In this document: positions 1 through 64,000 of the stretch, piece after piece
How the letters are laid out: the number at the start of each line of letters is the position of its first letter
Position numbering within the stretch: the stretch's first letter is position 1
NCBI GenBank assembly: GCA_021432605.1
Contig: MU271150.1
Span: forward strand, 496,001-560,000
Length of the DNA: 64,000 nt
Reading direction: 5' to 3'
Origin: Coniochaeta sp. PMI_546
Taxonomy: Eukaryota > Ascomycota > Sordariomycetes > Coniochaetales > Coniochaetaceae
Made by a program: the position numbers and the translations under genes
Notes under the pieces: generated by a model
The model's database searches: none
What the model was told of the DNA's origin: nothing
What the model saw: the letters and a program-made list of their open reading frames with translations, nothing else

Positions 1-32
1 CATGAAAGAGATATTCTAACAAACTCGATCAG

Positions 33-1510
33 TCCAAGTCGGCGTGACAGTCTTGTACTGCCTCTTCGCAGCCGGCATCGTCTTTGGCTACGCAGCCATA
101 AAACCCGTCCTGAAAAAAGAGGGCGCCTACCGGGACGTCTGCCGCGAGAGCTCGGGCGTCGTGACCGAGGACACCTGCGTCGAGATCCACCTGAACCTCA
201 TGTTCACCGTCGCCGCCGTAGCCACCAACGTCGCCGCCCTCCCCATCGGCGCCATCCTGGACCACTACGGCCCGCGAGTCTGCGGCCTGATGGGCGCCTT
301 CTTCCTCGCCGTCGGCTCCCTCCTCATGTCCTTCGAGCACAGGCTCCCCTTCGACGGCCTCCTCTTCGGCTACCTCTTCCTCGCCCTCGGCGGGCCCTTC
401 ACCTACATCTCCTCCTTCCAGCTGTCCAACGCCTTCCCCAGGAACAGCGGCCTCGTCCTCGCCCTCCTGACCGGCGCCTTCGACGCCTCCTCCGCCCTCT
501 TCCTGGTCTACCGCCTCATCTTCGAGGCCTCGGGCGGCACCTTCGGCCACCGGAAGTTCTTCCTCGCCTACCTGGTCGTCCCCGTCGTCATCGTCCTCCT
601 CCAGCTCCTCATCCTCCCCGCCCACTCCTACAAGACCATCGGCGAGCTGATCGAGGAAGTCGAGGAGCCCCTGCCCCCACAAGACGCCTACGACCAGGTA
701 GACGAGCACACCGCCCTCCTCCACGAAGAGCAGCGCGAGCACCGCGAGTCCGTCGTCGCCGGCCTCGAGGAGCTCCTCGGCAGCGCCAAGGCCGACCGCC
801 AGGCCGCCCGGGAAGAACGCAAGAACGAGATCTCGGGCGTCTGGGGCGTCATGCACAGCGCCAGCGTCGGGCAGCAGCTCCGCTCCCCCTGGTTCATCCT
901 CATCTGCCTCTTCACCGTCATCCAGATGACGCGCATCAACTACTTCGTCGCCACCATCCGACCCCAATACGAAGCCATCTTCGGCTCCAAGGAAAAAGCC
1001 ATCGAGATCAACAACTTCTTCGACCTCGCCCTCCCCCTAGGCGGCATAATCTCCATCCCCTTCATCGGCGCCGTCCTCGACCACACCTCCACCGTCACCG
1101 TCCTCGCCGCCCTGGTCTCCATAGCCACCACCATCGGCCTCCTGGGCGTCCTCCCCTACCCCCCGGCAGCCTACGCGGGCGTGTGCCTCTTCGTCCTCTA
1201 CCGCCCCTTCTACTACACTGCCGTGTCAGACTACAGCGCCAAGGTCTTCGGCTTCCGCACCTTCGGCACCGTCTACGGCACCATCATCTGCCTCAGCGGC
1301 CTCTTCAACTTCTCCCAGTCCGGGCTCGACTATCTCTTCCACCAGACCTTCCGCGGCGACCCCGTCCCAGTCGACCTGATGCTGCTCTCTGCTGGCTTGG
1401 CGGTCGGGGTTGTGTTGGTGGCTTACGTGGCCGTCAGGTCGAGGAGTATAAAGCGCAAGCTGCTCGAGGAGGAGGCGCAGGCGGCGCCGACGTATAGTAT
1501 CCGGACTTGA
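33..1510 (+). CDS. MFS transporter, FMP42/SLC43-like (5' end outside window)
   Basis: This is the C-terminal part of a major facilitator superfamily membrane transporter. The frame is open from the left edge. An intron tail with a CTAAC branch-like sequence at 16-20 and an AG at 31-32 suggests an exon beginning at 33, with two bases completing a split codon, so the real start codon lies left of the window. About ten hydrophobic segments can be seen. One contains a D-x-x-G-P-R type loop (LDHYGPRVCG) typical of the MFS loop between TM2 and TM3. A long charged cytoplasmic loop (roughly 655-880) lies between the two halves. The overall look (ITYF-like second half, DHYGPR loop) resembles yeast Fmp42 and the SLC43 amino-acid transporter group. 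The substrate cannot be read from sequence. It ends convergent with the arrestin gene. Confidence 0.8.
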
Positions 1511-2036
1511 CGGTGGGGATGGTGGGGATGGTGGTTGGTGATTGATGTGACGGGAAAAGTGTGAAATTTCTGTGGATGGAGAGGAGTGATCTTATAGTTG
1601 TTGCCATGTTTGAGATATATCAATATATACACGAAAGGAGGGAATATTTTCTGCATAGTAGCGGACCGGGCAAGGCGTACTGAGTTTCGGTAGCATCTAG
1701 CATAGGCTTTTTATGTTGGCGAGTGATTCTTGATCATACCTTGTTTGCTTTTGGATCATGATTGACCATAGTTTGTTTACTTTTGGATAGCACTGGGAGT
1801 ATCTGATGCATGAGCTCTCTCGTCCAACTACACCGGTAGTCATGCAGCTATGTTTCTCGTTTTTGACATCCCGATTATGCATTCACACGAGCTTCTTCTT
1901 GAACGGAATTGGCCCTCCGCAGGCACGTCAAATTCGCCAAGCTATATACCAGACTAGAGAGACTCAAAATATACACAAAAGTCATCATCATCATTACATC
2001 TCTTACACCCCCCACCACCTTCCACCACGCCCCGGA
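1511..2036. other. Convergent 3' intergenic region
   Basis: This 526-base gap lies between the stop codons of two convergent genes. It includes an AT-rich stretch around 1612-1635 that could serve 3'-end formation of the transporter transcript. I see no convincing gene in it. Confidence 0.6.
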
Positions 2037-4592
2037 TCACCGCTCATACCTAGGCAGCTCCTCCGCCAGCGCAGACGGCGCCGCCCCACGCCCCGACGGC
2101 CCAGGCTCCTGGTACGCATGATGCGGCCCATAATGCTCCTCGTCCCCCAGCACCGGCGCAGACGGCTCAAACACAGCCGCCGGAGCCGGAGCCGGAGAGG
2201 CAGCGGGCGGCGCCGAGCTGCTCGGCCCCGCGGCGTCGTAGTCCTCCGGGAACTCGGGCGGCGCGCTGGCCTCGGCCAGCAGGCGCTGGCGCTCCAGCTC
2301 CAGCTTGTCGTCCGCCGCCCCGCCGCCGCCGCCCGCCGCGGCGAGTTCGTCTAGTGTGGGCGCCGATGGACCTTCGTCCTCCGGCGGCGGCGCGGTTGGG
2401 TGCTCGGTGACGGGGGGGAGGGGAGGCGGGGGAGGCTGTGACGAGGGCCCGGCTTGGGGTGCGTCTTCGACGTCGTATATGTTTTCTCCGTCCGGGTATG
2501 ACGAACTCGTCGACAGACCTGCTTCGGGCTGGCTGGGCAGGAGTCTCTGCTCGGCCTGCCGTATCCGCTCCTTCTCTGTCAGCCTGGTCTCGTTAGGTAT
2601 CTCCGGCGGTGGCACGTAGAACGGCGCCGGTGGTTCTGGTGGTTCGGCGGGGCCGAAGGAAGTGTATGGCGCGTGGTTGGTTGCGTACAGTGGGTATTCG
2701 TCGTGGGCGTGGGCGTAGCTCTCAGGATCGTAAGCAGCCTCGTGGTCGAACCCCTCTTGCAGAACTGCCTGTTCGTGGACCGGAGCTTCGTATGGACTCG
2801 GCTGGTCTTGATACTGCTGCGTATAGAGCGACGGCGTTCCTCGCAGTACGTTCTTGCCCCTCTGCCTCGAGCTATCGTCTGTTCCGACGACGACCTCGAA
2901 TGCGATGGAGATGACCCCTTTCTCGCGCCGTAGCCGGTCCGTGTCGATCGGCCGGCCTCCCCACGACGCCACACCTCCCTCATATGGATTTCCGACGAGA
3001 GCCGGACCTGGGGGAGGGCCAATCGCCCCGACCCTACCAGTGGAGGACTGGCCGCTTTGGATCTGGCTCGCCAACTTCCCCCCCAAGTCGACAATGACCT
3101 CCAGTTGATACTTGAAAGTGATCATATCACCGGGAACCCCCTTGATGGTCGGAAATGCGTCCTCGGGGATCCGCACGGACGTCGTGACGCTGGCTGTTAG
3201 CGTCACCGGATCGATGATCAGCGGAGTGAACGTCTGAGAAAGATCCTTTCTGAACACACTGCACGAACCAGCCGAGGACAGGGACAGCCCGCCCAGGCCG
3301 GTTTTGGATTTCGGGTAGTACTCTTCCTTCTGCAGCCGCCTGGCCTCTTCCTCCGAGACGTGGCCCTTGAAGAGAGATATCGGAGGGGACGAATCTATGC
3401 GGCCTTGTCGATACAGCGTCACGATGACGCCGTGCATGCTCTTGATGCGTTTGATGTGTTGGACCGATATCCTGACGGAAACCATGTCCCCGGGCAGACA
3501 TCCGCCCTTCAATAGTTCAATCGTAGCCGTGATTGTCCGGTCTTCGATACCGGATTTTCGTGTCCCACCGGTTACTTGTGAGCCGGAGTCCCTCTTGTGG
3601 CTACGCTCCGCGCTTCCACTCGGGCCGGTGCTTGTGCTTGTGCTGACGGCGCTGTCACCGCTGATCTCGCTGCGTATGTCGCTGTGTATTGGACTCCTCG
3701 GGTTGGCTGTCGCATCTTGGATATTCTCCTCTGCAACCGTGCCGACTGCCGAAACATCCACGGAGTTGTCGTGAACTCGGGTAGAGTCCAGGTCCGATGC
3801 AGGTTCCGGCGGGTCCGGCGTGACCGAGCCAACCTTTTCTACCGCAGTAGCTGCCTTCTTCTTCCTTGACCTCTTGGGTATCGGTTCCAGGTAGATAGTC
3901 CGCGCTCGTGGTGGCGCCAGCGAGCCGATGTCAAGCTTTTCGACCAAGTAAATCTTGCGCTCGCAGCTGGTTGTCGGCGATATCGATGTCGGCCGGGTAA
4001 GAGTAGCCGTTATCATGTAGGCGATAGTGCCTCGTTCGAACTGTATCCGTAGTGGTTAGCGGGCAAGTTGCGCCGGAAAACAGCTGGTGTAGCCACGAGC
4101 ACCGGAAGTCAGACGTACATCAATGCTACTAGGCAAACCCTGGGCCGGAAACATGAGATCAAAGTTAAACTCGTATTTGCCCGCCTCAAGGCGACCGTCC
4201 GCACTCAGCACCTGCTCATCCTCGAACAGCGACGCAAAGCCATTGCCAAAGTACCGGAACTTTGAGCCAGCCTGGGACGAGTTGTTGGCAGGCACGATAG
4301 GGGCTTCGTTCAGCCCGCCGTTCGGCGTCTTGTGCACCCGGACGTAGCCATGCAGCGAGACGGTCAGGTGTGTGATCCGGATGGGCTTCAGGACCGTCAG
4401 TACGACGGCGCCCCGAACATGGTCGCCGGCCGAGTATCTGCGGTGCGGGTCGGCGGGACGGATGTGGAAGTCGGTGAGGTTGCGCGCGCGGGAGCGTATG
4501 GGTAGGGCGAAGCGTGAGAAGAACGAGCGACTTGAAGGTGCGTCTTCCAAGGATGCGGAGTTGGCGGGATTGTCGTTCGAGAAGGTGCCCAT
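2037..4592 (-). CDS. palF: PalF/Rim8-type arrestin, ambient-pH signalling
   Basis: An arrestin-related adaptor of about 825 residues. PalF/Rim8 couples the PalH/Rim21 plasma-membrane pH sensor to ESCRT components, leading to PacC/Rim101 processing. There are two coding exons, 4592-4119 and 4040-2037. The 78-nt intron has a GTACGT donor, a CTAAC branch and a CAG acceptor. The junction reads LPSSID-FERGTIAYMITATLTRP, an arrestin core signature. The N-domain spans about residues 37-200 (DFHIRPADPHRRYSAGDHVRG, then ITHLTVSLHGYVRV). The C-domain follows at about 280-480 (TIELLKGGCLPGDMVSVRI). The last ~300 residues are Pro/Ser/Ala-rich and probably disordered, with a PFYVPPP element. The C-domain is recognisable, so other alpha-arrestins are possible; PalF fits the N-domain best. 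Three PacC-like sites lie 470-510 bp upstream. Confidence 0.82.
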
Positions 4593-5058
4593 CTATGCTA
4601 GCTGCTCCAGTCGCAACCACTTGGATATGGTCCCGACCCTCAGTACGCCTCACGACGATAAGTGAAATGACGTGCAGCCAATCTGCCGAGGAGTCGCGTG
4701 CGATGCGAAAGGGGAAGAGTTCTCCCAACCCAGGGGCGGCGGTCGTGTTCTGGATCGTATCGATGCTCTCCGGTGCATGCAGAGGAACCCAAGATTGACT
4801 GTAGGAATAGCTGCTAATTGAATGTAGCGCCCGAGCGAGGCGCTTCCGCACCTAGACCAGCCCCGACCTGGAGTCAGCCGTGGTGGACGGCGCACAACGG
4901 ACGAGTGATTGATCTGGCTCTGGTCGCGTCGGTATCGACAAAAGAAGCCGCCGTGGCAGCGGAGTCGTCAAAATGCGGGCAGGCTGAATGCCGTCAACAG
5001 TACGTAGCTCCAAGGATTAATTGGCCTTCCTCCCGAAATGCTTGATTCCGTTGCATAT

Positions 5059-5100
5059 GCCAAGGAAAGACAAGAGTGAATGGCTTGCTTGGCTGCCAAG
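5059..5100 (+). promoter_or_regulatory. Cluster of three PacC-type motifs upstream of PalF-like gene
   Basis: Three matches to the PacC core GCCARG occur within 42 bases: GCCAAG at 5059-5064, its reverse complement CTTGGC at 5088-5093, and GCCAAG at 5095-5100. The last two form a perfect 13-base palindrome with a one-base centre (CTTGGC-T-GCCAAG). They lie 467-508 bp upstream of the PalF-like ATG. The PacC consensus is established knowledge; function here is inference. Confidence 0.4.
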
Positions 5101-7406
5101 GAGGAGGACTCTGGCTTGTGGGGAGAGAAAGTGACAAAGAGAGGGAAGCACGACAGCAATCTAGCAATGGAACCGCAAATCAAGCTGTCTCGGAACGTGC
5201 CTAATTAAGTGACTGCTTGTTAACTGGGGTGCTGCGGATGCGCCGGGAGCCGGTTGGAGATCAGGGACGAATGTGAGAAACGAAGCAACGGAAGAGCTGC
5301 TTGGATGCGCGCACGGTACAGAGGTACACAACATGAACTGCATTATCTCGGGAAACGGGAAACGAGGGGTCGATGTCGCTCGCGTCCGGGGGCGTCTGGG
5401 GGTCCTCAAGATAGCCACCCGCTAGGTATGGTTATGGTGTCTACCTTACCTTAGTGGCTAATAGACCTGTACACGAGAGTCGACGAGTACCTAAGATAGC
5501 TTGACGCGGCGAGTCTGCTGAGTAACGCTATACGAGAAGGCGACTATGACTTGCTTCTTACGTCGACACAGTGGTAGGTAGAACGCCATCGTCATCTCTT
5601 CCCTGTTGTTTTGCCAAATGCCATACCACAGTAAGGCGCTTTTATCGTCTGGAAAATCCAGTACCTGCTTCCGCAATCGGACGGTGAGGTCGGATCATGA
5701 ACTCTAAGGCGGATTCACTTTTAAGCCCACATTCACAAGTGCGCGCCATGTAAGGAACCCGTTTTCCAGCACATGGGCAGTGTGAGATTAGGCCACATTC
5801 AGGGTCCCCTACTGCGTCATTCTCGTCTGATTGTCTGGACAAGAGAGGAGAGTTCGAGAATGCAGATCACAAGTTCGCAGTGTACACTGAGGTTTACCTG
5901 ATTGCATCCCGTCCTTCTTAGAGACTTAAATTCGCCCGTTCTCCTTTCTACCTGAGTTGGGGCAGACAGGACTCCTTGGGGAAGGTACTTGTAGGAGGTA
6001 CCTTAGGCAGGAGGCCACTCCCCGCCATCAGCCCACGCGCTCCTGCTCTTCGACACACATTGCATGAATAGCATCACCGAGTCTCGGCACTTTCCAACCG
6101 GGCAATCGATCAAGCAACAATGACATGTCGGCTTTACACTCAAAATGAGCTTTATATCAGTGACGCACTCTGCGGGAGCATCGCCAATATTCGTAGGGCT
6201 GCCTTGGCATCTTGGCAATCGTAGTTTCTATGTATAACCTCGCACAAGAAGATCGACAGAACACAAGGCGCTGCTCCCGGTTGGGTGTCCAACGAGGTGG
6301 TTCTCCTGCATGCCTCGGCTGACCGCCTGAGGACCAGGGACCCGACAGGTTAGTTAACAAGTCATTGTGCCGTGGCAAGCTGGCGATGTGACCTGCTGGA
6401 GAGAACTTTCATGGCCAAGTCACTCTGGCAGGTCTGATAGCTCAGTGATGCGACCGGGGATCTCGCAAACCATGATCGACTGACTACCTTAGAGACGCCG
6501 CCTCCGATGTAGCTCCGTGCGACCGCCAGAGAAGAGAGAGAGAGTGAGAGCGAGAGATGGCGAGGTAAATGTCGCAAAAAATACCGAGCCAACGTGCTGT
6601 CGCCGGATTGGAGTGAGAGCTTTGCCGTCGTTGGAGCCACTGCATGCTATGCTCTGCTGTAATGGATCAATCAGACGAGGGCAGAGCGACTTGCATGCAA
6701 CGCTAGAAACAAACTTCGCTAAATATTCAGCCAGACAGGCATCTAGCGTTCAGCAGCTTCGGCCCCCCCACAACAGCTCTCTGGACCCTGCATCATCAAA
6801 ATGACCTCAACAACAAGCATCGTCTGATATCCTTCTCAGGTGTCTGACCAGCACGTGGCCCTGCAGACCACAGACAGTCAAAGAATAAGGCCGCGACTGC
6901 AGACTTAGCGGCTCGTCGTCTCCATCCGGGAACGACGAGAAAGTGAATCCGCAGGGATGGCGAAGCTCAGAAGCCAGCACTGCAGGGTCTTGCCTAGCTC
7001 GCTTGGTACAGATCTAGGAGCGTCATAAGACTGACGTTATTCAGGAGATGTGACGCCCAAGTGGAACTCCTTCTTTCCTCTTCGAGACCTTCCCGCATCT
7101 TAGATCTAATCTCATGCAGCCACAGCGCGGCCTGTCCGGCTCAAGTGAGTCTGGACGTGTGAAACTTGTCCAATAGAAGCGTGCTGGCCGGCGCCCGGAG
7201 ATGATAATACGCACCATGCAGCAGTTCCTGTCGTGCGGGGGACTGATACATCCCAGCTATGCCGAGCAGGCTGTGCTCTGGGAAGGGACCAGAGGGGCAG
7301 CTATTGAGCTGGGCTATCTCCTGAGCTGGGGCTTCCCGAGTACAGGACTCAATGCCGGACATGCGATAATGAGACGAATAGGCCTCACCTTCGTGTGAGT
7401 GAGGGA

Positions 7407-7413
7407 TATATAA
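7407..7413 (+). promoter_or_regulatory. TATA box of the disordered-protein gene
   Basis: TATATAA about 150 bases before the chosen start codon, followed by a CT/CA-rich leader (about 7440-7560), a common arrangement for strongly expressed fungal genes. Confidence 0.55.
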
Positions 7414-7563
7414 GATGAGCAGGCGTTTATGAGGCACCCTATTCTCAGCATCATCACCACTCTCACACTACACCAACTCCCCAGACAACATCTCTTTGCA
7501 GCACCACTACCTTTCTTGTCCAGAGCAGCCTCTCACGCTACCGCCTCACCTTTATACACAGAC

Positions 7564-8445
7564 ATGGTCAACTTCGGCAGCCTCGGTAACCTGGGCAACC
7601 TGGGCAACCTCGCTCAAGATGCCGTGAAGAACCTCAACACAGACGACAACAAGCCAGCCGAACAGCAGTCGGGATCCGGCAGCAGCAACTGGGGCGAGGT
7701 CGGCAGCGAAGCCAAGAAAGCCTTCACCGACTTCCAGGACAAGCAATCCAAGGGCGAGAAGCCCAACTACGCAGAGCTCGGCAACGTCGCCAAGAACGCC
7801 TACAGCGCCTACAGCAAGGACGACGGACCCAAGGATCCCACCAGTATTGGAAAGTCCATGGTCCAGGGCTTCCTCGGTGGCAACAACAAGGCCAACGAGG
7901 ACCGTCCCCAGGAGACGCCCAAGCCCGAAGAGTCGAGGCCCGAAGAACCCCCCAAGCCGCAAGGCCAGAGCGGCGACGACGCCGTGGGACGCATGAGCGA
8001 CAGGAACTCCGATGAGAACAAGCCTTCGTTCGGCGAGAACAGGAACTCCAACGAGGACAAGCCTTCCTTTGGCGAGAGCAAGCGCGACGACAACGAGTCT
8101 GGTTCGTCCTGGAACAAGCCTACCTTGGACAATGACAGGCCTACCGGAGGTGACGACTCATCTCCCACCCTGGGCACCTCGGAGTATGGCCGGTCAAACG
8201 ACCGCGACAACCAGGATGAGCCTTCCCAGCCTCGTTTCCAGGGATCTTCAAGCGACCGTCGCAGCAATGAGAATGAAGGATATGGTAACACGAGCGCCGG
8301 GCGCACTGATGACGACAGCTACGGCTCCGGCCGTAGGAACGACGACGAGGACCAGAGCTACGGTAGCGCCGGCCGCAGTGGCCGGGACGGCGACAGCTAT
8401 GGAAGCTCGGGCCGTAACAACGAATCGGAGGACACAGGATACTGA
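7564..8445 (+). CDS. Hydrophilic, intrinsically disordered protein, function unknown
   Basis: A single-exon gene of 293 residues. I chose the ATG at 7564 (MVNFGSLGNLGNLGNL) rather than the in-frame upstream ATG at 7429. The extra 45 residues read like translated leader, and the TATA box at 7407 would leave almost no leader for the upstream start. The first ~115 residues are moderately conserved in character, with a short GNL triplet repeat, an amphipathic stretch (GSEAKKAFTDFQDKQSKGEK) and then NYAELGNVAKNAYSAYSK. The rest is almost entirely Asp/Glu/Ser/Asn/Gly/Arg/Pro. It has two NEDKPSFGE-like repeats and three SYGS-[AS]-GR-like repeats near the C-terminus. There is no signal peptide, membrane segment or enzyme motif. 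The composition is hydrophilin/LEA-like, as in stress-induced fungal proteins, but I cannot assign a family. Confidence 0.7.
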   Translation: MVNFGSLGNLGNLGNLAQDAVKNLNTDDNKPAEQQSGSGSSNWGEVGSEAKKAFTDFQDKQSKGEKPNYAELGNVAKNAYSAYSKDDGPKDPTSIGKSMVQGFLGGNNKANEDRPQETPKPEESRPEEPPKPQGQSGDDAVGRMSDRNSDENKPSFGENRNSNEDKPSFGESKRDDNESGSSWNKPTLDNDRPTGGDDSSPTLGTSEYGRSNDRDNQDEPSQPRFQGSSSDRRSNENEGYGNTSAGRTDDDSYGSGRRNDDEDQSYGSAGRSGRDGDSYGSSGRNNESEDTGY

Positions 8446-9058
8446 ATCCTTCGTAGCAGAGCCATGATGGTCGGCTTGAACGGCACCTCGTTACCTTGTT
8501 GACGACGCTCTTGCATGGTCTCAACTGTTGACCATGTCAGTCTGGTTTTGGGACCTCGTGATAGTTTGGGAAGATATCTGAACTTTCGGTAGCAATAAAT
8601 CTCTAATACTCTGGATATATGTCTATGTCGGCCTTCATCATGCTTTCAGAGTTACATTGTTACTAATTGACGACTCGTTCACTGTGCTTTCGGGACAGGA
8701 TGAAGTCATAAACGCCAAAAAGGAGACCCTCGACCTTTCCATTAACACAACCCCTGTAGAGCAAAAGTGGAACCGCAGATCTCGCTGTCACAACCCCGCT
8801 AAACTTTCAAGGACGGTGTGGTAGTGCGGGGTTCAGGACACTTTTCGAGCCCCTGGCAGTACGTACCTCACCACTGATACTGTACACAACAGCAAAGGAG
8901 CTTCACCGAAACTTCGATTCTCTCGAAGGGAACCCCCAAAGCTGTCCTTAGTAACGCCCATTGTCCGCTTAGTCCAACCTTCTTCCTCATACAAAAGCCA
9001 TTGGAGCACTCCCCTGACTTCGTGTATACCACCAGAAGAACCACCACAGGCAGAGAAG
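8446..9058. other. Intergenic: 3' UTR then phosphomannomutase promoter
   Basis: This 613-base gap between two same-strand genes contains the poly(A)-like signal listed separately and then the promoter of the phosphomannomutase gene. I see no further gene. Confidence 0.5.
8594..8599 (+). terminator. AATAAA polyadenylation-like signal
   Basis: AATAAA 149 bases after the stop codon of the disordered-protein gene, within an AT-rich 3' flank. Plausible poly(A) signal; fungal signals are degenerate. Confidence 0.4.
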
Positions 9059-9708
9059 ATGTCGCCGTCCTACCCGCCCCTCGAGGACCGCCCTCTCAAG
9101 AACACCATCTGCCTCTTCGACGTCGATGGCACCCTCACACCGGCCCGCGGGGTGCGTATCACCTCCCTCCTTAATCACTGTCACAAGAACCACAAAATCA
9201 TGGAGCTAACTTTACGTCAACCCAGGCCGTCTCATCAGAGATGCTCTCCCTCCTCGCGCAACTCCGACAGCAATGCGCCATCGGCACCGTAGGCGGCTCA
9301 GACCTGCCCAAGCAGCAAGAGCAGCTCGGCACCCCGGACGTGCCCGTCACGACCCTCTTCGACTTCAACTTCGCCGAGAACGGCCTCACGGCGTTCAAGA
9401 ACGGCCTCCCCCTGGCCGCCCACAGCTTCATCAAGTGGATCGGCGAGGACCAGTACAAGGAGCTCGTCCGCTTCATCCTGCACTACGTCGCCGACCTCGA
9501 CATCCCCATCAAGCGCGGCACCTTCGTCGAGTTCCGCAACGGCATGATCAACGTCAGCCCCATCGGCAGGAACGCCAGCAACCCCGAGCGCCTCGAGTTT
9601 GAGAGATACGACAAGGAGCACGGCATCAGGGCCAAGTTTGTGGATGAGCTGAGGCAGCGGTTCGGCCACCTGGGACTGACGTACGTTTTTTTCTCCTGTT
9701 ATCCAAGC

Positions 9709-9747
<39 letters not shown>

Positions 9748-10072
9748 ACCCCCCTTGATACATACATGTGCTCCCCCTCGTAAACTAGGACTGACGTTTC
9801 TGACTACCGGATGCAGCTTCTCCATCGGCGGCCAGATCTCCTTCGACGTCTTCCCCACGGGCTGGGACAAGACCTACTGCCTGCAGCACCTGGAGAACGA
9901 GGCCAAGCGGCCCGGCGGCGTCGAGTACACCACCATCCACTTCTTCGGCGACAAGACGATGGAGGGCGGCAACGACTTCGAGATCTTCCACGACAGGCGG
10001 ACGGTGGGCCACACCGTCACGGGTCCGGAGGATACCATGAGGCAGTTGAGGGAGATCTTTGGGCTGCAGTAG
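9059..10072 (+). CDS. Phosphomannomutase (Sec53/PMM family)
   Basis: Converts mannose-6-phosphate to mannose-1-phosphate in the cytosol, the step before GDP-mannose for N-/O-glycosylation, GPI anchors and cell-wall mannan. There are three exons (9059-9151, 9226-9680, 9817-10072) and 267 residues; yeast Sec53 has 254. The HAD-superfamily signature DVDGTLT lies at residues 21-27, with Asp21 as expected nucleophile and Asp23 as general acid/base. The [39 protein letters not shown] and FFGDKT-xxGGND segments follow in family order. Exon junctions PARG/AVSSEM and [16 protein letters not shown] restore the conserved protein. Intron 2 (9681-9816) carries a 38-base C run. The gene is convergent with the UGPase gene. 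Confidence 0.96.
9710..9747 (+). repeat. C38 homopolymer in phosphomannomutase intron 2
   Basis: Thirty-eight consecutive C residues, then a single A and six more C. It lies wholly within the 136-nt second intron, between donor GTACGT and the TGCAG acceptor. Long C runs are length-unstable and can fold as an i-motif (G-quadruplex on the other strand). The exact length may be an assembly approximation. Confidence 0.9.
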
Positions 10073-10894
10073 AAATGTTTGTTTTTCGAGGAGGAAGGAC
10101 ATAGAGATGGGGGAGGAAGGGGGAGGAAAAGGCAAGGCGGGAGAAAGAGAGAGAGAGAAGAAAAAAGGAAGGGCTTGAGATGAGCTGGGACTTTAAACTA
10201 GATTTTTGCACTTGGTTTCGTCTGCACATGGCATCTGGGCGGCATATCTGAGGGCCGTGGTTGTGTGTCTTTGCGAGCCAGTTGAGGTTAGATCTCCCTT
10301 GATACAGGTCGTTATGGAATCTAAAGTCAAGACAACAAGGAGTTAGCACATGATGATCAGCGCAGACGTGATCATGGCCGGCAACAGCAAGACATGGTCA
10401 CTCTTCCATGTATTTGTCACAGAATCAACATGGTGATGCTGCATCATCTGAGTGGTCATTCGCGCAAGCATCCAGACATGGAAGATGGAAAAGATTGACA
10501 CGACAAGTCAATGGTATGCAAAGTATTGGAGCGCAAGACCTTTTAACAACTCTCTTCAGCCGGCTCGTGTATGCCCTGAAGCTACTTCTCATCTACCTGT
10601 CCATAGGAAGAAGACAGTCAAGAAAACCATCCACACGGTCGTGATGGCCTTCGCCACACACAATTATAAACTTTTACAGCCATTATTTCCTCTGTGTGTA
10701 CATACTTGAGGCACAGAAACGAATGAGAAGAAAAATCAATACTCGAAAGCTATGCTTGCCTTAAGCTCCAACGCACTGTTCAAACCAGGCGATAGCCCAA
10801 CTACCCAACAAGGGGCGGTAAGCAAACACGCAAGGCGTAAACCACCTCCCTGCTGTCCACGAACTACCCCCCCCTTTTCCCTCTGCCAAACCGC
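10073..10894. other. Convergent 3' intergenic region
   Basis: Lies between the stops of phosphomannomutase (+) and UGPase (-). It contains a purine-rich GA/AAG tract (about 10126-10176) and AT-rich stretches suited to 3' ends. I see no convincing gene. Confidence 0.5.
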
Positions 10895-13266
10895 TTAATG
10901 CTCCAGCAGACGCAAGCTTCCCTGCACAACCACGTTCTCGAGGATCGATCCTGGCGGGACATCGATGGTCTGGCCCTCGGTAGCGACGATGATGACGGTG
11001 CCCTTGAGCGTCACGCCGCGGCCGAGGTTGACCGCGCCGGTGATGGTCAGGTGGTCCAGCTCGATGATCTTGGGGATGCTGGGGATGCGCTTCTGGAAGT
11101 CCGACACCTTCTTGAAGTCGGAGCCGAGCTTGATGAGCGGGGCGTCGCCGAAGCGCTGGGTGCTCATCTGCAGCATGCCGTGCTTGAGCGTGTACAGGTC
11201 CGACTTGACCAGCATCAGGTCGGAGCACGTCTTGACGGGCAGGAAGCGGCGGCGGGGGACGTTGACGCCGTGCGCGTTCTTGAAGTGGCGGATGGCGGCG
11301 CCGACGGCCGTCTCGAGCTGGATGATGGAGACGTCGCTCTCGCCCTTCTTGTCGCCGGGGATGGTCTTTGCGTTGGGGATGATCTCCATCTCGAGCTCGT
11401 CGTTCTCGACCACGCGCTTGATCGCCTTGACGTTCATCCAGATGTTGTTGGTGTTGAAGTACTTGAACTTCTTGATCGACTTGAACTCATTCACGTGCTC
11501 CTTGGGGACCTGGGCAATCTCGAGGAGACGGACGCTGCCCTCGTAGTCAATGATGGTGCCACCCTTGACGTCGGCCTTGGTCTTGTTGGTGAGCTCCATG
11601 ATGTACTCGGCCTCGGTCTCGACCATGTGTTGGAGGATGCGGAGATCGACCACAGCACCGAGGTTGTCGGCGTTGGACAGGAAGATGATCTCAATGCCGC
11701 GCTGGATCAGCTTCTCGAGAATGCCGGAGTTGTACAGAGACTCGAAGACGTCTCCGTGGCCGGGGGGATACCAGTCGTGGAGAGGCGAGTCGAAGGACTT
11801 TGGAACTGGGAGAAGCGAGTCCTTGTAGATGCGGGGGTATCTGGATTGGTTGAAGGTGAGAATGTCGACGTTGTGACCCTCGTACTTCTTGATGATTGCG
11901 GCAGTATCCTCGTCTGTGTTGAAGGAGTTCATGAGGATGATGGGGACGTTGGAGTCGTAGGTCCGGTTGAGGTGCTCGACCTGGCGGACGGAGAGATCCA
12001 AGAAGGACATGCCGTCGCGGACCTCAATGACGGATTTGGGACCAACACAGCCCATGGAGGTACCAAGACCGCCGTTAAGCTTGAGCACAGCCAGTTTGTT
12101 AAGGAAACCCTTGGTCTCGACGTCGGGAAGGTCATCATAGTCGACAACCTGGCCCTGAGCGGGAGGGGCAATGCGCTCCCAGTTGCTGCAAACACGTAAG
12201 CCAGTCTCCTCGTTTGGTTTGCTTAGGCGTAGGACCTACACCTCGTTGCCCTTGGCCTTGTTGTTCAAGTACCGGCGGAAGAGAGCGAAGAAGTTGTCCA
12301 TCTCCACCTCGAAGAGCTAGAATAACTGTTAGAATTCTGCTCGTATATGTATGCAAAGTATGCGGTGTACTTGCCTTCTTCTGTTCGGGGTCCTTGACAG
12401 TCTCGGCAAGCTGCGTGAGGCGGTTCCGCATCTGTGCCGCCGCGATATTCGTGGAGGTGTTCTCGAAAGCCTGCGGGAAGTACTTGTTAGCGAGTGTTCA
12501 TCTGTAGATCATCAAGCCCTACGGAAAGAACAACCACAGGGCCGACGAAGACCGGTAAGCTCGCCATCGAAACCGCTTGAATATGAGCAATGCTGGTGTG
12601 AATGCATGCAGATGGTTGAACGCTGAGTCGTCGCGCTGCTAGTCTAGGCACCTGGCGCGGCACTAGTGAGGATTAAATACCAGAGCCACGGCACCAACGC
12701 GATGTTCCTCATGTGAGAACAGAAGGGTCCGAATTAGCGCCCTTGTGCGATTTCAGGTGCAGTGTTCCGCTTCGTTCACCAGGCTCGTGCTTTCGAATCA
12801 TGCCATAACAACCACCTCCTCGGACAGGGACGAAATCTGCGCATTGAGCGCCATTGCTAGGTCTCACTCTCTTCGACATAACCGAGCTGTTCACAGCAGT
12901 CAAAGCCAGTCTTCCTGGTTTGCTCCTTTGGGGCAAGGGAGTCCAGAGCCGAAAGGCCCGTAAGGCTGAGTGAGAAGCCAATCTGCTTTTTCCACGGTCC
13001 TGGCTTCAAGGCCACAAACGAGCACCAGGACAGCGCGAATGAGCTCTCAAAGCTGGGTCCACAAAGCAAAATAATCCATATGCTGAGCACCAGTCCATGG
13101 CGAAGACAAACAAGCAAGGGGTTCGGGGAGGGCATCATCACGTCGGTTGGCTTACCATGTGTGACCGAGTCTTGCCATGGTGCTTTCTGGCGAAGGTCTC
13201 CTCGTCGCCGTTGCCATTGCCCGGCTTCAGATGAGTTGGCAGAACTGCCTTAAGTGTGTCCGCCAT
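10895..13266 (-). CDS. UTP-glucose-1-phosphate uridylyltransferase (UGPase)
   Basis: Makes UDP-glucose from UTP and glucose-1-phosphate for beta-glucan, glycogen, trehalose and glycoprotein synthesis. There are five exons: 13266-13156, 12470-12375, 12316-12240, 12185-10895, with intron 1 being 685 nt; the protein is 524 residues (yeast Ugp1 has 499). That list is four coding exons; any 5' non-coding exon was not sought. The nucleotide-binding signature [17 protein letters not shown] begins near residue 130. The [25 protein letters not shown] and [10 protein letters not shown] segments follow in family order, and the C-terminus is a left-handed beta-helix ([20 protein letters not shown]). Intron 2 (12374-12317) has a GCAAGT donor, a GC-AG intron, required to read [14 protein letters not shown] in frame. 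The conserved early peptide ([23 protein letters not shown]) confirms exons 1-2. Confidence 0.96.
12317..12374 (-). other. GC-AG intron of the UGPase gene
   Basis: A 58-nt intron with donor AAG/GCAAGT, a CTAAC branch sequence and a TAG acceptor. The neighbouring exons are both in phase 0. The only nearby GT (four bases downstream of the G of GC) would leave the wrong phase, so the GC donor is required by the reading frame. Confidence 0.85.
12471..13155 (-). other. Long (685 nt) first intron of the UGPase gene
   Basis: Bounded by ATG/GTAAGC after the 37-residue first exon and by CCCGCAG/GCT before the second. The other introns in this window range from about 50 to 140 nt. It holds no open frame I can support. 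Confidence 0.85.
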
Positions 13267-15645
13267 CTTGTCTGTCGTCTTGGGGCTTGTATGCGAAGAT
13301 ATGTGGGAAGCAAAAGCTCGATTCGGTGTTTCTGAGGGTATCGAGAAGGCGGCAGCAAGATGTTGTAGATGGGCAAATGGAAGATGAGGTCGAGTTCGCT
13401 GGGGGGAAGACAGGCTGGTTTCCTACTTTACAAAAGGATGATTAGCCTTGACGTAATGACAGTTCAGGTACTGCCACAGTAGACTCCTTCCGAGCGGAGC
13501 TGCCCAGCTTTGTTCCATTTTGGCGCAAAGTCAGTCGTTCTTTTCTCCGCTACAACCCAACAGCCATTCCAATCACGGTGGAGCTTCTTCAACAGACGAG
13601 CTGCCTGCTGTCCTGCCTGCTAGCATCGAGACCAGAGGAGGGGCAATTGAGGGGCAAAAGGGGCGAGTTCCTTCCAATCAGCGGCCCGAGCTATTAAATC
13701 GGCACTACTCACGCTTGCAACTTCAACGGACCAAGATGGTTACTTCGCGGGACAGGATGTCGGACTTGTACGTCAGAGGTTCCAGGTTACAAGATGGATT
13801 TTGCGAGACCGGGAGATGGCGAATGGAGCGGAGGAGAGGGGAGAGAGAGAGAGAGGAGGCGAGGACGATAGCAGAGAAAAGAAGAACTCTACACCCGGGG
13901 AAAAGGGGGGTCCTTCAACTTATTATCGTCGCTTTTCGATGCTCAGCAGCTCAGCCGAGAAATTGTTAACCACCCAGGTACCCTGGGCTGCCTGGTGAGC
14001 TTGACTGCATTCGATACGAAAAGGCAGCGGTGAAGGTGGGGCGTGTACTTAGTGGAGGGGTCAAATATCAGCTTTCCAGCTTGGCTGTGGCGTCACAGTT
14101 GACAGGGATCTTTGGCGTGCTGCTGCCGAACTGAAGAACATATCACTGTAACAACTTTTCTGCACCTGGAAGGACGACAGGACGAAAGATATGAAGCAGA
14201 GGGAATGTCTCGTAGCCCTCAGCCTTCAGATGTGTAGCCTTCCTTTCTGTTTTGCAGTATGCAATGGCCTGTATGCCATCGAGCTACCTTACAGTACCTT
14301 ATGATTCGTGTGGGCCTGTCTGCTACACTTTTCGACGGCAGTTGGACCAGCGTGATTTAATCCCCGATTTTAAGGAACGTGGTCCTAATTTCAGCGTGGT
14401 ATTGATATCGATATCGGGTTGCCCAACGATGATATCCCGGATGTCGAACCTCAATGTCTCGATATTGACGCCAGGAAGCAGCACCATCAGCTTCGCCTCC
14501 CAGATATTGCCTCAGCACCATTTGTCCGACATGCTGCCGCTTCCGACAGCGGCATAAGCGACATATCAGCCGCTGTTGACTTAAAATGTGAAGAATCATC
14601 TTCCGTCTCAGCCTCATCTGACAAGAACAAGTACATGTACTTTCATCCTTGGCCGGGCTGATCTAAACTGTGGATTCATCTCGCCATTTCCCTGGTAACC
14701 GGCGGCTCTGCCCAGCGTCGTGTTGAGGTTCAGACAGACGGGAACTAAAAAGGGGACTTGGCCGGAAAGCTTCCAACGGGAAATTTGATAACGACTACGA
14801 CTTTTCCTCTTTGGACCCCTGGCTCCATGAGGCGCTTCAATATTGTTGCCAACCGGGCAACGAAGCTCAAATTAACGTTTTCGAGATTGAGGACAGGATA
14901 TGACTGGTGGAATATGCGAGATGGAACAGCCAACTTTGGGAGCAACATTGGAACCGCTTCTGGCCTTGGCAGTGTGGTGTCCATTCTGAAGGCAATATCA
15001 CCATTCAAGCCTCTTCCTCGGCCCAACATTCCGTTTCTCCTGGTCCCTTGTGAGGAAGTCCCTGCGTACATCAATCTCACCCGTCAGCACGTGGGGGCAC
15101 ACAGCCTTCCGACTGCTCGGAATTCTTAAGCTTCGGGTCTTCCACTCTATCGATAGCATCTGATCGCTTACTGCCATGTTTGACCGCCCTATTGTTACGT
15201 GCCAGGGCTTGAGACGACAAATATCAATGAGGCCGGCAAGGCTGGCCTGTATCATTCTACCTCTTCCATTCCTGCCATCCAGAGGCCTGGTGAACGTAGT
15301 CCCAGAGGAGTAGAGGAGCACCCTTCAACGTGAATTCTCTCCTCTCGCAGCTAGCGAGCTGCTCGCAAGTACACATGAACAAGAATTCAACGCTTCTCTA
15401 ATGCTCTCAAGTGGTGCCCAATTGGTGTTCACTCTTGAAAGAATGTACTTCAGAATTTCTATTAATGGCTCAGGAGCTTAAGGTTGCTTCCTGGTCGTGA
15501 CCGCCTTCCGTATCAGGAACATGTTGCCCCTCCCCCGAAGTTCGGAGTGCGGCAGAATTCTGCTAATTTTCGAGCCCGGGGTTGTGTCATACCTTTCTCC
15601 AATTGATGACTCTTTCCAGGATATTCTCGCCATATTGCTGCCGCC
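13267..15645. other. Divergent intergenic region between UGPase and LYS2
   Basis: About 2.4 kb serving two divergent promoters. It contains a purine GA tract (about 13827-13863) and several short unconvincing frames on both strands. A CTTTCCAG at 15612-15619 with a GCTAAT upstream could be a 5'-UTR intron acceptor. I found nothing resembling the N-terminal ~230 residues of yeast Lys2 here. Confidence 0.45.
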
Positions 15646-18600
15646 ATGGGCCTTCCCGATCCCACCATTGACCTCGACTGGAGTGGCTACATTGGCGCCA
15701 TCCACGAGATATTCCACAAGAATGCATTGAAGAATCCCGACGCGCCGTGCGTCACCGAAACGGCCTCGTCCACCACGCCCGAGAGGAGATTCAACTATAA
15801 ACAGATCTATGAGGCGTCCAACATCTTGGCCAACCAGCTCCGGGAAGCTGGCATCACCAATGGCGATGTCGTTATGATCTTTGCCTACCGTTCCGTCGAA
15901 CTCGTCATCGCCTTCATGGGAACCCTTGCTGCCGGCGCCACTATCACTGTCCTAGACCCCGCGTACCCCCCGGCGAGACAACAGATCTACCTTGAAGTCT
16001 CACGACCCAAGGCCCTGATCACGATTGGCAGAGCCAGGGACGAGAACGGCACTTTCGCGCCGCGTGTACAGAAGTACATTGACGAGGAGCTGTCTCTCAA
16101 GATACGAGTGCCCGAGCTACGGATGAGCGATGATGGCCACCTTACCGGTGGCGAGGTTGACGGGAAGGAGGTCTTCACCGACACTGAACGCAAAGCATCA
16201 GCGCCTCCAGATGTTCTGGTGGGGCCAGACTCAACAAGTATCCTGAGCTTTACCAGTGGCACGACATCCACACCCAAGTACGGAGATCCAGCGACTCTTA
16301 AAGTTCGGACATTAGCTGACTACTGTTTCCAGGGGCGTGTTGGGCAGACATTACAGCTTAACCAAGTACTACCCGTGGATGGCCAAAACGTTCAATTGGA
16401 CCTCGGAGACAAAGTTTGCTTGTCTAAGGTAAGCACTATCAAAGACCACACACGTCACAGCTCTGCTAACCCATGATATAGCGGCATAAGCCATGATCCT
16501 ATCCAGCGAGACATTTTCACTCCGATTTTCATGGGCGGGGAGCTAATTTGCCCTGCTCGCGAGAACATCGCCCACGAAAGGCTAGCTGAGTGGTTCCGCG
16601 ATCACAAACCCAACGCGGTCCATTTGACGCCCGCGATGGGTCAAATCTTGTGCGGCGGTGCCAAGGCAGAGTTCCCTTCGTTGAAGTGGGTTCTTTACGT
16701 TGGTGATATTCTGACCAAGAAGGATTGCGCTGCCCTCCGCAAGCTGGCGCCAAACGCGGACATCTGCGCTGCCTATGGTACCACTGAGACGAGCCGCGCC
16801 GTATCGTACTACCACATCAAGAGCCACGCCGAGGACCCGAATGCATTAGATAAATTCGGCGACATTGTTCCTGCCGGAAGGGGCATCGAAAACGTCCAGC
16901 TCCTCGTAGTCAACCGGGAGGATCCAACCAAGCTTTGCGGCATCGGTGAGGCTGGTGAGATTATGTTGAGAGCAGCAGGCTTGGCCGAGATAAGTCTCCC
17001 CCTTTATTGTTCTGATAGAGTCCTGCTAACATCGACTTTACGGATATCTGAACGACCCGGAGAAAACCAAGGAGAAGTTCCTCGACAACTGGTTCGTCGA
17101 CAACCAGAAGTGGGTTGAGGCTGACAACAAGGTTGCCGATCTCGCCAAGGAGCCCTGGAGAAAGTATTACAAAGGCCCACGAGACAGAATCTACAGGAGC
17201 GGCGACTTGGGGCATTTCTTGGACGATTCTGGTAACTGCGCAATCACAGGCAGAGCTGATGAACAGGTCAAAGTTCGGGGCTTCCGCATCGAGCTCAATG
17301 AGATCGATAGCAACTTGAGAGGACACCATTTGGTACGCGAGTGCAAGACGCTGCTCCGAAGAGATCGCAACGAAGAGCCAACACTGGTCAGCTACATTGT
17401 GCCTGAACACCAGGAGTGGCTCAAGTGGCTAGCAGAACGCGGCCTGGAAGACACTGAGGACCAAGGTACCGAGATCGGACCCGTCACCGTGTATTCCAAG
17501 CGCTACCGTCCAATGCAAACGGAGGTTCGGGATCATCTCAAGTCTCGATTGCCAGTTCAGGCTGTCCCGACTTACTTCATCTTCCTGAAGAAGATGCCTC
17601 TGAACCCTAACGGCAAGGTTGACAGCCCAAACCTGCCGTTCCCGGATGCGGCCCTGATCTCGGAAGAGGCTTCAGAGGAGGATCTGAAGAGGTGGGAAAC
17701 GCTCAGCAGCACCGAAAAGGAAGTGGCAGAGCAGTGGGCAACACTGATCAATGGCTTGAATGCCAGGACTTTGCAGCCCGAGTCTGATTTCTTCGAGAGT
17801 GGTGGGCACAGTCTGCTGGCCCAGCAGCTTCTCCTCAATATCCGCAAGAACATGGGGGCCAACGTGTCCATCAGCTCACTGTACTCGAACTCATCCCTCA
17901 AGGCTCTCAGCGTACAGATTGACCGCCAGCGTGAGGGCAAGGCTGATTCGGGCGAAACGGAGGACGGCGAGGCTGCATATGCCCAGTCATTCGACAAGCT
18001 GCTCGGTAGCCTCGATGCCAAGTATCAGACGGCGGACCCTGCGGCACTCTCACCGGCAGGCAAGACGACCGTCTTTGTGACTGGCGCCACGGGATTCCTA
18101 GGCTCTTACATCGTCAAGGATCTGCTCGAGCGTCAGAACATACACGTGATCGCTCATATCCGTGGAACGAAGGGCGTCCCGGCCGCCCTCGAGCGGCTCC
18201 AGAAGTCACTCCGCGGATACAGCGTATGGCAGGATTCGTGGGCCACTAGGCTCAGTGCAGTCGTTGGTGACCTGACACAGCCGCGTCTTGGACTTGATGA
18301 TGACACGTGGAAGATGCTTGGCGACACTGTCGATGTGGTTATCCATAACGGCGCCCTCGTCCACTGGGTCAAGCAGTATAAGCACCTCGAGCGCAGCAAT
18401 GTTCTGTCGACAATCGATGCCCTGCGGCTTTGTAACCAGGGCAAGCCTAAGCTTTTCACATTCGTCAGCTCGACGAGTGTTCTAGACACGGATCACTATA
18501 TCAAACTGTCACAAGAGCAGACCAGCACCGGACAAGGCGCTGTCATGGAAGCAGATGACCTGATGGGCAGCCGCACCGGTCTCGGCACCGGATACGGCCA

Positions 18601-19442
18601 GTCCAAGTGGGTAAGTAGTCTCCACAGACCCCTTTCTGCATCTGAGTAACATCCATTCTGATGGACCACGACAGGTATCTGAACAGCTCGTCCGCGAGGC
18701 TGGCAGACGCGGCCTCCTTGGATCTGTCATCCGACCTGGCTATATCCTCGGAGACGCTGCCAGCGGTGTTTGCAACACCGACGACTTCCTTATCCGCATG
18801 CTCAAGGGTTGTATCCAGCTGTCCAGCCGTCCGCACATCATCAACACAGTCAACGCCGTGCCTGTAGGTCACGTCTCGACTGTCGTCGTCGCAGCTAGCC
18901 TGAACCCCATCCCGGCCGAAACTGCGAACAGCGGCAGCGGCAGCGGCGACGTCGGCGTCCACGTCATCCACGTCACTGCCCATCCTCGCCTGCGCATGAA
19001 CGAGTATCTCTCCATCCTGAGCTACTACGGCTACGATGTTCCAGAGGTGGATTACGACCACTGGAAGGCCCAGCTCGAGACCTTCGTCTCGGCGGGGCCC
19101 GTCCAGAAGGACGAGGAACAGAGCGCTCTCATGCCTCTCTTCCACATGGCGACCAACAATCTCCCCACGACCACCCGGGCGCCGGAGCTGGACGATCGCA
19201 ATGCGGTTGCTGTCCTCAAGGCTGATGCGGACCGGTGGACGGGTGTCGACGAGAGTGCCGGAGAGGGCATCAGCAGGGAAGCTGTCGGCCGCTTCTTGAG
19301 GTATCTCGCCGAAACCGGTTTCCTGCCGTGGCCGACCAAGAGGGGTAGGGAGTTGCCGGCTATCAAGGCTGGGGTTGTCGAAGCGCAGGCGCAGGGCGCT
19401 GTCGGAGGGCGCGGTGGTGGTGTGGAACGGGGACAAAACTAA
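15646..19442 (+). CDS. lys2: L-2-aminoadipate reductase (LYS2 family)
   Basis: Reduces alpha-aminoadipate to its semialdehyde in the fungal lysine pathway, via adenylation, thioester loading and NADPH reduction. Exons: 15646-16277, 16333-16428, 16482-16989, 17042-18610, 18675-19442; 1,190 residues. The adenylation domain has SFTSGTTSTPKGVLGRH (~200-217), AYGTTETSRAVSYY, YRSGDLGHFLDD, GRADEQVKVRGFRIEL and NPNGKVD. The carrier domain has FFESGGHSLLAQQ, whose Ser (~669) takes phosphopantetheine. The reductase domain has VTGATGFLGSY (~758) and YGQSK (~930). The ATG sits in a near-ideal GCCGCCATGG context with a stop upstream in frame. Relative to yeast Lys2 (1,392 aa) it lacks the N-terminal ~230 residues. 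Intron 3 (16990-17041) appears to be AT-AC. Confidence 0.95.
16990..17041 (+). other. Apparent U2-type AT-AC intron in LYS2 gene
   Basis: A 52-nt intron with donor ATAAGT, branch sequence TGCTAAC at 17024-17030, and terminal AC eleven bases after the branch. It joins GLAE to GYLNDPEKTKEKF, the conserved LYS2 order (yeast has GLAEGY...LNKEKF). The GT-AG options I tried within the interval (GT at 16994 with AG at 17018 or 17020) run into stop codons. Confidence 0.85.
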
Positions 19443-20147
19443 AAGTCTAGATGGACGGTGAAAAGCATGGGTCTGCTGCATTATCTGCTAGTAAAGATTC
19501 ATGGAATTTAGTGGCAAGCCTGCCGGTTTCTTTTGCTCCTTGTTCTAGCACCCGTAGTCAAGGTAAAGCTCCGTGGGCATTTATGTTATAGAGAGACAGT
19601 TCGATACTTCTCGTCTTAACATCAAACAAGTGCTTACCCGCGCTGCATCGGAAGTAAGCAGCTGAACTGGTGAAACGCGCCCCGAAGCTAAATACGTGGA
19701 GCATCTCATGCAGCACACTGCATATTCAGCTCCCATGAGAAGCCGGTGGCTGATTTCACTTCTGTTCAGCTACGTTACAATTCTCCAGGGCGGTCTCTGT
19801 CCGAACTGGGCGGCAGTTAGACTTATATCGGAGCTCTACTGTCGCGTCTTGGCGTCGGATTTTCCCTGTTAGGGACACTCCGCTTGCACCGCCCTGCGGG
19901 TCCGGACTTGCTCCGCTGCTCCCTCGGCCTCGTGTCCGGTCCGACTTCAGGCTCTTCCGTATGACCTTCTGAACAGTTCCTTGACTTTTAGATGTTCCGA
20001 TCCGTGTCGTGCTTTGCATTATGATAGTCTTTTCCTCCTCTGTCATATATAATTGAAATAGATGCCAGACCTGCCCATCAAACAAGAAAATCTCACGTCG
20101 CCGCAGAGCAGGTCTAGCACAGATCCAGATCAACCTCTCCATCAAAC
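19443..20147. other. Intergenic: LYS2 3' flank and promoter of next gene
   Basis: This 705-base gap holds no supported gene. Its right end carries the TATA box listed separately. Confidence 0.5.
20046..20052 (+). promoter_or_regulatory. TATA box of the NGI1-like gene
   Basis: TATATAA 96 bases upstream of the ATG at 20148. Confidence 0.5.
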
Positions 20148-20881
20148 ATGGGCAGCACCCCGGATCAAACGCCATACTGGCAAGTCAACGTCCCCTCCCA
20201 CCTCCGGACGCCCGACTGCCCAGACTTCCTCCTCAACCTCTCACCCAAGGACCTCGGCATCATCAGCACCCCTGACTCCGCCTACCACCCGCAGCCCTGG
20301 TCCGAGGTCCGACAAATCATAGCCTCCAACCGCCTAGAGCTGTTCCAGCGCCTCCCCTCCGACCTGCGGCGCTACCTTGAGAACAACTGGCGCCTGCGCA
20401 AGGAGCACGGCAGCGTCATGAACTTTGTCCTCGGCCATCGACTCCACTGGGAGACGCCCGTCGTCGCCCGGGGCGGCGGACCCTTCGAGTACCCAGAGGA
20501 CTACAAGATCCTGTTCAACGACTGGCCTTACGGGATCGACCCGCGGATTGTGCATCTCGTCGTCTGGACCAAGTTCGAGCTGGAGGATGATCCGGCCACG
20601 GGCGACCTGACGGATCGGGCGAGGGGGGAGATCGAGGCATTTGTCACCAAGACTTTCTGTGGGAGGATACCCAGGGATAGGGTAGGTTTTTGAGTTTGTT
20701 TCTGTTGTGCGTGGGCGAGACAAGGGTGCTGACTGTGCGTTACAAGGTCATTTGGTTCAAGAACTGGGCTTCGTTGAAGTCCATCCATGCTGTTGAGCAC
20801 TTCCATGTTATGCTCTTCGATCCTGACCCGGAGCTTGTGAGGGAGGTTACTAATGGGGATACGCCTCTGTCCAGACGGTGA
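20148..20881 (+). CDS. N-acetylglucosamine-induced protein 1-like (DUF3605)
   Basis: A 222-residue protein in two exons (20148-20681, 20747-20881). The 65-nt intron has a GTAGGT donor and a CAAG acceptor. Features matching the fungal DUF3605 / Candida Ngi1-Gig1 group include an N-terminal PYWQVNVP, then [12 protein letters not shown], a basic helix with [20 protein letters not shown], the [20 protein letters not shown] block, and after the intron [23 protein letters not shown] near the end. The family is linked to GlcNAc response in Candida; its biochemistry is not well established. There is no signal peptide or membrane segment, so a cytosolic protein is likely. It is convergent with the FolB-domain gene. 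Confidence 0.85.
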
Positions 20882-21457
20882 GGCTAGTTGAAGGGTTACA
20901 GCAACAATTGTTCATAGATAGCGGGCAGGTAGGTGTTTGTGGGTTCTTTCTATAGATAAGTAGATACAGAGTAAGGCATCTAATCTTTGGGATAGCTAAG
21001 CAAGATCTTGACGTAGATGATCTTGCTAATGGCCACAACTCCTGGCTTCTTGGCGAGGGGGCGTTCCAACCAAGATGGGCTCCCTCCCTACCCATAGCTG
21101 CAGTGTCCCGCCGATGATTGCAAAGCTGAGGCGCATTGAATGCAGCGAAGTCCACGCATGTCGTTCCTTTGCCAAGAAGCGAATGTTTTCAGTCCAGAGC
21201 TCGGTTGGAAGTGCTGGTAGCTCTGTTTGAACTGTTGAATCTCGCAACTGAACTGGCGGTGGAAGACGCTTAAACTTTTTTTGCAGCGGGTCGCGGAGCG
21301 CCGACAAGAACACTGGCAGAGGCCCAGTTGAGCTTGAACGAGCGGTGTGAGTCTGGGATTCGTGGTTGACATCGGCCAATGTGTTCCTCAAGCGCCCACA
21401 CTGGTGCTGAAGTCCGAGTGGACAGCAGCGAGGTTGTTAGTTCACTTTCCCCCCAAT
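20882..21457. other. Convergent 3' intergenic region
   Basis: This 576-base gap lies between two convergent genes. Short frames occur on the minus strand, but none is supported. Confidence 0.5.
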
Positions 21458-22452
21458 CTACTCTGCTCCTTCCACCACCTTGCCCCCGAGCGTGGTCCGC
21501 ATCTCAACCGCAGGGCAGTCAGCCATCGGCACCGCTGTTGGCTTCTCCAGCGTGACCCTGATGGGAAGCTCCACATCTCTCCCTACGTCTCCCGAGCTCA
21601 ACATCTTGACTTCGCGAAAGATGACCTCTGTGATCTTGGCGCCCAGTGCCTCCAGGGTCTCGAACGAGGAGTGAGACATCGTCTAGAGAATCATCAGTTC
21701 AGCATCAAAGAGGGAGCAGGGCTACCATGTCTCACCGAAACCACCCCCTTCTCGAGCTCAGTGTACATATCCTCCAGACAGATGAAGTTGTCAAGCTCAA
21801 CGTCCGCCACAACGAACTGCTTGTTGTGCCGCTCGTTGGGATTAACGCCGACCAGCGTCGGCACCTTCAGATTCACCAGGCGAAGACTTAATGCATATCT
21901 GAGGCAGCCGTACCCCCCGGCAAATGGACCGTACAGAGTGCTCGCCGTCAGACTCACACCTTCGCCCAGCAGCGACGCCTTGGGAAACGTCAAGTTGATG
22001 CTCATGTAGCGAATAAACAGCAAGTTGAGGAACGGCGTCTCCTCACTGCCGCTGAACTCCTCCGCGTTGCCATCAACCGGCAGGCCCGTAAGCCTCGCCC
22101 AGATCATGTCGAGGACATCCTTCATGGTGGGCGACACGTCAGGCCCAGGCTGGTTGTCGGTCCCCGGCGGCGGGGGTTCGTTGTTCAGGTCATCGATGGC
22201 TTCCAGAATGGCCTTGCTCAGCTTACCGTAATGCACCGTCTCGGCGCTCAGCCGGTCGTCGGAGCAGACGGTGCCGAAGGGGTGCACGAAGGAGATCTCG
22301 GCGGATATGAGCGCGGGCTGGGCCTTGCCCGGCCGGCCCCAGGCGTCCGTGCCGCCCTGCACTATCGCTTGCAGGTTGCGGACGCGGACGACGGCCTTGG
22401 GCTCGCCGGCGATGGCGCGCACTTCCCATTGGGTTGAGAGGATGGGCACCAT
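21458..22452 (-). CDS. Dihydroneopterin aldolase (FolB) tandem-domain protein
   Basis: A folate-pathway-type protein of 313 residues in two exons (22452-21736, 21682-21458). The 53-nt intron has GTGAGA, a CTGAT-type branch and CTCTAG, and joins EKGVVS to TMSHSSFETLEAL. Two FolB-like units are visible. The N-terminal one has VRVRNLQAIVQGG-DAWGRPGK with HPFG and a TVHYGKLSKAI element (~residues 20-95). The C-terminal one (~140-310) ends in SFETLEALGAKI and VTLEKPTAVPMADCPAVEMR, which matches the usual FolB C-terminal beta strand. In fungal FOL1, two FolB domains precede HPPK and DHPS; here they stand alone with a stop right after the second. Activity is inferred; I cannot confirm catalytic Lys/Glu residues. 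The ATG at 22452 was chosen because upstream in-frame residues look like leader. Confidence 0.8.
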
Positions 22453-23519
22453 GGTAGGAGGATGACGGTTGATGCCGTCACTTTGCGTCCTCTTCTGCCC
22501 TGTGGACCTTTTGCACTTGAGCGGTTGCCAAGAAGGTCTTTGTGCTGGTTCTAGGCTTGATAGAGGAACACAGATATCCGATTTGTGATACGTGTGAAGA
22601 AACCAGGAAGAGGAATACGATATCCCTTTCTTACTACAGGATGAAGTTGAAGGCGCGGCTCGGAAATGTGTGACACGGATGTTTGCAAGAAGCAAAAAAA
22701 GGGCTCCACAAAGCTGCTTGGACTTCCGCAGTGTGCCTAACGATGACACTGTTTCGTCATTCTTTTCATACTGGTTTTCATCTCTTTTATTTTTAATCAT
22801 AAATAAAGATAAATCAAGACCAATAATAAGAACAATTCGATGGAATCATATGAGTTATTATTTCTTTTTTGTAGTAAGAAAAAACACCAAGGACTGGCAG
22901 CGCTTACTCAAGCCCCCAAACCTAAATCTCCCCTAACTATCTTACCTCGTCACCCCTAGAGATTGTCTAGAAATCAGACGGTTTCAGAGGAAACTTGTAA
23001 GTTTGACAGACAGATGTACATGTTTGTGTGATCCATCCCACGCTCGTTTCCCTTTCCTATCCCCACTGGCGCGCTCGCTCTCCACTGCGCTATAACTGAC
23101 TGCAAGTGTTGTTTATGCTTTGATCTCTCTGACCAAGCTCGAGCATGACTCTACTCCTAATCCTCCATGACGCCACCCTTGGCATGTACAACGACAGCAT
23201 CTGTTCCTCGGCAGGCGTGACAGTCTTGGACCACCTCCATGGCGGGATCTTACGCTCGTACAGCCCGTCAATCTCAGCTGCGGAACGGCTACCCAAAGTC
23301 AAACCATACTGTTGTCTTCCCCCCCCTGAACTTCGAAGCGAAGCTCACGGTAGAACGACGGTGCCAAGGAAGAGGGCGCGTAAACCGGCGGGGGCGAAGA
23401 AGTCTGTGAAATTAGCGACCTGCTTTCATCTCATACAAGCTGGTATATGCGATGTACAAGTTGAGTAGGTGTTGATAATAGTGAGACCGGCGAATTGCTG
23501 GGATATGGCGAGGATCATC

Positions 23520-24330
23520 ACGGTGCGAAAGTGACTAGATTGAGGCCCTTACAGACGTGGATGTACTTGGGACCCTCTAGTAGCTGCTCCTTCCCATGCT
23601 GGATTATCCTCACGATAATCCCATATTTCTCTTCAAACTTGTAAGCCTTGATACCACTATAAAGCTGCCTGATGGTCGTAGTCGCCTTCTCCTTATTCCC
23701 ATGGCGGGCCTGGAATCAGGGAGACTCAGGAATAAAGACCTAGCACATTATCATTAGTCTGATAGTCGCCTAACGGATTCTCATATCCAACAAGTAGTCG
23801 TTGGGGCATGTTTGATTTAAGCTACTGCATCATCACAGAGCAGACTTAAGCGCCAATATTACCCCTATTCTAGAATCAGCAAAACTCAAAGAATGATGAT
23901 AATAGCTATAGGGACATACCAGACGGCTTGGGAGGTGACCATGCCACCCCGAATTTTGTTTGGGCAGATCTCTATGACGTATACCTGGCATTGCAACTAT
24001 GTGAGCCTAGCGATGTGAGCAAAGACAAGAAAAACTTTGAGTTGTTGAAGAATATTCTCCTCTACGACCAGCTTGGTTTTGATTTCATTTCCGAATCCTT
24101 CTCGTGAGCCTTCGTGATTACTTCACACTTCTCTCAAATTCCTTTCGGAACTGGTAACTAATCGACTACGCCTCAGTCCATCACTGACCCCCGAGGAGGA
24201 TATCTCGACTCCTCTCAAGGTTGGTAGCATCACTTACCATGTTTTCTCAGTGCCGAGTATGTCCACCATGAGGCGGCCGACGTTAGTCAGACTGAAGGAG
24301 TTCCATGCTGCGGCATCGTGACATCCTATC
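23520..24330. other. Unassigned coding-like fragments
   Basis: A minus-strand stretch around 23570-23710 reads as a Lys/Glu-rich helix-like peptide (containing TTTIRQLYSGIKAYKFEEK). A plus-strand stretch around 23880-24110 reads as an acidic/hydrophobic peptide (containing NFVWADLYDVYLALQLCEP). Neither is long or recognisable. The base composition is more AT-rich than the surrounding genes, which suggests a decayed gene, transposon remnant or foreign DNA. Confidence 0.3.
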
Positions 24331-25223
24331 TGTCCTCAATCGTGTTCACGACGTGGAAAATTCAACTACAGCCCGGGACGTCCACCAAAGAGGACAAATC
24401 CAGGATCAAGAAGGCTGGTATGCCATTCAATTCGAGGCTGCTCGTAGTGGAACCGGAGTCTGAGTAGGTACAGTACTTGACAGGCGGGTGTTGGCCAGAT
24501 CATTGCTACTTCAAAATTTCCCCATGAGAATTAGATAGCGGGCATGCCAAATTGTTTCTTGTTACATACCAAGATGACGCGCTACCGATTGGTGTTTCTC
24601 ATGGAAGATTAGGCTCGCGGCGAGTATCATTGCATACACAACATACGTGTGAGTCTTGGCTATCTCGAGGTCGTGGAAAGTCCAACAGCCACCCGCCAGT
24701 GAAATGAGGTCTTGCAGCAGTACTACTGTGTTCCGTGTGTGATATATCAGACCAGTGGTTCCTTGGCTTCTGCCTTCCTCAGCACGAAGCCAACGAGCCT
24801 GCATTGAGGAGCTCTGAACTCGCGATCAGGGTTGGCTTCCCTATGGCAAGTTCAGAAGATGCTCTCAAGTTGCAGATTAGACATGGTAAACGGGACATGA
24901 CTGTAGGGTGATTCGACATTTCTATCTGGTGATGGAAATAGCATTCACCTAGGTGAGCCACACCCCCACCGTTTTCTCACCTTTGCGCTATCGGATCTTG
25001 TCCGAATCAGCAACCGAGATTCAACATCACCTAAATTGCTACGAGCCTCATGGCACCCTCCAAGCCTTGGTGGCACCTGATAACCCGGATGGGACCCCTT
25101 TATCTCTTTCCAAAGACCAATCTCATTTCTTCCAATTCTTCCGTCATGCACCGGCCACGAGATCAAGATTCCTTGGATCTGCACCCTGACTTCTCGGCTG
25201 CTCGACTCCGAGGGAGGTCATCT

Positions 25224-25229
25224 GGCTAT
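25224..25229 (+). promoter_or_regulatory. Xyr1/XlnR-like GGCTAT motif
   Basis: GGCTAT fits the GGCWWW-type site of the cellulase/xylanase activator; a second copy is at 25672-25677. It lies about 0.65 kb upstream of the GH7 gene. Six-base motifs like this occur often by chance. Confidence 0.25.
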
Positions 25230-25705
25230 ATTCCCGCTTAATACCAGCCGCAATGCTTCCAATGCTTCTATCCACGCCGTTACTACACTTGCTATCCACA
25301 CTACCCCAATTACCCCAACGACTCTATATATCCGACAACATGTGGAGTCCTACAACACCCACGCAGGCGGCTCAACACTGTATCCCGCGGCGACGAGATG
25401 GTTACGGGTCTCGCTTGACAGATCTGGAGCCATCTCAAGATTGGGACGCCGAGAGCCCGGCGCGGCTCCTTATTGACATCTCATCAGCCTCCCTCTAGAC
25501 GCTGTCATGCCGTCGCATCTCGAATGGAGTTTTTCAGCGATCAGTACTGCTTGTAGTATGCCTGTTGGGGCCAGGGACGGACATGCGGGAACCGCCTCCG
25601 TAACGAGTTGGCCCATTCGATCAGAAGAAGTCTTCTGTGAGCTGTTTTCCTCAAAATTTCTCCTGTCTTGCGGCTATGGCTCGCTCCGCGCGATATTGGG
25701 TGGCT

Positions 25706-25711
25706 CTGGGG
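25706..25711 (+). promoter_or_regulatory. CreA/CRE1-like CTGGGG motif
   Basis: CTGGGG matches the SYGGRG carbon-repressor consensus about 170 bases upstream of the cellobiohydrolase ATG. Carbon repression is common for GH7 genes; this single site is weak evidence. Confidence 0.3.
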
Positions 25712-25742
25712 CGAGTCGCTCCCCATCAGCAGACAGCTGGAG

Positions 25743-25748
25743 TATAAG
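25743..25748 (+). promoter_or_regulatory. TATA-like element of the GH7 gene
   Basis: TATAAG 139 bases before the start codon. Confidence 0.35.
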
Positions 25749-25881
25749 ATGGCGAGCACAAGATGCGCCAAAGTGATGTTTTCTATCACGACACCTCCCT
25801 ACGTCTTTCTCTCCCTTCTATCAGCTTCAGGTATCCGGGTTCCGCCTGTTGGGTGACATCAGACCTTTTGACGCCGCAACC

Positions 25882-27439
25882 ATGTATGTCCGGTCGCTTG
25901 CAGCCCTCTCCTTCGCCAGCCTTGTGCTTGGCCAGCAGGTTGGAACAAACACTGCTGAAAAGCACCCTGCTCTGCCTATCCAGGTCTGCACAAAATCCGG
26001 CTCGTGCACAAAGGAGAGCACTACCGTGGTCTTGGACGTGAGTTGCCCATGCCTCTCAGCCCCCGTACTACGATGCGATTAGTTATCCTAACTGGGCATA
26101 CCTAGGCCAACTGGAGATGGACCCACGTCAAGACAGGATACACCAACTGCTATGACGGCAACAAGTGGAACGCAACCGCCTGCCCGGATGGAAAAACCTG
26201 TGCCACCAACTGCGCCATCGATGGAGCCGACTACGAAAAGACGTATGGCATCACGACGCCCTCTTCTGGCGCCTTGAAGCTCAAGTTCGTGACCAAGAAC
26301 GACAACGGTGCTAACATCGGGTCACGTGTCTACCTCATGGCCAGCGACACCAAGTATCGCATGTTCAACCTCCTGAACAAGGAGTTCACCTTCGACGTCG
26401 ACGTCAGCAACCTCCCTTGTGGACTCAACGGAGCCGTGTACTTCTCCGAGATGGACGAGGATGGCGGCCTGTCCAAGTTCTCCACTAACAAAGCTGGAGC
26501 CAAGTACGGCACAGGCTACTGCGACAGTCAGTGCCCTACAGACATCAAGTTCATCAACGGAGAGGTATGTCGTCCCCTCACTTCCGAGCCATGAATAACT
26601 CTAACCCGCAACAACAGGCCAACGTCGAGGGTTGGGGCGGCTCCGCCAACGACGCCAACTCCGGTTCAGGCAAGTATGGTTCGTGCTGTGCTGAGATGGA
26701 CATTTGGGAGGCGAACTTGGACGCAGCTGCCTACACTCCTCACCCCTGCAAGGTGACCGGCCAGACCAGGTGTGAGGGCACCGACTGCGGCAACGGGGAC
26801 GACCGCTACTCGGGCATGTGCGACAAGGGTATGTGTCTTCTCTTCTTGTCCTCCTACATCTTTTCCGCTCACTAAGCTAACAATCTCCCAGATGGGTGCG
26901 ACTTCAACTCCTTCCGCATGGGCGACCAGGACTTCTACGGCACCTCCAAGACAGTCGACACCTCCAAGCCCTTCACCATCGTGACGCAGTTCATAACCGA
27001 CTCCGGGACCGACACGGGGGCCCTCAAGAGCATCAAGCGCTTCTACGTGCAGGGAGGCAAGGTCATACCCAACTCCGTGGTCAACATCGAGGGCATCGAC
27101 CCGGTCAACGACATCAGCGACCAGTTCTGCGCGCAGCAGAAGACCGTCTTCGGCGACAACAACTACTTCGCCACCATCGGAGGGATGGCCAAGATGGGCG
27201 AGCAGCTGAAGAAGATGGTGCTCGTGCTCAGCGTGTGGGACGACCATGCCGTGTCCATGAACTGGCTGGACAGCAACTATCCCGTCGAGGCTGACAGTGC
27301 CAAGCCCGGTATTGCGAGGGGGAGGTGCGACCCTGCTGCTGGCGACCCGAAGACTGTCGAGGCTGCTCATCCGGATGCGAGTGTGGTTTACTCGAACATC
27401 AAGCTGGGGGCGCTGAACTCGACGTTCAAGGCTACTTAA
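25882..27439 (+). CDS. Secreted GH7 cellobiohydrolase (CBH1 type), no CBM
   Basis: A secreted reducing-end cellobiohydrolase of glycoside hydrolase family 7, which releases cellobiose from cellulose. There are four exons (25882-26037, 26106-26564, 26618-26828, 26892-27439) and 457 residues. A hydrophobic signal peptide occupies about residues 1-17 and is cleaved near LGQQ. The mature start [12 protein letters not shown], then [16 protein letters not shown] and TNCYDGNKW, fits CBH1. The catalytic motif EMDIWEAN (pattern E-x-D-x-x-E) gives nucleophile and acid/base glutamates. Later segments [45 protein letters not shown] and [17 protein letters not shown] follow CBH1 rather than endoglucanase order. 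It ends at [12 protein letters not shown] with no linker or cellulose-binding module. Many cysteines and N-x-S/T sites fit secretion. Confidence 0.96.
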
Positions 27440-28807
27440 GGTAGATGGGATTTCTGTCTGTTGACCTTGTTAGAGTGTGAATAGACAGCATGTGGAGGGA
27501 GTTTGTGGCTGAGGGGGATTTTGCATAAATAGACAGACTATGTCATGGGAGACTATGTGATGGGTATGCCGGGTAGATAGAAGTGTCTAGGGTGTGCATA
27601 GATGTATGAACTCATAATTATAGAGCTGAACATGCTTCCCCTTGTGCATACCGCTCTCTCTTCCGCCTAATGGATTTTGTGACCTTGAGAAGTCCGGTAG
27701 TCGATCCCGCCTATCCTACTGATATAACAGACTTGAAGGTCGCCGATGTAGTGAAGATGAGTCTGGCGCGAGCCATTATTTGCCCAGCAATTGCTCAGAC
27801 ACTGCTAATTTCTATCAGCCACTCCACGAGGGTTGTTTCGGATCTTCGCTGCATCAGAACCGAAAGCGGTAGTTCCACAGGGTTACGAGGCTTTCAAACT
27901 AAGTCCAAGGATACTGAGACGGAGACTAATGACCAAGCTTCCCAGCACAGTCTAGGCGAATCCTCTTCAGCTCTTGCTATTGATTTCCGCCTACAGAAAT
28001 CATGTACCACCTCTCAATTGATGACCAGGAGAATAGTAGCTTTGAAAGAAGGATCCAGGATGCCAAATTGAATGGAGCCAAAGACAGAGACAAGATATTC
28101 AGACATCACGACGCGGGAGCAGCCGAGACGGTCGCACCTTCCCGAGTCTCGGGCCGTTCAAGGTGGACACGGTCACGTGCTCCCTGGAAGCCAAAAGAGG
28201 CAGCCAGGGTCTTTAGCGTCGTGAATTCGTCGTGAATTCGTGATGTGCTGTCTTGGCTGTGGGGTCGAAAGAGTGGAGCCCGGTTTGTTTTGGTTGGCGA
28301 GTCAAAACACCAGCAGCAACAATGATCTCCCCGCCTCCCGATTTTGTGCTGGCAGCCAGCCCGGGCCCGAGCCAACAAACAAGACGATGCGAGCTGAAGG
28401 CAACCTACCTCTACACCTATGTAAGCACAGTACAGTACCGCTGCGGTAGTAGTGTAGTGTAGCTCTCCACTTTTACAACCCGCTGGCAATCGTGGCGCCG
28501 GTAACACCATCAGACCAGCCCTACCAGGCTCCAGCTATCTTGTCCCCCCTTGTAGACTTAGTTTTAGTCTTGAAATCCTTCCAAAATCAAAACAACAAAC
28601 CTGGAACTTACATCCGTTGCTACAACATAATATCCAAGTCTGGTCTGTATTATAGACCCGCCTAGATAAACGGATACACAGAACCACACTACCACACCCA
28701 AGGACGGAAACACCGATGAATGCCTGAACGACTGAACGAATGAGTGACCCGTGACGTCTGCATTCCTGTTTCCGTCAAACGTTACTGGCGGTCAACCAGC
28801 CGGTACC
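27440..28807. other. Intergenic: GH7 3' flank and promoter of giant gene
   Basis: About 1.4 kb, with AT-rich bits near 27520-27640. An open frame continues 19 codons upstream of the giant gene's ATG without any ATG. I see no supported gene. Confidence 0.5.
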
Positions 28808-31800
28808 ATGTTGCGCGACTCTCGGCGCCGGAGCCCCGAAAGCTCTCGGCGTCGACGCGCCGAACGGAGACATTCCAGAGAGCAGCTTGCTGCTACTGCC
28901 GGCCCGTCATCTACCTACATTCCTGGCCCTCAAGCTCCGCAGTATTCCACCATGATACCCCAACATCAACCATCCAACGTCTCACTGCGGTCGCGCGCCG
29001 ACTCGAGCACCTCGAATACATCCTCAACCTCGTCCTCCCTCCTCAACATCTCCCGGAAGCCCCGCGGCTTCGGCATACGCTCCTTCTTCACCTCGAGTGC
29101 GAAATCCCACAGCTCGAAGAAGAAGAAGCGCCGCGCCTTTCGGTCCAAGAACTCTTCCTCCTCCTCGGTCGACAGTGACCTCGCATATGGTAAAGGGTAC
29201 ATCCCCAAGTCCACCGTGAACAGTCCGCGTCATGCGCCAGCCCACACGTCCTACCGCGATCCCTCCGCACCAGTCCTCGGTCCCGATGGCCGCCCTGCCC
29301 TCCGGCGCGCCCAGACTGACGAGGAGATACTCGAGCTAGGTCGCAAACTGTCCCTCTATGCGCGCGCAGAGAATGACAAGGACCTCATCCGCGCGGGCCG
29401 CTCGCGCCCGTCGCAGGTTGCCGCTGGCGTGGCGGCGATAAGCCGTCTGAGCAGACATAACACTTCCGATAGCCAGGGTGCGCGCGGCATCGGATCTTCC
29501 AAACCGGGTCGTCGCCACGACTCCGACGATTCCGACTGGGAGTCGGCCAGCGACAACGACGACGGCAGCAGCAGCGATGACTACGACGCCGGGCTTGCGT
29601 ACGGCTCGGCGCAGTTTTCGAGCACCCATCTGCCTCAAACCAGGCTACCGACCCACACCGCGGCGCCGGCGATCATTTCTCAACCCCCGCCGGAGGAAAT
29701 CCGGCCTCCTAACCGTAAAGCATCTGCTGTTGATCCTGCCATGTTCGGTCCCGTGAACTCCTTGAGGGGCTACATCAACACCCCTTGTGGCTTCCGGCCT
29801 GGCGAGTACCAACGTCCTCAAGCTCTGGCGTATGATCCTCATGCACCAGTTCCCCAGACAAGCAGCGCCTCTATCGAGGCGAACCGCACCTCACAGCAGC
29901 CTATGCGCATGGTGTATCCCGTCCCGACGTCCGATCCGGGCCGCTTCGAGACCACCGGGTCAGTCATAGCAGGATACACGCAGCACCCGCACGAGAGCCC
30001 AGTGAATGTCTCGCGCCCAGCCCCTGTGCCTATCCAGGCTCCGAAACCGATAGTACCTGTCTCAACCAGGGTTCTCGAGGCTAGGAGGATTGAGGAGGAT
30101 AGGTACCGTGAGCGCGAGCGCGAGGAGAGGCGGAAGTCCGAGCGCAAGTCTGACGGTCCTGGGCTTGCTGAAGCTGCTGTCGCTGGTGTTGCGGCCGCTG
30201 CTATCGGCGGTGCAGTTCTGTCGAGCAGTCGTGACAAGCGAGAGCGCGAGAGGGAGGCGCGCAGGACCGAGGACGAGCGTGACGCTGCTCGCCAGCGGGA
30301 GAAGGAGGCTCGAAGACTTGAAGAGGAGCGGGAGCTCGCCCGGAAACGGGAGAAGGAGGCGCGCCGGGTTGTCGAAGAACGCGAGAAGGAGGCGCGCCGT
30401 CTATCCGAGGAACGGGCCCTTGCTGATCGCGAGTTCGAGAAGAGGCGCCAGCGCGATAACAAGGACGAGGCTCGACGCGACGATAAGAAGATTGAGGAGA
30501 AGGAGAAGGATAAGAAGCGTCGCGATAGTGTCAAGAGCAACGCGCTGGTTGTCGACGAGCGGGTAGCGGAAGCCAAACGGAAAGAAGAGAGAAGGAGAGA
30601 AAGGCGTGAGAGACAGCGGAAGGAGCTGGAGGAAATCCAGGCCGAGATTGAGAGGCAGAAGGCGCTTCTTGTGAAGGAAGGGAAGGAAATCCCTATTCTC
30701 GCACCATCTGAGCCTCCTCCTTCAAGAAAGTCTCGGCACAAGGAGACTCGTGAGGTCGAGGTCGAGCGACCTGCACCATCGGTTGACCCCTTCCAGTTCC
30801 AAGTGGAAGACGATGCTTTCCCGACACCGCAGTTCACTACTCCCGCTCGTCCGCTTACTCCGGCTGTCATGACCATCGAACGCGAGCCAAAATGGGACGA
30901 CGATCTGGACCCGCCCGAGCGCATGAGCCGCAAGGACTCCTATGAGAAGGAACAGGCCCACATCAGAGCCATCGACCACGCTCAGATCAAGGCCGTTGTA
31001 GACGAGACCGAGCACTCCACCATTCCTGCCCACCCTGAGGTTATCGCAGCGGTCATTGCCGCCGCCAATAACAAGGACCGAAGACGAGCGCGCGAGGCAG
31101 AACCTACCCGTGACCCGATCGAGGAAGCTAACCGCTGGTATCGCCTCAAGAAGGAAGCCGAGCGTGAGGAGGAGTCCCGCTCGCGCTCTCCTGATCCCTC
31201 GGTGCTGGAGAAATACAACGACGCAGGAGATGATCCGGTCGTCCGCATCGTAACACCGCCTGCCATGGAACATCCTCATGAGAAGAGTAAGTATGACGGT
31301 CCCAACGCCGATGTGCGCATCGACCACGTTATTACTCCGCGGGAACTGCACATGTTCCGCGTACCTCCGACGTCCCTCGATCCCAACCGAGATTCGCCGC
31401 CAAAATGGATGTCTCGCGACCCATCGTGTGAGCGCGAGCGCCCCCTGCTCAACCTCGTTAGACCTACTCCGGAGCCGACGCCCATGCCGGAGAAGCAGGA
31501 GCAACGAGGCAGGGCAGCTTCGAGGTCCGAGCCCACGGAGGACAAGCCTCAAAGGAGCGAGCGGTCGAGGTCCAGATCCAGGTCTAGATCCAGATCACCT
31601 AGTCCCTCCGTTGTCCTGGGCCCACGCGGTGAAGTTCGGCAGGCCCCGCCTGACACTCCGACGAGCAAATCTGTCACTTGGGGCGAGAACGACACCAAGC
31701 ATTACAATCCTTCGAGCCCCGACCGCACAGCTGAAGAACGCGAGGCGGCCGAGAAGCTCAAGTCAGTCCTTGGCAACAAGAAGAAGACTGGTGGTGGCTG

Positions 31801-34800
31801 GGGCGACCTGGCTGCTGCTTTTGCCGCGGCCGCGGCATCTGGAACGTTGCCTGGCATGTCGTCGAGCTCGACCCCTAAAGAGCAGACGAAGAAGGAGATC
31901 AATCCTGCTACTGAAAAGAAGGAGCGCTCACCGTCACCAGTTCGCAGGGTCGAACCGGAACGGCCAAGCATAATTACTTCTACTCCACCAGGATCCAGAT
32001 CCATCGTCGATGACCATGAGCAGCCACCCCAGCCCGGCCCCAAACCACCAAGTCCCAGCCATCACACCTCCCAAAAACAGATGCCTGGCGCTTTCGCTGA
32101 TGACTTGGACTTCACGGCCACTCTTGCGGCAGGGCTACAGAGCTCTGGGTTTGATCCGAACATCGTGATCGAGGATGATACCTATCGGCGCCGTGACTCT
32201 CCTCCCGGCTCTAATGTTTACAACGGCTCATCAAAGGTTCAAGATCGGAACGCGCCTCCTCACAGCTCCAACAAGCTACCGTATCAGCAACCGTTCGCCG
32301 AGACTGTGACTGATCTGGGTGTCGTCGACGAGCCGGTTGCTCAAACGAAGCCTCGAGAGCGCGGCTTTGCGCCAGATGACGCCCCTGCTTCACAGAAAGA
32401 GGCGCCGGTAGAGGATGAGTGGGAGTCTACTCCAAAGTCCAAGAAGAATGGCAAGAAATCCAAGCGTGACACTATCGATTTCGTCGACCGTGAGCCCCTC
32501 GTCAAGGAAGAGCCGGCACCCGAGCCTGACTTGGAGCCGAAGCTGAGCAAGAAGGAGCAGAAGAAGCGCGACAAGGCTGCTAGATTGCGAGACTTTGATG
32601 ACGAGAGCTCTACCGCGCGAGAGCCAGACGTTGTCGTTGCCGATCCCCGCGAGGCGGAGTGGGCGCCCAAGCTGAGTAAGAAAGAGCAGAAGAAGAGGGA
32701 TCGAGCCGCCAGGGACGAGGGAAGCTCTACGCCGAGGGAGACGGAGGTGGAGTCGGTCGTTGCTGACCCTGAGGATGAATGGGAGGCGAAAGGTAAGAAA
32801 GGTAAGAAGCGGGATAAGACTAACCGACAGGAGGATAGAGAGGAGGAGAGCTTTACGCCTCGTGCGGTCGAGCGGGAGTCGGTTGTGGATACAGCTGAGG
32901 ACGAGTGGGCAGATGCCAAGGTTGGTAAGAAGGACAAGAAGAAGAAGCGCGACAAGGGTGCCACGGTGGAAGCATCACCCACTCCCCGTGACGTCGAGTA
33001 CGAAAAGACCGTCCCCGAAACCCGCGATGAGGAGTGGGAAGACACCAAGTCTAGCAAGAAGGACAAGAAGAAGCGTGACAAAGCCGATCGAGCGGAGGAG
33101 AGCTTCACGTCCGGTGTCCTCGTTTCAGAGCCCGCGAGCATGGGTAATGACGAGTGGGAGGAACCCAAGAGCAGCAAGAAGGACAAGAAGGGCAAGAAGA
33201 ACCGGAAGTCCGGCTCGGCTTGGGACGACGTGGAAGAACCTACTCCGTCCGACGACCGGTCCGTCTCTGTTCCGGTTGATGCGTTCAGCGACCTGCAGAG
33301 GACGGCTGTCCCGGCACAGGACGATGAGTGGGATACGCCGTCGAAGAAGTCGAAGAAGAAGTCTAAGCGTGACTCGACTTACGACACGTACGACTCTCCT
33401 AGCAGGTCGGTTGCGCCATCTGAGGTGTCTGTTGAGAGCTCTAGCAAGAAAGACAAGAAGTCGAAACGCGACTCGACTTATGATAACTACGACTCACCGA
33501 GCAGGTCTGTGGCGCCTTCCGAAGTGTCTGTCGAGAGTTCCAGCAAGAAGGACAAGAAGAGTCGGCGCAAGAGCACCAGGGACACCTATGACAGACCAGA
33601 CGAAGGGGAACCGCCCGATAAAAGGAGAGACTCCTTCAAACCCATAGACCGCGACGTCAGCTCCCTCGTCTCGGAGCCCACGAGATACGATGACCGCCGC
33701 GAAGGTCGGTCCAACGGCAGCTGGGCGGATGAGGTCGAAGAAGCCCAATCCGTCGTCTCGGCACCTCCCTCCTCAGACCGCAAAGACCGCAAGAAGCGGA
33801 GCAGCAAAGACAGTAAAGACGAGAAGAGCAGCAAAGAAGAGAAGCGCTCCAGCGGCGGCTTCTTCGGCCTCTTCAAAGGAACCAACGGCGGCGGTTCCGA
33901 GACCCAGAAAGACTCCGAAGACAAGCAGTCTTTTTTAGGTAATGCCGGCATCCTAGGCGCGGGTGCCGGCTTGGCGGGTGCCGCTCTGGCGTCGGCTCTT
34001 GTGGGATCAGGAGCCGAGGTGGAGGAGGACGCCCGCCCGAAAGCCACCAGAGGTACCTCGGGAAAGGAGGACCAACCATCACCACCGGCAAGCGCTGTCG
34101 AGCCCGAGAGGAGTGTCACTCCGCCGGGGCGAGCCCGCAGCATCAGTATGGGGTCACAGCTTGTCGATCCGGAAATCGTACAGCGGGTCATCAAGCCTGC
34201 TATAGATCCGCAGTATGGTGATCTGCTGCCGTTACCACCTAGCGTGCCCGGTTCTCCAAATCGAGAGTTGGACATGGAGATCGAGCAAGAGCTACCAGCT
34301 CTTCCGGAGAGTAGACCGGATACACCTCCCGCTCAGCACCAGCAGGAGAGAACCAGCTTGTCGACCACTAAGACTCACGTGCGCCGACGCAGCGCATTCG
34401 AGACACCGACCAAATCCCCATCCCAGACCGCGATACCCATCCACTTCCGGATCGGCCAACGATCCGTGCCTCCATCCCCAGGCATAGGCCGTTCTTCACC
34501 CATCCCCTCTCCCTCCACTCCAACCCCGGAGATCGGCAGCGTACCTAAACCGCGGTCACGTCCGAACTCATGGGGCCGGCAGATGCTCGGCGAGCCCAAG
34601 CCGCTATATCTGGTCGAGAAGACCAGCTCGGGCAGCCTCTCGACCGACTACGAAGATCAACAATACCCCGCACTCCCACCTAGCGAACCTGCTTCAAGCC
34701 GGGAGTCGCCCGCCCCAGAGCTTGAGAGACGGGAGGAAGATGTAGACTACCTGAGTCTCGCTCCCCACGCCGAAATGAGTGAACATGAGCGCGGACAGGC

Positions 34801-37800
34801 GCTGCGTCTTGACACTGCGCTTGCTGCTCTGGACCGATCTGAGCCGCTGGGATCGGCAGAGCTGACGCCAAGGGCAGAAAGGGCGCCGGAGGTAGACGAG
34901 CTTCCGCTGGAGTCCCGGCGTGAGTCGGTTGATGGGAGCCAGTCGATGGATGATACTTTCCACTCTGCTGCTCAGTCACCGGTGTATAGGAGGGATAGTT
35001 TCGGGCCTGCTATTGAGGATGTGGATTTGCCTGGCGACTTTTCCATAACGACGGTTGAGCCAGGGCTTGTGCCCACCGTTGAAGAACGGTCACTGGAGGA
35101 GCATACTCCGGGCAATATAAGTCCAACCGCAGAAAGCCAACAGCGCGACGACCTTTCACAACTGCCACCTCTACCTGCGAGCAGCGGAACGTCGCTAGCA
35201 GATGAGCCTCTACTGCCCAGGGATTCAGAATCCCTTCGACTGTCTCATGAGGAGATAGGACCGGCCAAAGAGCCGACGTCCGTAGAGCCCATGACGAAAG
35301 ACCGCAGCTCAGACCTCCTCCATCAGACTCCGCCGTCGACCAAGACGCTCGATGACGCTCGGATTCGAAATCGATCCCTCAGTCCATCACCTAGCCGCAA
35401 ACACGAGGATCAGTCTGGCTCAGATCTGGACATAGCCGCAGGTGTAGCTGCGGGTCTTTTCGGCAGCGGAGTCGTTGCTGCTCTCATGCACGGAGACCAC
35501 TCTTCATCTGGCCATGCACTTCCAGCGAGCAAGACTGGAGCAGTTAATGACCGCTTCGAAACTGATGCCGAGGACAGGGCAGCGTCTACTTCCAGGCCTG
35601 ACAGTCCGTCTGGAAGTATCAAGTCCGCAGAGGAGCTGCTCACCCCTGACGAGTTCAGCTTTATTCCGACCAAGAAGGGCAAGAAGGGCCGGAAAGGACG
35701 CAAGGGACAGACGGTGGACAGTCCTGCGGAGACGGAAACTGTCTTTGAGCGAGAAACTCCTGTTGAGGACCAGCCTCTTCCAGAGCAAACGTTGACCTCT
35801 GAGAACATGCCTACTGGCGAAGCCGCTCCTGTTGAGGAAGCCATGGAGACTCCAGGACAAGAAGAGTTCTCCACTCCCCTGCCTATCCCATCAAGCACTC
35901 AAACAGCTCAGGATCAAGATGATGGCTTCTTTGAGTCAACGTCTTCGAAGAAGAGCAACAAGAAACAGAAGAAGGCTCGCGGTCGCAATACTCCGATGGA
36001 GGAGGCACCTGGGATGGAAGAAGCTGTTGTGACGAAGGAGCAGCCCGAAGTTACCACAGCGGCCCTCGAGAGGTCTGTCAGCGTATCCTCCAAGAAAGGC
36101 AAGAAGAAGAAGGGCAAGCAGGCTGTCGTCTGGAAGCCGGAGGATGTGACTGATGGTTCTACTCCCGCTGAAGGTTCTTCTGTGATGCCGTCGGAGGACG
36201 TCAAACCAACAACAGCGAGTGACGAGACCGAACTTCCTTCCGAGGTACCACTTCCAGCTTCCCCGCTAGCAAGCCGTCCTTCGTCGCCCACATTGGTTGA
36301 AAGTCAAGATACTTCAACTGCTACACCTGCGACTGAGGCGCAAGCTGAACTTACGCCTGTACCACTGGAGAGGTCAACCTCGAAGAAGGGCAAGAAGAAA
36401 AAGGGCAAGCAGGTCATCTCCTGGGAGGCGGAGGAGCAAACTGCCGACGTAGGGCATTCCGAGCAGCCTGCTGAGAACTTATCAGGAGGAGGCGAAGGTG
36501 ATGCGCCGCTGTCCAATGATCCTCCTTCTTTAAGCCAAGAGCAGACACTTGTCGCGGAGCCGGTCCCTGAAACTCGAGATCTGGAGCGCACTCACGTTGA
36601 AGAGGAGGCTCCTGATGGACCTAAGCTCGAGCCAGAGGCGGACGCTGAGTCTGAGTGGGCAATTACTCCTGCAAAGAAAGGCAAGAAGGGCAAGAAGGAC
36701 AAGAAAGGGAAGAAATCGCAGTCCTGGGAAGTTGAAAAGACTCCGGAGATCGAAACCCCTAGCGAGGTGCTGCCAGGAGGATTTACAAAGACGCCGGCGA
36801 ATGATGTGCTTGAGTCAGAAATGCCTCCCAAGGATGATCTTGCCGAAGACACACTTCCAGAAACTTTCTCAGAGACTCCAGCGGTCGAGGTCAAGGAGGC
36901 GGAAATAGCTCCGAGCAATGACCTTTCTGACAATGCTCTTCCGGGAAACTTGCCGGAGACCCCGGCAGCTGAGCCGAACGAGCCAGAATTACCTGCTTCT
37001 GACGTACCAATCATGCCAAGCCAGGAGGAGACGCTCGTTCAGAAGGACGGTCCAGTTCTCTCAACGGAAGAAAGGAGCATCGCTGCCTCTGAGCCTGGGC
37101 CCGAAACTTGGCAGGCAAGTGCGAAGAAGGGCAAAAAGGGGAAGAAGGGCAAGAAGCAGGCGTTTACTTCGGAGCTTGACGAGCCAGCAAAGGATGATGC
37201 TCCTGTTACATCTGCCAGTGAACAGCCCGGCAGCACGCTTGTTTCATCAGCGGAGGTCCAGGACAGAGAATTGCCGACTGGTGGTCTTCCAAGCGGCTTC
37301 ATTAACGAAGATGTGCCTGTTGAGATAGCACAGGCGGTGACCACACCTGAGGCCGATGAGAGCTTTACTCCGACAACTACGAAGAAGGGCAAAAAGGGCA
37401 AAAAGGCGAAGAAGACACAGATTGTCTGGGGGCCTGAGGAAGCGACTCTCGAGGGCTCACCGTCGGCGTCTGCTGCGCTAGACGAGCCTTCTACGTCCGA
37501 GGAACTCCCAAGCAGCGAGCCTGCTGTCGCATTGCCACCGTCACCATCATCGCATCCTACAGTTTTCGAGCCCATCATCACATCTGAGCAGCAGCCTGCT
37601 TCGCCTGGGGAGGCAACAGTGTTTGAGGTGCCTGCCCCTTCTGAGCCGACCACATCCTCCAATGGGACTACGACTCTCGACGATCTCCCTATCTCTAAGA
37701 GGTCTGTCATGCCGCCTTCGCCGCCAAAGGATTTTGAGCGATCTATCACGCCAACAGCACCGATTGAGACCTCTGAGCAGTCTCTGAAACCGGCGACACC

Positions 37801-40800
37801 ACCTCAGCCCTCTGAGTCAACCATTGCCCCTCAAGAGAGCCCTTTATATGACGCGATCAACACGCCTCTGCCGGAGGAAGCCGGTGGGGATGATACGCTG
37901 GACTCGGGAGAGAATGACACGCCTTCAACTCCACCAGCCAAATCAGACCAGCAACTCTCCCCGAGCGGTCAAGGTGAAGGAGATGTGACGAGTACGGCGG
38001 CACGCAGCCCAAGTGTGGAGGCAAGCGGAGAGCCGCCAGCAAACAAAGGCTTGGTCACCGCTGCCCTGTCGATCCTTCCGTCAGTTTCGGCCGTCAGCAG
38101 CTTGTTTGGCCTCCGAAAGGGGAAAGAGAAGGAACAGGCAGCGGATACCAAAGTGGACGACAGCATGCCCGGCCATGACGATGGTACTCAGGTGGAAACT
38201 GAATCACCAGCACACGAGTTGAGCTCAGTGGACGAAGCGCCAACAAAGCGTTCAGTGGGCCTTGAGTTAGGCGAGTCCAGCGAGCATGGGCCTAACGTTA
38301 GTGGCCCCACAGCGGATGTGCAGCCATTAACACCCGTCAGCGAATCGGCCCATGCCACACATAACACTGCAGACACCGCTGCCGCTTTGATACCCGACCA
38401 ACAAGCGTCACCGCAGGATTATGCTCCCAAATCCACAGATGTTGATGGTACCAGATTAAAGGAAGAACCTGCACAAGATTTCACCCAAACTAAGCAGTTA
38501 GACCAGCCGTCATCCCAGGCCGCCCTCCATCATGAAGCAGCTCCAGCCATTGACGAGCAAATTCCCGACATTGAGGAAGCACAACCGTCTGACGCAATGG
38601 ACTGGGAGCTGGAAACCGCTTCTGGAAAGAAGAAGGGCAAGAAAGGAAAGAAGGGTCGCGCCAAGGCACAAGATGAGACCGCTTTCGCAGTAACGGAAAC
38701 CCCGTCTACCAGCCAAGTAGCTTCGGTTGAATCAGACTCGCAACATGCTGACGGTGAGCTACAAAACCCAGGTGGCGCCCTTCAGGACACGACAGTGGAT
38801 GGCCCTCCTGATGTCAAGGATGGCCCAATCGCCGAGGCAGCTGTTGAAGCCACACCGGACGACGAATGGGCATTCACCTCCAAGAAAGGCAAGAAGGGCA
38901 AGAAGAATCGCCAGAAGTCGCTACCTATCTTTGACAATCTTGATTCAGAAACTGGTGGCGAGTCAAGTGCTCCGGCACCAGACGAGTCGAAGATCACGGA
39001 CATTCCCATCGCCACTGACGAGGACAATGCTGCGTCCGGTGAGGCATCAGAGTCAGCCAAGGACATCGCGGGCGTAGACGCACCTGTGGAACCATCTGCA
39101 GAGGATCTTTGGGCGGAGCCTGTCAGCAAAAAAGGGAAGAAGGGCAAGAAGAATCGCCAGAAGGCACAGTCAACATTCGATGTGCCGGACATTGAACCAT
39201 CTGGCGCGTCCACACCCCTGGAGCCCACCGACGGTTCTCAGACTCCAGCTGTTCTAGCTGAGAGCGAGGAGCAACCTGCACCCATAACAGTCGAAGCTAG
39301 CAAAGAGATTTCTGCAGGTGCACCAGAAGAACTGACACCACAAGACATCTCGACAGAGACGGGCGGTAAGAAGGGCAAGAGAGGCAAGAAGAACAAGAAG
39401 CAGTCCGCTCAAGACTGGGACTTTGAACCTTCGTCCGCCGCTGGCGAAGCACGAGACCTTGAACCACCTGCCGATGCCAGCAAACCGGAAAAACAAGAGC
39501 CAAGCCAGCCATTTAGGAACTCCGCAGCCACGGGACAAGACAACCAAGAGGCAACCGCGGACGATCTCTGGGATTTCACGACAGCCAAGAAAGGAAAGAA
39601 AGGCAAGAAAGACAAGAAGAAGGGATCCTCGGGAACTACTTCTGGGATTGCGACTCCGACTGTTGAAGACGCTCCTGCTGTCAAAGAGACTACTGCTGTT
39701 GACCAGAGCTCGGCTCCTGTGGAGATAGCGACCGTTGACGAGCTTCCTGTGACCGAGTCCTTCCCGGCGGACGAACCACCACCCGCTGAAGAGGCTGTAG
39801 TTGCCAGAGAGAATTTGGCTACTGGAACCCCTCCCGTACCAGAGACTCAGATCACTGAAGAATCTCCAGTCGCCCATGAGCTTGATGTCCCGGACGAACG
39901 TCTTGCTGAACAGACACCCGCTTCTGGAGAGCTCACTACCTCGGAGACGATTGACACTGTTGCCGACGTTCCTACTCACGAAGCGACGTTGATTGCCGAA
40001 GCAAGCTCGGCTGACAAAGAGACTCCTAATACTGAGCAGTCTCCTGATTTCGTCCCTCAGGAGCAGTCTACTCTTGAACCTTCTCCTGTTATTGAGGAAC
40101 CTAGTGCTTCGGAACATCCTCACGTTGTCGACCCACGATCTGCTGCTACAAAGACTTCTGCCCTGAACGAAACTCCCGAGAGACAACATTTTGAGGACGC
40201 TACTCAACCTGCATCCACGGAAGAGCGGAGCTTGACAGAGGAAATCAACACCTTACCCGTCACCTTGGATGAGATTCGCGATCAGCAACCCGTCGGACCA
40301 TCTTCAGATAACACTTGGGAAGAGTCGACCAAGCCCAGCAAAAACGACAAGAACGGGAAGAAGAAGAGGCAGTCTACTAGAGACACCGATACTGAAGTTT
40401 CCTTGACCGAGCCAGCTACCGTTTCCGAACCCGCTGAGGCCGCGGAATCACTTACTGAATCCTTGCCAGACCTTAGTCAGACGGAAGCGGCCGCAGCCAT
40501 TGACCACTTGACCAGCGAGCTTCGCGAGGGTGACCAAACCGAAGATCCTGGTATTGGTACCGAGGACGTTAATCAACAGAAGGTCGTAGAGAAGGAGCCG
40601 GTCGTGACTCCGGCTGAAGACTTCTGGGAGCAATCCACATCTGGGAAGAAGGGAAAGAAGGGCAAGAAAAATAAGCGAGCGTCCAAGAGCTTTGATTTCG
40701 AGCTACCCGAGACGGCCGAGTCAAGCCAGAGTGAGGTACCTCAGGTTGCCGAAGAGGACAGTACTCAAGAGAAGCTCGACAAGGCGCCTGCTGAGGCCGC

Positions 40801-43800
40801 TGTCGAGGACATCTGGGCTGAGCCCTCTGGTAAAAAGGGCAAGAAGAGCAAGAAGAAGGGCAAACTCAATCGCCAAGACACATCCGAGGAGTTAAGCCTG
40901 CCGGAAGATCCATTGCAGACCGACGATACACGGGCGTCAGATACTCTCCAAGAGAGCCAACCTGAACTGCAAACAAGTGTGGAACCATCCGAGGGCGAGG
41001 TTGAGACATCCAAAAAGGTGGCAGACGAAGACGATCTCGGCGCTGAAGCTTCGACCAAGAAGTCCAAGAAGGGAAAGAAAAAGAACAAGGCACAACAACC
41101 ATTCTCGTGGGATGAGCCATCTCAAGACTTGACTGAGGAGCCGAAAGTCCTCGAAACTACGACCACGACTGCTGCTCGAGAAGTTACTCCAGAAGCAGAC
41201 CACGAGGAACCAGCAGCGACACTGTCGACTTCGCCTCAGCAACTGCCTTCTGACGCCTTGGCGGATCAACCACCTGAATCTGTCCCTCTGGCAGCTGAAG
41301 AGACTAGCCTGCTTCAGGCAGATGCGGAACAGGAGGTTGAGGACAATCACCCACCGACGACCAAGAAGAAGGGCAAAGGCAAGAAAGGCTCCAAGGTACT
41401 GGATCTCTCGCAACCCGAGCTGGCCCCGGAAGACGGTAAAACATCGCATGGCTCGGGAACACCCACCCCCGGTGATACATCAGTGGCAAGTGCCGATGAT
41501 TCCTCATCCTCCGGCAAAGGCAAGAAGGGAAAGGATAAGCGCCGTGTCTCATGGGCGTTGCCTGCAGAGGAAACCCTCGGGGAGCCGACAGATACGGACA
41601 TGGCCCCCAGAGAGATCCTAGAGGGTCCGGTCCTCCACGCCGTAACGGATGAGTCTCAAGCCGCAAGCTCTGCAACGAGCGCTCACCCTGCCTCCGGTGA
41701 GGAGCTGGAGATGAGCAAGGAGCTTCCATCCTTGGAACAACATGACCACCCTAAAGAGTCTTCAGAGACGAGTCCAGCAGCCGAGGCGTTCGACGCACCT
41801 GTGCGCGATCTCGAGCCATCTTCGGACCAAGATGTTCCACACATGCACACTCTGTCACCCGAACCAGCAGTCTCTGCGGCGATCACTCAACCGAACCAGC
41901 TTTCAGCTCCAGCCATAGAAACTCTTCCACCCAAGACCAACGAGGAGGAACACACGCCGGAAACCATAGCTGACATCTCGACCCCACCAACTGTCTCCGA
42001 GTCGAAGGACTTAGGGGCTGAGCAACACCCGCAAGATGAGCCATCTCAAGTTCCGCAACCATTCGAGGAGGATCTAAGTGCTCTTCTGCCCACCAGCCCT
42101 TACTCCGTCTCATTGAGGAAGTCGAAGAAGGATAAGAAAAAGCGCCAGAGTAGTCTGACAGATTCGTCCGAGGCGTCGAACCTGCCCGCAGATGATAAAG
42201 GCCAGGCCAGCTTGTCAGATCCCACCGCTCTTCTGCCTGTAATGACAGCTCCCGAGAACAATCCAGAAGAGTCCCGCAGCAGCAGCCTAACATCCGATCT
42301 TGATACAACCAGCCGAGAAGTGGTAGCTATTGAGGACGAGTTGGAGCTGCCCCAGTCCTTCACCCTGAAACGATCTAAGAAGGACAAGAAGAAGGGGAAG
42401 GCCAAGGCAATGCCGTGGGACGACCTAGAGTCAAGCTCAGACAACTCGCCATCCGAAAGCTGGTCCACACCGCCTATTCCCGCAGCCCAGCTGTCCACGA
42501 TCATGGAGGCCTCGACGGAAGATCTTCCAGGCTCCGTCCTAGGAGTTAAGCCCCTCCAAGATACTTCCGTCGAACAGCAGCCAGAAGACGCTGTCGGTGG
42601 GCAACAATCTCCTAAATATCCGTCTGAAAGCCAGACAGTCGATGTACCCCGCGACTATGAGTCAGATGCAAGCCAAAGAACCGAGAAGGCCGCCACTACC
42701 ACTGCGCAAGATGCTCCGCTCGCGGTGGAAACACCTACTGAAACCGAGGGTTTCTCTTGGCTGCCCAAGAAGGACAAGAAAGGCAAGAAGGGAAAGAAGT
42801 CGCAGTCTTTCCAGCCAGGGCCGACGGAATTTCAAGAGTCAGACTCACCTCCCCAACACGACACTACACCCGGTTCAGCGGACGATTCAAAACAGGCCGA
42901 ATTCAAGGAAGATGACTTCGTCACTCCAACCTCCGGCAAGAAGGGAAAGAAGGCCAAGAAAAACAAGCGTTCTGCGTTCACGGTCGATGAACCCGAGCCT
43001 ACCGTCGAAGCTGAAACTCCTGGCGAGGAGCCGCTCACTGAGAGGGCACTGCCTAGCGAGGACGTGAAGCGTGCGCCACTCGAAGACACACAACTTGAAG
43101 AGGTGAAAGACCTGTCAACCGAGCCGGAGCTAGCAGAGCTAGAGCCAGAGCATGTTCGAGACATCTCTGCTTCTGATGTGCAGCCAATCCCAGACGCAAA
43201 ACTCGACGAGCCAAAGGCCGTTGATTCCCCAGAGGGCAAGCCACAGGATGTCATTGAGTCCCCAATAGAACCTGAGCCAACAAGCGCGCAAGAACCAACG
43301 GAGGCTGGAGATGAATGGGCCATTCCTGTTAAAAAACCGAAGAAGGGAAAGAAAGGTAAAGCGGCCAAATTCACGGAGTCCGATACCCCTTCTGGCACCT
43401 CCACTCCTGTCATCGAAGACGCCCCTATAGTAGTGGCCTCTGAACCTTCATCCAGTCGGGAAATTGGAACGCTAGCTACCTCCGACGATATGAAAGAGTC
43501 CAACGCCCCTGAAGAGCCAGAAATCCAAAGCGAAGATACCTGGGCTCCAGCATCTTCGAAGAAGTCCAAGAAAGACAAGAAGAAGAAGGGGTCGAAGGCA
43601 TCTGACTCCGAGCCGCCGTCGGGTACGCAGACGCCTGCTGAGGGGAAAAGCGAAGTCCCAGTAGATGAGCCAACTGTCGAAATCAAAGAACCGGCTGATG
43701 CTATCATTGCCAGCGAGGAACCGACCACAATGACAGAGATCCAAGAAGCACAGAGCGAGGATACCTGGGAGTCACAGTCGACAAAGAAGTCCAAGAAAGA

Positions 43801-46800
43801 CAAGAAGCGCAAGGGCTCCAAACTGGCTGAGATTGAGATACCCTCTGAAACTCCAGCATCTGAACTCGATGAGCAACTCGTCAGTCGTGAAGTTGAGGAT
43901 CTGCCCCCAACTGAGACCGCTGAACCTGTGGGCCTTGATGTCCAACCTTCCAGTGTGGTCGAGCCGGAACCTGAGGTCGTAGTCGAACCCGAGGCAGAGA
44001 ACTTCTGGCCGGTATCGAGCAAGAAGTCCAAGAAAGACAAGAAGCGAAAGGGATCCAAGTTTGTCGATGCAGATTCCACATCTGGAACCGCAACTCCAGT
44101 CACTCAAGAAGAGTACAGCGCTCGAGAACTCGACACTTCAACTGCCGCCGACATTGAGCCAAGTGCAGACGTCGATGTCCAGCGAGATGCTGATGTCGAA
44201 GCTGACGATACCTGGCCCACGTCAACTAATAAGTCCAAGAAAGACAAGAAAGGCAAAGGCAAACAAGCCGCTGTTGGACTTTTAGCCGGCGCAGCTGCAC
44301 TAAGTGCCTTACCAGCGGTGGCCGACTTGTTGGCCCGTCAGGAAGACAAGGAAACCGAGCCCGACCGAGAACTTGCTGAAGCAGTGGAGAAGGAAGTAGA
44401 GCCTGATACTTTCTGGGAGACCCCAGCCAAAAAGCCGAAAAAGGACAAGAAGGGCAAGAAAAACGCATCTCGATCAGATTCGGGCACGGCTACGCCTGCC
44501 CAGGAAGAGCAGGTTGTGCTTCCGAGTGGCATGACCGCTGGCGGCGTTGAATCCAGCGAAATGCGTCAAGTCGAGGAGGACCCTGAAGCCAAGGAGGCAT
44601 CTGTTGAGACTGTTCCCGAACAAGATGATCTGCCCGTATTCAACACCAAAAAGTCCCGGAAAGACAAGAAGAAGAAGGGCAAGCAACTCGACTTTGCTGA
44701 CTCTGGTGCGACATCCCCCACTCCGGAAGATGCCAGCACCGAAACACATGCCCAAAATCCGGTAGATCCAGGCCAGCTAGAGAATGCCGAGACCAACGTC
44801 GAGACAAAGCCCCAGCCTCCCTCAGAAGAACCGCCTTCCTCCAAGATCGAAATCAACCCAGCTGTCTTGGGGGCTCTGCGACTCTCCCCAGACCACGGGC
44901 TCAAGGCCCTATTGCCGAGTGTAGATACAGCCGGCTTCATCGAACCCCATATTCTCTATCAGGTCGACACCCCGTCACCAAAACTACTTACAGGCAGTCC
45001 ACCTCCGAAGGAACTGCTTGGTGCGCCTCCAGAGACGACTCGCGAAGTGGACCTTACACCTGCTCAGGAGGGCGGCCGGGTCTCGCACAGCCCGCCCTTT
45101 GACAGTGCGTCTCAGCGCAAAAGGGCCAAGACACTTGAGGCCGACCAAAACAGCACTGGCGAGACGGTCAATCCAGCTCGGGAGATCGCCGCTTCGTATC
45201 TCGAGGAGAAGAGCCAGGATCTACCTGAGGAGGAGCCCAGAGATGATGCTGATGCTAGCAGGCGGGAGCGCTCAGCCAGCGTTGCTTCCAAGACAATTTC
45301 AAGAAAAGAATCTCGCGATATAGCAGCTTCGTACCTTCAAGACAAGAGCACGGACGGACTTCCGGAGATACCGCTTACTGAGGAACCCATGAACATTGAT
45401 GCCAAGCTGGAACCGTCCGCACGGGACATCGCAGCCGCTGTGCTAGAGGTCGGACCGAAAACTCTTCTCAATCCTGAAGACAAATCTGCCGTCAAAGATT
45501 TAGATGTTGGCACTTCCAAAGTTCAAGACCCGCCTTCCCCAGGAGCTAGAAGGCTAGCTGCTTCGTGGCTTGAGCACGAGCACGAGCAGCATCATCACGA
45601 GTCTCCGGCTCAGGCTGGTCAAGGTCGAGCTGGTCTAGGCATCCAGGAACGCGAAGTCGCCAAAGATGAACCGACCAACCCGTCTTCGTCTTCCACTTCC
45701 ACTTCAGAGGATGTGCGACAAGGCAAAAGCACCCAAAGCAACAAGAAGGCCAAGCGCCGCAGCACCCAAGAAGACGACAGGAAGGATGCTGAAGCAGCGG
45801 CCGCAGCAGGTGCGATTGCAGGTGGCGTGACGCTCCTAGCCGAGAAGTTTGGAGGATCCAAGAAGAAGAAGGGCAAGCAGAAGAAGCTTCTTGACAAGCG
45901 GACACCCCGGGAGGATGACCTGTTTGATGATCCAGCGTTGTGGGAAGGGGCTGATCGGAGGCCACTAGAAGGGTCGAGGATGGATGAGAATGCAGACGGA
46001 TTCTGGGACGTGCCTGATGAGGCGGACGACGTAGGAAAGCGTGATTTGGGCTCTGATGACAAGGTTGAAGTGAAGGACGACGATGTGGTGATGGGAGATA
46101 CGGGCGAGCAAGGGGTGTTGAGGTTGAGAGAGGTCACAGAACAAGCCGCTGGAGACTACGTCGAGAGCCCGACTCTTGGAAGAAGACCTTCAGAACGGAA
46201 GAGGGAGGCCGAGCGGAGGAGCAAGGCGCGACAAGAAGACAATACCGCGGAGACACAACATGTGCAACGGGCATTCTCGTTTCCTGAGGACCTCGCATAC
46301 GAGGATGTTTCAACGCCGGTCACAGCAGCGCCTGTCGTACAGCGAGAGATTGTTGAGGACAACATTGATGACTATTCGCCTATTCGATCAGTCCACTACA
46401 TGTCCAGCATACCGGACTTCAGGCGGTCCGTAGTGAGCCTGCCGCCCGTGCAGGAGGAAGCCGCCGAGGAGATGGAGCCGGAAAAGCATCAGACTCGGCA
46501 TCTGACAAGGACACCCGAGGTCAACAGGGACAGCGGCTTCCTGTCGGATTCGCCGGCTTCGCACCGCAGAAGCCACCGTTTCGACGATGACGGCCACCGT
46601 GACAGCGGTGTTCACCTGAAAGACTGGTCCGAAAGCACACCACCTCGGACGAGAGAGGCTAGAGGCGTCGAAACACATCCCGCAAGGATTTCTGGCTCGA
46701 GCCTCAAGGCGGAGACGCACGCTTACGATCAGCATGTGACGCCTGACAGACACGGTCCAGTCAAGAAGTCACCAGAGCCAAGCAGGGAGACGCATAGCAG

Positions 46801-49036
46801 AGGCCTCGGTCAGACACCCAAGCTGCGCGAGCCTTCACCACCTCCAAGGACGCCAGAACCGCAGAAATCACTGGCAAAGAAACGGGTGGCGAGGCAACTA
46901 GACAACGAGCCCACGCCAGAGCGAAATGTCGGCGCAGCGCTCACTCCGGTAGTCTCGGAACGACGAGTCGTTTCCGACAACGGCGCACTCCGTCAATACT
47001 CAAAGTCGCCTGTGGAAACGAGCACAATGGTAGCCAGACGCTCAGCATCCAACACCAGCATCTCGCGGCACCGGACCCCTGAGCCGCTGAATTTCCGGCC
47101 TGACACGCCAGGCAGCATCCGGTCGCTCCACTCTGCGACCCCACCGCTGCGACGGGTCGACAAACGGGTTAGCGGCGATCTGCGGTCCGTGTCGCTCAGC
47201 CAACGCAGCTTGGCCGAGCTGTCAGCCGCTGCCACCACTAAATCCGATAGCGATAAGCAGAATAAAGACGCTGCCGCTGCCACTGCCGCTGCAGCTCTGG
47301 GGGTAGCCGCCGGCGCTGCAGCCCTCGCACTCGCCGCCAGTAATTCGCGAGCCTCGCAAAACACCACCCCCGTCGCGAACGAAGGCCGTGTCCGCACAAA
47401 GGACATGGCCGACGTATACGTAAGTCGACCCTTTCACTTCTGGTGTCCTGCTTTGTCGCATTGTTCCCCCTTGTTCAATTGACTGACAGACATTATTATA
47501 TAGGATGGCTACGGCGAGGGCCGCATCGGCTCACCTCGCTCACCGACTCGGCCACACAGCATGCGCCGCCGCCAGAGCATGCAAGTCCTCGACCTCGAGA
47601 ACAAAGTCAAGGAGCTCGAAGCCGAAAACATCGAGCTCTCCCGCGCCCGCAGCCAGGTAGAGCAGACAGCAACGCAGCGCGCATCCATGGCCCTAGCCCA
47701 GCGCGACGCCGAAATCGACACCCTAAAACAAAACATCGCCTTCCTGCAAAAGGAAGTCGACCGCCTGACCGAGGTGAACGAAGGCCTCAGCAGCGCCAAC
47801 GCGCAGATAGCAGTAACCCACACCGAACGCTACCGCCGACTAGAGTCCCAACACGCCGAAGCCACGCGCGAGCTCGAGCAGTCCCGAAGCGCGCACGCGC
47901 AGCTACAACAGAAAGACGCCGAGATCGCCGCCCTCCGCGCCCAGCTCGAAGAGGCAAAAGACAAGATCCGGCACATGCAGGAGCAGATCCTGGCCTCCTC
48001 CCCGAGCGACGCGCCGGACTTCCTGCGCGTCCGCGACGTGGACCACTTCGACCACCGCTGCCAGCAGCTGTGCTCCCACGTGCAGCAGTGGGTCCTGCGC
48101 TTCTCCAAGTTCAGCGACATGCGCGCCTGCCGCCTGACCTCGGAGATCAACGACGAGAAGATCATCGACCGCCTCGACAACGCGGTCCTCGACGGGTCGG
48201 ACGTGGACACCTACCTCAACGACCGCGTGCGGCGGCGCGACATCTTCATGTCCATGACCATGACCATGATCTGGGAGTTTGTCTTCACGCGGTACCTGTT
48301 CGGCATGGACAGGGAGCAGCGCCAGAAGCTCAAGAGCCTGGAGAAGATCCTCCTCGAGGTCGGCCCGCCGCACGCCGTGCGGCAGTGGCGGGCCATAACC
48401 CTCACCCTCCTCGCCTCGCGGCCGCAGTTCAAGTCCCAGCGCGACGCGGACACGGAGGCCGTGGTCCAGGCCGTCTTCCAGACCCTCTCGGTCATCCTGC
48501 CGCCGCCGACAAACATGGAGGACCAGATCCAGAACCAGCTCCGCAAGGTGATGCGCGAGGCCGTCGACCTGGCCATCGAGATGCGCACCCAGAGGGCAGA
48601 GTACATGATGCTCCCGCCCCTGCAGCCGGAGTACGACGACACGGGCGAGCTGACGGAGACGGTCTCGTTCAACGCCGGCCTGATGAACGAGCGCAGCGGG
48701 GGGTCGACCACCAACGAGGAGTGGGAGGCCGCCGGGGCAGTGGTCAGGGTCGTCCTCTTCCCGCTCGTGGTCAAGAAGGGCGACGACGAGGGAAAAGGGG
48801 ACGACGAGGTCGTGGTCTCCCCCGCGCAGGTCCTGGTTGCCAGGCCCAGCAGCGGCTCGGCAAAGAGGAGCATCAGGATGGTGACGCCGAGCAGCGATGC
48901 GGGGGGCGCGAGCCTGTTTGCGCGCAGCAGCAGCGTGGCGGGCAACTCGCCTGCTGGTACGGTCTTGGGACATGGGCGGAATGGGAGTAATGTCAGTATG
49001 GGAGGGACAGAGGGCGGGGAGGGAGAGTTTATTTGA
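28808..49036 (+). CDS. lah: Giant Leashin (LAH)/involucrin-repeat protein, Woronin-body tether candidate
   Basis: About 6,714 residues in two exons: 28808-47419 (18,612 nt, no stop) and 47504-49036. The 84-nt intron has GTAAGT...TATAG in phase 0, and ADVY/DGYGEGR continues cleanly. The N-terminus MLRDSRRRSPESSRRRRAER is Arg/Ser-rich. Then come a charged helical zone (~residues 424-630, REKEARRLEEER-type involucrin-like repeats), SR-rich parts, and about forty spaced lysine clusters of the KKGKKGKK kind, often after an acidic D-[DE]-x-W. Six Gly/Ala-rich hydrophobic segments are interspersed. The C-terminus has a coiled coil (~6,230-6,370) and a compact Trp/Met-containing domain (~6,385-6,560). 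In Neurospora and Aspergillus, Leashin anchors peroxisome-derived Woronin bodies to cortex or septal pore. The family call is from architecture and name-level recall. Confidence 0.72.
30163..30231 (+). other. Gly/Ala-rich hydrophobic segment 1 of the giant protein
   Basis: A roughly 20-residue Ala/Gly/Val stretch (LAEAAVAGVAAAAIGGAVL) sits between highly charged helices. Similar segments occur near 33931-34017, 35429-35504, 44266-44340, 45787-45861 and 47270-47341. They look like membrane- or self-association-prone glycine-zipper elements, which is inference. Confidence 0.75.
33362..33559 (+). repeat. Two 99-bp in-frame tandem repeats
   Basis: Two adjacent units of 33 residues (containing YDSPSRSVAPSEVSVESSS) starting at 33362 and 33461. 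They are nearly identical at protein level, differing by T/N, with many synonymous changes. A diverged partial third unit starts at 33560 (SRRKST). This is a recent unit duplication in the giant gene. Confidence 0.9.
45179..45574 (+). repeat. Four R-[ED]-[IL]-AA-x-x-L motifs
   Basis: REIAASYL at 45179-45202, RDIAASYL at 45314-45337, RDIAAAVL at 45422-45445 and RRLAASWL at 45551-45574. Spacings are 135, 108 and 129 bases, between the last lysine clusters of the giant protein. Confidence 0.85.
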
Positions 49037-50291
49037 GGGATGGTGAGCTTGGAATCGGAGAAGGAAAGGGGCTTGCTTAAAGAAGGGCTTTCTTGGGGTT
49101 TTCAAAAATGGGGGACTTGTTTTTTTCTTCTTCTTCCAGTTTGATGATATCATGGAGTTTATTGGGGCTTGCTACAATGTCTTTTGAGCTTTGGGTTTTT
49201 CTGTACTATTTTTTTTCACTCTTCCTTCTCGTTATCATCGTATGCTTCTGTTTCTCGCATCTCCCGTGTTTCGATCTCGTATGTTCTGTCAACAAGACTT
49301 GTACACCGGTTGCCGTTGCAGCTTTTTCCACTTATGGGGGGCATAATGGATTGGGCGGGTTAGACAGGCTACACTCGTAATGATGAATGATGACTACCTT
49401 ACCTTCCTTTACTTTCACGGAACGGCCTTGCTCACATATTGTTTTAAACTTCTCCAGTGGACATTCGATCACACAAGTATCTGGACAAGGCATGCGATTT
49501 CCTTCGCTGAAGGACAGTAGAGCTATATTCGCTATGATCATAGCGAAGCTGTGAGCGAGAGTATCTCGCGAACCTAAGCCTTGGAGGCAGCCGTTCGTCA
49601 CAACCCCATTGATTACACCAACAAACTCCTCGTACCCATCATCCGTCATCCAGTAGAGAACTATCCCAAAAACAAACCACCCCGCGGGTTTTGCGGTCGG
49701 GTAAACCAAGTAGATGTCACTGATAGACGATGATGTACTGGTGACCAAACACCCGAGTGAGTTGTGAGACATGGACCCAATGGTCATGTTCTTCTTTCCC
49801 ATACGAGCCCCAACTCTGATCGTTCACCGTGCTCTTTTTGCTCATTAGTCTCTCGCCTAGAAAAAGGCATCTGTTCCGCAAGTCGTAATTCCGAATCGCT
49901 TCGGTGATCGAATTTTATCTTTCAATGAGTGCCCTTTTAAATGGAAGTTGTAAGGTGGACGTGATATAGACGCCGGTGGATCTTATATAACCAAAAACGC
50001 ATGTAAAGCCGCCCATCCAGTCGTGGGCACATAAAGCAGAGGTAAATGGTGAGATGGGGGGTTAAATGAACGATTTTCTCCTCTGATCAAAGACGAGGGA
50101 CATAACGCCGTTGCTTGGAAGAAGCAAGATAGTAAGATATCGGTGATCTCCGCTGAAAGCCTGTAGACTCAGGGTTGACGGTGTGTCGGCTCCAGGCAGG
50201 TAGCCAGAAACAGGTCGTCCATGGTCGAGCGAAGCTCTATGTATTCAGCCACTGGCCGATAGTCGGGCATTGGCGGTACTGGCTCCGGGTC
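49037..50291. other. Convergent 3' intergenic region
   Basis: Between the stop of the giant gene and the stop of the Zn2Cys6 gene. Only one longer open frame (49332-49802, minus) is present, listed with low confidence. Confidence 0.45.
49332..49802 (-). CDS. Doubtful 156-residue open frame
   Basis: An open frame beginning MGKKNMTIGSMSHNS, with a hydrophobic patch (GWFVFGIVLYWM) and a second one (AMIIANIALLSF). It shows no domain I recognise, no promoter or intron support, and lies within a convergent 3' region. It may be chance; I list it because it is the only longer frame in this gap. Confidence 0.2.
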   Translation of the reverse strand: MGKKNMTIGSMSHNSLGCLVTSTSSSISDIYLVYPTAKPAGWFVFGIVLYWMTDDGYEEFVGVINGVVTNGCLQGLGSRDTLAHSFAMIIANIALLSFSEGNRMPCPDTCVIECPLEKFKTICEQGRSVKVKEGKVVIIHHYECSLSNPPNPLCPP

Positions 50292-53200
50292 CTAACCGGT
50301 ATGCCATTTCATTCCAATGTTCGGATTCGCAAAGTTTTGCAAGTTGATCTCGCCGGTCTGCGGATCGGAAGGGAACAGCGCGTTCAGTACATCCTAGGCT
50401 TGATGTTAGCTAAGGCAGGTGTGAGGGGTGAACTTGTAAGGAACGCATACCCAGTCAATGTTCTCCATAACACCAGGCTGTGGCATACCCATGCTTCCCT
50501 GCCGGTGTTGGTGCGGATGACCCGCGACGCTTCCTCCGTCACTACTATTGCTCTCGGGGCTGCCGGGATTGCCGGGCGGCAGACTCCAAAGCACCTCGCC
50601 GTTCGAAACACCAGCCCAGACCATGTTGGGAGGTGGCGGGGCCGGCGGCACGTTCGGTGGCACGTGATGCATAGGCATGTGTTGCTGGCCCATCTGCATC
50701 CCGTGCTGACTTTGAGGCGTCATCCGGATAGGTGACGACATCCCGGACATGCCGGGTTCGGCCTTGAAGCCGGACATGCCCATCTGTTGCTGAGCCGCCA
50801 TCTGGGCCTGTTGATCCATGTACGGTGGCGGCACCCCGCGCGGCGATGGAGACGGTGCCTCGGACTTGACTGCTTGCTTCTCTGGAACAGCCTTGGCGAT
50901 GCCGGTCGGTGCGCGCATCTTTCGCATCCCCGTATACACAGCGGTCTTACCCATGATCTCCGTGAGAATTGTCACTCCTTTCTGCTCCCGTGGCATGTTC
51001 GGATCGAGGTTGAAGACGTAATCGAGACAGGGCCAGATGCGATCAGCCTCCTTGTTGTCCGGCCGATAGTAGATCTCCGTCGCCAGAAGTAGGGCAATCT
51101 GAAACTGTTGGTAGGCCCCTATGTACCAGGACCAGTCCCGGAATTGCGGATTGGTCTCCAGCTCGATGGAAATCTCGATGATCATGATGCCGCTCATGAC
51201 CAAGACGCTGTTCAACCGCTGGGGCATCGGATTCGTCGTGTTCGAGTGATATGGGTGTAATACCATGGCGTGCAAACGATAGATAAGCAGATACATGACG
51301 AGTTTCGCATAGCGCTGGATGGGGATCTCGTCGCTAAGGAAGTGGTCGTACTTCTCAAACATACGCTTGCGGAAGTTCTCAATCTTTGTCAAAACAGCCG
51401 TCAGGGTTGTCTTGCGTGTCTCCAACTTCCTCCGATCGCTCCAGATAATTCGCATCATCTCGTTGATCTCAAATCTCATTAATGGAAGCAGAGTCGACGT
51501 CCATTTCTCCGCAGGTTCTGGTGATACAGTGGTCTGAGGCGTCAGCTGTGCCTCTTCGCAGTTGAGGGGCAACTTGGTATCGTAGTCTTCTCGTCGTATG
51601 GCCGGTTTGGGACCCTGTGCTTCGCATGTGCGGATGTCGAGGAAGCAAAGCTGGTGCCACAATAGACGACGAACGTGTGTCTCTAGAGGGCTGAGTCCGT
51701 ACGCTTCTCCATCCCGATGCAGGCCCATGCACTCGGCCATCCTCACAGCAGCTCCAACCAAAACCGAGTGAGCGCGAGAGACCTCGGCCCGGCAGAGGGG
51801 AATCTGTGTGGTGTTAGATCTGAGCATAGGACACTGTTCGGCAAAGTTTCACTCACCAGGTACATAATAAAGGCCTGCATGGTATCCACCCTCGTCGTAC
51901 GTAAAAAGTTGGCCTTTCCTAGCGCACACTCGGTTCCAACTTTCATATGGTCGATCAAGTACTGTTTGCTAAAGCCGAATTCTGGATGGGCGCGGGTCTC
52001 GTCGAGGCTCACTGCGGCCGTGAACCAGGCTGCGAAAACGAGCGCCTGCAGAGGTGCTGGAGGTTCGTAGTAGTTGGCGATATTCTGCCAAAAAGATGCA
52101 TACTGAGTCTCGAAAGACCGCCGGTGGACACATCTCGCAATTGGGTGGACGGCATCCCAGTATCTCCGAAGGAGGCGATCCCCTATGTCCCTCGTTGGGA
52201 GGAAGTTGATGAAGGTGGGCATCTGGCCGACTTGGCCGAAAAAGAACCCGCTTGACGGTGCAATATAGGAGGCACCGGGCCGCAAGAACTCGGGGATCGA
52301 TGCTTCTGAAGCAGCGGCGTCCGACATGCTATCAACACCAGGCGACGGTCTAGGACCGCCTTGATATGCAGGTGTGGAAGGACTTTGGGTACCAGAGAGG
52401 CCCGCTTGTATCTGGTGATGGGTCAGCATAACACGAAAGATCCAGAGTACATTCAATCTGTAATATGTTTGCCAGAATGTAGCAGGCAAAGATGCGTACA
52501 TACCTCTTCTGACAATCGCGGCCGATTGAGACCACCTATTCGCTCGGTAATACGCATTCTACCAACCTGAATGCCGAGGTCGATGATATCGTCTGTTCCA
52601 TCTGCATCATCCTCGTACGTAAGATCGAGAGCCACCATTGGCGTGATCTCTAAGTCTCGCTCCTCGTCATAGTCTCCCTCGATATCATCGGCTAGAATCC
52701 TCTGCTGAGCCGCGGCTTTGGTGGTGGACTTGGCTACATCTCGTTCGAGCTGGCGCTCAAGAGACCCGACCTTTTCCTTGATTTCGGTCAGTCGGAGCTG
52801 GCTTGCCTCATCGAGTTTCGGGCCCAAGTATACGCAGTCCCGACTGAATCTGATACAGTTGGAACAAGGTTGCGATTTGTTGCACTTGAGCTTTCTCCGC
52901 CGGCATTCGAGGCAAGATGTGATCATACGCATCCGCCGACGAATGGGCTTCGAGGCGGATGCGGATTGTACAGGGCCAGTTGACTGTTCTTGTTGATTTG
53001 GGTCGACGCTGGCATCCATGGCCTGTTGGGCTCCGGGTGCCGGACCGAGAATAGTAGATGCGCCCGAGTATACTGGTCCACCATCTGTAGATGCAGCCAT
53101 GCCGGGACCCACAGAGCCGGCCATGCTGTTTCGTCCACCAACAGGAAGGACGGTAGGAGCAGAGCCATAAGAACTTCTGACAGGCTGCTGGTGAGGTGCA

Positions 53201-53292
53201 TACTGTTGACGCGGCTGGGCTGTTGGTGGGAGACCCTGCTGCGGCCGGTACTGGTTATGTGGTGACGAACCGTCGCTGCGATAGCTCGACAT
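50292..53292 (-). CDS. Zn(II)2Cys6 fungal transcription factor
   Basis: A nuclear regulator of 932 residues in four exons: 53292-52504, 52411-51857, 51803-50451, 50393-50292. The last intron (57 nt, GTATGC..CTAAC..CTAG) joins ENIDW to DVLNALFPSDPQTG. The N-terminal ~110 residues are Gln/Pro/Ser-rich. A canonical binuclear zinc cluster spans Cys127-Cys153 with spacing C-x2-C-x6-C-x5-C-x2-C-x6-C, preceded by basic RRRMRM, and followed by a coiled-coil linker. A fungal transcription-factor middle homology region runs from about 330 to 650 (DRLLRRYWDAVHPIARCVHRRSF; VRMAECMGLHRDGEAYGLSPLETHVRRLLWH). The C-terminus is Met/Gln/Pro-rich, a likely activation region. Target genes are unknown; the nearby GH7 gene is not evidence of regulation. 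Confidence 0.93.
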
Positions 53293-56062
53293 CGCGAATG
53301 AGACGCACAGCAGGACGCAAGGAGGTCCTCCTTCCCTGGAAATCCCGTGGCGCGCGGAGCAGGTCACGTCCGTACCATGCCGGAAATCAGAAGATCTGCT
53401 GTCTCGTGAACCAGATCGATCTGCCGAATCTGGATAGCTGGCAAGCGTTTCGAAGCTACGGTTGGGCAGCCTTACTTGCTTGCTGAGCTAGCAAGCTTCC
53501 AAAGCCTGTGATTCCCCCACGATCTACTAGGGTCCCTCTGCGCCGGCGTCTAAGTGCGGATCCCTAAAGAAGGAGAACACAGCTGCCAACGTCTAGCACA
53601 ACCACTAGGAGCGTAGAAGATGGTGAACCGACTGCGCTTCCCGAGACTGAAAAGTAAGGGTTGCGGACGTATGGTGGTGGTGTCCAGGCGATCAATGCAG
53701 GCGGACTTTGGCGATTACGGACGTAAACGTTTTACGTGGCGAAGGGTGTGAGGGGTGAAGGTGGTGAGAGCGGGTTTTAAGCACCTTTTCTATGATAAAT
53801 AAGGGCCGGTAGGTGACCTCCTCTGAATAAGAGTCGGTCAGTACAGCAACTTCCAGTCAGAAACCCTAATAGGTCGCAGAAGTCCTAAGCGGCAGTCCCC
53901 GGACGAGTTTGCTTTCCAGGATGGGTGCATGCCAGAGGCGTCAGGTTGTACCTGGTAGATAGATCAGTATCGGGGCTTACGGAAAAGAAGCAGCGGGCAG
54001 AGGTGCAGATCTAACAGTGAGTACTATCCCCATGAATGTGCTCGACGAAATGTGAGGTGGTACGGAGAAGCCTCTGCATACCTTAAGGGCAGGGGTCCGG
54101 GGGCCCCAGGACACGACAGTGCAGAAGCGACAATGACTGCGATTCGTCAAGCAATGCTCCGTTGGCTGTCTGCAAGGATATCTTCATGCACCATGCAAAC
54201 ACACTTGCAAAACCTGCGTGGAAGACGTCTCGAACAAATAAGCTGCGAGGTCTAACGATCAGTAACGAGAGACACTCTGATCGAGCCTCGTTGTTAGGCG
54301 AGTACGAAAGGGTCCGATAGGACGGCCGTGATCTCGGCGAATTGAGAAGCTTGCCGGCGATCGGGTGCGGAAGCGTGAACTCCGGCCGAGAAGATGGCGG
54401 ACTGCGAGTTGCTGCAAGTTGACGTCCTGAATGTTGGAGATGGAAGAACAAGACCACCAGAAGGAATCAGAGGGAGAGGAGGATAGTCTATGGTTGCAAA
54501 TACAAAATGAAGAAATGAACAGAGAATAACTAACGAAGCTGACTTTTGCCTTTTGCCATCTGCCATTCTACAACGACCGGATTTGGATGTTTAAGCTTGA
54601 AGTACTTCTGGTAGTCCACATTTCTTGGCGCCACGATTGACAACTGTACCCGTTTCTCCTCAACATGGTCCCATAGTACTTTTGGTGTACCACTGTACCA
54701 CGCGAAGGCAAGCAAAGCAAGTACCTTACCCCACCTCAACGTGAAAAGACGTTAACTCTAAGCGAATGTCTCGCATGGGAGAAAAGAAGGTGCTGCGGTA
54801 CCTTAGCACCTCCTTCCTTGACTGACTCAAGAAGAATCACTGGAATTCAAGTGGGAGCACGAATTGCCGCTGATTGATGATTATCTTCTGATAAACCGTC
54901 GGCCCACATTGTCCACGTTGCGCCGGCAGTGTCTCTCAGCTCCAATAGGAGGATCGAGGGACGTTGGTATGCTTAGAACTGACGAGAATGTCTCACTCGA
55001 ACTTCTAGATGCCAAATCTCTGCACCAACCCGTCCGTTCCGGTTTCTGCATTGACTTTGTTCCGCAGTGGTCGCTGGCTGATGTCCACACCATCTGGTGC
55101 AGTGATCGAGACTCTGGTGGCTGAAGAGGTGCCTTACCTTACAATCCCTTATCCGATAAAACAGACTCGAACCGGGTAAGTATCAGCCCTCCCCCGCCGG
55201 TACTTGCGGGTTGGCGCACACGGCACCCAGCAGAGGGGGAGCAGCGGCACGATAAAGTTTTCGCCAACCCGTTCCAATCTCGCCCAGTATGGTGTCTGTG
55301 TGGCCACATGCCGACCTCCATTTCCAGAAAGCCGGGATAAAGTGCTTTAACGGGTAGCCGCCGACTCTAGTGTAGGTAGATGCTCAAATGCACGGCGGTT
55401 GTTGGTGTGCCTCGGTGCGTTGCCGAGCGATCATCAAGTTTGCGGGTCGCGACGCCGGATCCGGACAGCCTAGCCTCGCCAACCTAGCTTATCCGCCACG
55501 AACTGATGCCCGCTTTGGACGGCAATCCCTAGATTGAAATAGGACATATTCGTCGATCAGGAGGAAAGATGATGCCGTGCTTGTCCGAATTTGCGGAGTC
55601 CTGGCAGCTTGCAACATGGAAAGCTTAGGCGCAGGGCGACAGTCCGTCAGATCGGTAGATAGCATCAAGCGAACACAAAGTCTTTGGTGGCTTGCAGGGG
55701 AGGTGATAACCAGTATTGTATTCGGGAGGCAACAGACAACCCGGGCGCACAGGAGGAAGATATAACCATAGACACTTGAGGACTTCTAGACCTGAAGCAT
55801 CGTGGCAACTCGCAGCGTGGCAACTCACAGCAGGTCGTGCAAACTGCTGTTTGTAACACCCGACCTAGGCGAAAGGACTGGAAACTGGCAATGTGGCACA
55901 TCTGCGGATAATAGATTATGAAAGACTTGGAGCAGCCTTGATATCTTGCGTCGCTTATTGCACCAAATATACTATCCACCACGACGCCTTCTTCCACTCA
56001 GATCGCATGAACCTATTGCGACTGAGACTCAAGACCTGTCGTGCAACCATCCCTGGCGACCC
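53293..56062. other. Intergenic region, no gene recognised
   Basis: About 2.8 kb between the zinc-cluster factor and the next minus-strand gene. Many short, incoherent frames occur. A long regulatory upstream region for the factor is plausible. I see no RNA gene or mobile element. Confidence 0.5.
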
Positions 56063-58042
56063 TCAATTCGATGATGGCCAGTTCTCTTCCTCCACTGCGT
56101 TAGCTTCCGCTGCTGCCTCTTCAATCAACTTGACCCGACCCACTAACTGTCGCCATGACCGCAGCATGTTCCTGCACTCCTCAGCCTTCTCGACGCCGCA
56201 TTCGCGGCGAACAAGGTCAAGAAACCATACCAAGCGCGATGTCCTGCCCCAGTCTCCATCAACCAGGTCCTTCGTGACTACACGATATGCTGCAAGCAGT
56301 GCGCGCGGTGGCAGTCCCTCTCCGCTCCTTTGTAGGAATGCGATGCACTCCGATACCTTTCGGAAAGTGGCCCGCGTTGACATGTTGTCCGAATGTGCTG
56401 TCTCATAGGCTAATTTTGCTGCGATTCTCGCCGTTCTCTGAGTTGGCTTGCAAAGCCTGAGTAGTCTCCATACATCTGTAATAGACGTAGACGGGTCGCA
56501 CACAGCCTGGTCAAGATACCTTGACCACATATCATGGCTCCATGGCGCCTGGCGCTTCGAGCTGGATGACTCGCTGCATAGATCGTGGAGGCTTAAAGCA
56601 ACACGGTAATCGTCACATACGACAGCAACTTTCCGTAGCAAGCGTGGATGCAGGCTTTGGTCTTTTGCTAGGTCCTTGAAAGATGTAATGAGGTCATTCA
56701 TCCGCCCACTACCTTTCAAGACATTGCATAACTCCAGGATCCTAGATTCCCATTTCGAATCTAGGGTGTAGAGCGCATGCGCCAGGGCTCCGATGCCCAC
56801 AGATTCTCCAGAGGACGACAAATCTTCGAAGAGACCTCTCACGCGTTCGGAGCTGCGTATCCTGCCGGTAGAAGACCAGTGTTGCAGAAGTAGCCTGCAT
56901 AGATCCATATTGGACAAAGTTGCTGCTGTGGGACCCTCGCCGAAGAGTGTCGACAAACCTCCAAGTAGCGCGTTGATACCGAGGCGTGGCAAGTGTGAAA
57001 GCACGCTGAGCCATGCGTATCGTACTTTATAGAGTTGCTCCAAGCATTCAGCTCGATCAAGAAGAAGCCGCTCGGCAGCCCTGAAAACACGCGTCTTGGA
57101 CGGGCTCAGACGTGATAAAGCACTGGATATGCGTATAATCTGCACTTGGTCGACATGACTATATGCAGCGGTGTCGCTCCAGGATAACAAGAACTTCTCG
57201 AGAATCGCCTCGACTTGTGCTGCCACGCTACCGGACTGTTTTGCGGGGATAAACCTCATAGTAAGCTCGAAGAGGCTGCACAGCTCGTCGCCGACAGGAA
57301 GGTAAAGTAACTGAGTAAGTAAATCCTGACAGAGCTCTGGATCCACGCTTGAGCGAGTTTCCGTTGGTATACCAAAAAGACGCACGACCACAGCTGAATA
57401 CAGTTGGGCATAAAGAGTAAGTGCATCGAAGGAACCCCTGAATCTTGCGTCCAGCGCTTTCAATACACCGTCCAGAGACTCAACAAACAGGCTTTGGTCG
57501 GCTAGTGGTTCCGTATCATCCTTGAGCTGCGAGCAGATGTCGTCGCATGCTTGTATGAGATCGGGAAGTGGCTCGGCCGCGATCCGCACTTGAAAGTGAT
57601 CAAGTGATTCCAAAAGCGTGCGTGGTACATTTGGTTCAAGATTTTTTGTTTGTTCCCTTACGGACGGTGGTACGAGCCACTGCCCGAGCCAGTGTTGAGC
57701 CAACTGGAGTTGTGCTTGACGTTTCTCTTCCCGGACGGAGAGCAATGTTGGGGGCTCCCACTTCCATCTCGAAAGGTCTAATGCGTTGGGTAATGCCCAT
57801 TCTGGAAGGGCGGAAGGTGCGTAGCCGGCATTGAGGTCGCCTATCCGACGTTTTCCTAATCGTCGACGACTCTCGAGTGGTCCCGGTGTGCTGCTTGCCC
57901 TCCGCCGAGGGACATGAGAGACAGCAAAGTATCTTTCAAACACACTCGCAAGGAGCGCCTCAGATACCCAGACGTTGTCGAGTGGTGAGACAAGCTGTCG
58001 TTGGAGAGCTCGGGAGCATGACGAGGCAGTGCGTGGTGGCAT
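56063..58042 (-). CDS. Unrecognised 659-residue helical protein, possibly mitochondrial
   Basis: A single uninterrupted exon. The first ~65 residues (MPPRTASSCSRALQRQL... then RRRASSTPG...SRRRLGKRRIG) are rich in Arg and Ser with few acids, as in a mitochondrial presequence. The remainder is Leu/Ala-rich and predicted by eye to be alpha-helical throughout, with repeating paired-helix character, for example around residues 300-570. That would fit a helical-repeat (PPR-like or similar) organellar RNA-processing factor, but I see no clear 35-residue periodicity, so no family is claimed. It is divergent from PEX1 with 499 bases between the start codons. Confidence 0.75.
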   Translation of the reverse strand: MPPRTASSCSRALQRQLVSPLDNVWVSEALLASVFERYFAVSHVPRRRASSTPGPLESRRRLGKRRIGDLNAGYAPSALPEWALPNALDLSRWKWEPPTLLSVREEKRQAQLQLAQHWLGQWLVPPSVREQTKNLEPNVPRTLLESLDHFQVRIAAEPLPDLIQACDDICSQLKDDTEPLADQSLFVESLDGVLKALDARFRGSFDALTLYAQLYSAVVVRLFGIPTETRSSVDPELCQDLLTQLLYLPVGDELCSLFELTMRFIPAKQSGSVAAQVEAILEKFLLSWSDTAAYSHVDQVQIIRISSALSRLSPSKTRVFRAAERLLLDRAECLEQLYKVRYAWLSVLSHLPRLGINALLGGLSTLFGEGPTAATLSNMDLCRLLLQHWSSTGRIRSSERVRGLFEDLSSSGESVGIGALAHALYTLDSKWESRILELCNVLKGSGRMNDLITSFKDLAKDQSLHPRLLRKVAVVCDDYRVALSLHDLCSESSSSKRQAPWSHDMWSRYLDQAVCDPSTSITDVWRLLRLCKPTQRTARIAAKLAYETAHSDNMSTRATFRKVSECIAFLQRSGEGLPPRALLAAYRVVTKDLVDGDWGRTSRLVWFLDLVRRECGVEKAEECRNMLRSWRQLVGRVKLIEEAAAEANAVEEENWPSSN

Positions 58043-58541
58043 GGAGGAGGGGAGGAGGAAGCACCGGACGCGAGGCCGTGTGCGTGCAAGTTGGAGGTTG
58101 TCTTCTATCGGGAAATCATCGAGGGGAAATATTCATCAAGACGATGGGGACGGCGGGAGTCCGTAATGCAGAAGGAAGGTGGTGGCTACAATTCATGCCA
58201 GGGTGCCCAGCTGGCAACTGGCAGTCGTGATGTTGATTCTCACGAGGACAATGTTCGATTCAATTGATGTCGGAGCTTTGCTCTGGCAAGTGTGGCGTAC
58301 CCTGAGCTTGGTGTGGCTGGTGCCAGTACCCTACTTTGAGGCTTGAAGCTACTACTGCGGTACGTACTACCTGGAGGAACCCCGGAATTTGATGCCTCGG
58401 CACATGCAAGTGCGACGGTCCAAACTGCCCCGGCTCCATCTCCAGCGAGCGGCTTCCCAAGCCTTAAAGATGACCGACAAAACGCGTCTCTATTTGCGCT
58501 TCTACCAAGCATACAAGGTTGTCACTCATTAGACAGATACA
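58043..58541. promoter_or_regulatory. Bidirectional promoter region
   Basis: 499 bases between the start codons of the 659-residue gene (-) and PEX1 (+). No clear TATA box. Co-regulation is possible but not shown. Confidence 0.5.
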
Positions 58542-61500
58542 ATGGCGCCCAGAAAGAATACACAGTCGACAGTAGCCGAGATCTCTCTCGTGCATCTTAA
58601 AAACTGTCTTGTAAACCTGCCCTCGTCTTTGGTTTCTTTGCTTGTGAACGTGAACACGGTATGTCTCTGCCTCCCCCAACTACACCGTGGCTCTTCACGT
58701 ACTAATTACTGGTTTCCAGCCCGCGCAAAATGTCGTCGTCGAGCTCAACTACCGTCTGGCAGCTACGGCTGACGGCACCTCACCCAGAGCGACATCGAAG
58801 TCCATCTTCCTCGGTTGGACAGGAATGCCCAGCAAGCGAAAGCTTGCACCATTGGTCGACCGCGACGGTATCAATGGAGCAAGAGGAGGCAGTAACAAGG
58901 AGGTACAACTCGTCGAGGTCGATGCTACATTGGCCGCTACGCTCGGTATATACGACGGACAGAAGGTTACTGCTACTCTCCACGTCGATCCGCCGCTGGT
59001 CCATACCGTCAACATCGAACCTCTGACTCCCGAGGACTGGGAGATGATTGAGCTGCATGCGACATTCTTGGAACTCAACATGCTGTCGCAGATTCGCGCC
59101 ATCCCCAATCCAGCCTTCGCTCCTACTTCTGGCTTGACCGCAGGAGGGCACCCGTTGACGCTCCACCTATCACCTACCTCGACTGCAAATATCAAGGTCC
59201 TATCTGTTGACCCCGTCCTGTCTCCAGACACCCCATTCGCAAAGATCGCGCCAGACGCAGAGGTCATTGTCGCGCCCAAAACGAGAGCAAAGGCATCTCG
59301 GAATAGTAAAGACGGCACGAGCGTTGCCAGCACCTCGCGGAGGAGCGGGAAGAGCGGAACAAGCACGGTCAAAAACAAGACTCCTAGAGAAGAGCGCAAA
59401 GCCACCCTCTTCCTTAGAGGTATAAGCCAGTCGCTGTGTCAAGAATGGTTCGACGAGGACATTCAACACGACAGTTTGAGCGTGTGGGTTGATCGCGACC
59501 TGCTGTACTCGAAGGAGTTCAAGGGTGCAAAATGGGTCTCCGTGAGCATAGTCAGGCCAGGAGGTCTTGAGGAGCCCATAGACCCACAAAAGCAGCAAGC
59601 AGACATGCAAGGTCCGAAAGCTTCGCGGAAAGTCGTCGCACGGTTACAACCGTGGGATGACCCCCCAAACGGTCAGACTGTGGCTCTGTCGCTGCCATTG
59701 TGCGCGACTCTCGACAGCCAAGGGATGGTAGGCGGCGTGGTCAAGCTCGAACCGGCACCTCCACCGCTGTCACGAAAGTCCGCGCCAGATGCGGATGGTG
59801 TATCGCGGGACACTGTCCAGCGGTTAAAGATCTATCCATTTGCGACGCCGTCCGATGTTTCGTCGCCTGGGCTCAAGTTCGGAGGAGAGTCTAAAGCGGA
59901 ACGAGAAGAAGCTGGGAAAAGCATACAGCAGATCTATGGAAAAGGGCTGCTCGACGGCCCATTGGTCGATGGCCAGCTGCTGGGTTTGCATGACGGCCTC
60001 GAGCACCCCAGCGGATGGAAGGGTGGGATTGTGAAGTTTGACCCGGAACCTTCTGCCAAGGAAGGTCCAGCGTGGATACTTGCATCAGACTGGCGCTTGA
60101 CCCTTGACGTCCAGCCAGCGATACCTAGGCCTACGACATCAGGCACTACCTCCCATGATTCGCTTCCTCAGGCTGATTCTGTTCTCGTCGGAATCGACTC
60201 GCTCTTGAGCGACCTTCAGTCACACCTCTCGCACCTCTCGTCCGTCCTCTTAACCGGCGGGATTGGGTCAGGCAAGACTGCCGTTACGCAGACCGTCGCG
60301 CGTCGCCTAAAGGAGGACCAACTTTACCACACTACCTATTTCCCCTGCATTAAGCTTGTCAACGACGAGAGCAGGATATCAACCATCAAAGAAACCCTGA
60401 ACAGGGTGTTCATGGGAGCAAGCTGGGGCGCTCGGCTCGGCGGCAAGTCGTTAGTCATTCTAGACGACCTAGACAGGCTCTGTCCGGCTGAGACAGAACT
60501 TCAAGTCGGCAATGAGAATGGCCGAAGCCGGCAGATCAGTGAAGCCATCGCCTCGATTGTCAAGCAGTACTGCGGCCGTGACAGCCCGGTCGTTTTGCTA
60601 GCGACGTGTCAAGGCAAGGATTCGCTACACAACGTCCTCGTTGGCGGCCACATTGTCCGCGAGATTGTCGACCTCAAGGCACCCGACAAGGAGGCACGGC
60701 GACGAATCATGGAGGCCATCACACGGCAGAACTCTGTTGCGGCCGAAGAGCGCAAAACTTTCCACTACGACTCAGACAGAAGCCGTCCCACCACCGCAGA
60801 TGGCAGTTCGACAGCCGCCGACCACGACGGCGATGCTTGGATGGACGCAACAGTGGCGTCCAAGAGCAAACAGTCAGGCGCGGCCGGCTTCATCGTCGAC
60901 CCGGACCTCGACTTCCTCGATCTCGCAGGCGAAACAGACGGCTACATGCCCGGCGACATCAAGTCTCTCACTGCCCGCGCCCGCAACGAGGCCCTAGTCC
61001 GCTCGCTGACCGAACTCCCCCAGACCAAAATCTCCTCCGTCCCGCTCACCCGGGCAGATTTCGACGCCGCACTCAAGGGCTTCACCCCCGCCTCACTCCG
61101 CAACGTCACCCTCCAGCACTCCACCACCACCTTCGCCTCCATCGGAGGCCTGCAGGAGACCCGGCGCGTGCTGCTCGAGACGCTACAGTACCCCACCAAG
61201 TACGCGCCCATCTTCGCCCAATGCCCGCTGCGGCTCCGGTCAGGCCTGCTCCTCTACGGCTACCCTGGCTGCGGCAAGACCCTCCTAGCCAGCGCAGTAG
61301 CAGGCGAATGCGGCCTCAACTTCATCTCCGTCAAGGGCCCCGAGATCCTAAACAAGTACATCGGCGCCTCGGAGAAATCCGTCCGAGACCTCTTCGAGCG
61401 CGCCCAGGCGGCCCGGCCCTGCGTGCTGTTCTTCGACGAGTTCGACTCCATCGCCCCCAAGCGCGGTCACGACTCGACCGGCGTCACGGACAGGGTGGTC

Positions 61501-62307
61501 AACCAGCTGCTCACGCAGATGGACGGTGCCGAGGGCCTGTCCGGCGTGTACGTGCTGGCCGCCACGTCGCGGCCCGACCTGATCGATCCCGCGCTGTTGC
61601 GCCCCGGGCGGTTGGACAAGTCTCTGCTCTGCGACTTTCCGAGCCTGGAGGATCGGATCGACATCATCACTGCGCTGGCGAAGAAGGTGAGGCTGGCTGA
61701 CGAGGTGCTCGAGGGAGAGGAGGAGATGGTGCAGCTGGGACGGCGGACGGAGGGGTTCTCGGGCGCGGACCTGCAGGCCTTGGTCAGCAATGCGCAGCTG
61801 GAGGCTATCCATGACGTGCTTGGTGATCATAATGAGGACGGCGGCTCGGGGCCACATGGCAGGCGGGGAGTGGACAGGAAGCCGGCCTCGAACGGGACGG
61901 CGTCACGGAACTTCGTGCAGTTCCGCTACGGCGTGGAGGAATCCAAGGCCGAGCTCGAGAGGCGAGCAAAGGTTGGGTCGACCAGGTCCGCCGAGCTGGC
62001 GGAGAATGCGGCCATAGCGGCCAAGCTCGAGGCGATCAGGAACGCGAGGAGGAAGGTTAAGCAGCAGCGGGTTAATGGCGTCACGGACGGGGTTAAGGGC
62101 GATAAAACGCAGGGGTTGGCGGACAAGGAGGTTGTGATCGGGTGGAAGCACCTTGCCAAGGCCTTGGAGGCTACCCGCGCCAGTATCAGTGCTGACGAAC
62201 GGACGAGGCTGGAGAGGATATACCGCGAGTTTGTCGTTGGCCGGAGCGGGGAGATGAGGGATGGACAGGGGAGTATGGAAATCGGGGGGCGGAGTAGTCT
62301 TATGTGA
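58542..62307 (+). CDS. pex1: Peroxisomal AAA ATPase PEX1
   Basis: With PEX6, PEX1 extracts the import receptor PEX5 from the peroxisomal membrane. There are two exons (58542-58658, 58720-62307) and 1,234 residues. Exon 1 gives the conserved VAEISLVHLKNCLVNLPSSLVSLL and joins PAQNVVVELNYR, part of the N-terminal double-psi barrel. A first AAA module (~545-730) has GGIGSGKT (near residue 551) and LVILDDLDRL. The second, more conserved module has YGYPGCGKTLLASAVAGECG (Walker A near 884), then PEILNKYIGASEKSVRDLF, LFFDEFDSIAPKRG (Walker B) and the ATSRPDLIDPALLRPGRLD block. Length and order fit PEX1 rather than PEX6 or CDC48. Woronin bodies derive from peroxisomes, which connects this gene loosely to the giant protein upstream. 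Confidence 0.96.
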
Positions 62308-62757
62308 GCATGCTTGACCTGACCCTCGATAGCGAGGTATCTAGCTGTAGGTATAGCTGTATGAATGGTGTATATGGAATTTGTTTGACGATCTTCTGGT
62401 ATCATACGAAATTACCTGCACCTGATGTCTGGCCATAGCACAACAGAGGAACTTATCCGGTTGAGGACGCTAATTGATGAGTCAGGGGAAGCTCTAGCAT
62501 GCACAGAGCATGGGTGACGTCCTAGAGGGCACAGTAAGTATATTATAGTCGAGTTTGTAGGTTGGGCGCGACAGTATGTGATCAGTAATCCTGTATGGTT
62601 ACAGCTTTCGTCGGTCTATCCTATAACCTAAAGCTAGTATCTGGGAATCATACAATTGCCTAGGCAGATTCTGTCTAACCACTCACAAGCCCCCAGGCCG
62701 TGCCGTACCACTCAGCTTTGATATACCATACTCATAGCCGTACGTTATTGTTGTGAC
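62308..62757. other. Convergent 3' intergenic region
   Basis: 450 bases between the stops of PEX1 and the next minus-strand gene. AT-leaning, with no gene recognised. Confidence 0.5.
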
Positions 62758-64000
62758 TCAGCTACCATGCGACCAATTCTCACCCCTCTCTTGTTGCGAC
62801 TTCGTACTAGGTAACGCCCTCACACATCGCTCAACTCCGTCACTCAGACTTATATCTTTCCATATCCTGCCCAAGTATTCCAGTCCGTATTTGTCATTCC
62901 ATACATACCGTCGCAATACCTCCTTCACCTCAGCCGGTGACCCGCATCCTACCATCCTTACGACAGCATTCAAACGCGCAGAAAACCAAGAACCGTGACC
63001 ATGTCCATCAGCCACAACACTGCCAATAAACAGCACCCACAGCAGATCCCTTGACCTCGCTCCAGGCCACGACGCAGCATTGATAGGCTCCGCATCATCC
63101 AGCGCCTCCCTCAGCCGCGCGACCATGATCCCGACCACCGGCCCGCCCTCAGGTACCAGTCGGAGACCGGCGTAGAGAAAAACATGCGCGGCCAGACACA
63201 GCGTCCGGAAGCGGTGTTCGTCCGGTGTCTTGGGCTCCTTTTCGACCCGGCGCAGGATGTAGAGGTCGGCGATGTTGTGCAAGATGCGGGTGGGTATGGG
63301 CCCGCCGATACCGAACTTCTTGGCCAGTACGGACTGGCGGAGGCACCGGAACACGGAGGTGATGTCTTCGTTGTCGAGGTCGCTGTCGTCGCTGGTCAGG
63401 TGGGAAATTTCCGGCTCGTCTTCCTGTTGGAGGAGGTCCAGGGGCAGCTGGACGTCCATGTACCCGCGTATCAGGGGGAATAGGGGTGCTCGGCCGATGA
63501 CAGTGGCTGTTTGCAGGTCGACCCTAGAGTGTTGTGGAATCATTAGTATGATTGAGCAATTCCGGTCCCGTTGACACGACGTACCAAGTGATGGCTTGTG
63601 CTACATGATAGGTGTCCTTGAAGACTACGGCGCCGCCGCGTGAATCTACCAGCCTTTTCAAACCTCGGACATGCATATCCGCCTCGCGGAATGACCCTTC
63701 CAAAGCCTTTAGTGTTTGAGTATCAGTCCTTTATATTTCTGTCTGACTGTATCGGAGCAGGTATGGGAGGTCTAGACACTCACAGCAACGTTGGCCAAAT
63801 TGGCGACAGCGACTATCATAGCGTCCGAGACTTGCGTGCGCGGATACCGGTTGATTTCTCGGTGGAGCTCCTTGATGGCTTGTGTCTTTTGGTATAGCCC
63901 TTCGTAGGCGACGGCCCGGTCTATTGACGGGACGGACATGACCCAGACGGTACATGAGAGGGCTAGAGTTCCTCTCATGACGAGTGGTTCTGACATGGCC
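62758..64000 (-). CDS. Fungal transcription-factor-like protein (5' end outside window)
   Basis: The C-terminal part of a gene whose start lies beyond the right edge. There are three visible exons: from the edge to 63784, 63706-63585, 63523-62758. The introns (77 and 61 nt) have GTGAGT..AAAG and GTACGT..CTAG. The junctions NVA/ALEGSFREAD and ITW/VDLQTA restore a coherent frame. The VMRGTLALSC, DAMIVAVANLANVA and HVRGLKRLVDSRGG segments, followed by a long helical tail, resemble the Fungal_trans_2-type region of C6 factors. No zinc cluster is visible, though one could lie off the edge. Ends in RGENWSHGS. Confidence 0.75.

Follow-up and report, generated by a model that had tools for sequence, protein, structure and literature searches.

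A giant, single-intron gene of Coniochaeta sp. PMI_546 encodes a predicted Leashin-type protein with a patterned lysine-cluster array

One reading frame of extraordinary length lies on contig MU271150.1 of Coniochaeta sp. PMI_546, in a stretch of 64,000 nucleotides (positions 496,001 to 560,000 of the forward strand) that we analysed as a whole and refer to as the window. Is this frame one gene, what protein would it encode, and is there any order in the long region between the ends of that protein?

Gene structure and the single intron

The preliminary description of this locus proposed a protein of about 6,700 residues with an 18.6-kb unbroken first exon, and placed the start, a single intron, and the C-terminal parts in one coherent frame. 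Both claims hold: the product has 6,714 residues, the first exon 18,612 coding nt, and the frame runs from the ATG at 28808 through an 84-nt intron to a TGA ending at 49036.

28808..47419, + strand: exon 1, 18,612 coding nt, residues 1-6204, open frame
47420..47503, + strand: sole intron, GTAAGT...TATAG, 84 nt, phase 0
47504..49036, + strand: exon 2, residues 6205-6714 plus stop

Translation reveals one frame that is open from the ATG at 28808 to the consensus donor at 47420. This frame is part of an ORF of 6,243 codons (28751-47482, + strand); there is an in-frame stop upstream at 28745, and the first in-frame ATG after that stop is the one at 28808. Reading on from 28808, the first stop is the TGA at 47480, after 6,224 stop-free codons. 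As a chance control, 100 mononucleotide shuffles read in three frames gave a longest stop-free run of 281 codons and a median of 190.5. Joining the exons yields a product of 729 kDa. Of the 13 possible GT-AG joins after which the frame stays open, only 47420-47503 pairs a consensus donor with a YAG acceptor.

We scanned exon 1 for GTRNGT donors only and found three. One of them, a GTGCGT at 45105, has acceptors with a branch-like motif within 199 nt, at 157, 171, and 175 nt, and splicing to the one at 171 nt would leave the frame intact; applied to the real intron of the gene, this search finds it at 84 nt. The scan thus shows no strong hidden intron in exon 1 at GTRNGT donors. Avoidance of splice donors in the giant exon was considered and dropped: synonymous shuffles contain 6.0 +/- 2.3 GTRNGT sites, and 68 of 500 have as few as the three observed.

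The sole intron lies a short way 5' of the region encoding the coiled coil and the putative pore anchor. Given that the intron carries an in-frame TGA (47480-47482), its retention would yield a 6,224-residue product lacking both the coiled coil and the C-terminal domain. Compared with LAH-1 and LAH-2 of Neurospora crassa, retention is predicted to be a different route to a LAH-1-like product without the pore domain.

Relationship to Leashin tethers

Size, composition, and layout make it very probable that the gene encodes a fungal Leashin/Lah, and one of the unsplit, septal-pore type. The preliminary description had read it as a Leashin, and that reading is supported by the match to published Lah and Leashin proteins in size, in the acidic centre rich in Pro, Glu, Leu, and Ser (PELS), and in the order and distances of the C-terminal parts. 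We put the probability of the full explanation, in which a Leashin tether would bind the Woronin body and the pore rim through its two ends and its acidic centre would act as a leash or spring, at roughly 0.85.

According to PMC2690989 and PMC5345055, predicted Leashins outside Neurospora span 5,936-7,480 residues, a range that includes the 6,714 found here, and Lah centres are described as acidic, PELS-rich linkers that are poorly conserved and perhaps elastic. The Coniochaeta product has a pI of 5.0 and a net charge (K+R-D-E) of -313, with an acidic, PELS-enriched centre; Ser makes up 11.1%, Glu 10.8%, Pro 9.5%, and Leu 5.5% of residues, or 36.9% for P+E+L+S. Aspergillus fumigatus Lah and the Leashins of most Pezizomycotina, compared by layout only, are likewise giant, acidic, and predicted as a single frame. 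CK2-type sites are not enriched (236 vs 222 +/- 12.1 expected) and their strong form is depleted (25 vs 41 +/- 5.9 expected); regulation by CK2 was dropped as a candidate.

28808..29839, + strand: N-terminal 344 residues, matching N. crassa LAH 1-344 by position
47561..47995, + strand: coiled coil near the C terminus, approximately residues 6224-6368 (491-347 from the C end)
48017..48841, + strand: C-terminal domain, about residues 6376-6650
48245..48301, + strand: membrane-like segment, residues 6452-6470, 263-245 from the C end

The Leashin order is present: a coiled coil, which we assessed with a crude heptad score, then the membrane-like segment, marginal on the Kyte-Doolittle scale, and then a terminal domain, for which about 220 residues are expected. 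The same two sources place the coiled coil of A. fumigatus Lah at 492-315 from the C end, against about 491-347 here, and its membrane segment at 240-220, against 263-245, with 219 residues beyond it, against 244. Residues 6222-6370 are free of proline, and the heptad score is positive at 6229-6306 and 6332-6370. The membrane-like segment, which includes one Glu and one Arg, is the most membrane-like 19-mer of the protein on the octanol scale (-8.5 vs -5.0 kcal/mol for the next). In contrast to A. fumigatus Lah, it is marginal by Kyte-Doolittle, where the mean of 6451-6469 is only 1.05 and nine other segments of the protein score higher. The segment may also be a helix buried within a soluble domain.

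In its synonymous codon choice, the C-terminal domain bears a strong mark of constraint. GC3 is 0.92-1.0 in 50-codon blocks from residue 6351 to 6650, and amino-acid-matched GC3 reaches its highest values in the protein at 6363-6685 (0.31-0.38; null 95% of maximum 0.249); GC3 is an imperfect guide to conserved domains, being high in the second AAA domain of PEX1 (0.86-0.93) and not in the PEX-1N domain (0.63). The domain had been placed at 47990-48530 in the preliminary description; it is indeed there, with wider bounds of about 48017-48841. Two single-sequence AlphaFold2 runs on it (mean pLDDT 40.2 and 47.0) gave all or nearly all helical models too poor to use.

At the other end of the protein, the codon-bias signal of constraint in the N-terminal region is of borderline significance: two synonymous GC3 peaks, at 61-110 and 240-289, come to 0.25 each and just touch the null threshold, a third at 161-210 (0.17) falls short of it, and other regions of the protein also have peaks of about that weaker size (0.17-0.19). 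Residues 1-344 of N. crassa LAH are the Woronin-body-binding part. According to Leonhardt et al., A. fumigatus WscA is unlikely to act directly in tethering, and the N-terminal analogy to LAH 1-344 is therefore weak.

Searches for relatives returned little. A Pfam search of exon 1, cut into three pieces, found no family up to E 0.1, and the last 491 residues gave seven families, all below the curated cut-off and all coiled-coil matches. NCBIfam (residues 1-2000, 4001-6205, and the last 491) gave three SMC/Rad50-type matches, all below cut-off, and a PDB search with the last 491 residues gave four chains up to E 1, the best at 0.026. The same 491 residues gave 127 pattern matches in prokaryote genome contigs, and 230 residues of the C-terminal domain gave 12 in viral contigs; none of either set was confirmed.

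Could the one apparent gene be a split locus of the Neurospora type, with two transcription units producing LAH-1-like and LAH-2-like proteins? According to PMC2690989, the N. crassa locus, too, was at first predicted to be a single huge gene and turned out to comprise two units, and frame continuity alone is compatible with an internal promoter. Both systems share giant size and a PELS-rich acidic centre between complex ends. The N. crassa prediction, however, is 10,821 residues long with R1-R3 repeat arrays, whereas the Coniochaeta protein has a lysine-cluster module in one frame and Neurospora-type arrays that are absent or weak. R1 shows no significant match, its best score being reached in 44 of 500 protein shuffles. 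One R2-like stretch at 2477 beats 500 of 500 protein shuffles, yet 3 of 500 shuffled queries reach it; apart from this match, no exact longer piece of R2/R3 occurs elsewhere in the protein. Exon 1 contains no internal stop and, at GTRNGT donors, no strong cryptic intron; the module array covers much of the middle in one frame, and splitting was shown for Neurospora and is tied to the dispersed pattern that Neurospora and Sordaria have. We consider a split locus unlikely.

Another reading, which we regard as very unlikely, is that a giant disordered protein with a Lah-like layout serves as a scaffold at the hyphal tip or septum and has no part in tethering Woronin bodies. In N. crassa, LAH-2 acts as a Spitzenkorper scaffold for COT-1 and GPI-1 and is dispensable for Woronin-body tethering; moreover, the Leashin assignment draws on layout, size, and composition, with borderline N-terminal evidence. 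The length of the Coniochaeta protein nevertheless fits the unsplit Leashins, and its C-terminal distances fit A. fumigatus Lah, a known Woronin-body tether.

An array of lysine-cluster modules in the centre

The sequence between the ends had been called largely low-complexity, which is partly right, but the centre is a patterned repeat array of 34 modules.

32756..44689, + strand: 34 lysine-cluster modules, residues 1317-5294
33356..33559, + strand: tandem 99-nt unit within the array, 2.1 copies, 82% matches

The core of the module is KKxKKxKKxK, and its fuller form is roughly [DE][DE]x[WF]x(3-5)[ST]KKxKKxKKxK. A single K/R cluster pattern occurs 39 times in the protein; the 34 modules are its occurrences within residues 1200-5400, and the five outside this range were dropped. 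An acidic pair is present in 28 of the 34, and an aromatic residue precedes the lysine cluster in 27 (Trp in 20, Phe/Tyr only in seven), leaving seven without. Five further matches are sub-threshold, with Trp in only three (1197, 1278, and 3830). The modules sit within an acidic background; the charge profile covers 24 of the 34 modules and the circular-shift test described below 26.

The pairing of Trp with lysine clusters exceeds chance: 20 of the 49 Trp residues lie 2-9 residues ahead of KKxKK (K or R), as compared to a mean of 3.0 and a maximum of 9 when Trp is permuted 2,000 times across the positions not occupied by K or R. This permutation is independent of the module profile, while the codon tests take their module bounds from it. 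The profile finds 0 or 1 matches in 50 + 50 shuffles; its scores on the modules themselves are circular, because the 34 units it scored were also its training set.

Codon bias is highest over the modules, which is a local sign of constraint. In residues 2250-5300, which hold 26 of the 34 modules, 423 of 654 module codons end in G or C, as compared to 354.8 expected from amino-acid-matched spacers; because the modules share a common origin, these codons do not count as independent draws. When the module mask is shifted circularly, 11 of 3,070 shifts give an excess as large as this, and all 11 move the mask by <=10 residues. The excess is small in the early block of eight modules (139/199 vs 128.9 expected).

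An assembly error joining unrelated frames has a negligible probability: we found no point in the sequence to support it, and 6,224 stop-free codons, one module type from residue 1317 to 5294, a window without a single N, and a consensus intron all speak against it.

Literature searches found no published description of the array, and a text search with peptides returned no matching paper; the available text of PMC5345055 and PMC2690989 does not mention such an array in A. fumigatus Lah or the Leashins of most Pezizomycotina. What is new here is the anatomy of the linker; the gene as such, an expected one, adds a member to a known family.

A proposed leash and other segments between the ends

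By analogy to known Leashins, the N-terminal few hundred residues would bind the Woronin-body surface, the C-terminal coiled coil could enable Lah chains to associate, and the final domain with its membrane-like segment would dock at the pore rim, with the acidic centre of roughly 5,600 residues as the putative leash. We infer that oppositely charged parts attract one another, within and between chains, so that the leash would be a retractable charged spring. Its tension might be tunable, for example by phosphorylation, and organelles would be kept near the pore and able to be drawn in. In PMC11166925, A. fumigatus Lah is one of the septal proteins whose phosphorylation changes most in the absence of the kinase YakA, which is required for LahC at the septum in low iron.

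A more specific version of the Leashin reading is possible, though we hold it tentatively. The leash would consist of some 34-37 charge-dipole modules in a row, built on the scheme acidic pair, aromatic, lysine cluster, and would fold back as an electrostatic spring tuned by phosphorylation, and intron retention would produce an unanchored second isoform, such that one unsplit gene mimics the split LAH-1/LAH-2. The principle may resemble that of the titin PEVK region, a charged, disordered, elastic linker, a likening made by Ng et al.; the likeness is one of principle, with PEVK units in titin and lysine-cluster modules with a preceding aromatic here.

The proposal bears on how Woronin bodies are held at or drawn into septal pores, and on why the tether seems elastic and ATP-sensitive. 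The array reframes a linker hitherto described as poorly conserved: because the module is repeated, countable, and carries a local sign of constraint, the linker can be removed, counted, and compared, and spring models become testable.

Three other kinds of segment lie between the ends.

30161..30691, + strand: longest proline-free run, residues 452-628, 177 residues
30164..47338, + strand: eight scattered hydrophobic 19-mers, starting at residues 453, 1001, 1715, 2209, 3082, 5154, 5663, and 6159
45179..45571, + strand: RDIAASYL-like 8-residue motif, four copies, residues 5458-5588

Neither the Ala/Gly segments nor the RDIAASYL motifs show clear codon constraint (residuals -0.25 to +0.14). A stable single alpha-helix at 476-628 was considered and dropped: attractive pairs number 87 vs 71.5 +/- 6.3, and 238 of 1,000 shuffles reach the net score. 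Within the proline-free run, a stretch rich in Glu, Arg, and Lys comes after a hydrophobic Ala/Gly segment (453-471). In seven of the eight hydrophobic 19-mers, which were delimited by a hydropathy threshold chosen after seeing them, Ala and Gly together make up more than half of the residues.

A predicted giant gene with one intron

The preliminary description had assigned 28808-49036 to one gene of about 6,700 residues, and its coordinates and size proved correct: a single frame and a consensus intron yield a predicted product of 6,714 aa (729 kDa, net charge -313). The gene model comprises the following features:

28751-47482 (+): one continuous frame of 6,243 codons
28808 (+): ATG, the first in frame after the upstream stop at 28745
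47420-47503 (+): 84-nt phase 0 intron, from the consensus donor GTAAGT (47420) to TATAG (47503), linking the giant frame to exon 2
49036 (+): TGA, where exon 2 terminates

When the region was shuffled 100 times at the mononucleotide level, no stop-free run in three frames was longer than 281 codons. A donor and acceptor pattern scan that also picks up the real 84-nt intron detected three internal GTRNGT donors; only the donor at 45105 is followed by acceptors at a suitable distance, and one of these keeps the frame.

The 84-nt intron is the sole intron of the gene model and sits just upstream of the part encoding the coiled coil and the pore domain; if it were retained, translation would end at the TGA at 47480-47482, giving a protein of 6,224 aa that lacks the anchor. 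In N. crassa, the C terminus of LAH-1 is reported to come from splicing at intron 10 (PMC2690989). If a retained-intron message is made from the Leashin-like gene, it may encode the 6,224-aa form or simply be destroyed. Three tiny upstream ORFs (3, 7, and 4 codons; 28716-28754) lie no more than 92 nt before the ATG and possibly damp translation.

Probable placement in the Leashin family

Leashin was described in N. crassa as a Woronin-body tether, and its residues 1-344 co-localise with these organelles. In other Pezizomycotina, the predicted homologues span 5,936-7,480 aa and have complex termini flanking an acidic, poorly conserved centre rich in P, E, L, and S (PMC2690989). Because Leonhardt et al. 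give grounds not to equate the protein simply with that of N. crassa, we took A. fumigatus Lah as the first comparison. There, the C-terminal 288 aa direct targeting to the pore rim, and the last 1,000 residues include a predicted coiled coil (509-686) and transmembrane segment (761-781; PMC5345055). Counted from the C end, the coiled coil lies at 492-315 in Lah and at about 491-347 in the window protein, where a stretch free of proline and a crude heptad score locate it; the membrane-like segment lies at 240-220 and 263-245, respectively. This segment is the top 19-mer of the window protein on the octanol scale (-8.5 kcal/mol versus -5.0 for the next); it includes Glu and Arg, and its Kyte-Doolittle mean of 1.05 is below that of nine other segments. 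We place the Leashin-like gene by architecture rather than by direct homology; it is very probably one more member of a known family, as would be expected.

Codon usage sets the ends of the protein apart to different degrees. Over the C-terminal domain (47854-48841), nearly all codons end in G or C; GC3 is 0.92-1.0 across residues 6351-6650, versus 0.43-0.60 in 200-codon blocks from residue 2001 to 5800, most of the acidic linker. In the amino-acid-matched analysis, the strongest 50-codon peaks fall at residues 6363-6685 (0.31-0.38; null 95% of maximum, 0.249). The N-terminal peaks at 61-110 and 240-289, at 0.25 each, barely reach this threshold, and those at 161-210, 349-398, and several elsewhere (e.g., 689-738 and 5862-5911) stay under it. 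As a yardstick, the neighbouring PEX1 gene has a GC3 of 0.86-0.93 over its second AAA domain and only 0.63 over its PEX-1N domain. The C-terminal domain is thus clearly marked and the N terminus only weakly; regional base composition could contribute to the pattern.

Between residues 453 and 6177 the protein has eight hydrophobic 19-mers, of which seven are over 50% Ala and Gly (300 shuffles: mean 1.18, maximum 7; threshold picked after the fact). Membrane contact and chain packing are candidate roles; amino-acid-matched GC3 revealed no clear codon constraint on them. Residues 452-628 form a 177-residue stretch without proline, and an RDIAASYL-like motif occurs four times in residues 5458-5588.

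Lysine-cluster modules in the linker

Within the linker, 34 lysine clusters (residues 1317-5294) align around [DE][DE]x[W/F]-x(3-5)-[S/T]-KKxKKxKKxK. An acidic pair is present in 28 of these modules; the aromatic ahead of the cluster is Trp in 20, Phe or Tyr alone in 7, and missing in 7. Three further Trp-bearing matches, at 1197, 1278, and 3830, score below threshold (3.0, -2.2, and 1.7 bits). The first eight modules start 33-74 aa apart (median 42) and are separated by a 633-aa gap from the other 26, which follow one another at 48-151 aa, apart from three larger intervals (352, 356, and 414 aa). Of the 49 tryptophans, 20 precede KKxKK (K or R) by 2-9 residues, compared to a mean of 3.0 and a maximum of 9 in 2,000 permutations. 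Averaged over 24 of the 34 modules, charge per residue is -0.39 in the bin that lies 12-7 residues ahead of the cluster and reaches +0.6 inside it; the background lies at about -0.1 to -0.2.

The modules also differ from their spacers in codon usage. Over residues 2250-5300, 423 of 654 module third positions are G or C, versus 354.8 expected from amino-acid-matched spacers; the early block has a small excess (139 of 199 versus 128.9). When the 26-module mask was moved circularly along the sequence, 11 of 3,070 shifts gave an excess as large as the one observed, whether or not lysine was included; with all residues counted, these are shifts of 1-8, 10, -1, and -2 residues, practically the true position. 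Ungapped nucleotide identity between modules has a median of 0.40 and a maximum of 0.75, so that, apart from one 99-nt tandem pair, they look old.

In the portions of the Leashin/Lah literature available to us, we found no description of the module, and searches with the exact string KKGKKGKK and six peptides gave no match; a study of the A. oryzae linker may say more. This repeat anatomy of the linker is testable.

Predicted tether function and neighbouring genes

By analogy, the N terminus would attach to the Woronin body, with the C terminus anchored at the pore rim; the charge modules may make segments of the chain attract one another, leading to recoil. A scaling estimate suggests an end-to-end distance near 90 nm for the roughly 5,600 disordered linker residues, close to the lower end of the reported spacing of 100-200 nm (PMC2690989); for other fungi, studies report elastic recoil as well as an influence of ATP depletion (PMC2690989, PMC5656841). 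Lah phosphorylation in A. fumigatus reportedly depends on YakA (PMC11166925). In the window protein, three site types are enriched over shuffles: [ST]P (161 versus 114 +/- 8.7), R-x(1,2)-[ST]P (29 versus 14 +/- 3.8), and [RK][RK]x[ST] (39 versus 23 +/- 4.5). CK2-type sites show no excess over shuffles; the CK2-Lah link in Magnaporthe is its authors' suggestion from localisation (PMC6478894).

Downstream of the Leashin-like gene, at a distance of about 9.7 kb, lies a PEX1-like gene, placing a peroxisome biogenesis factor near the gene for a predicted tether of peroxisome-derived organelles. It is listed here with other features of the window:

58687-62307 (+): PEX1-like peroxin with PEX-1N and AAA domains
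50406-53367 (-): neighbouring ORFs with Fungal_trans and Zn2Cys6 cluster domain matches, which may together encode a single fungal transcription factor immediately downstream of the Leashin-like gene
15646-18649 (+): two adjacent ORFs with AMP-binding, phosphopantetheine, and NAD_binding_4 domain matches; the product resembles a carboxylate or aminoadipate reductase
10895-12088 (-): UTP-glucose-1-phosphate uridylyltransferase domain (E 4.2e-175)
9710-9754: poly-C tract of 45 nt (95% matches)
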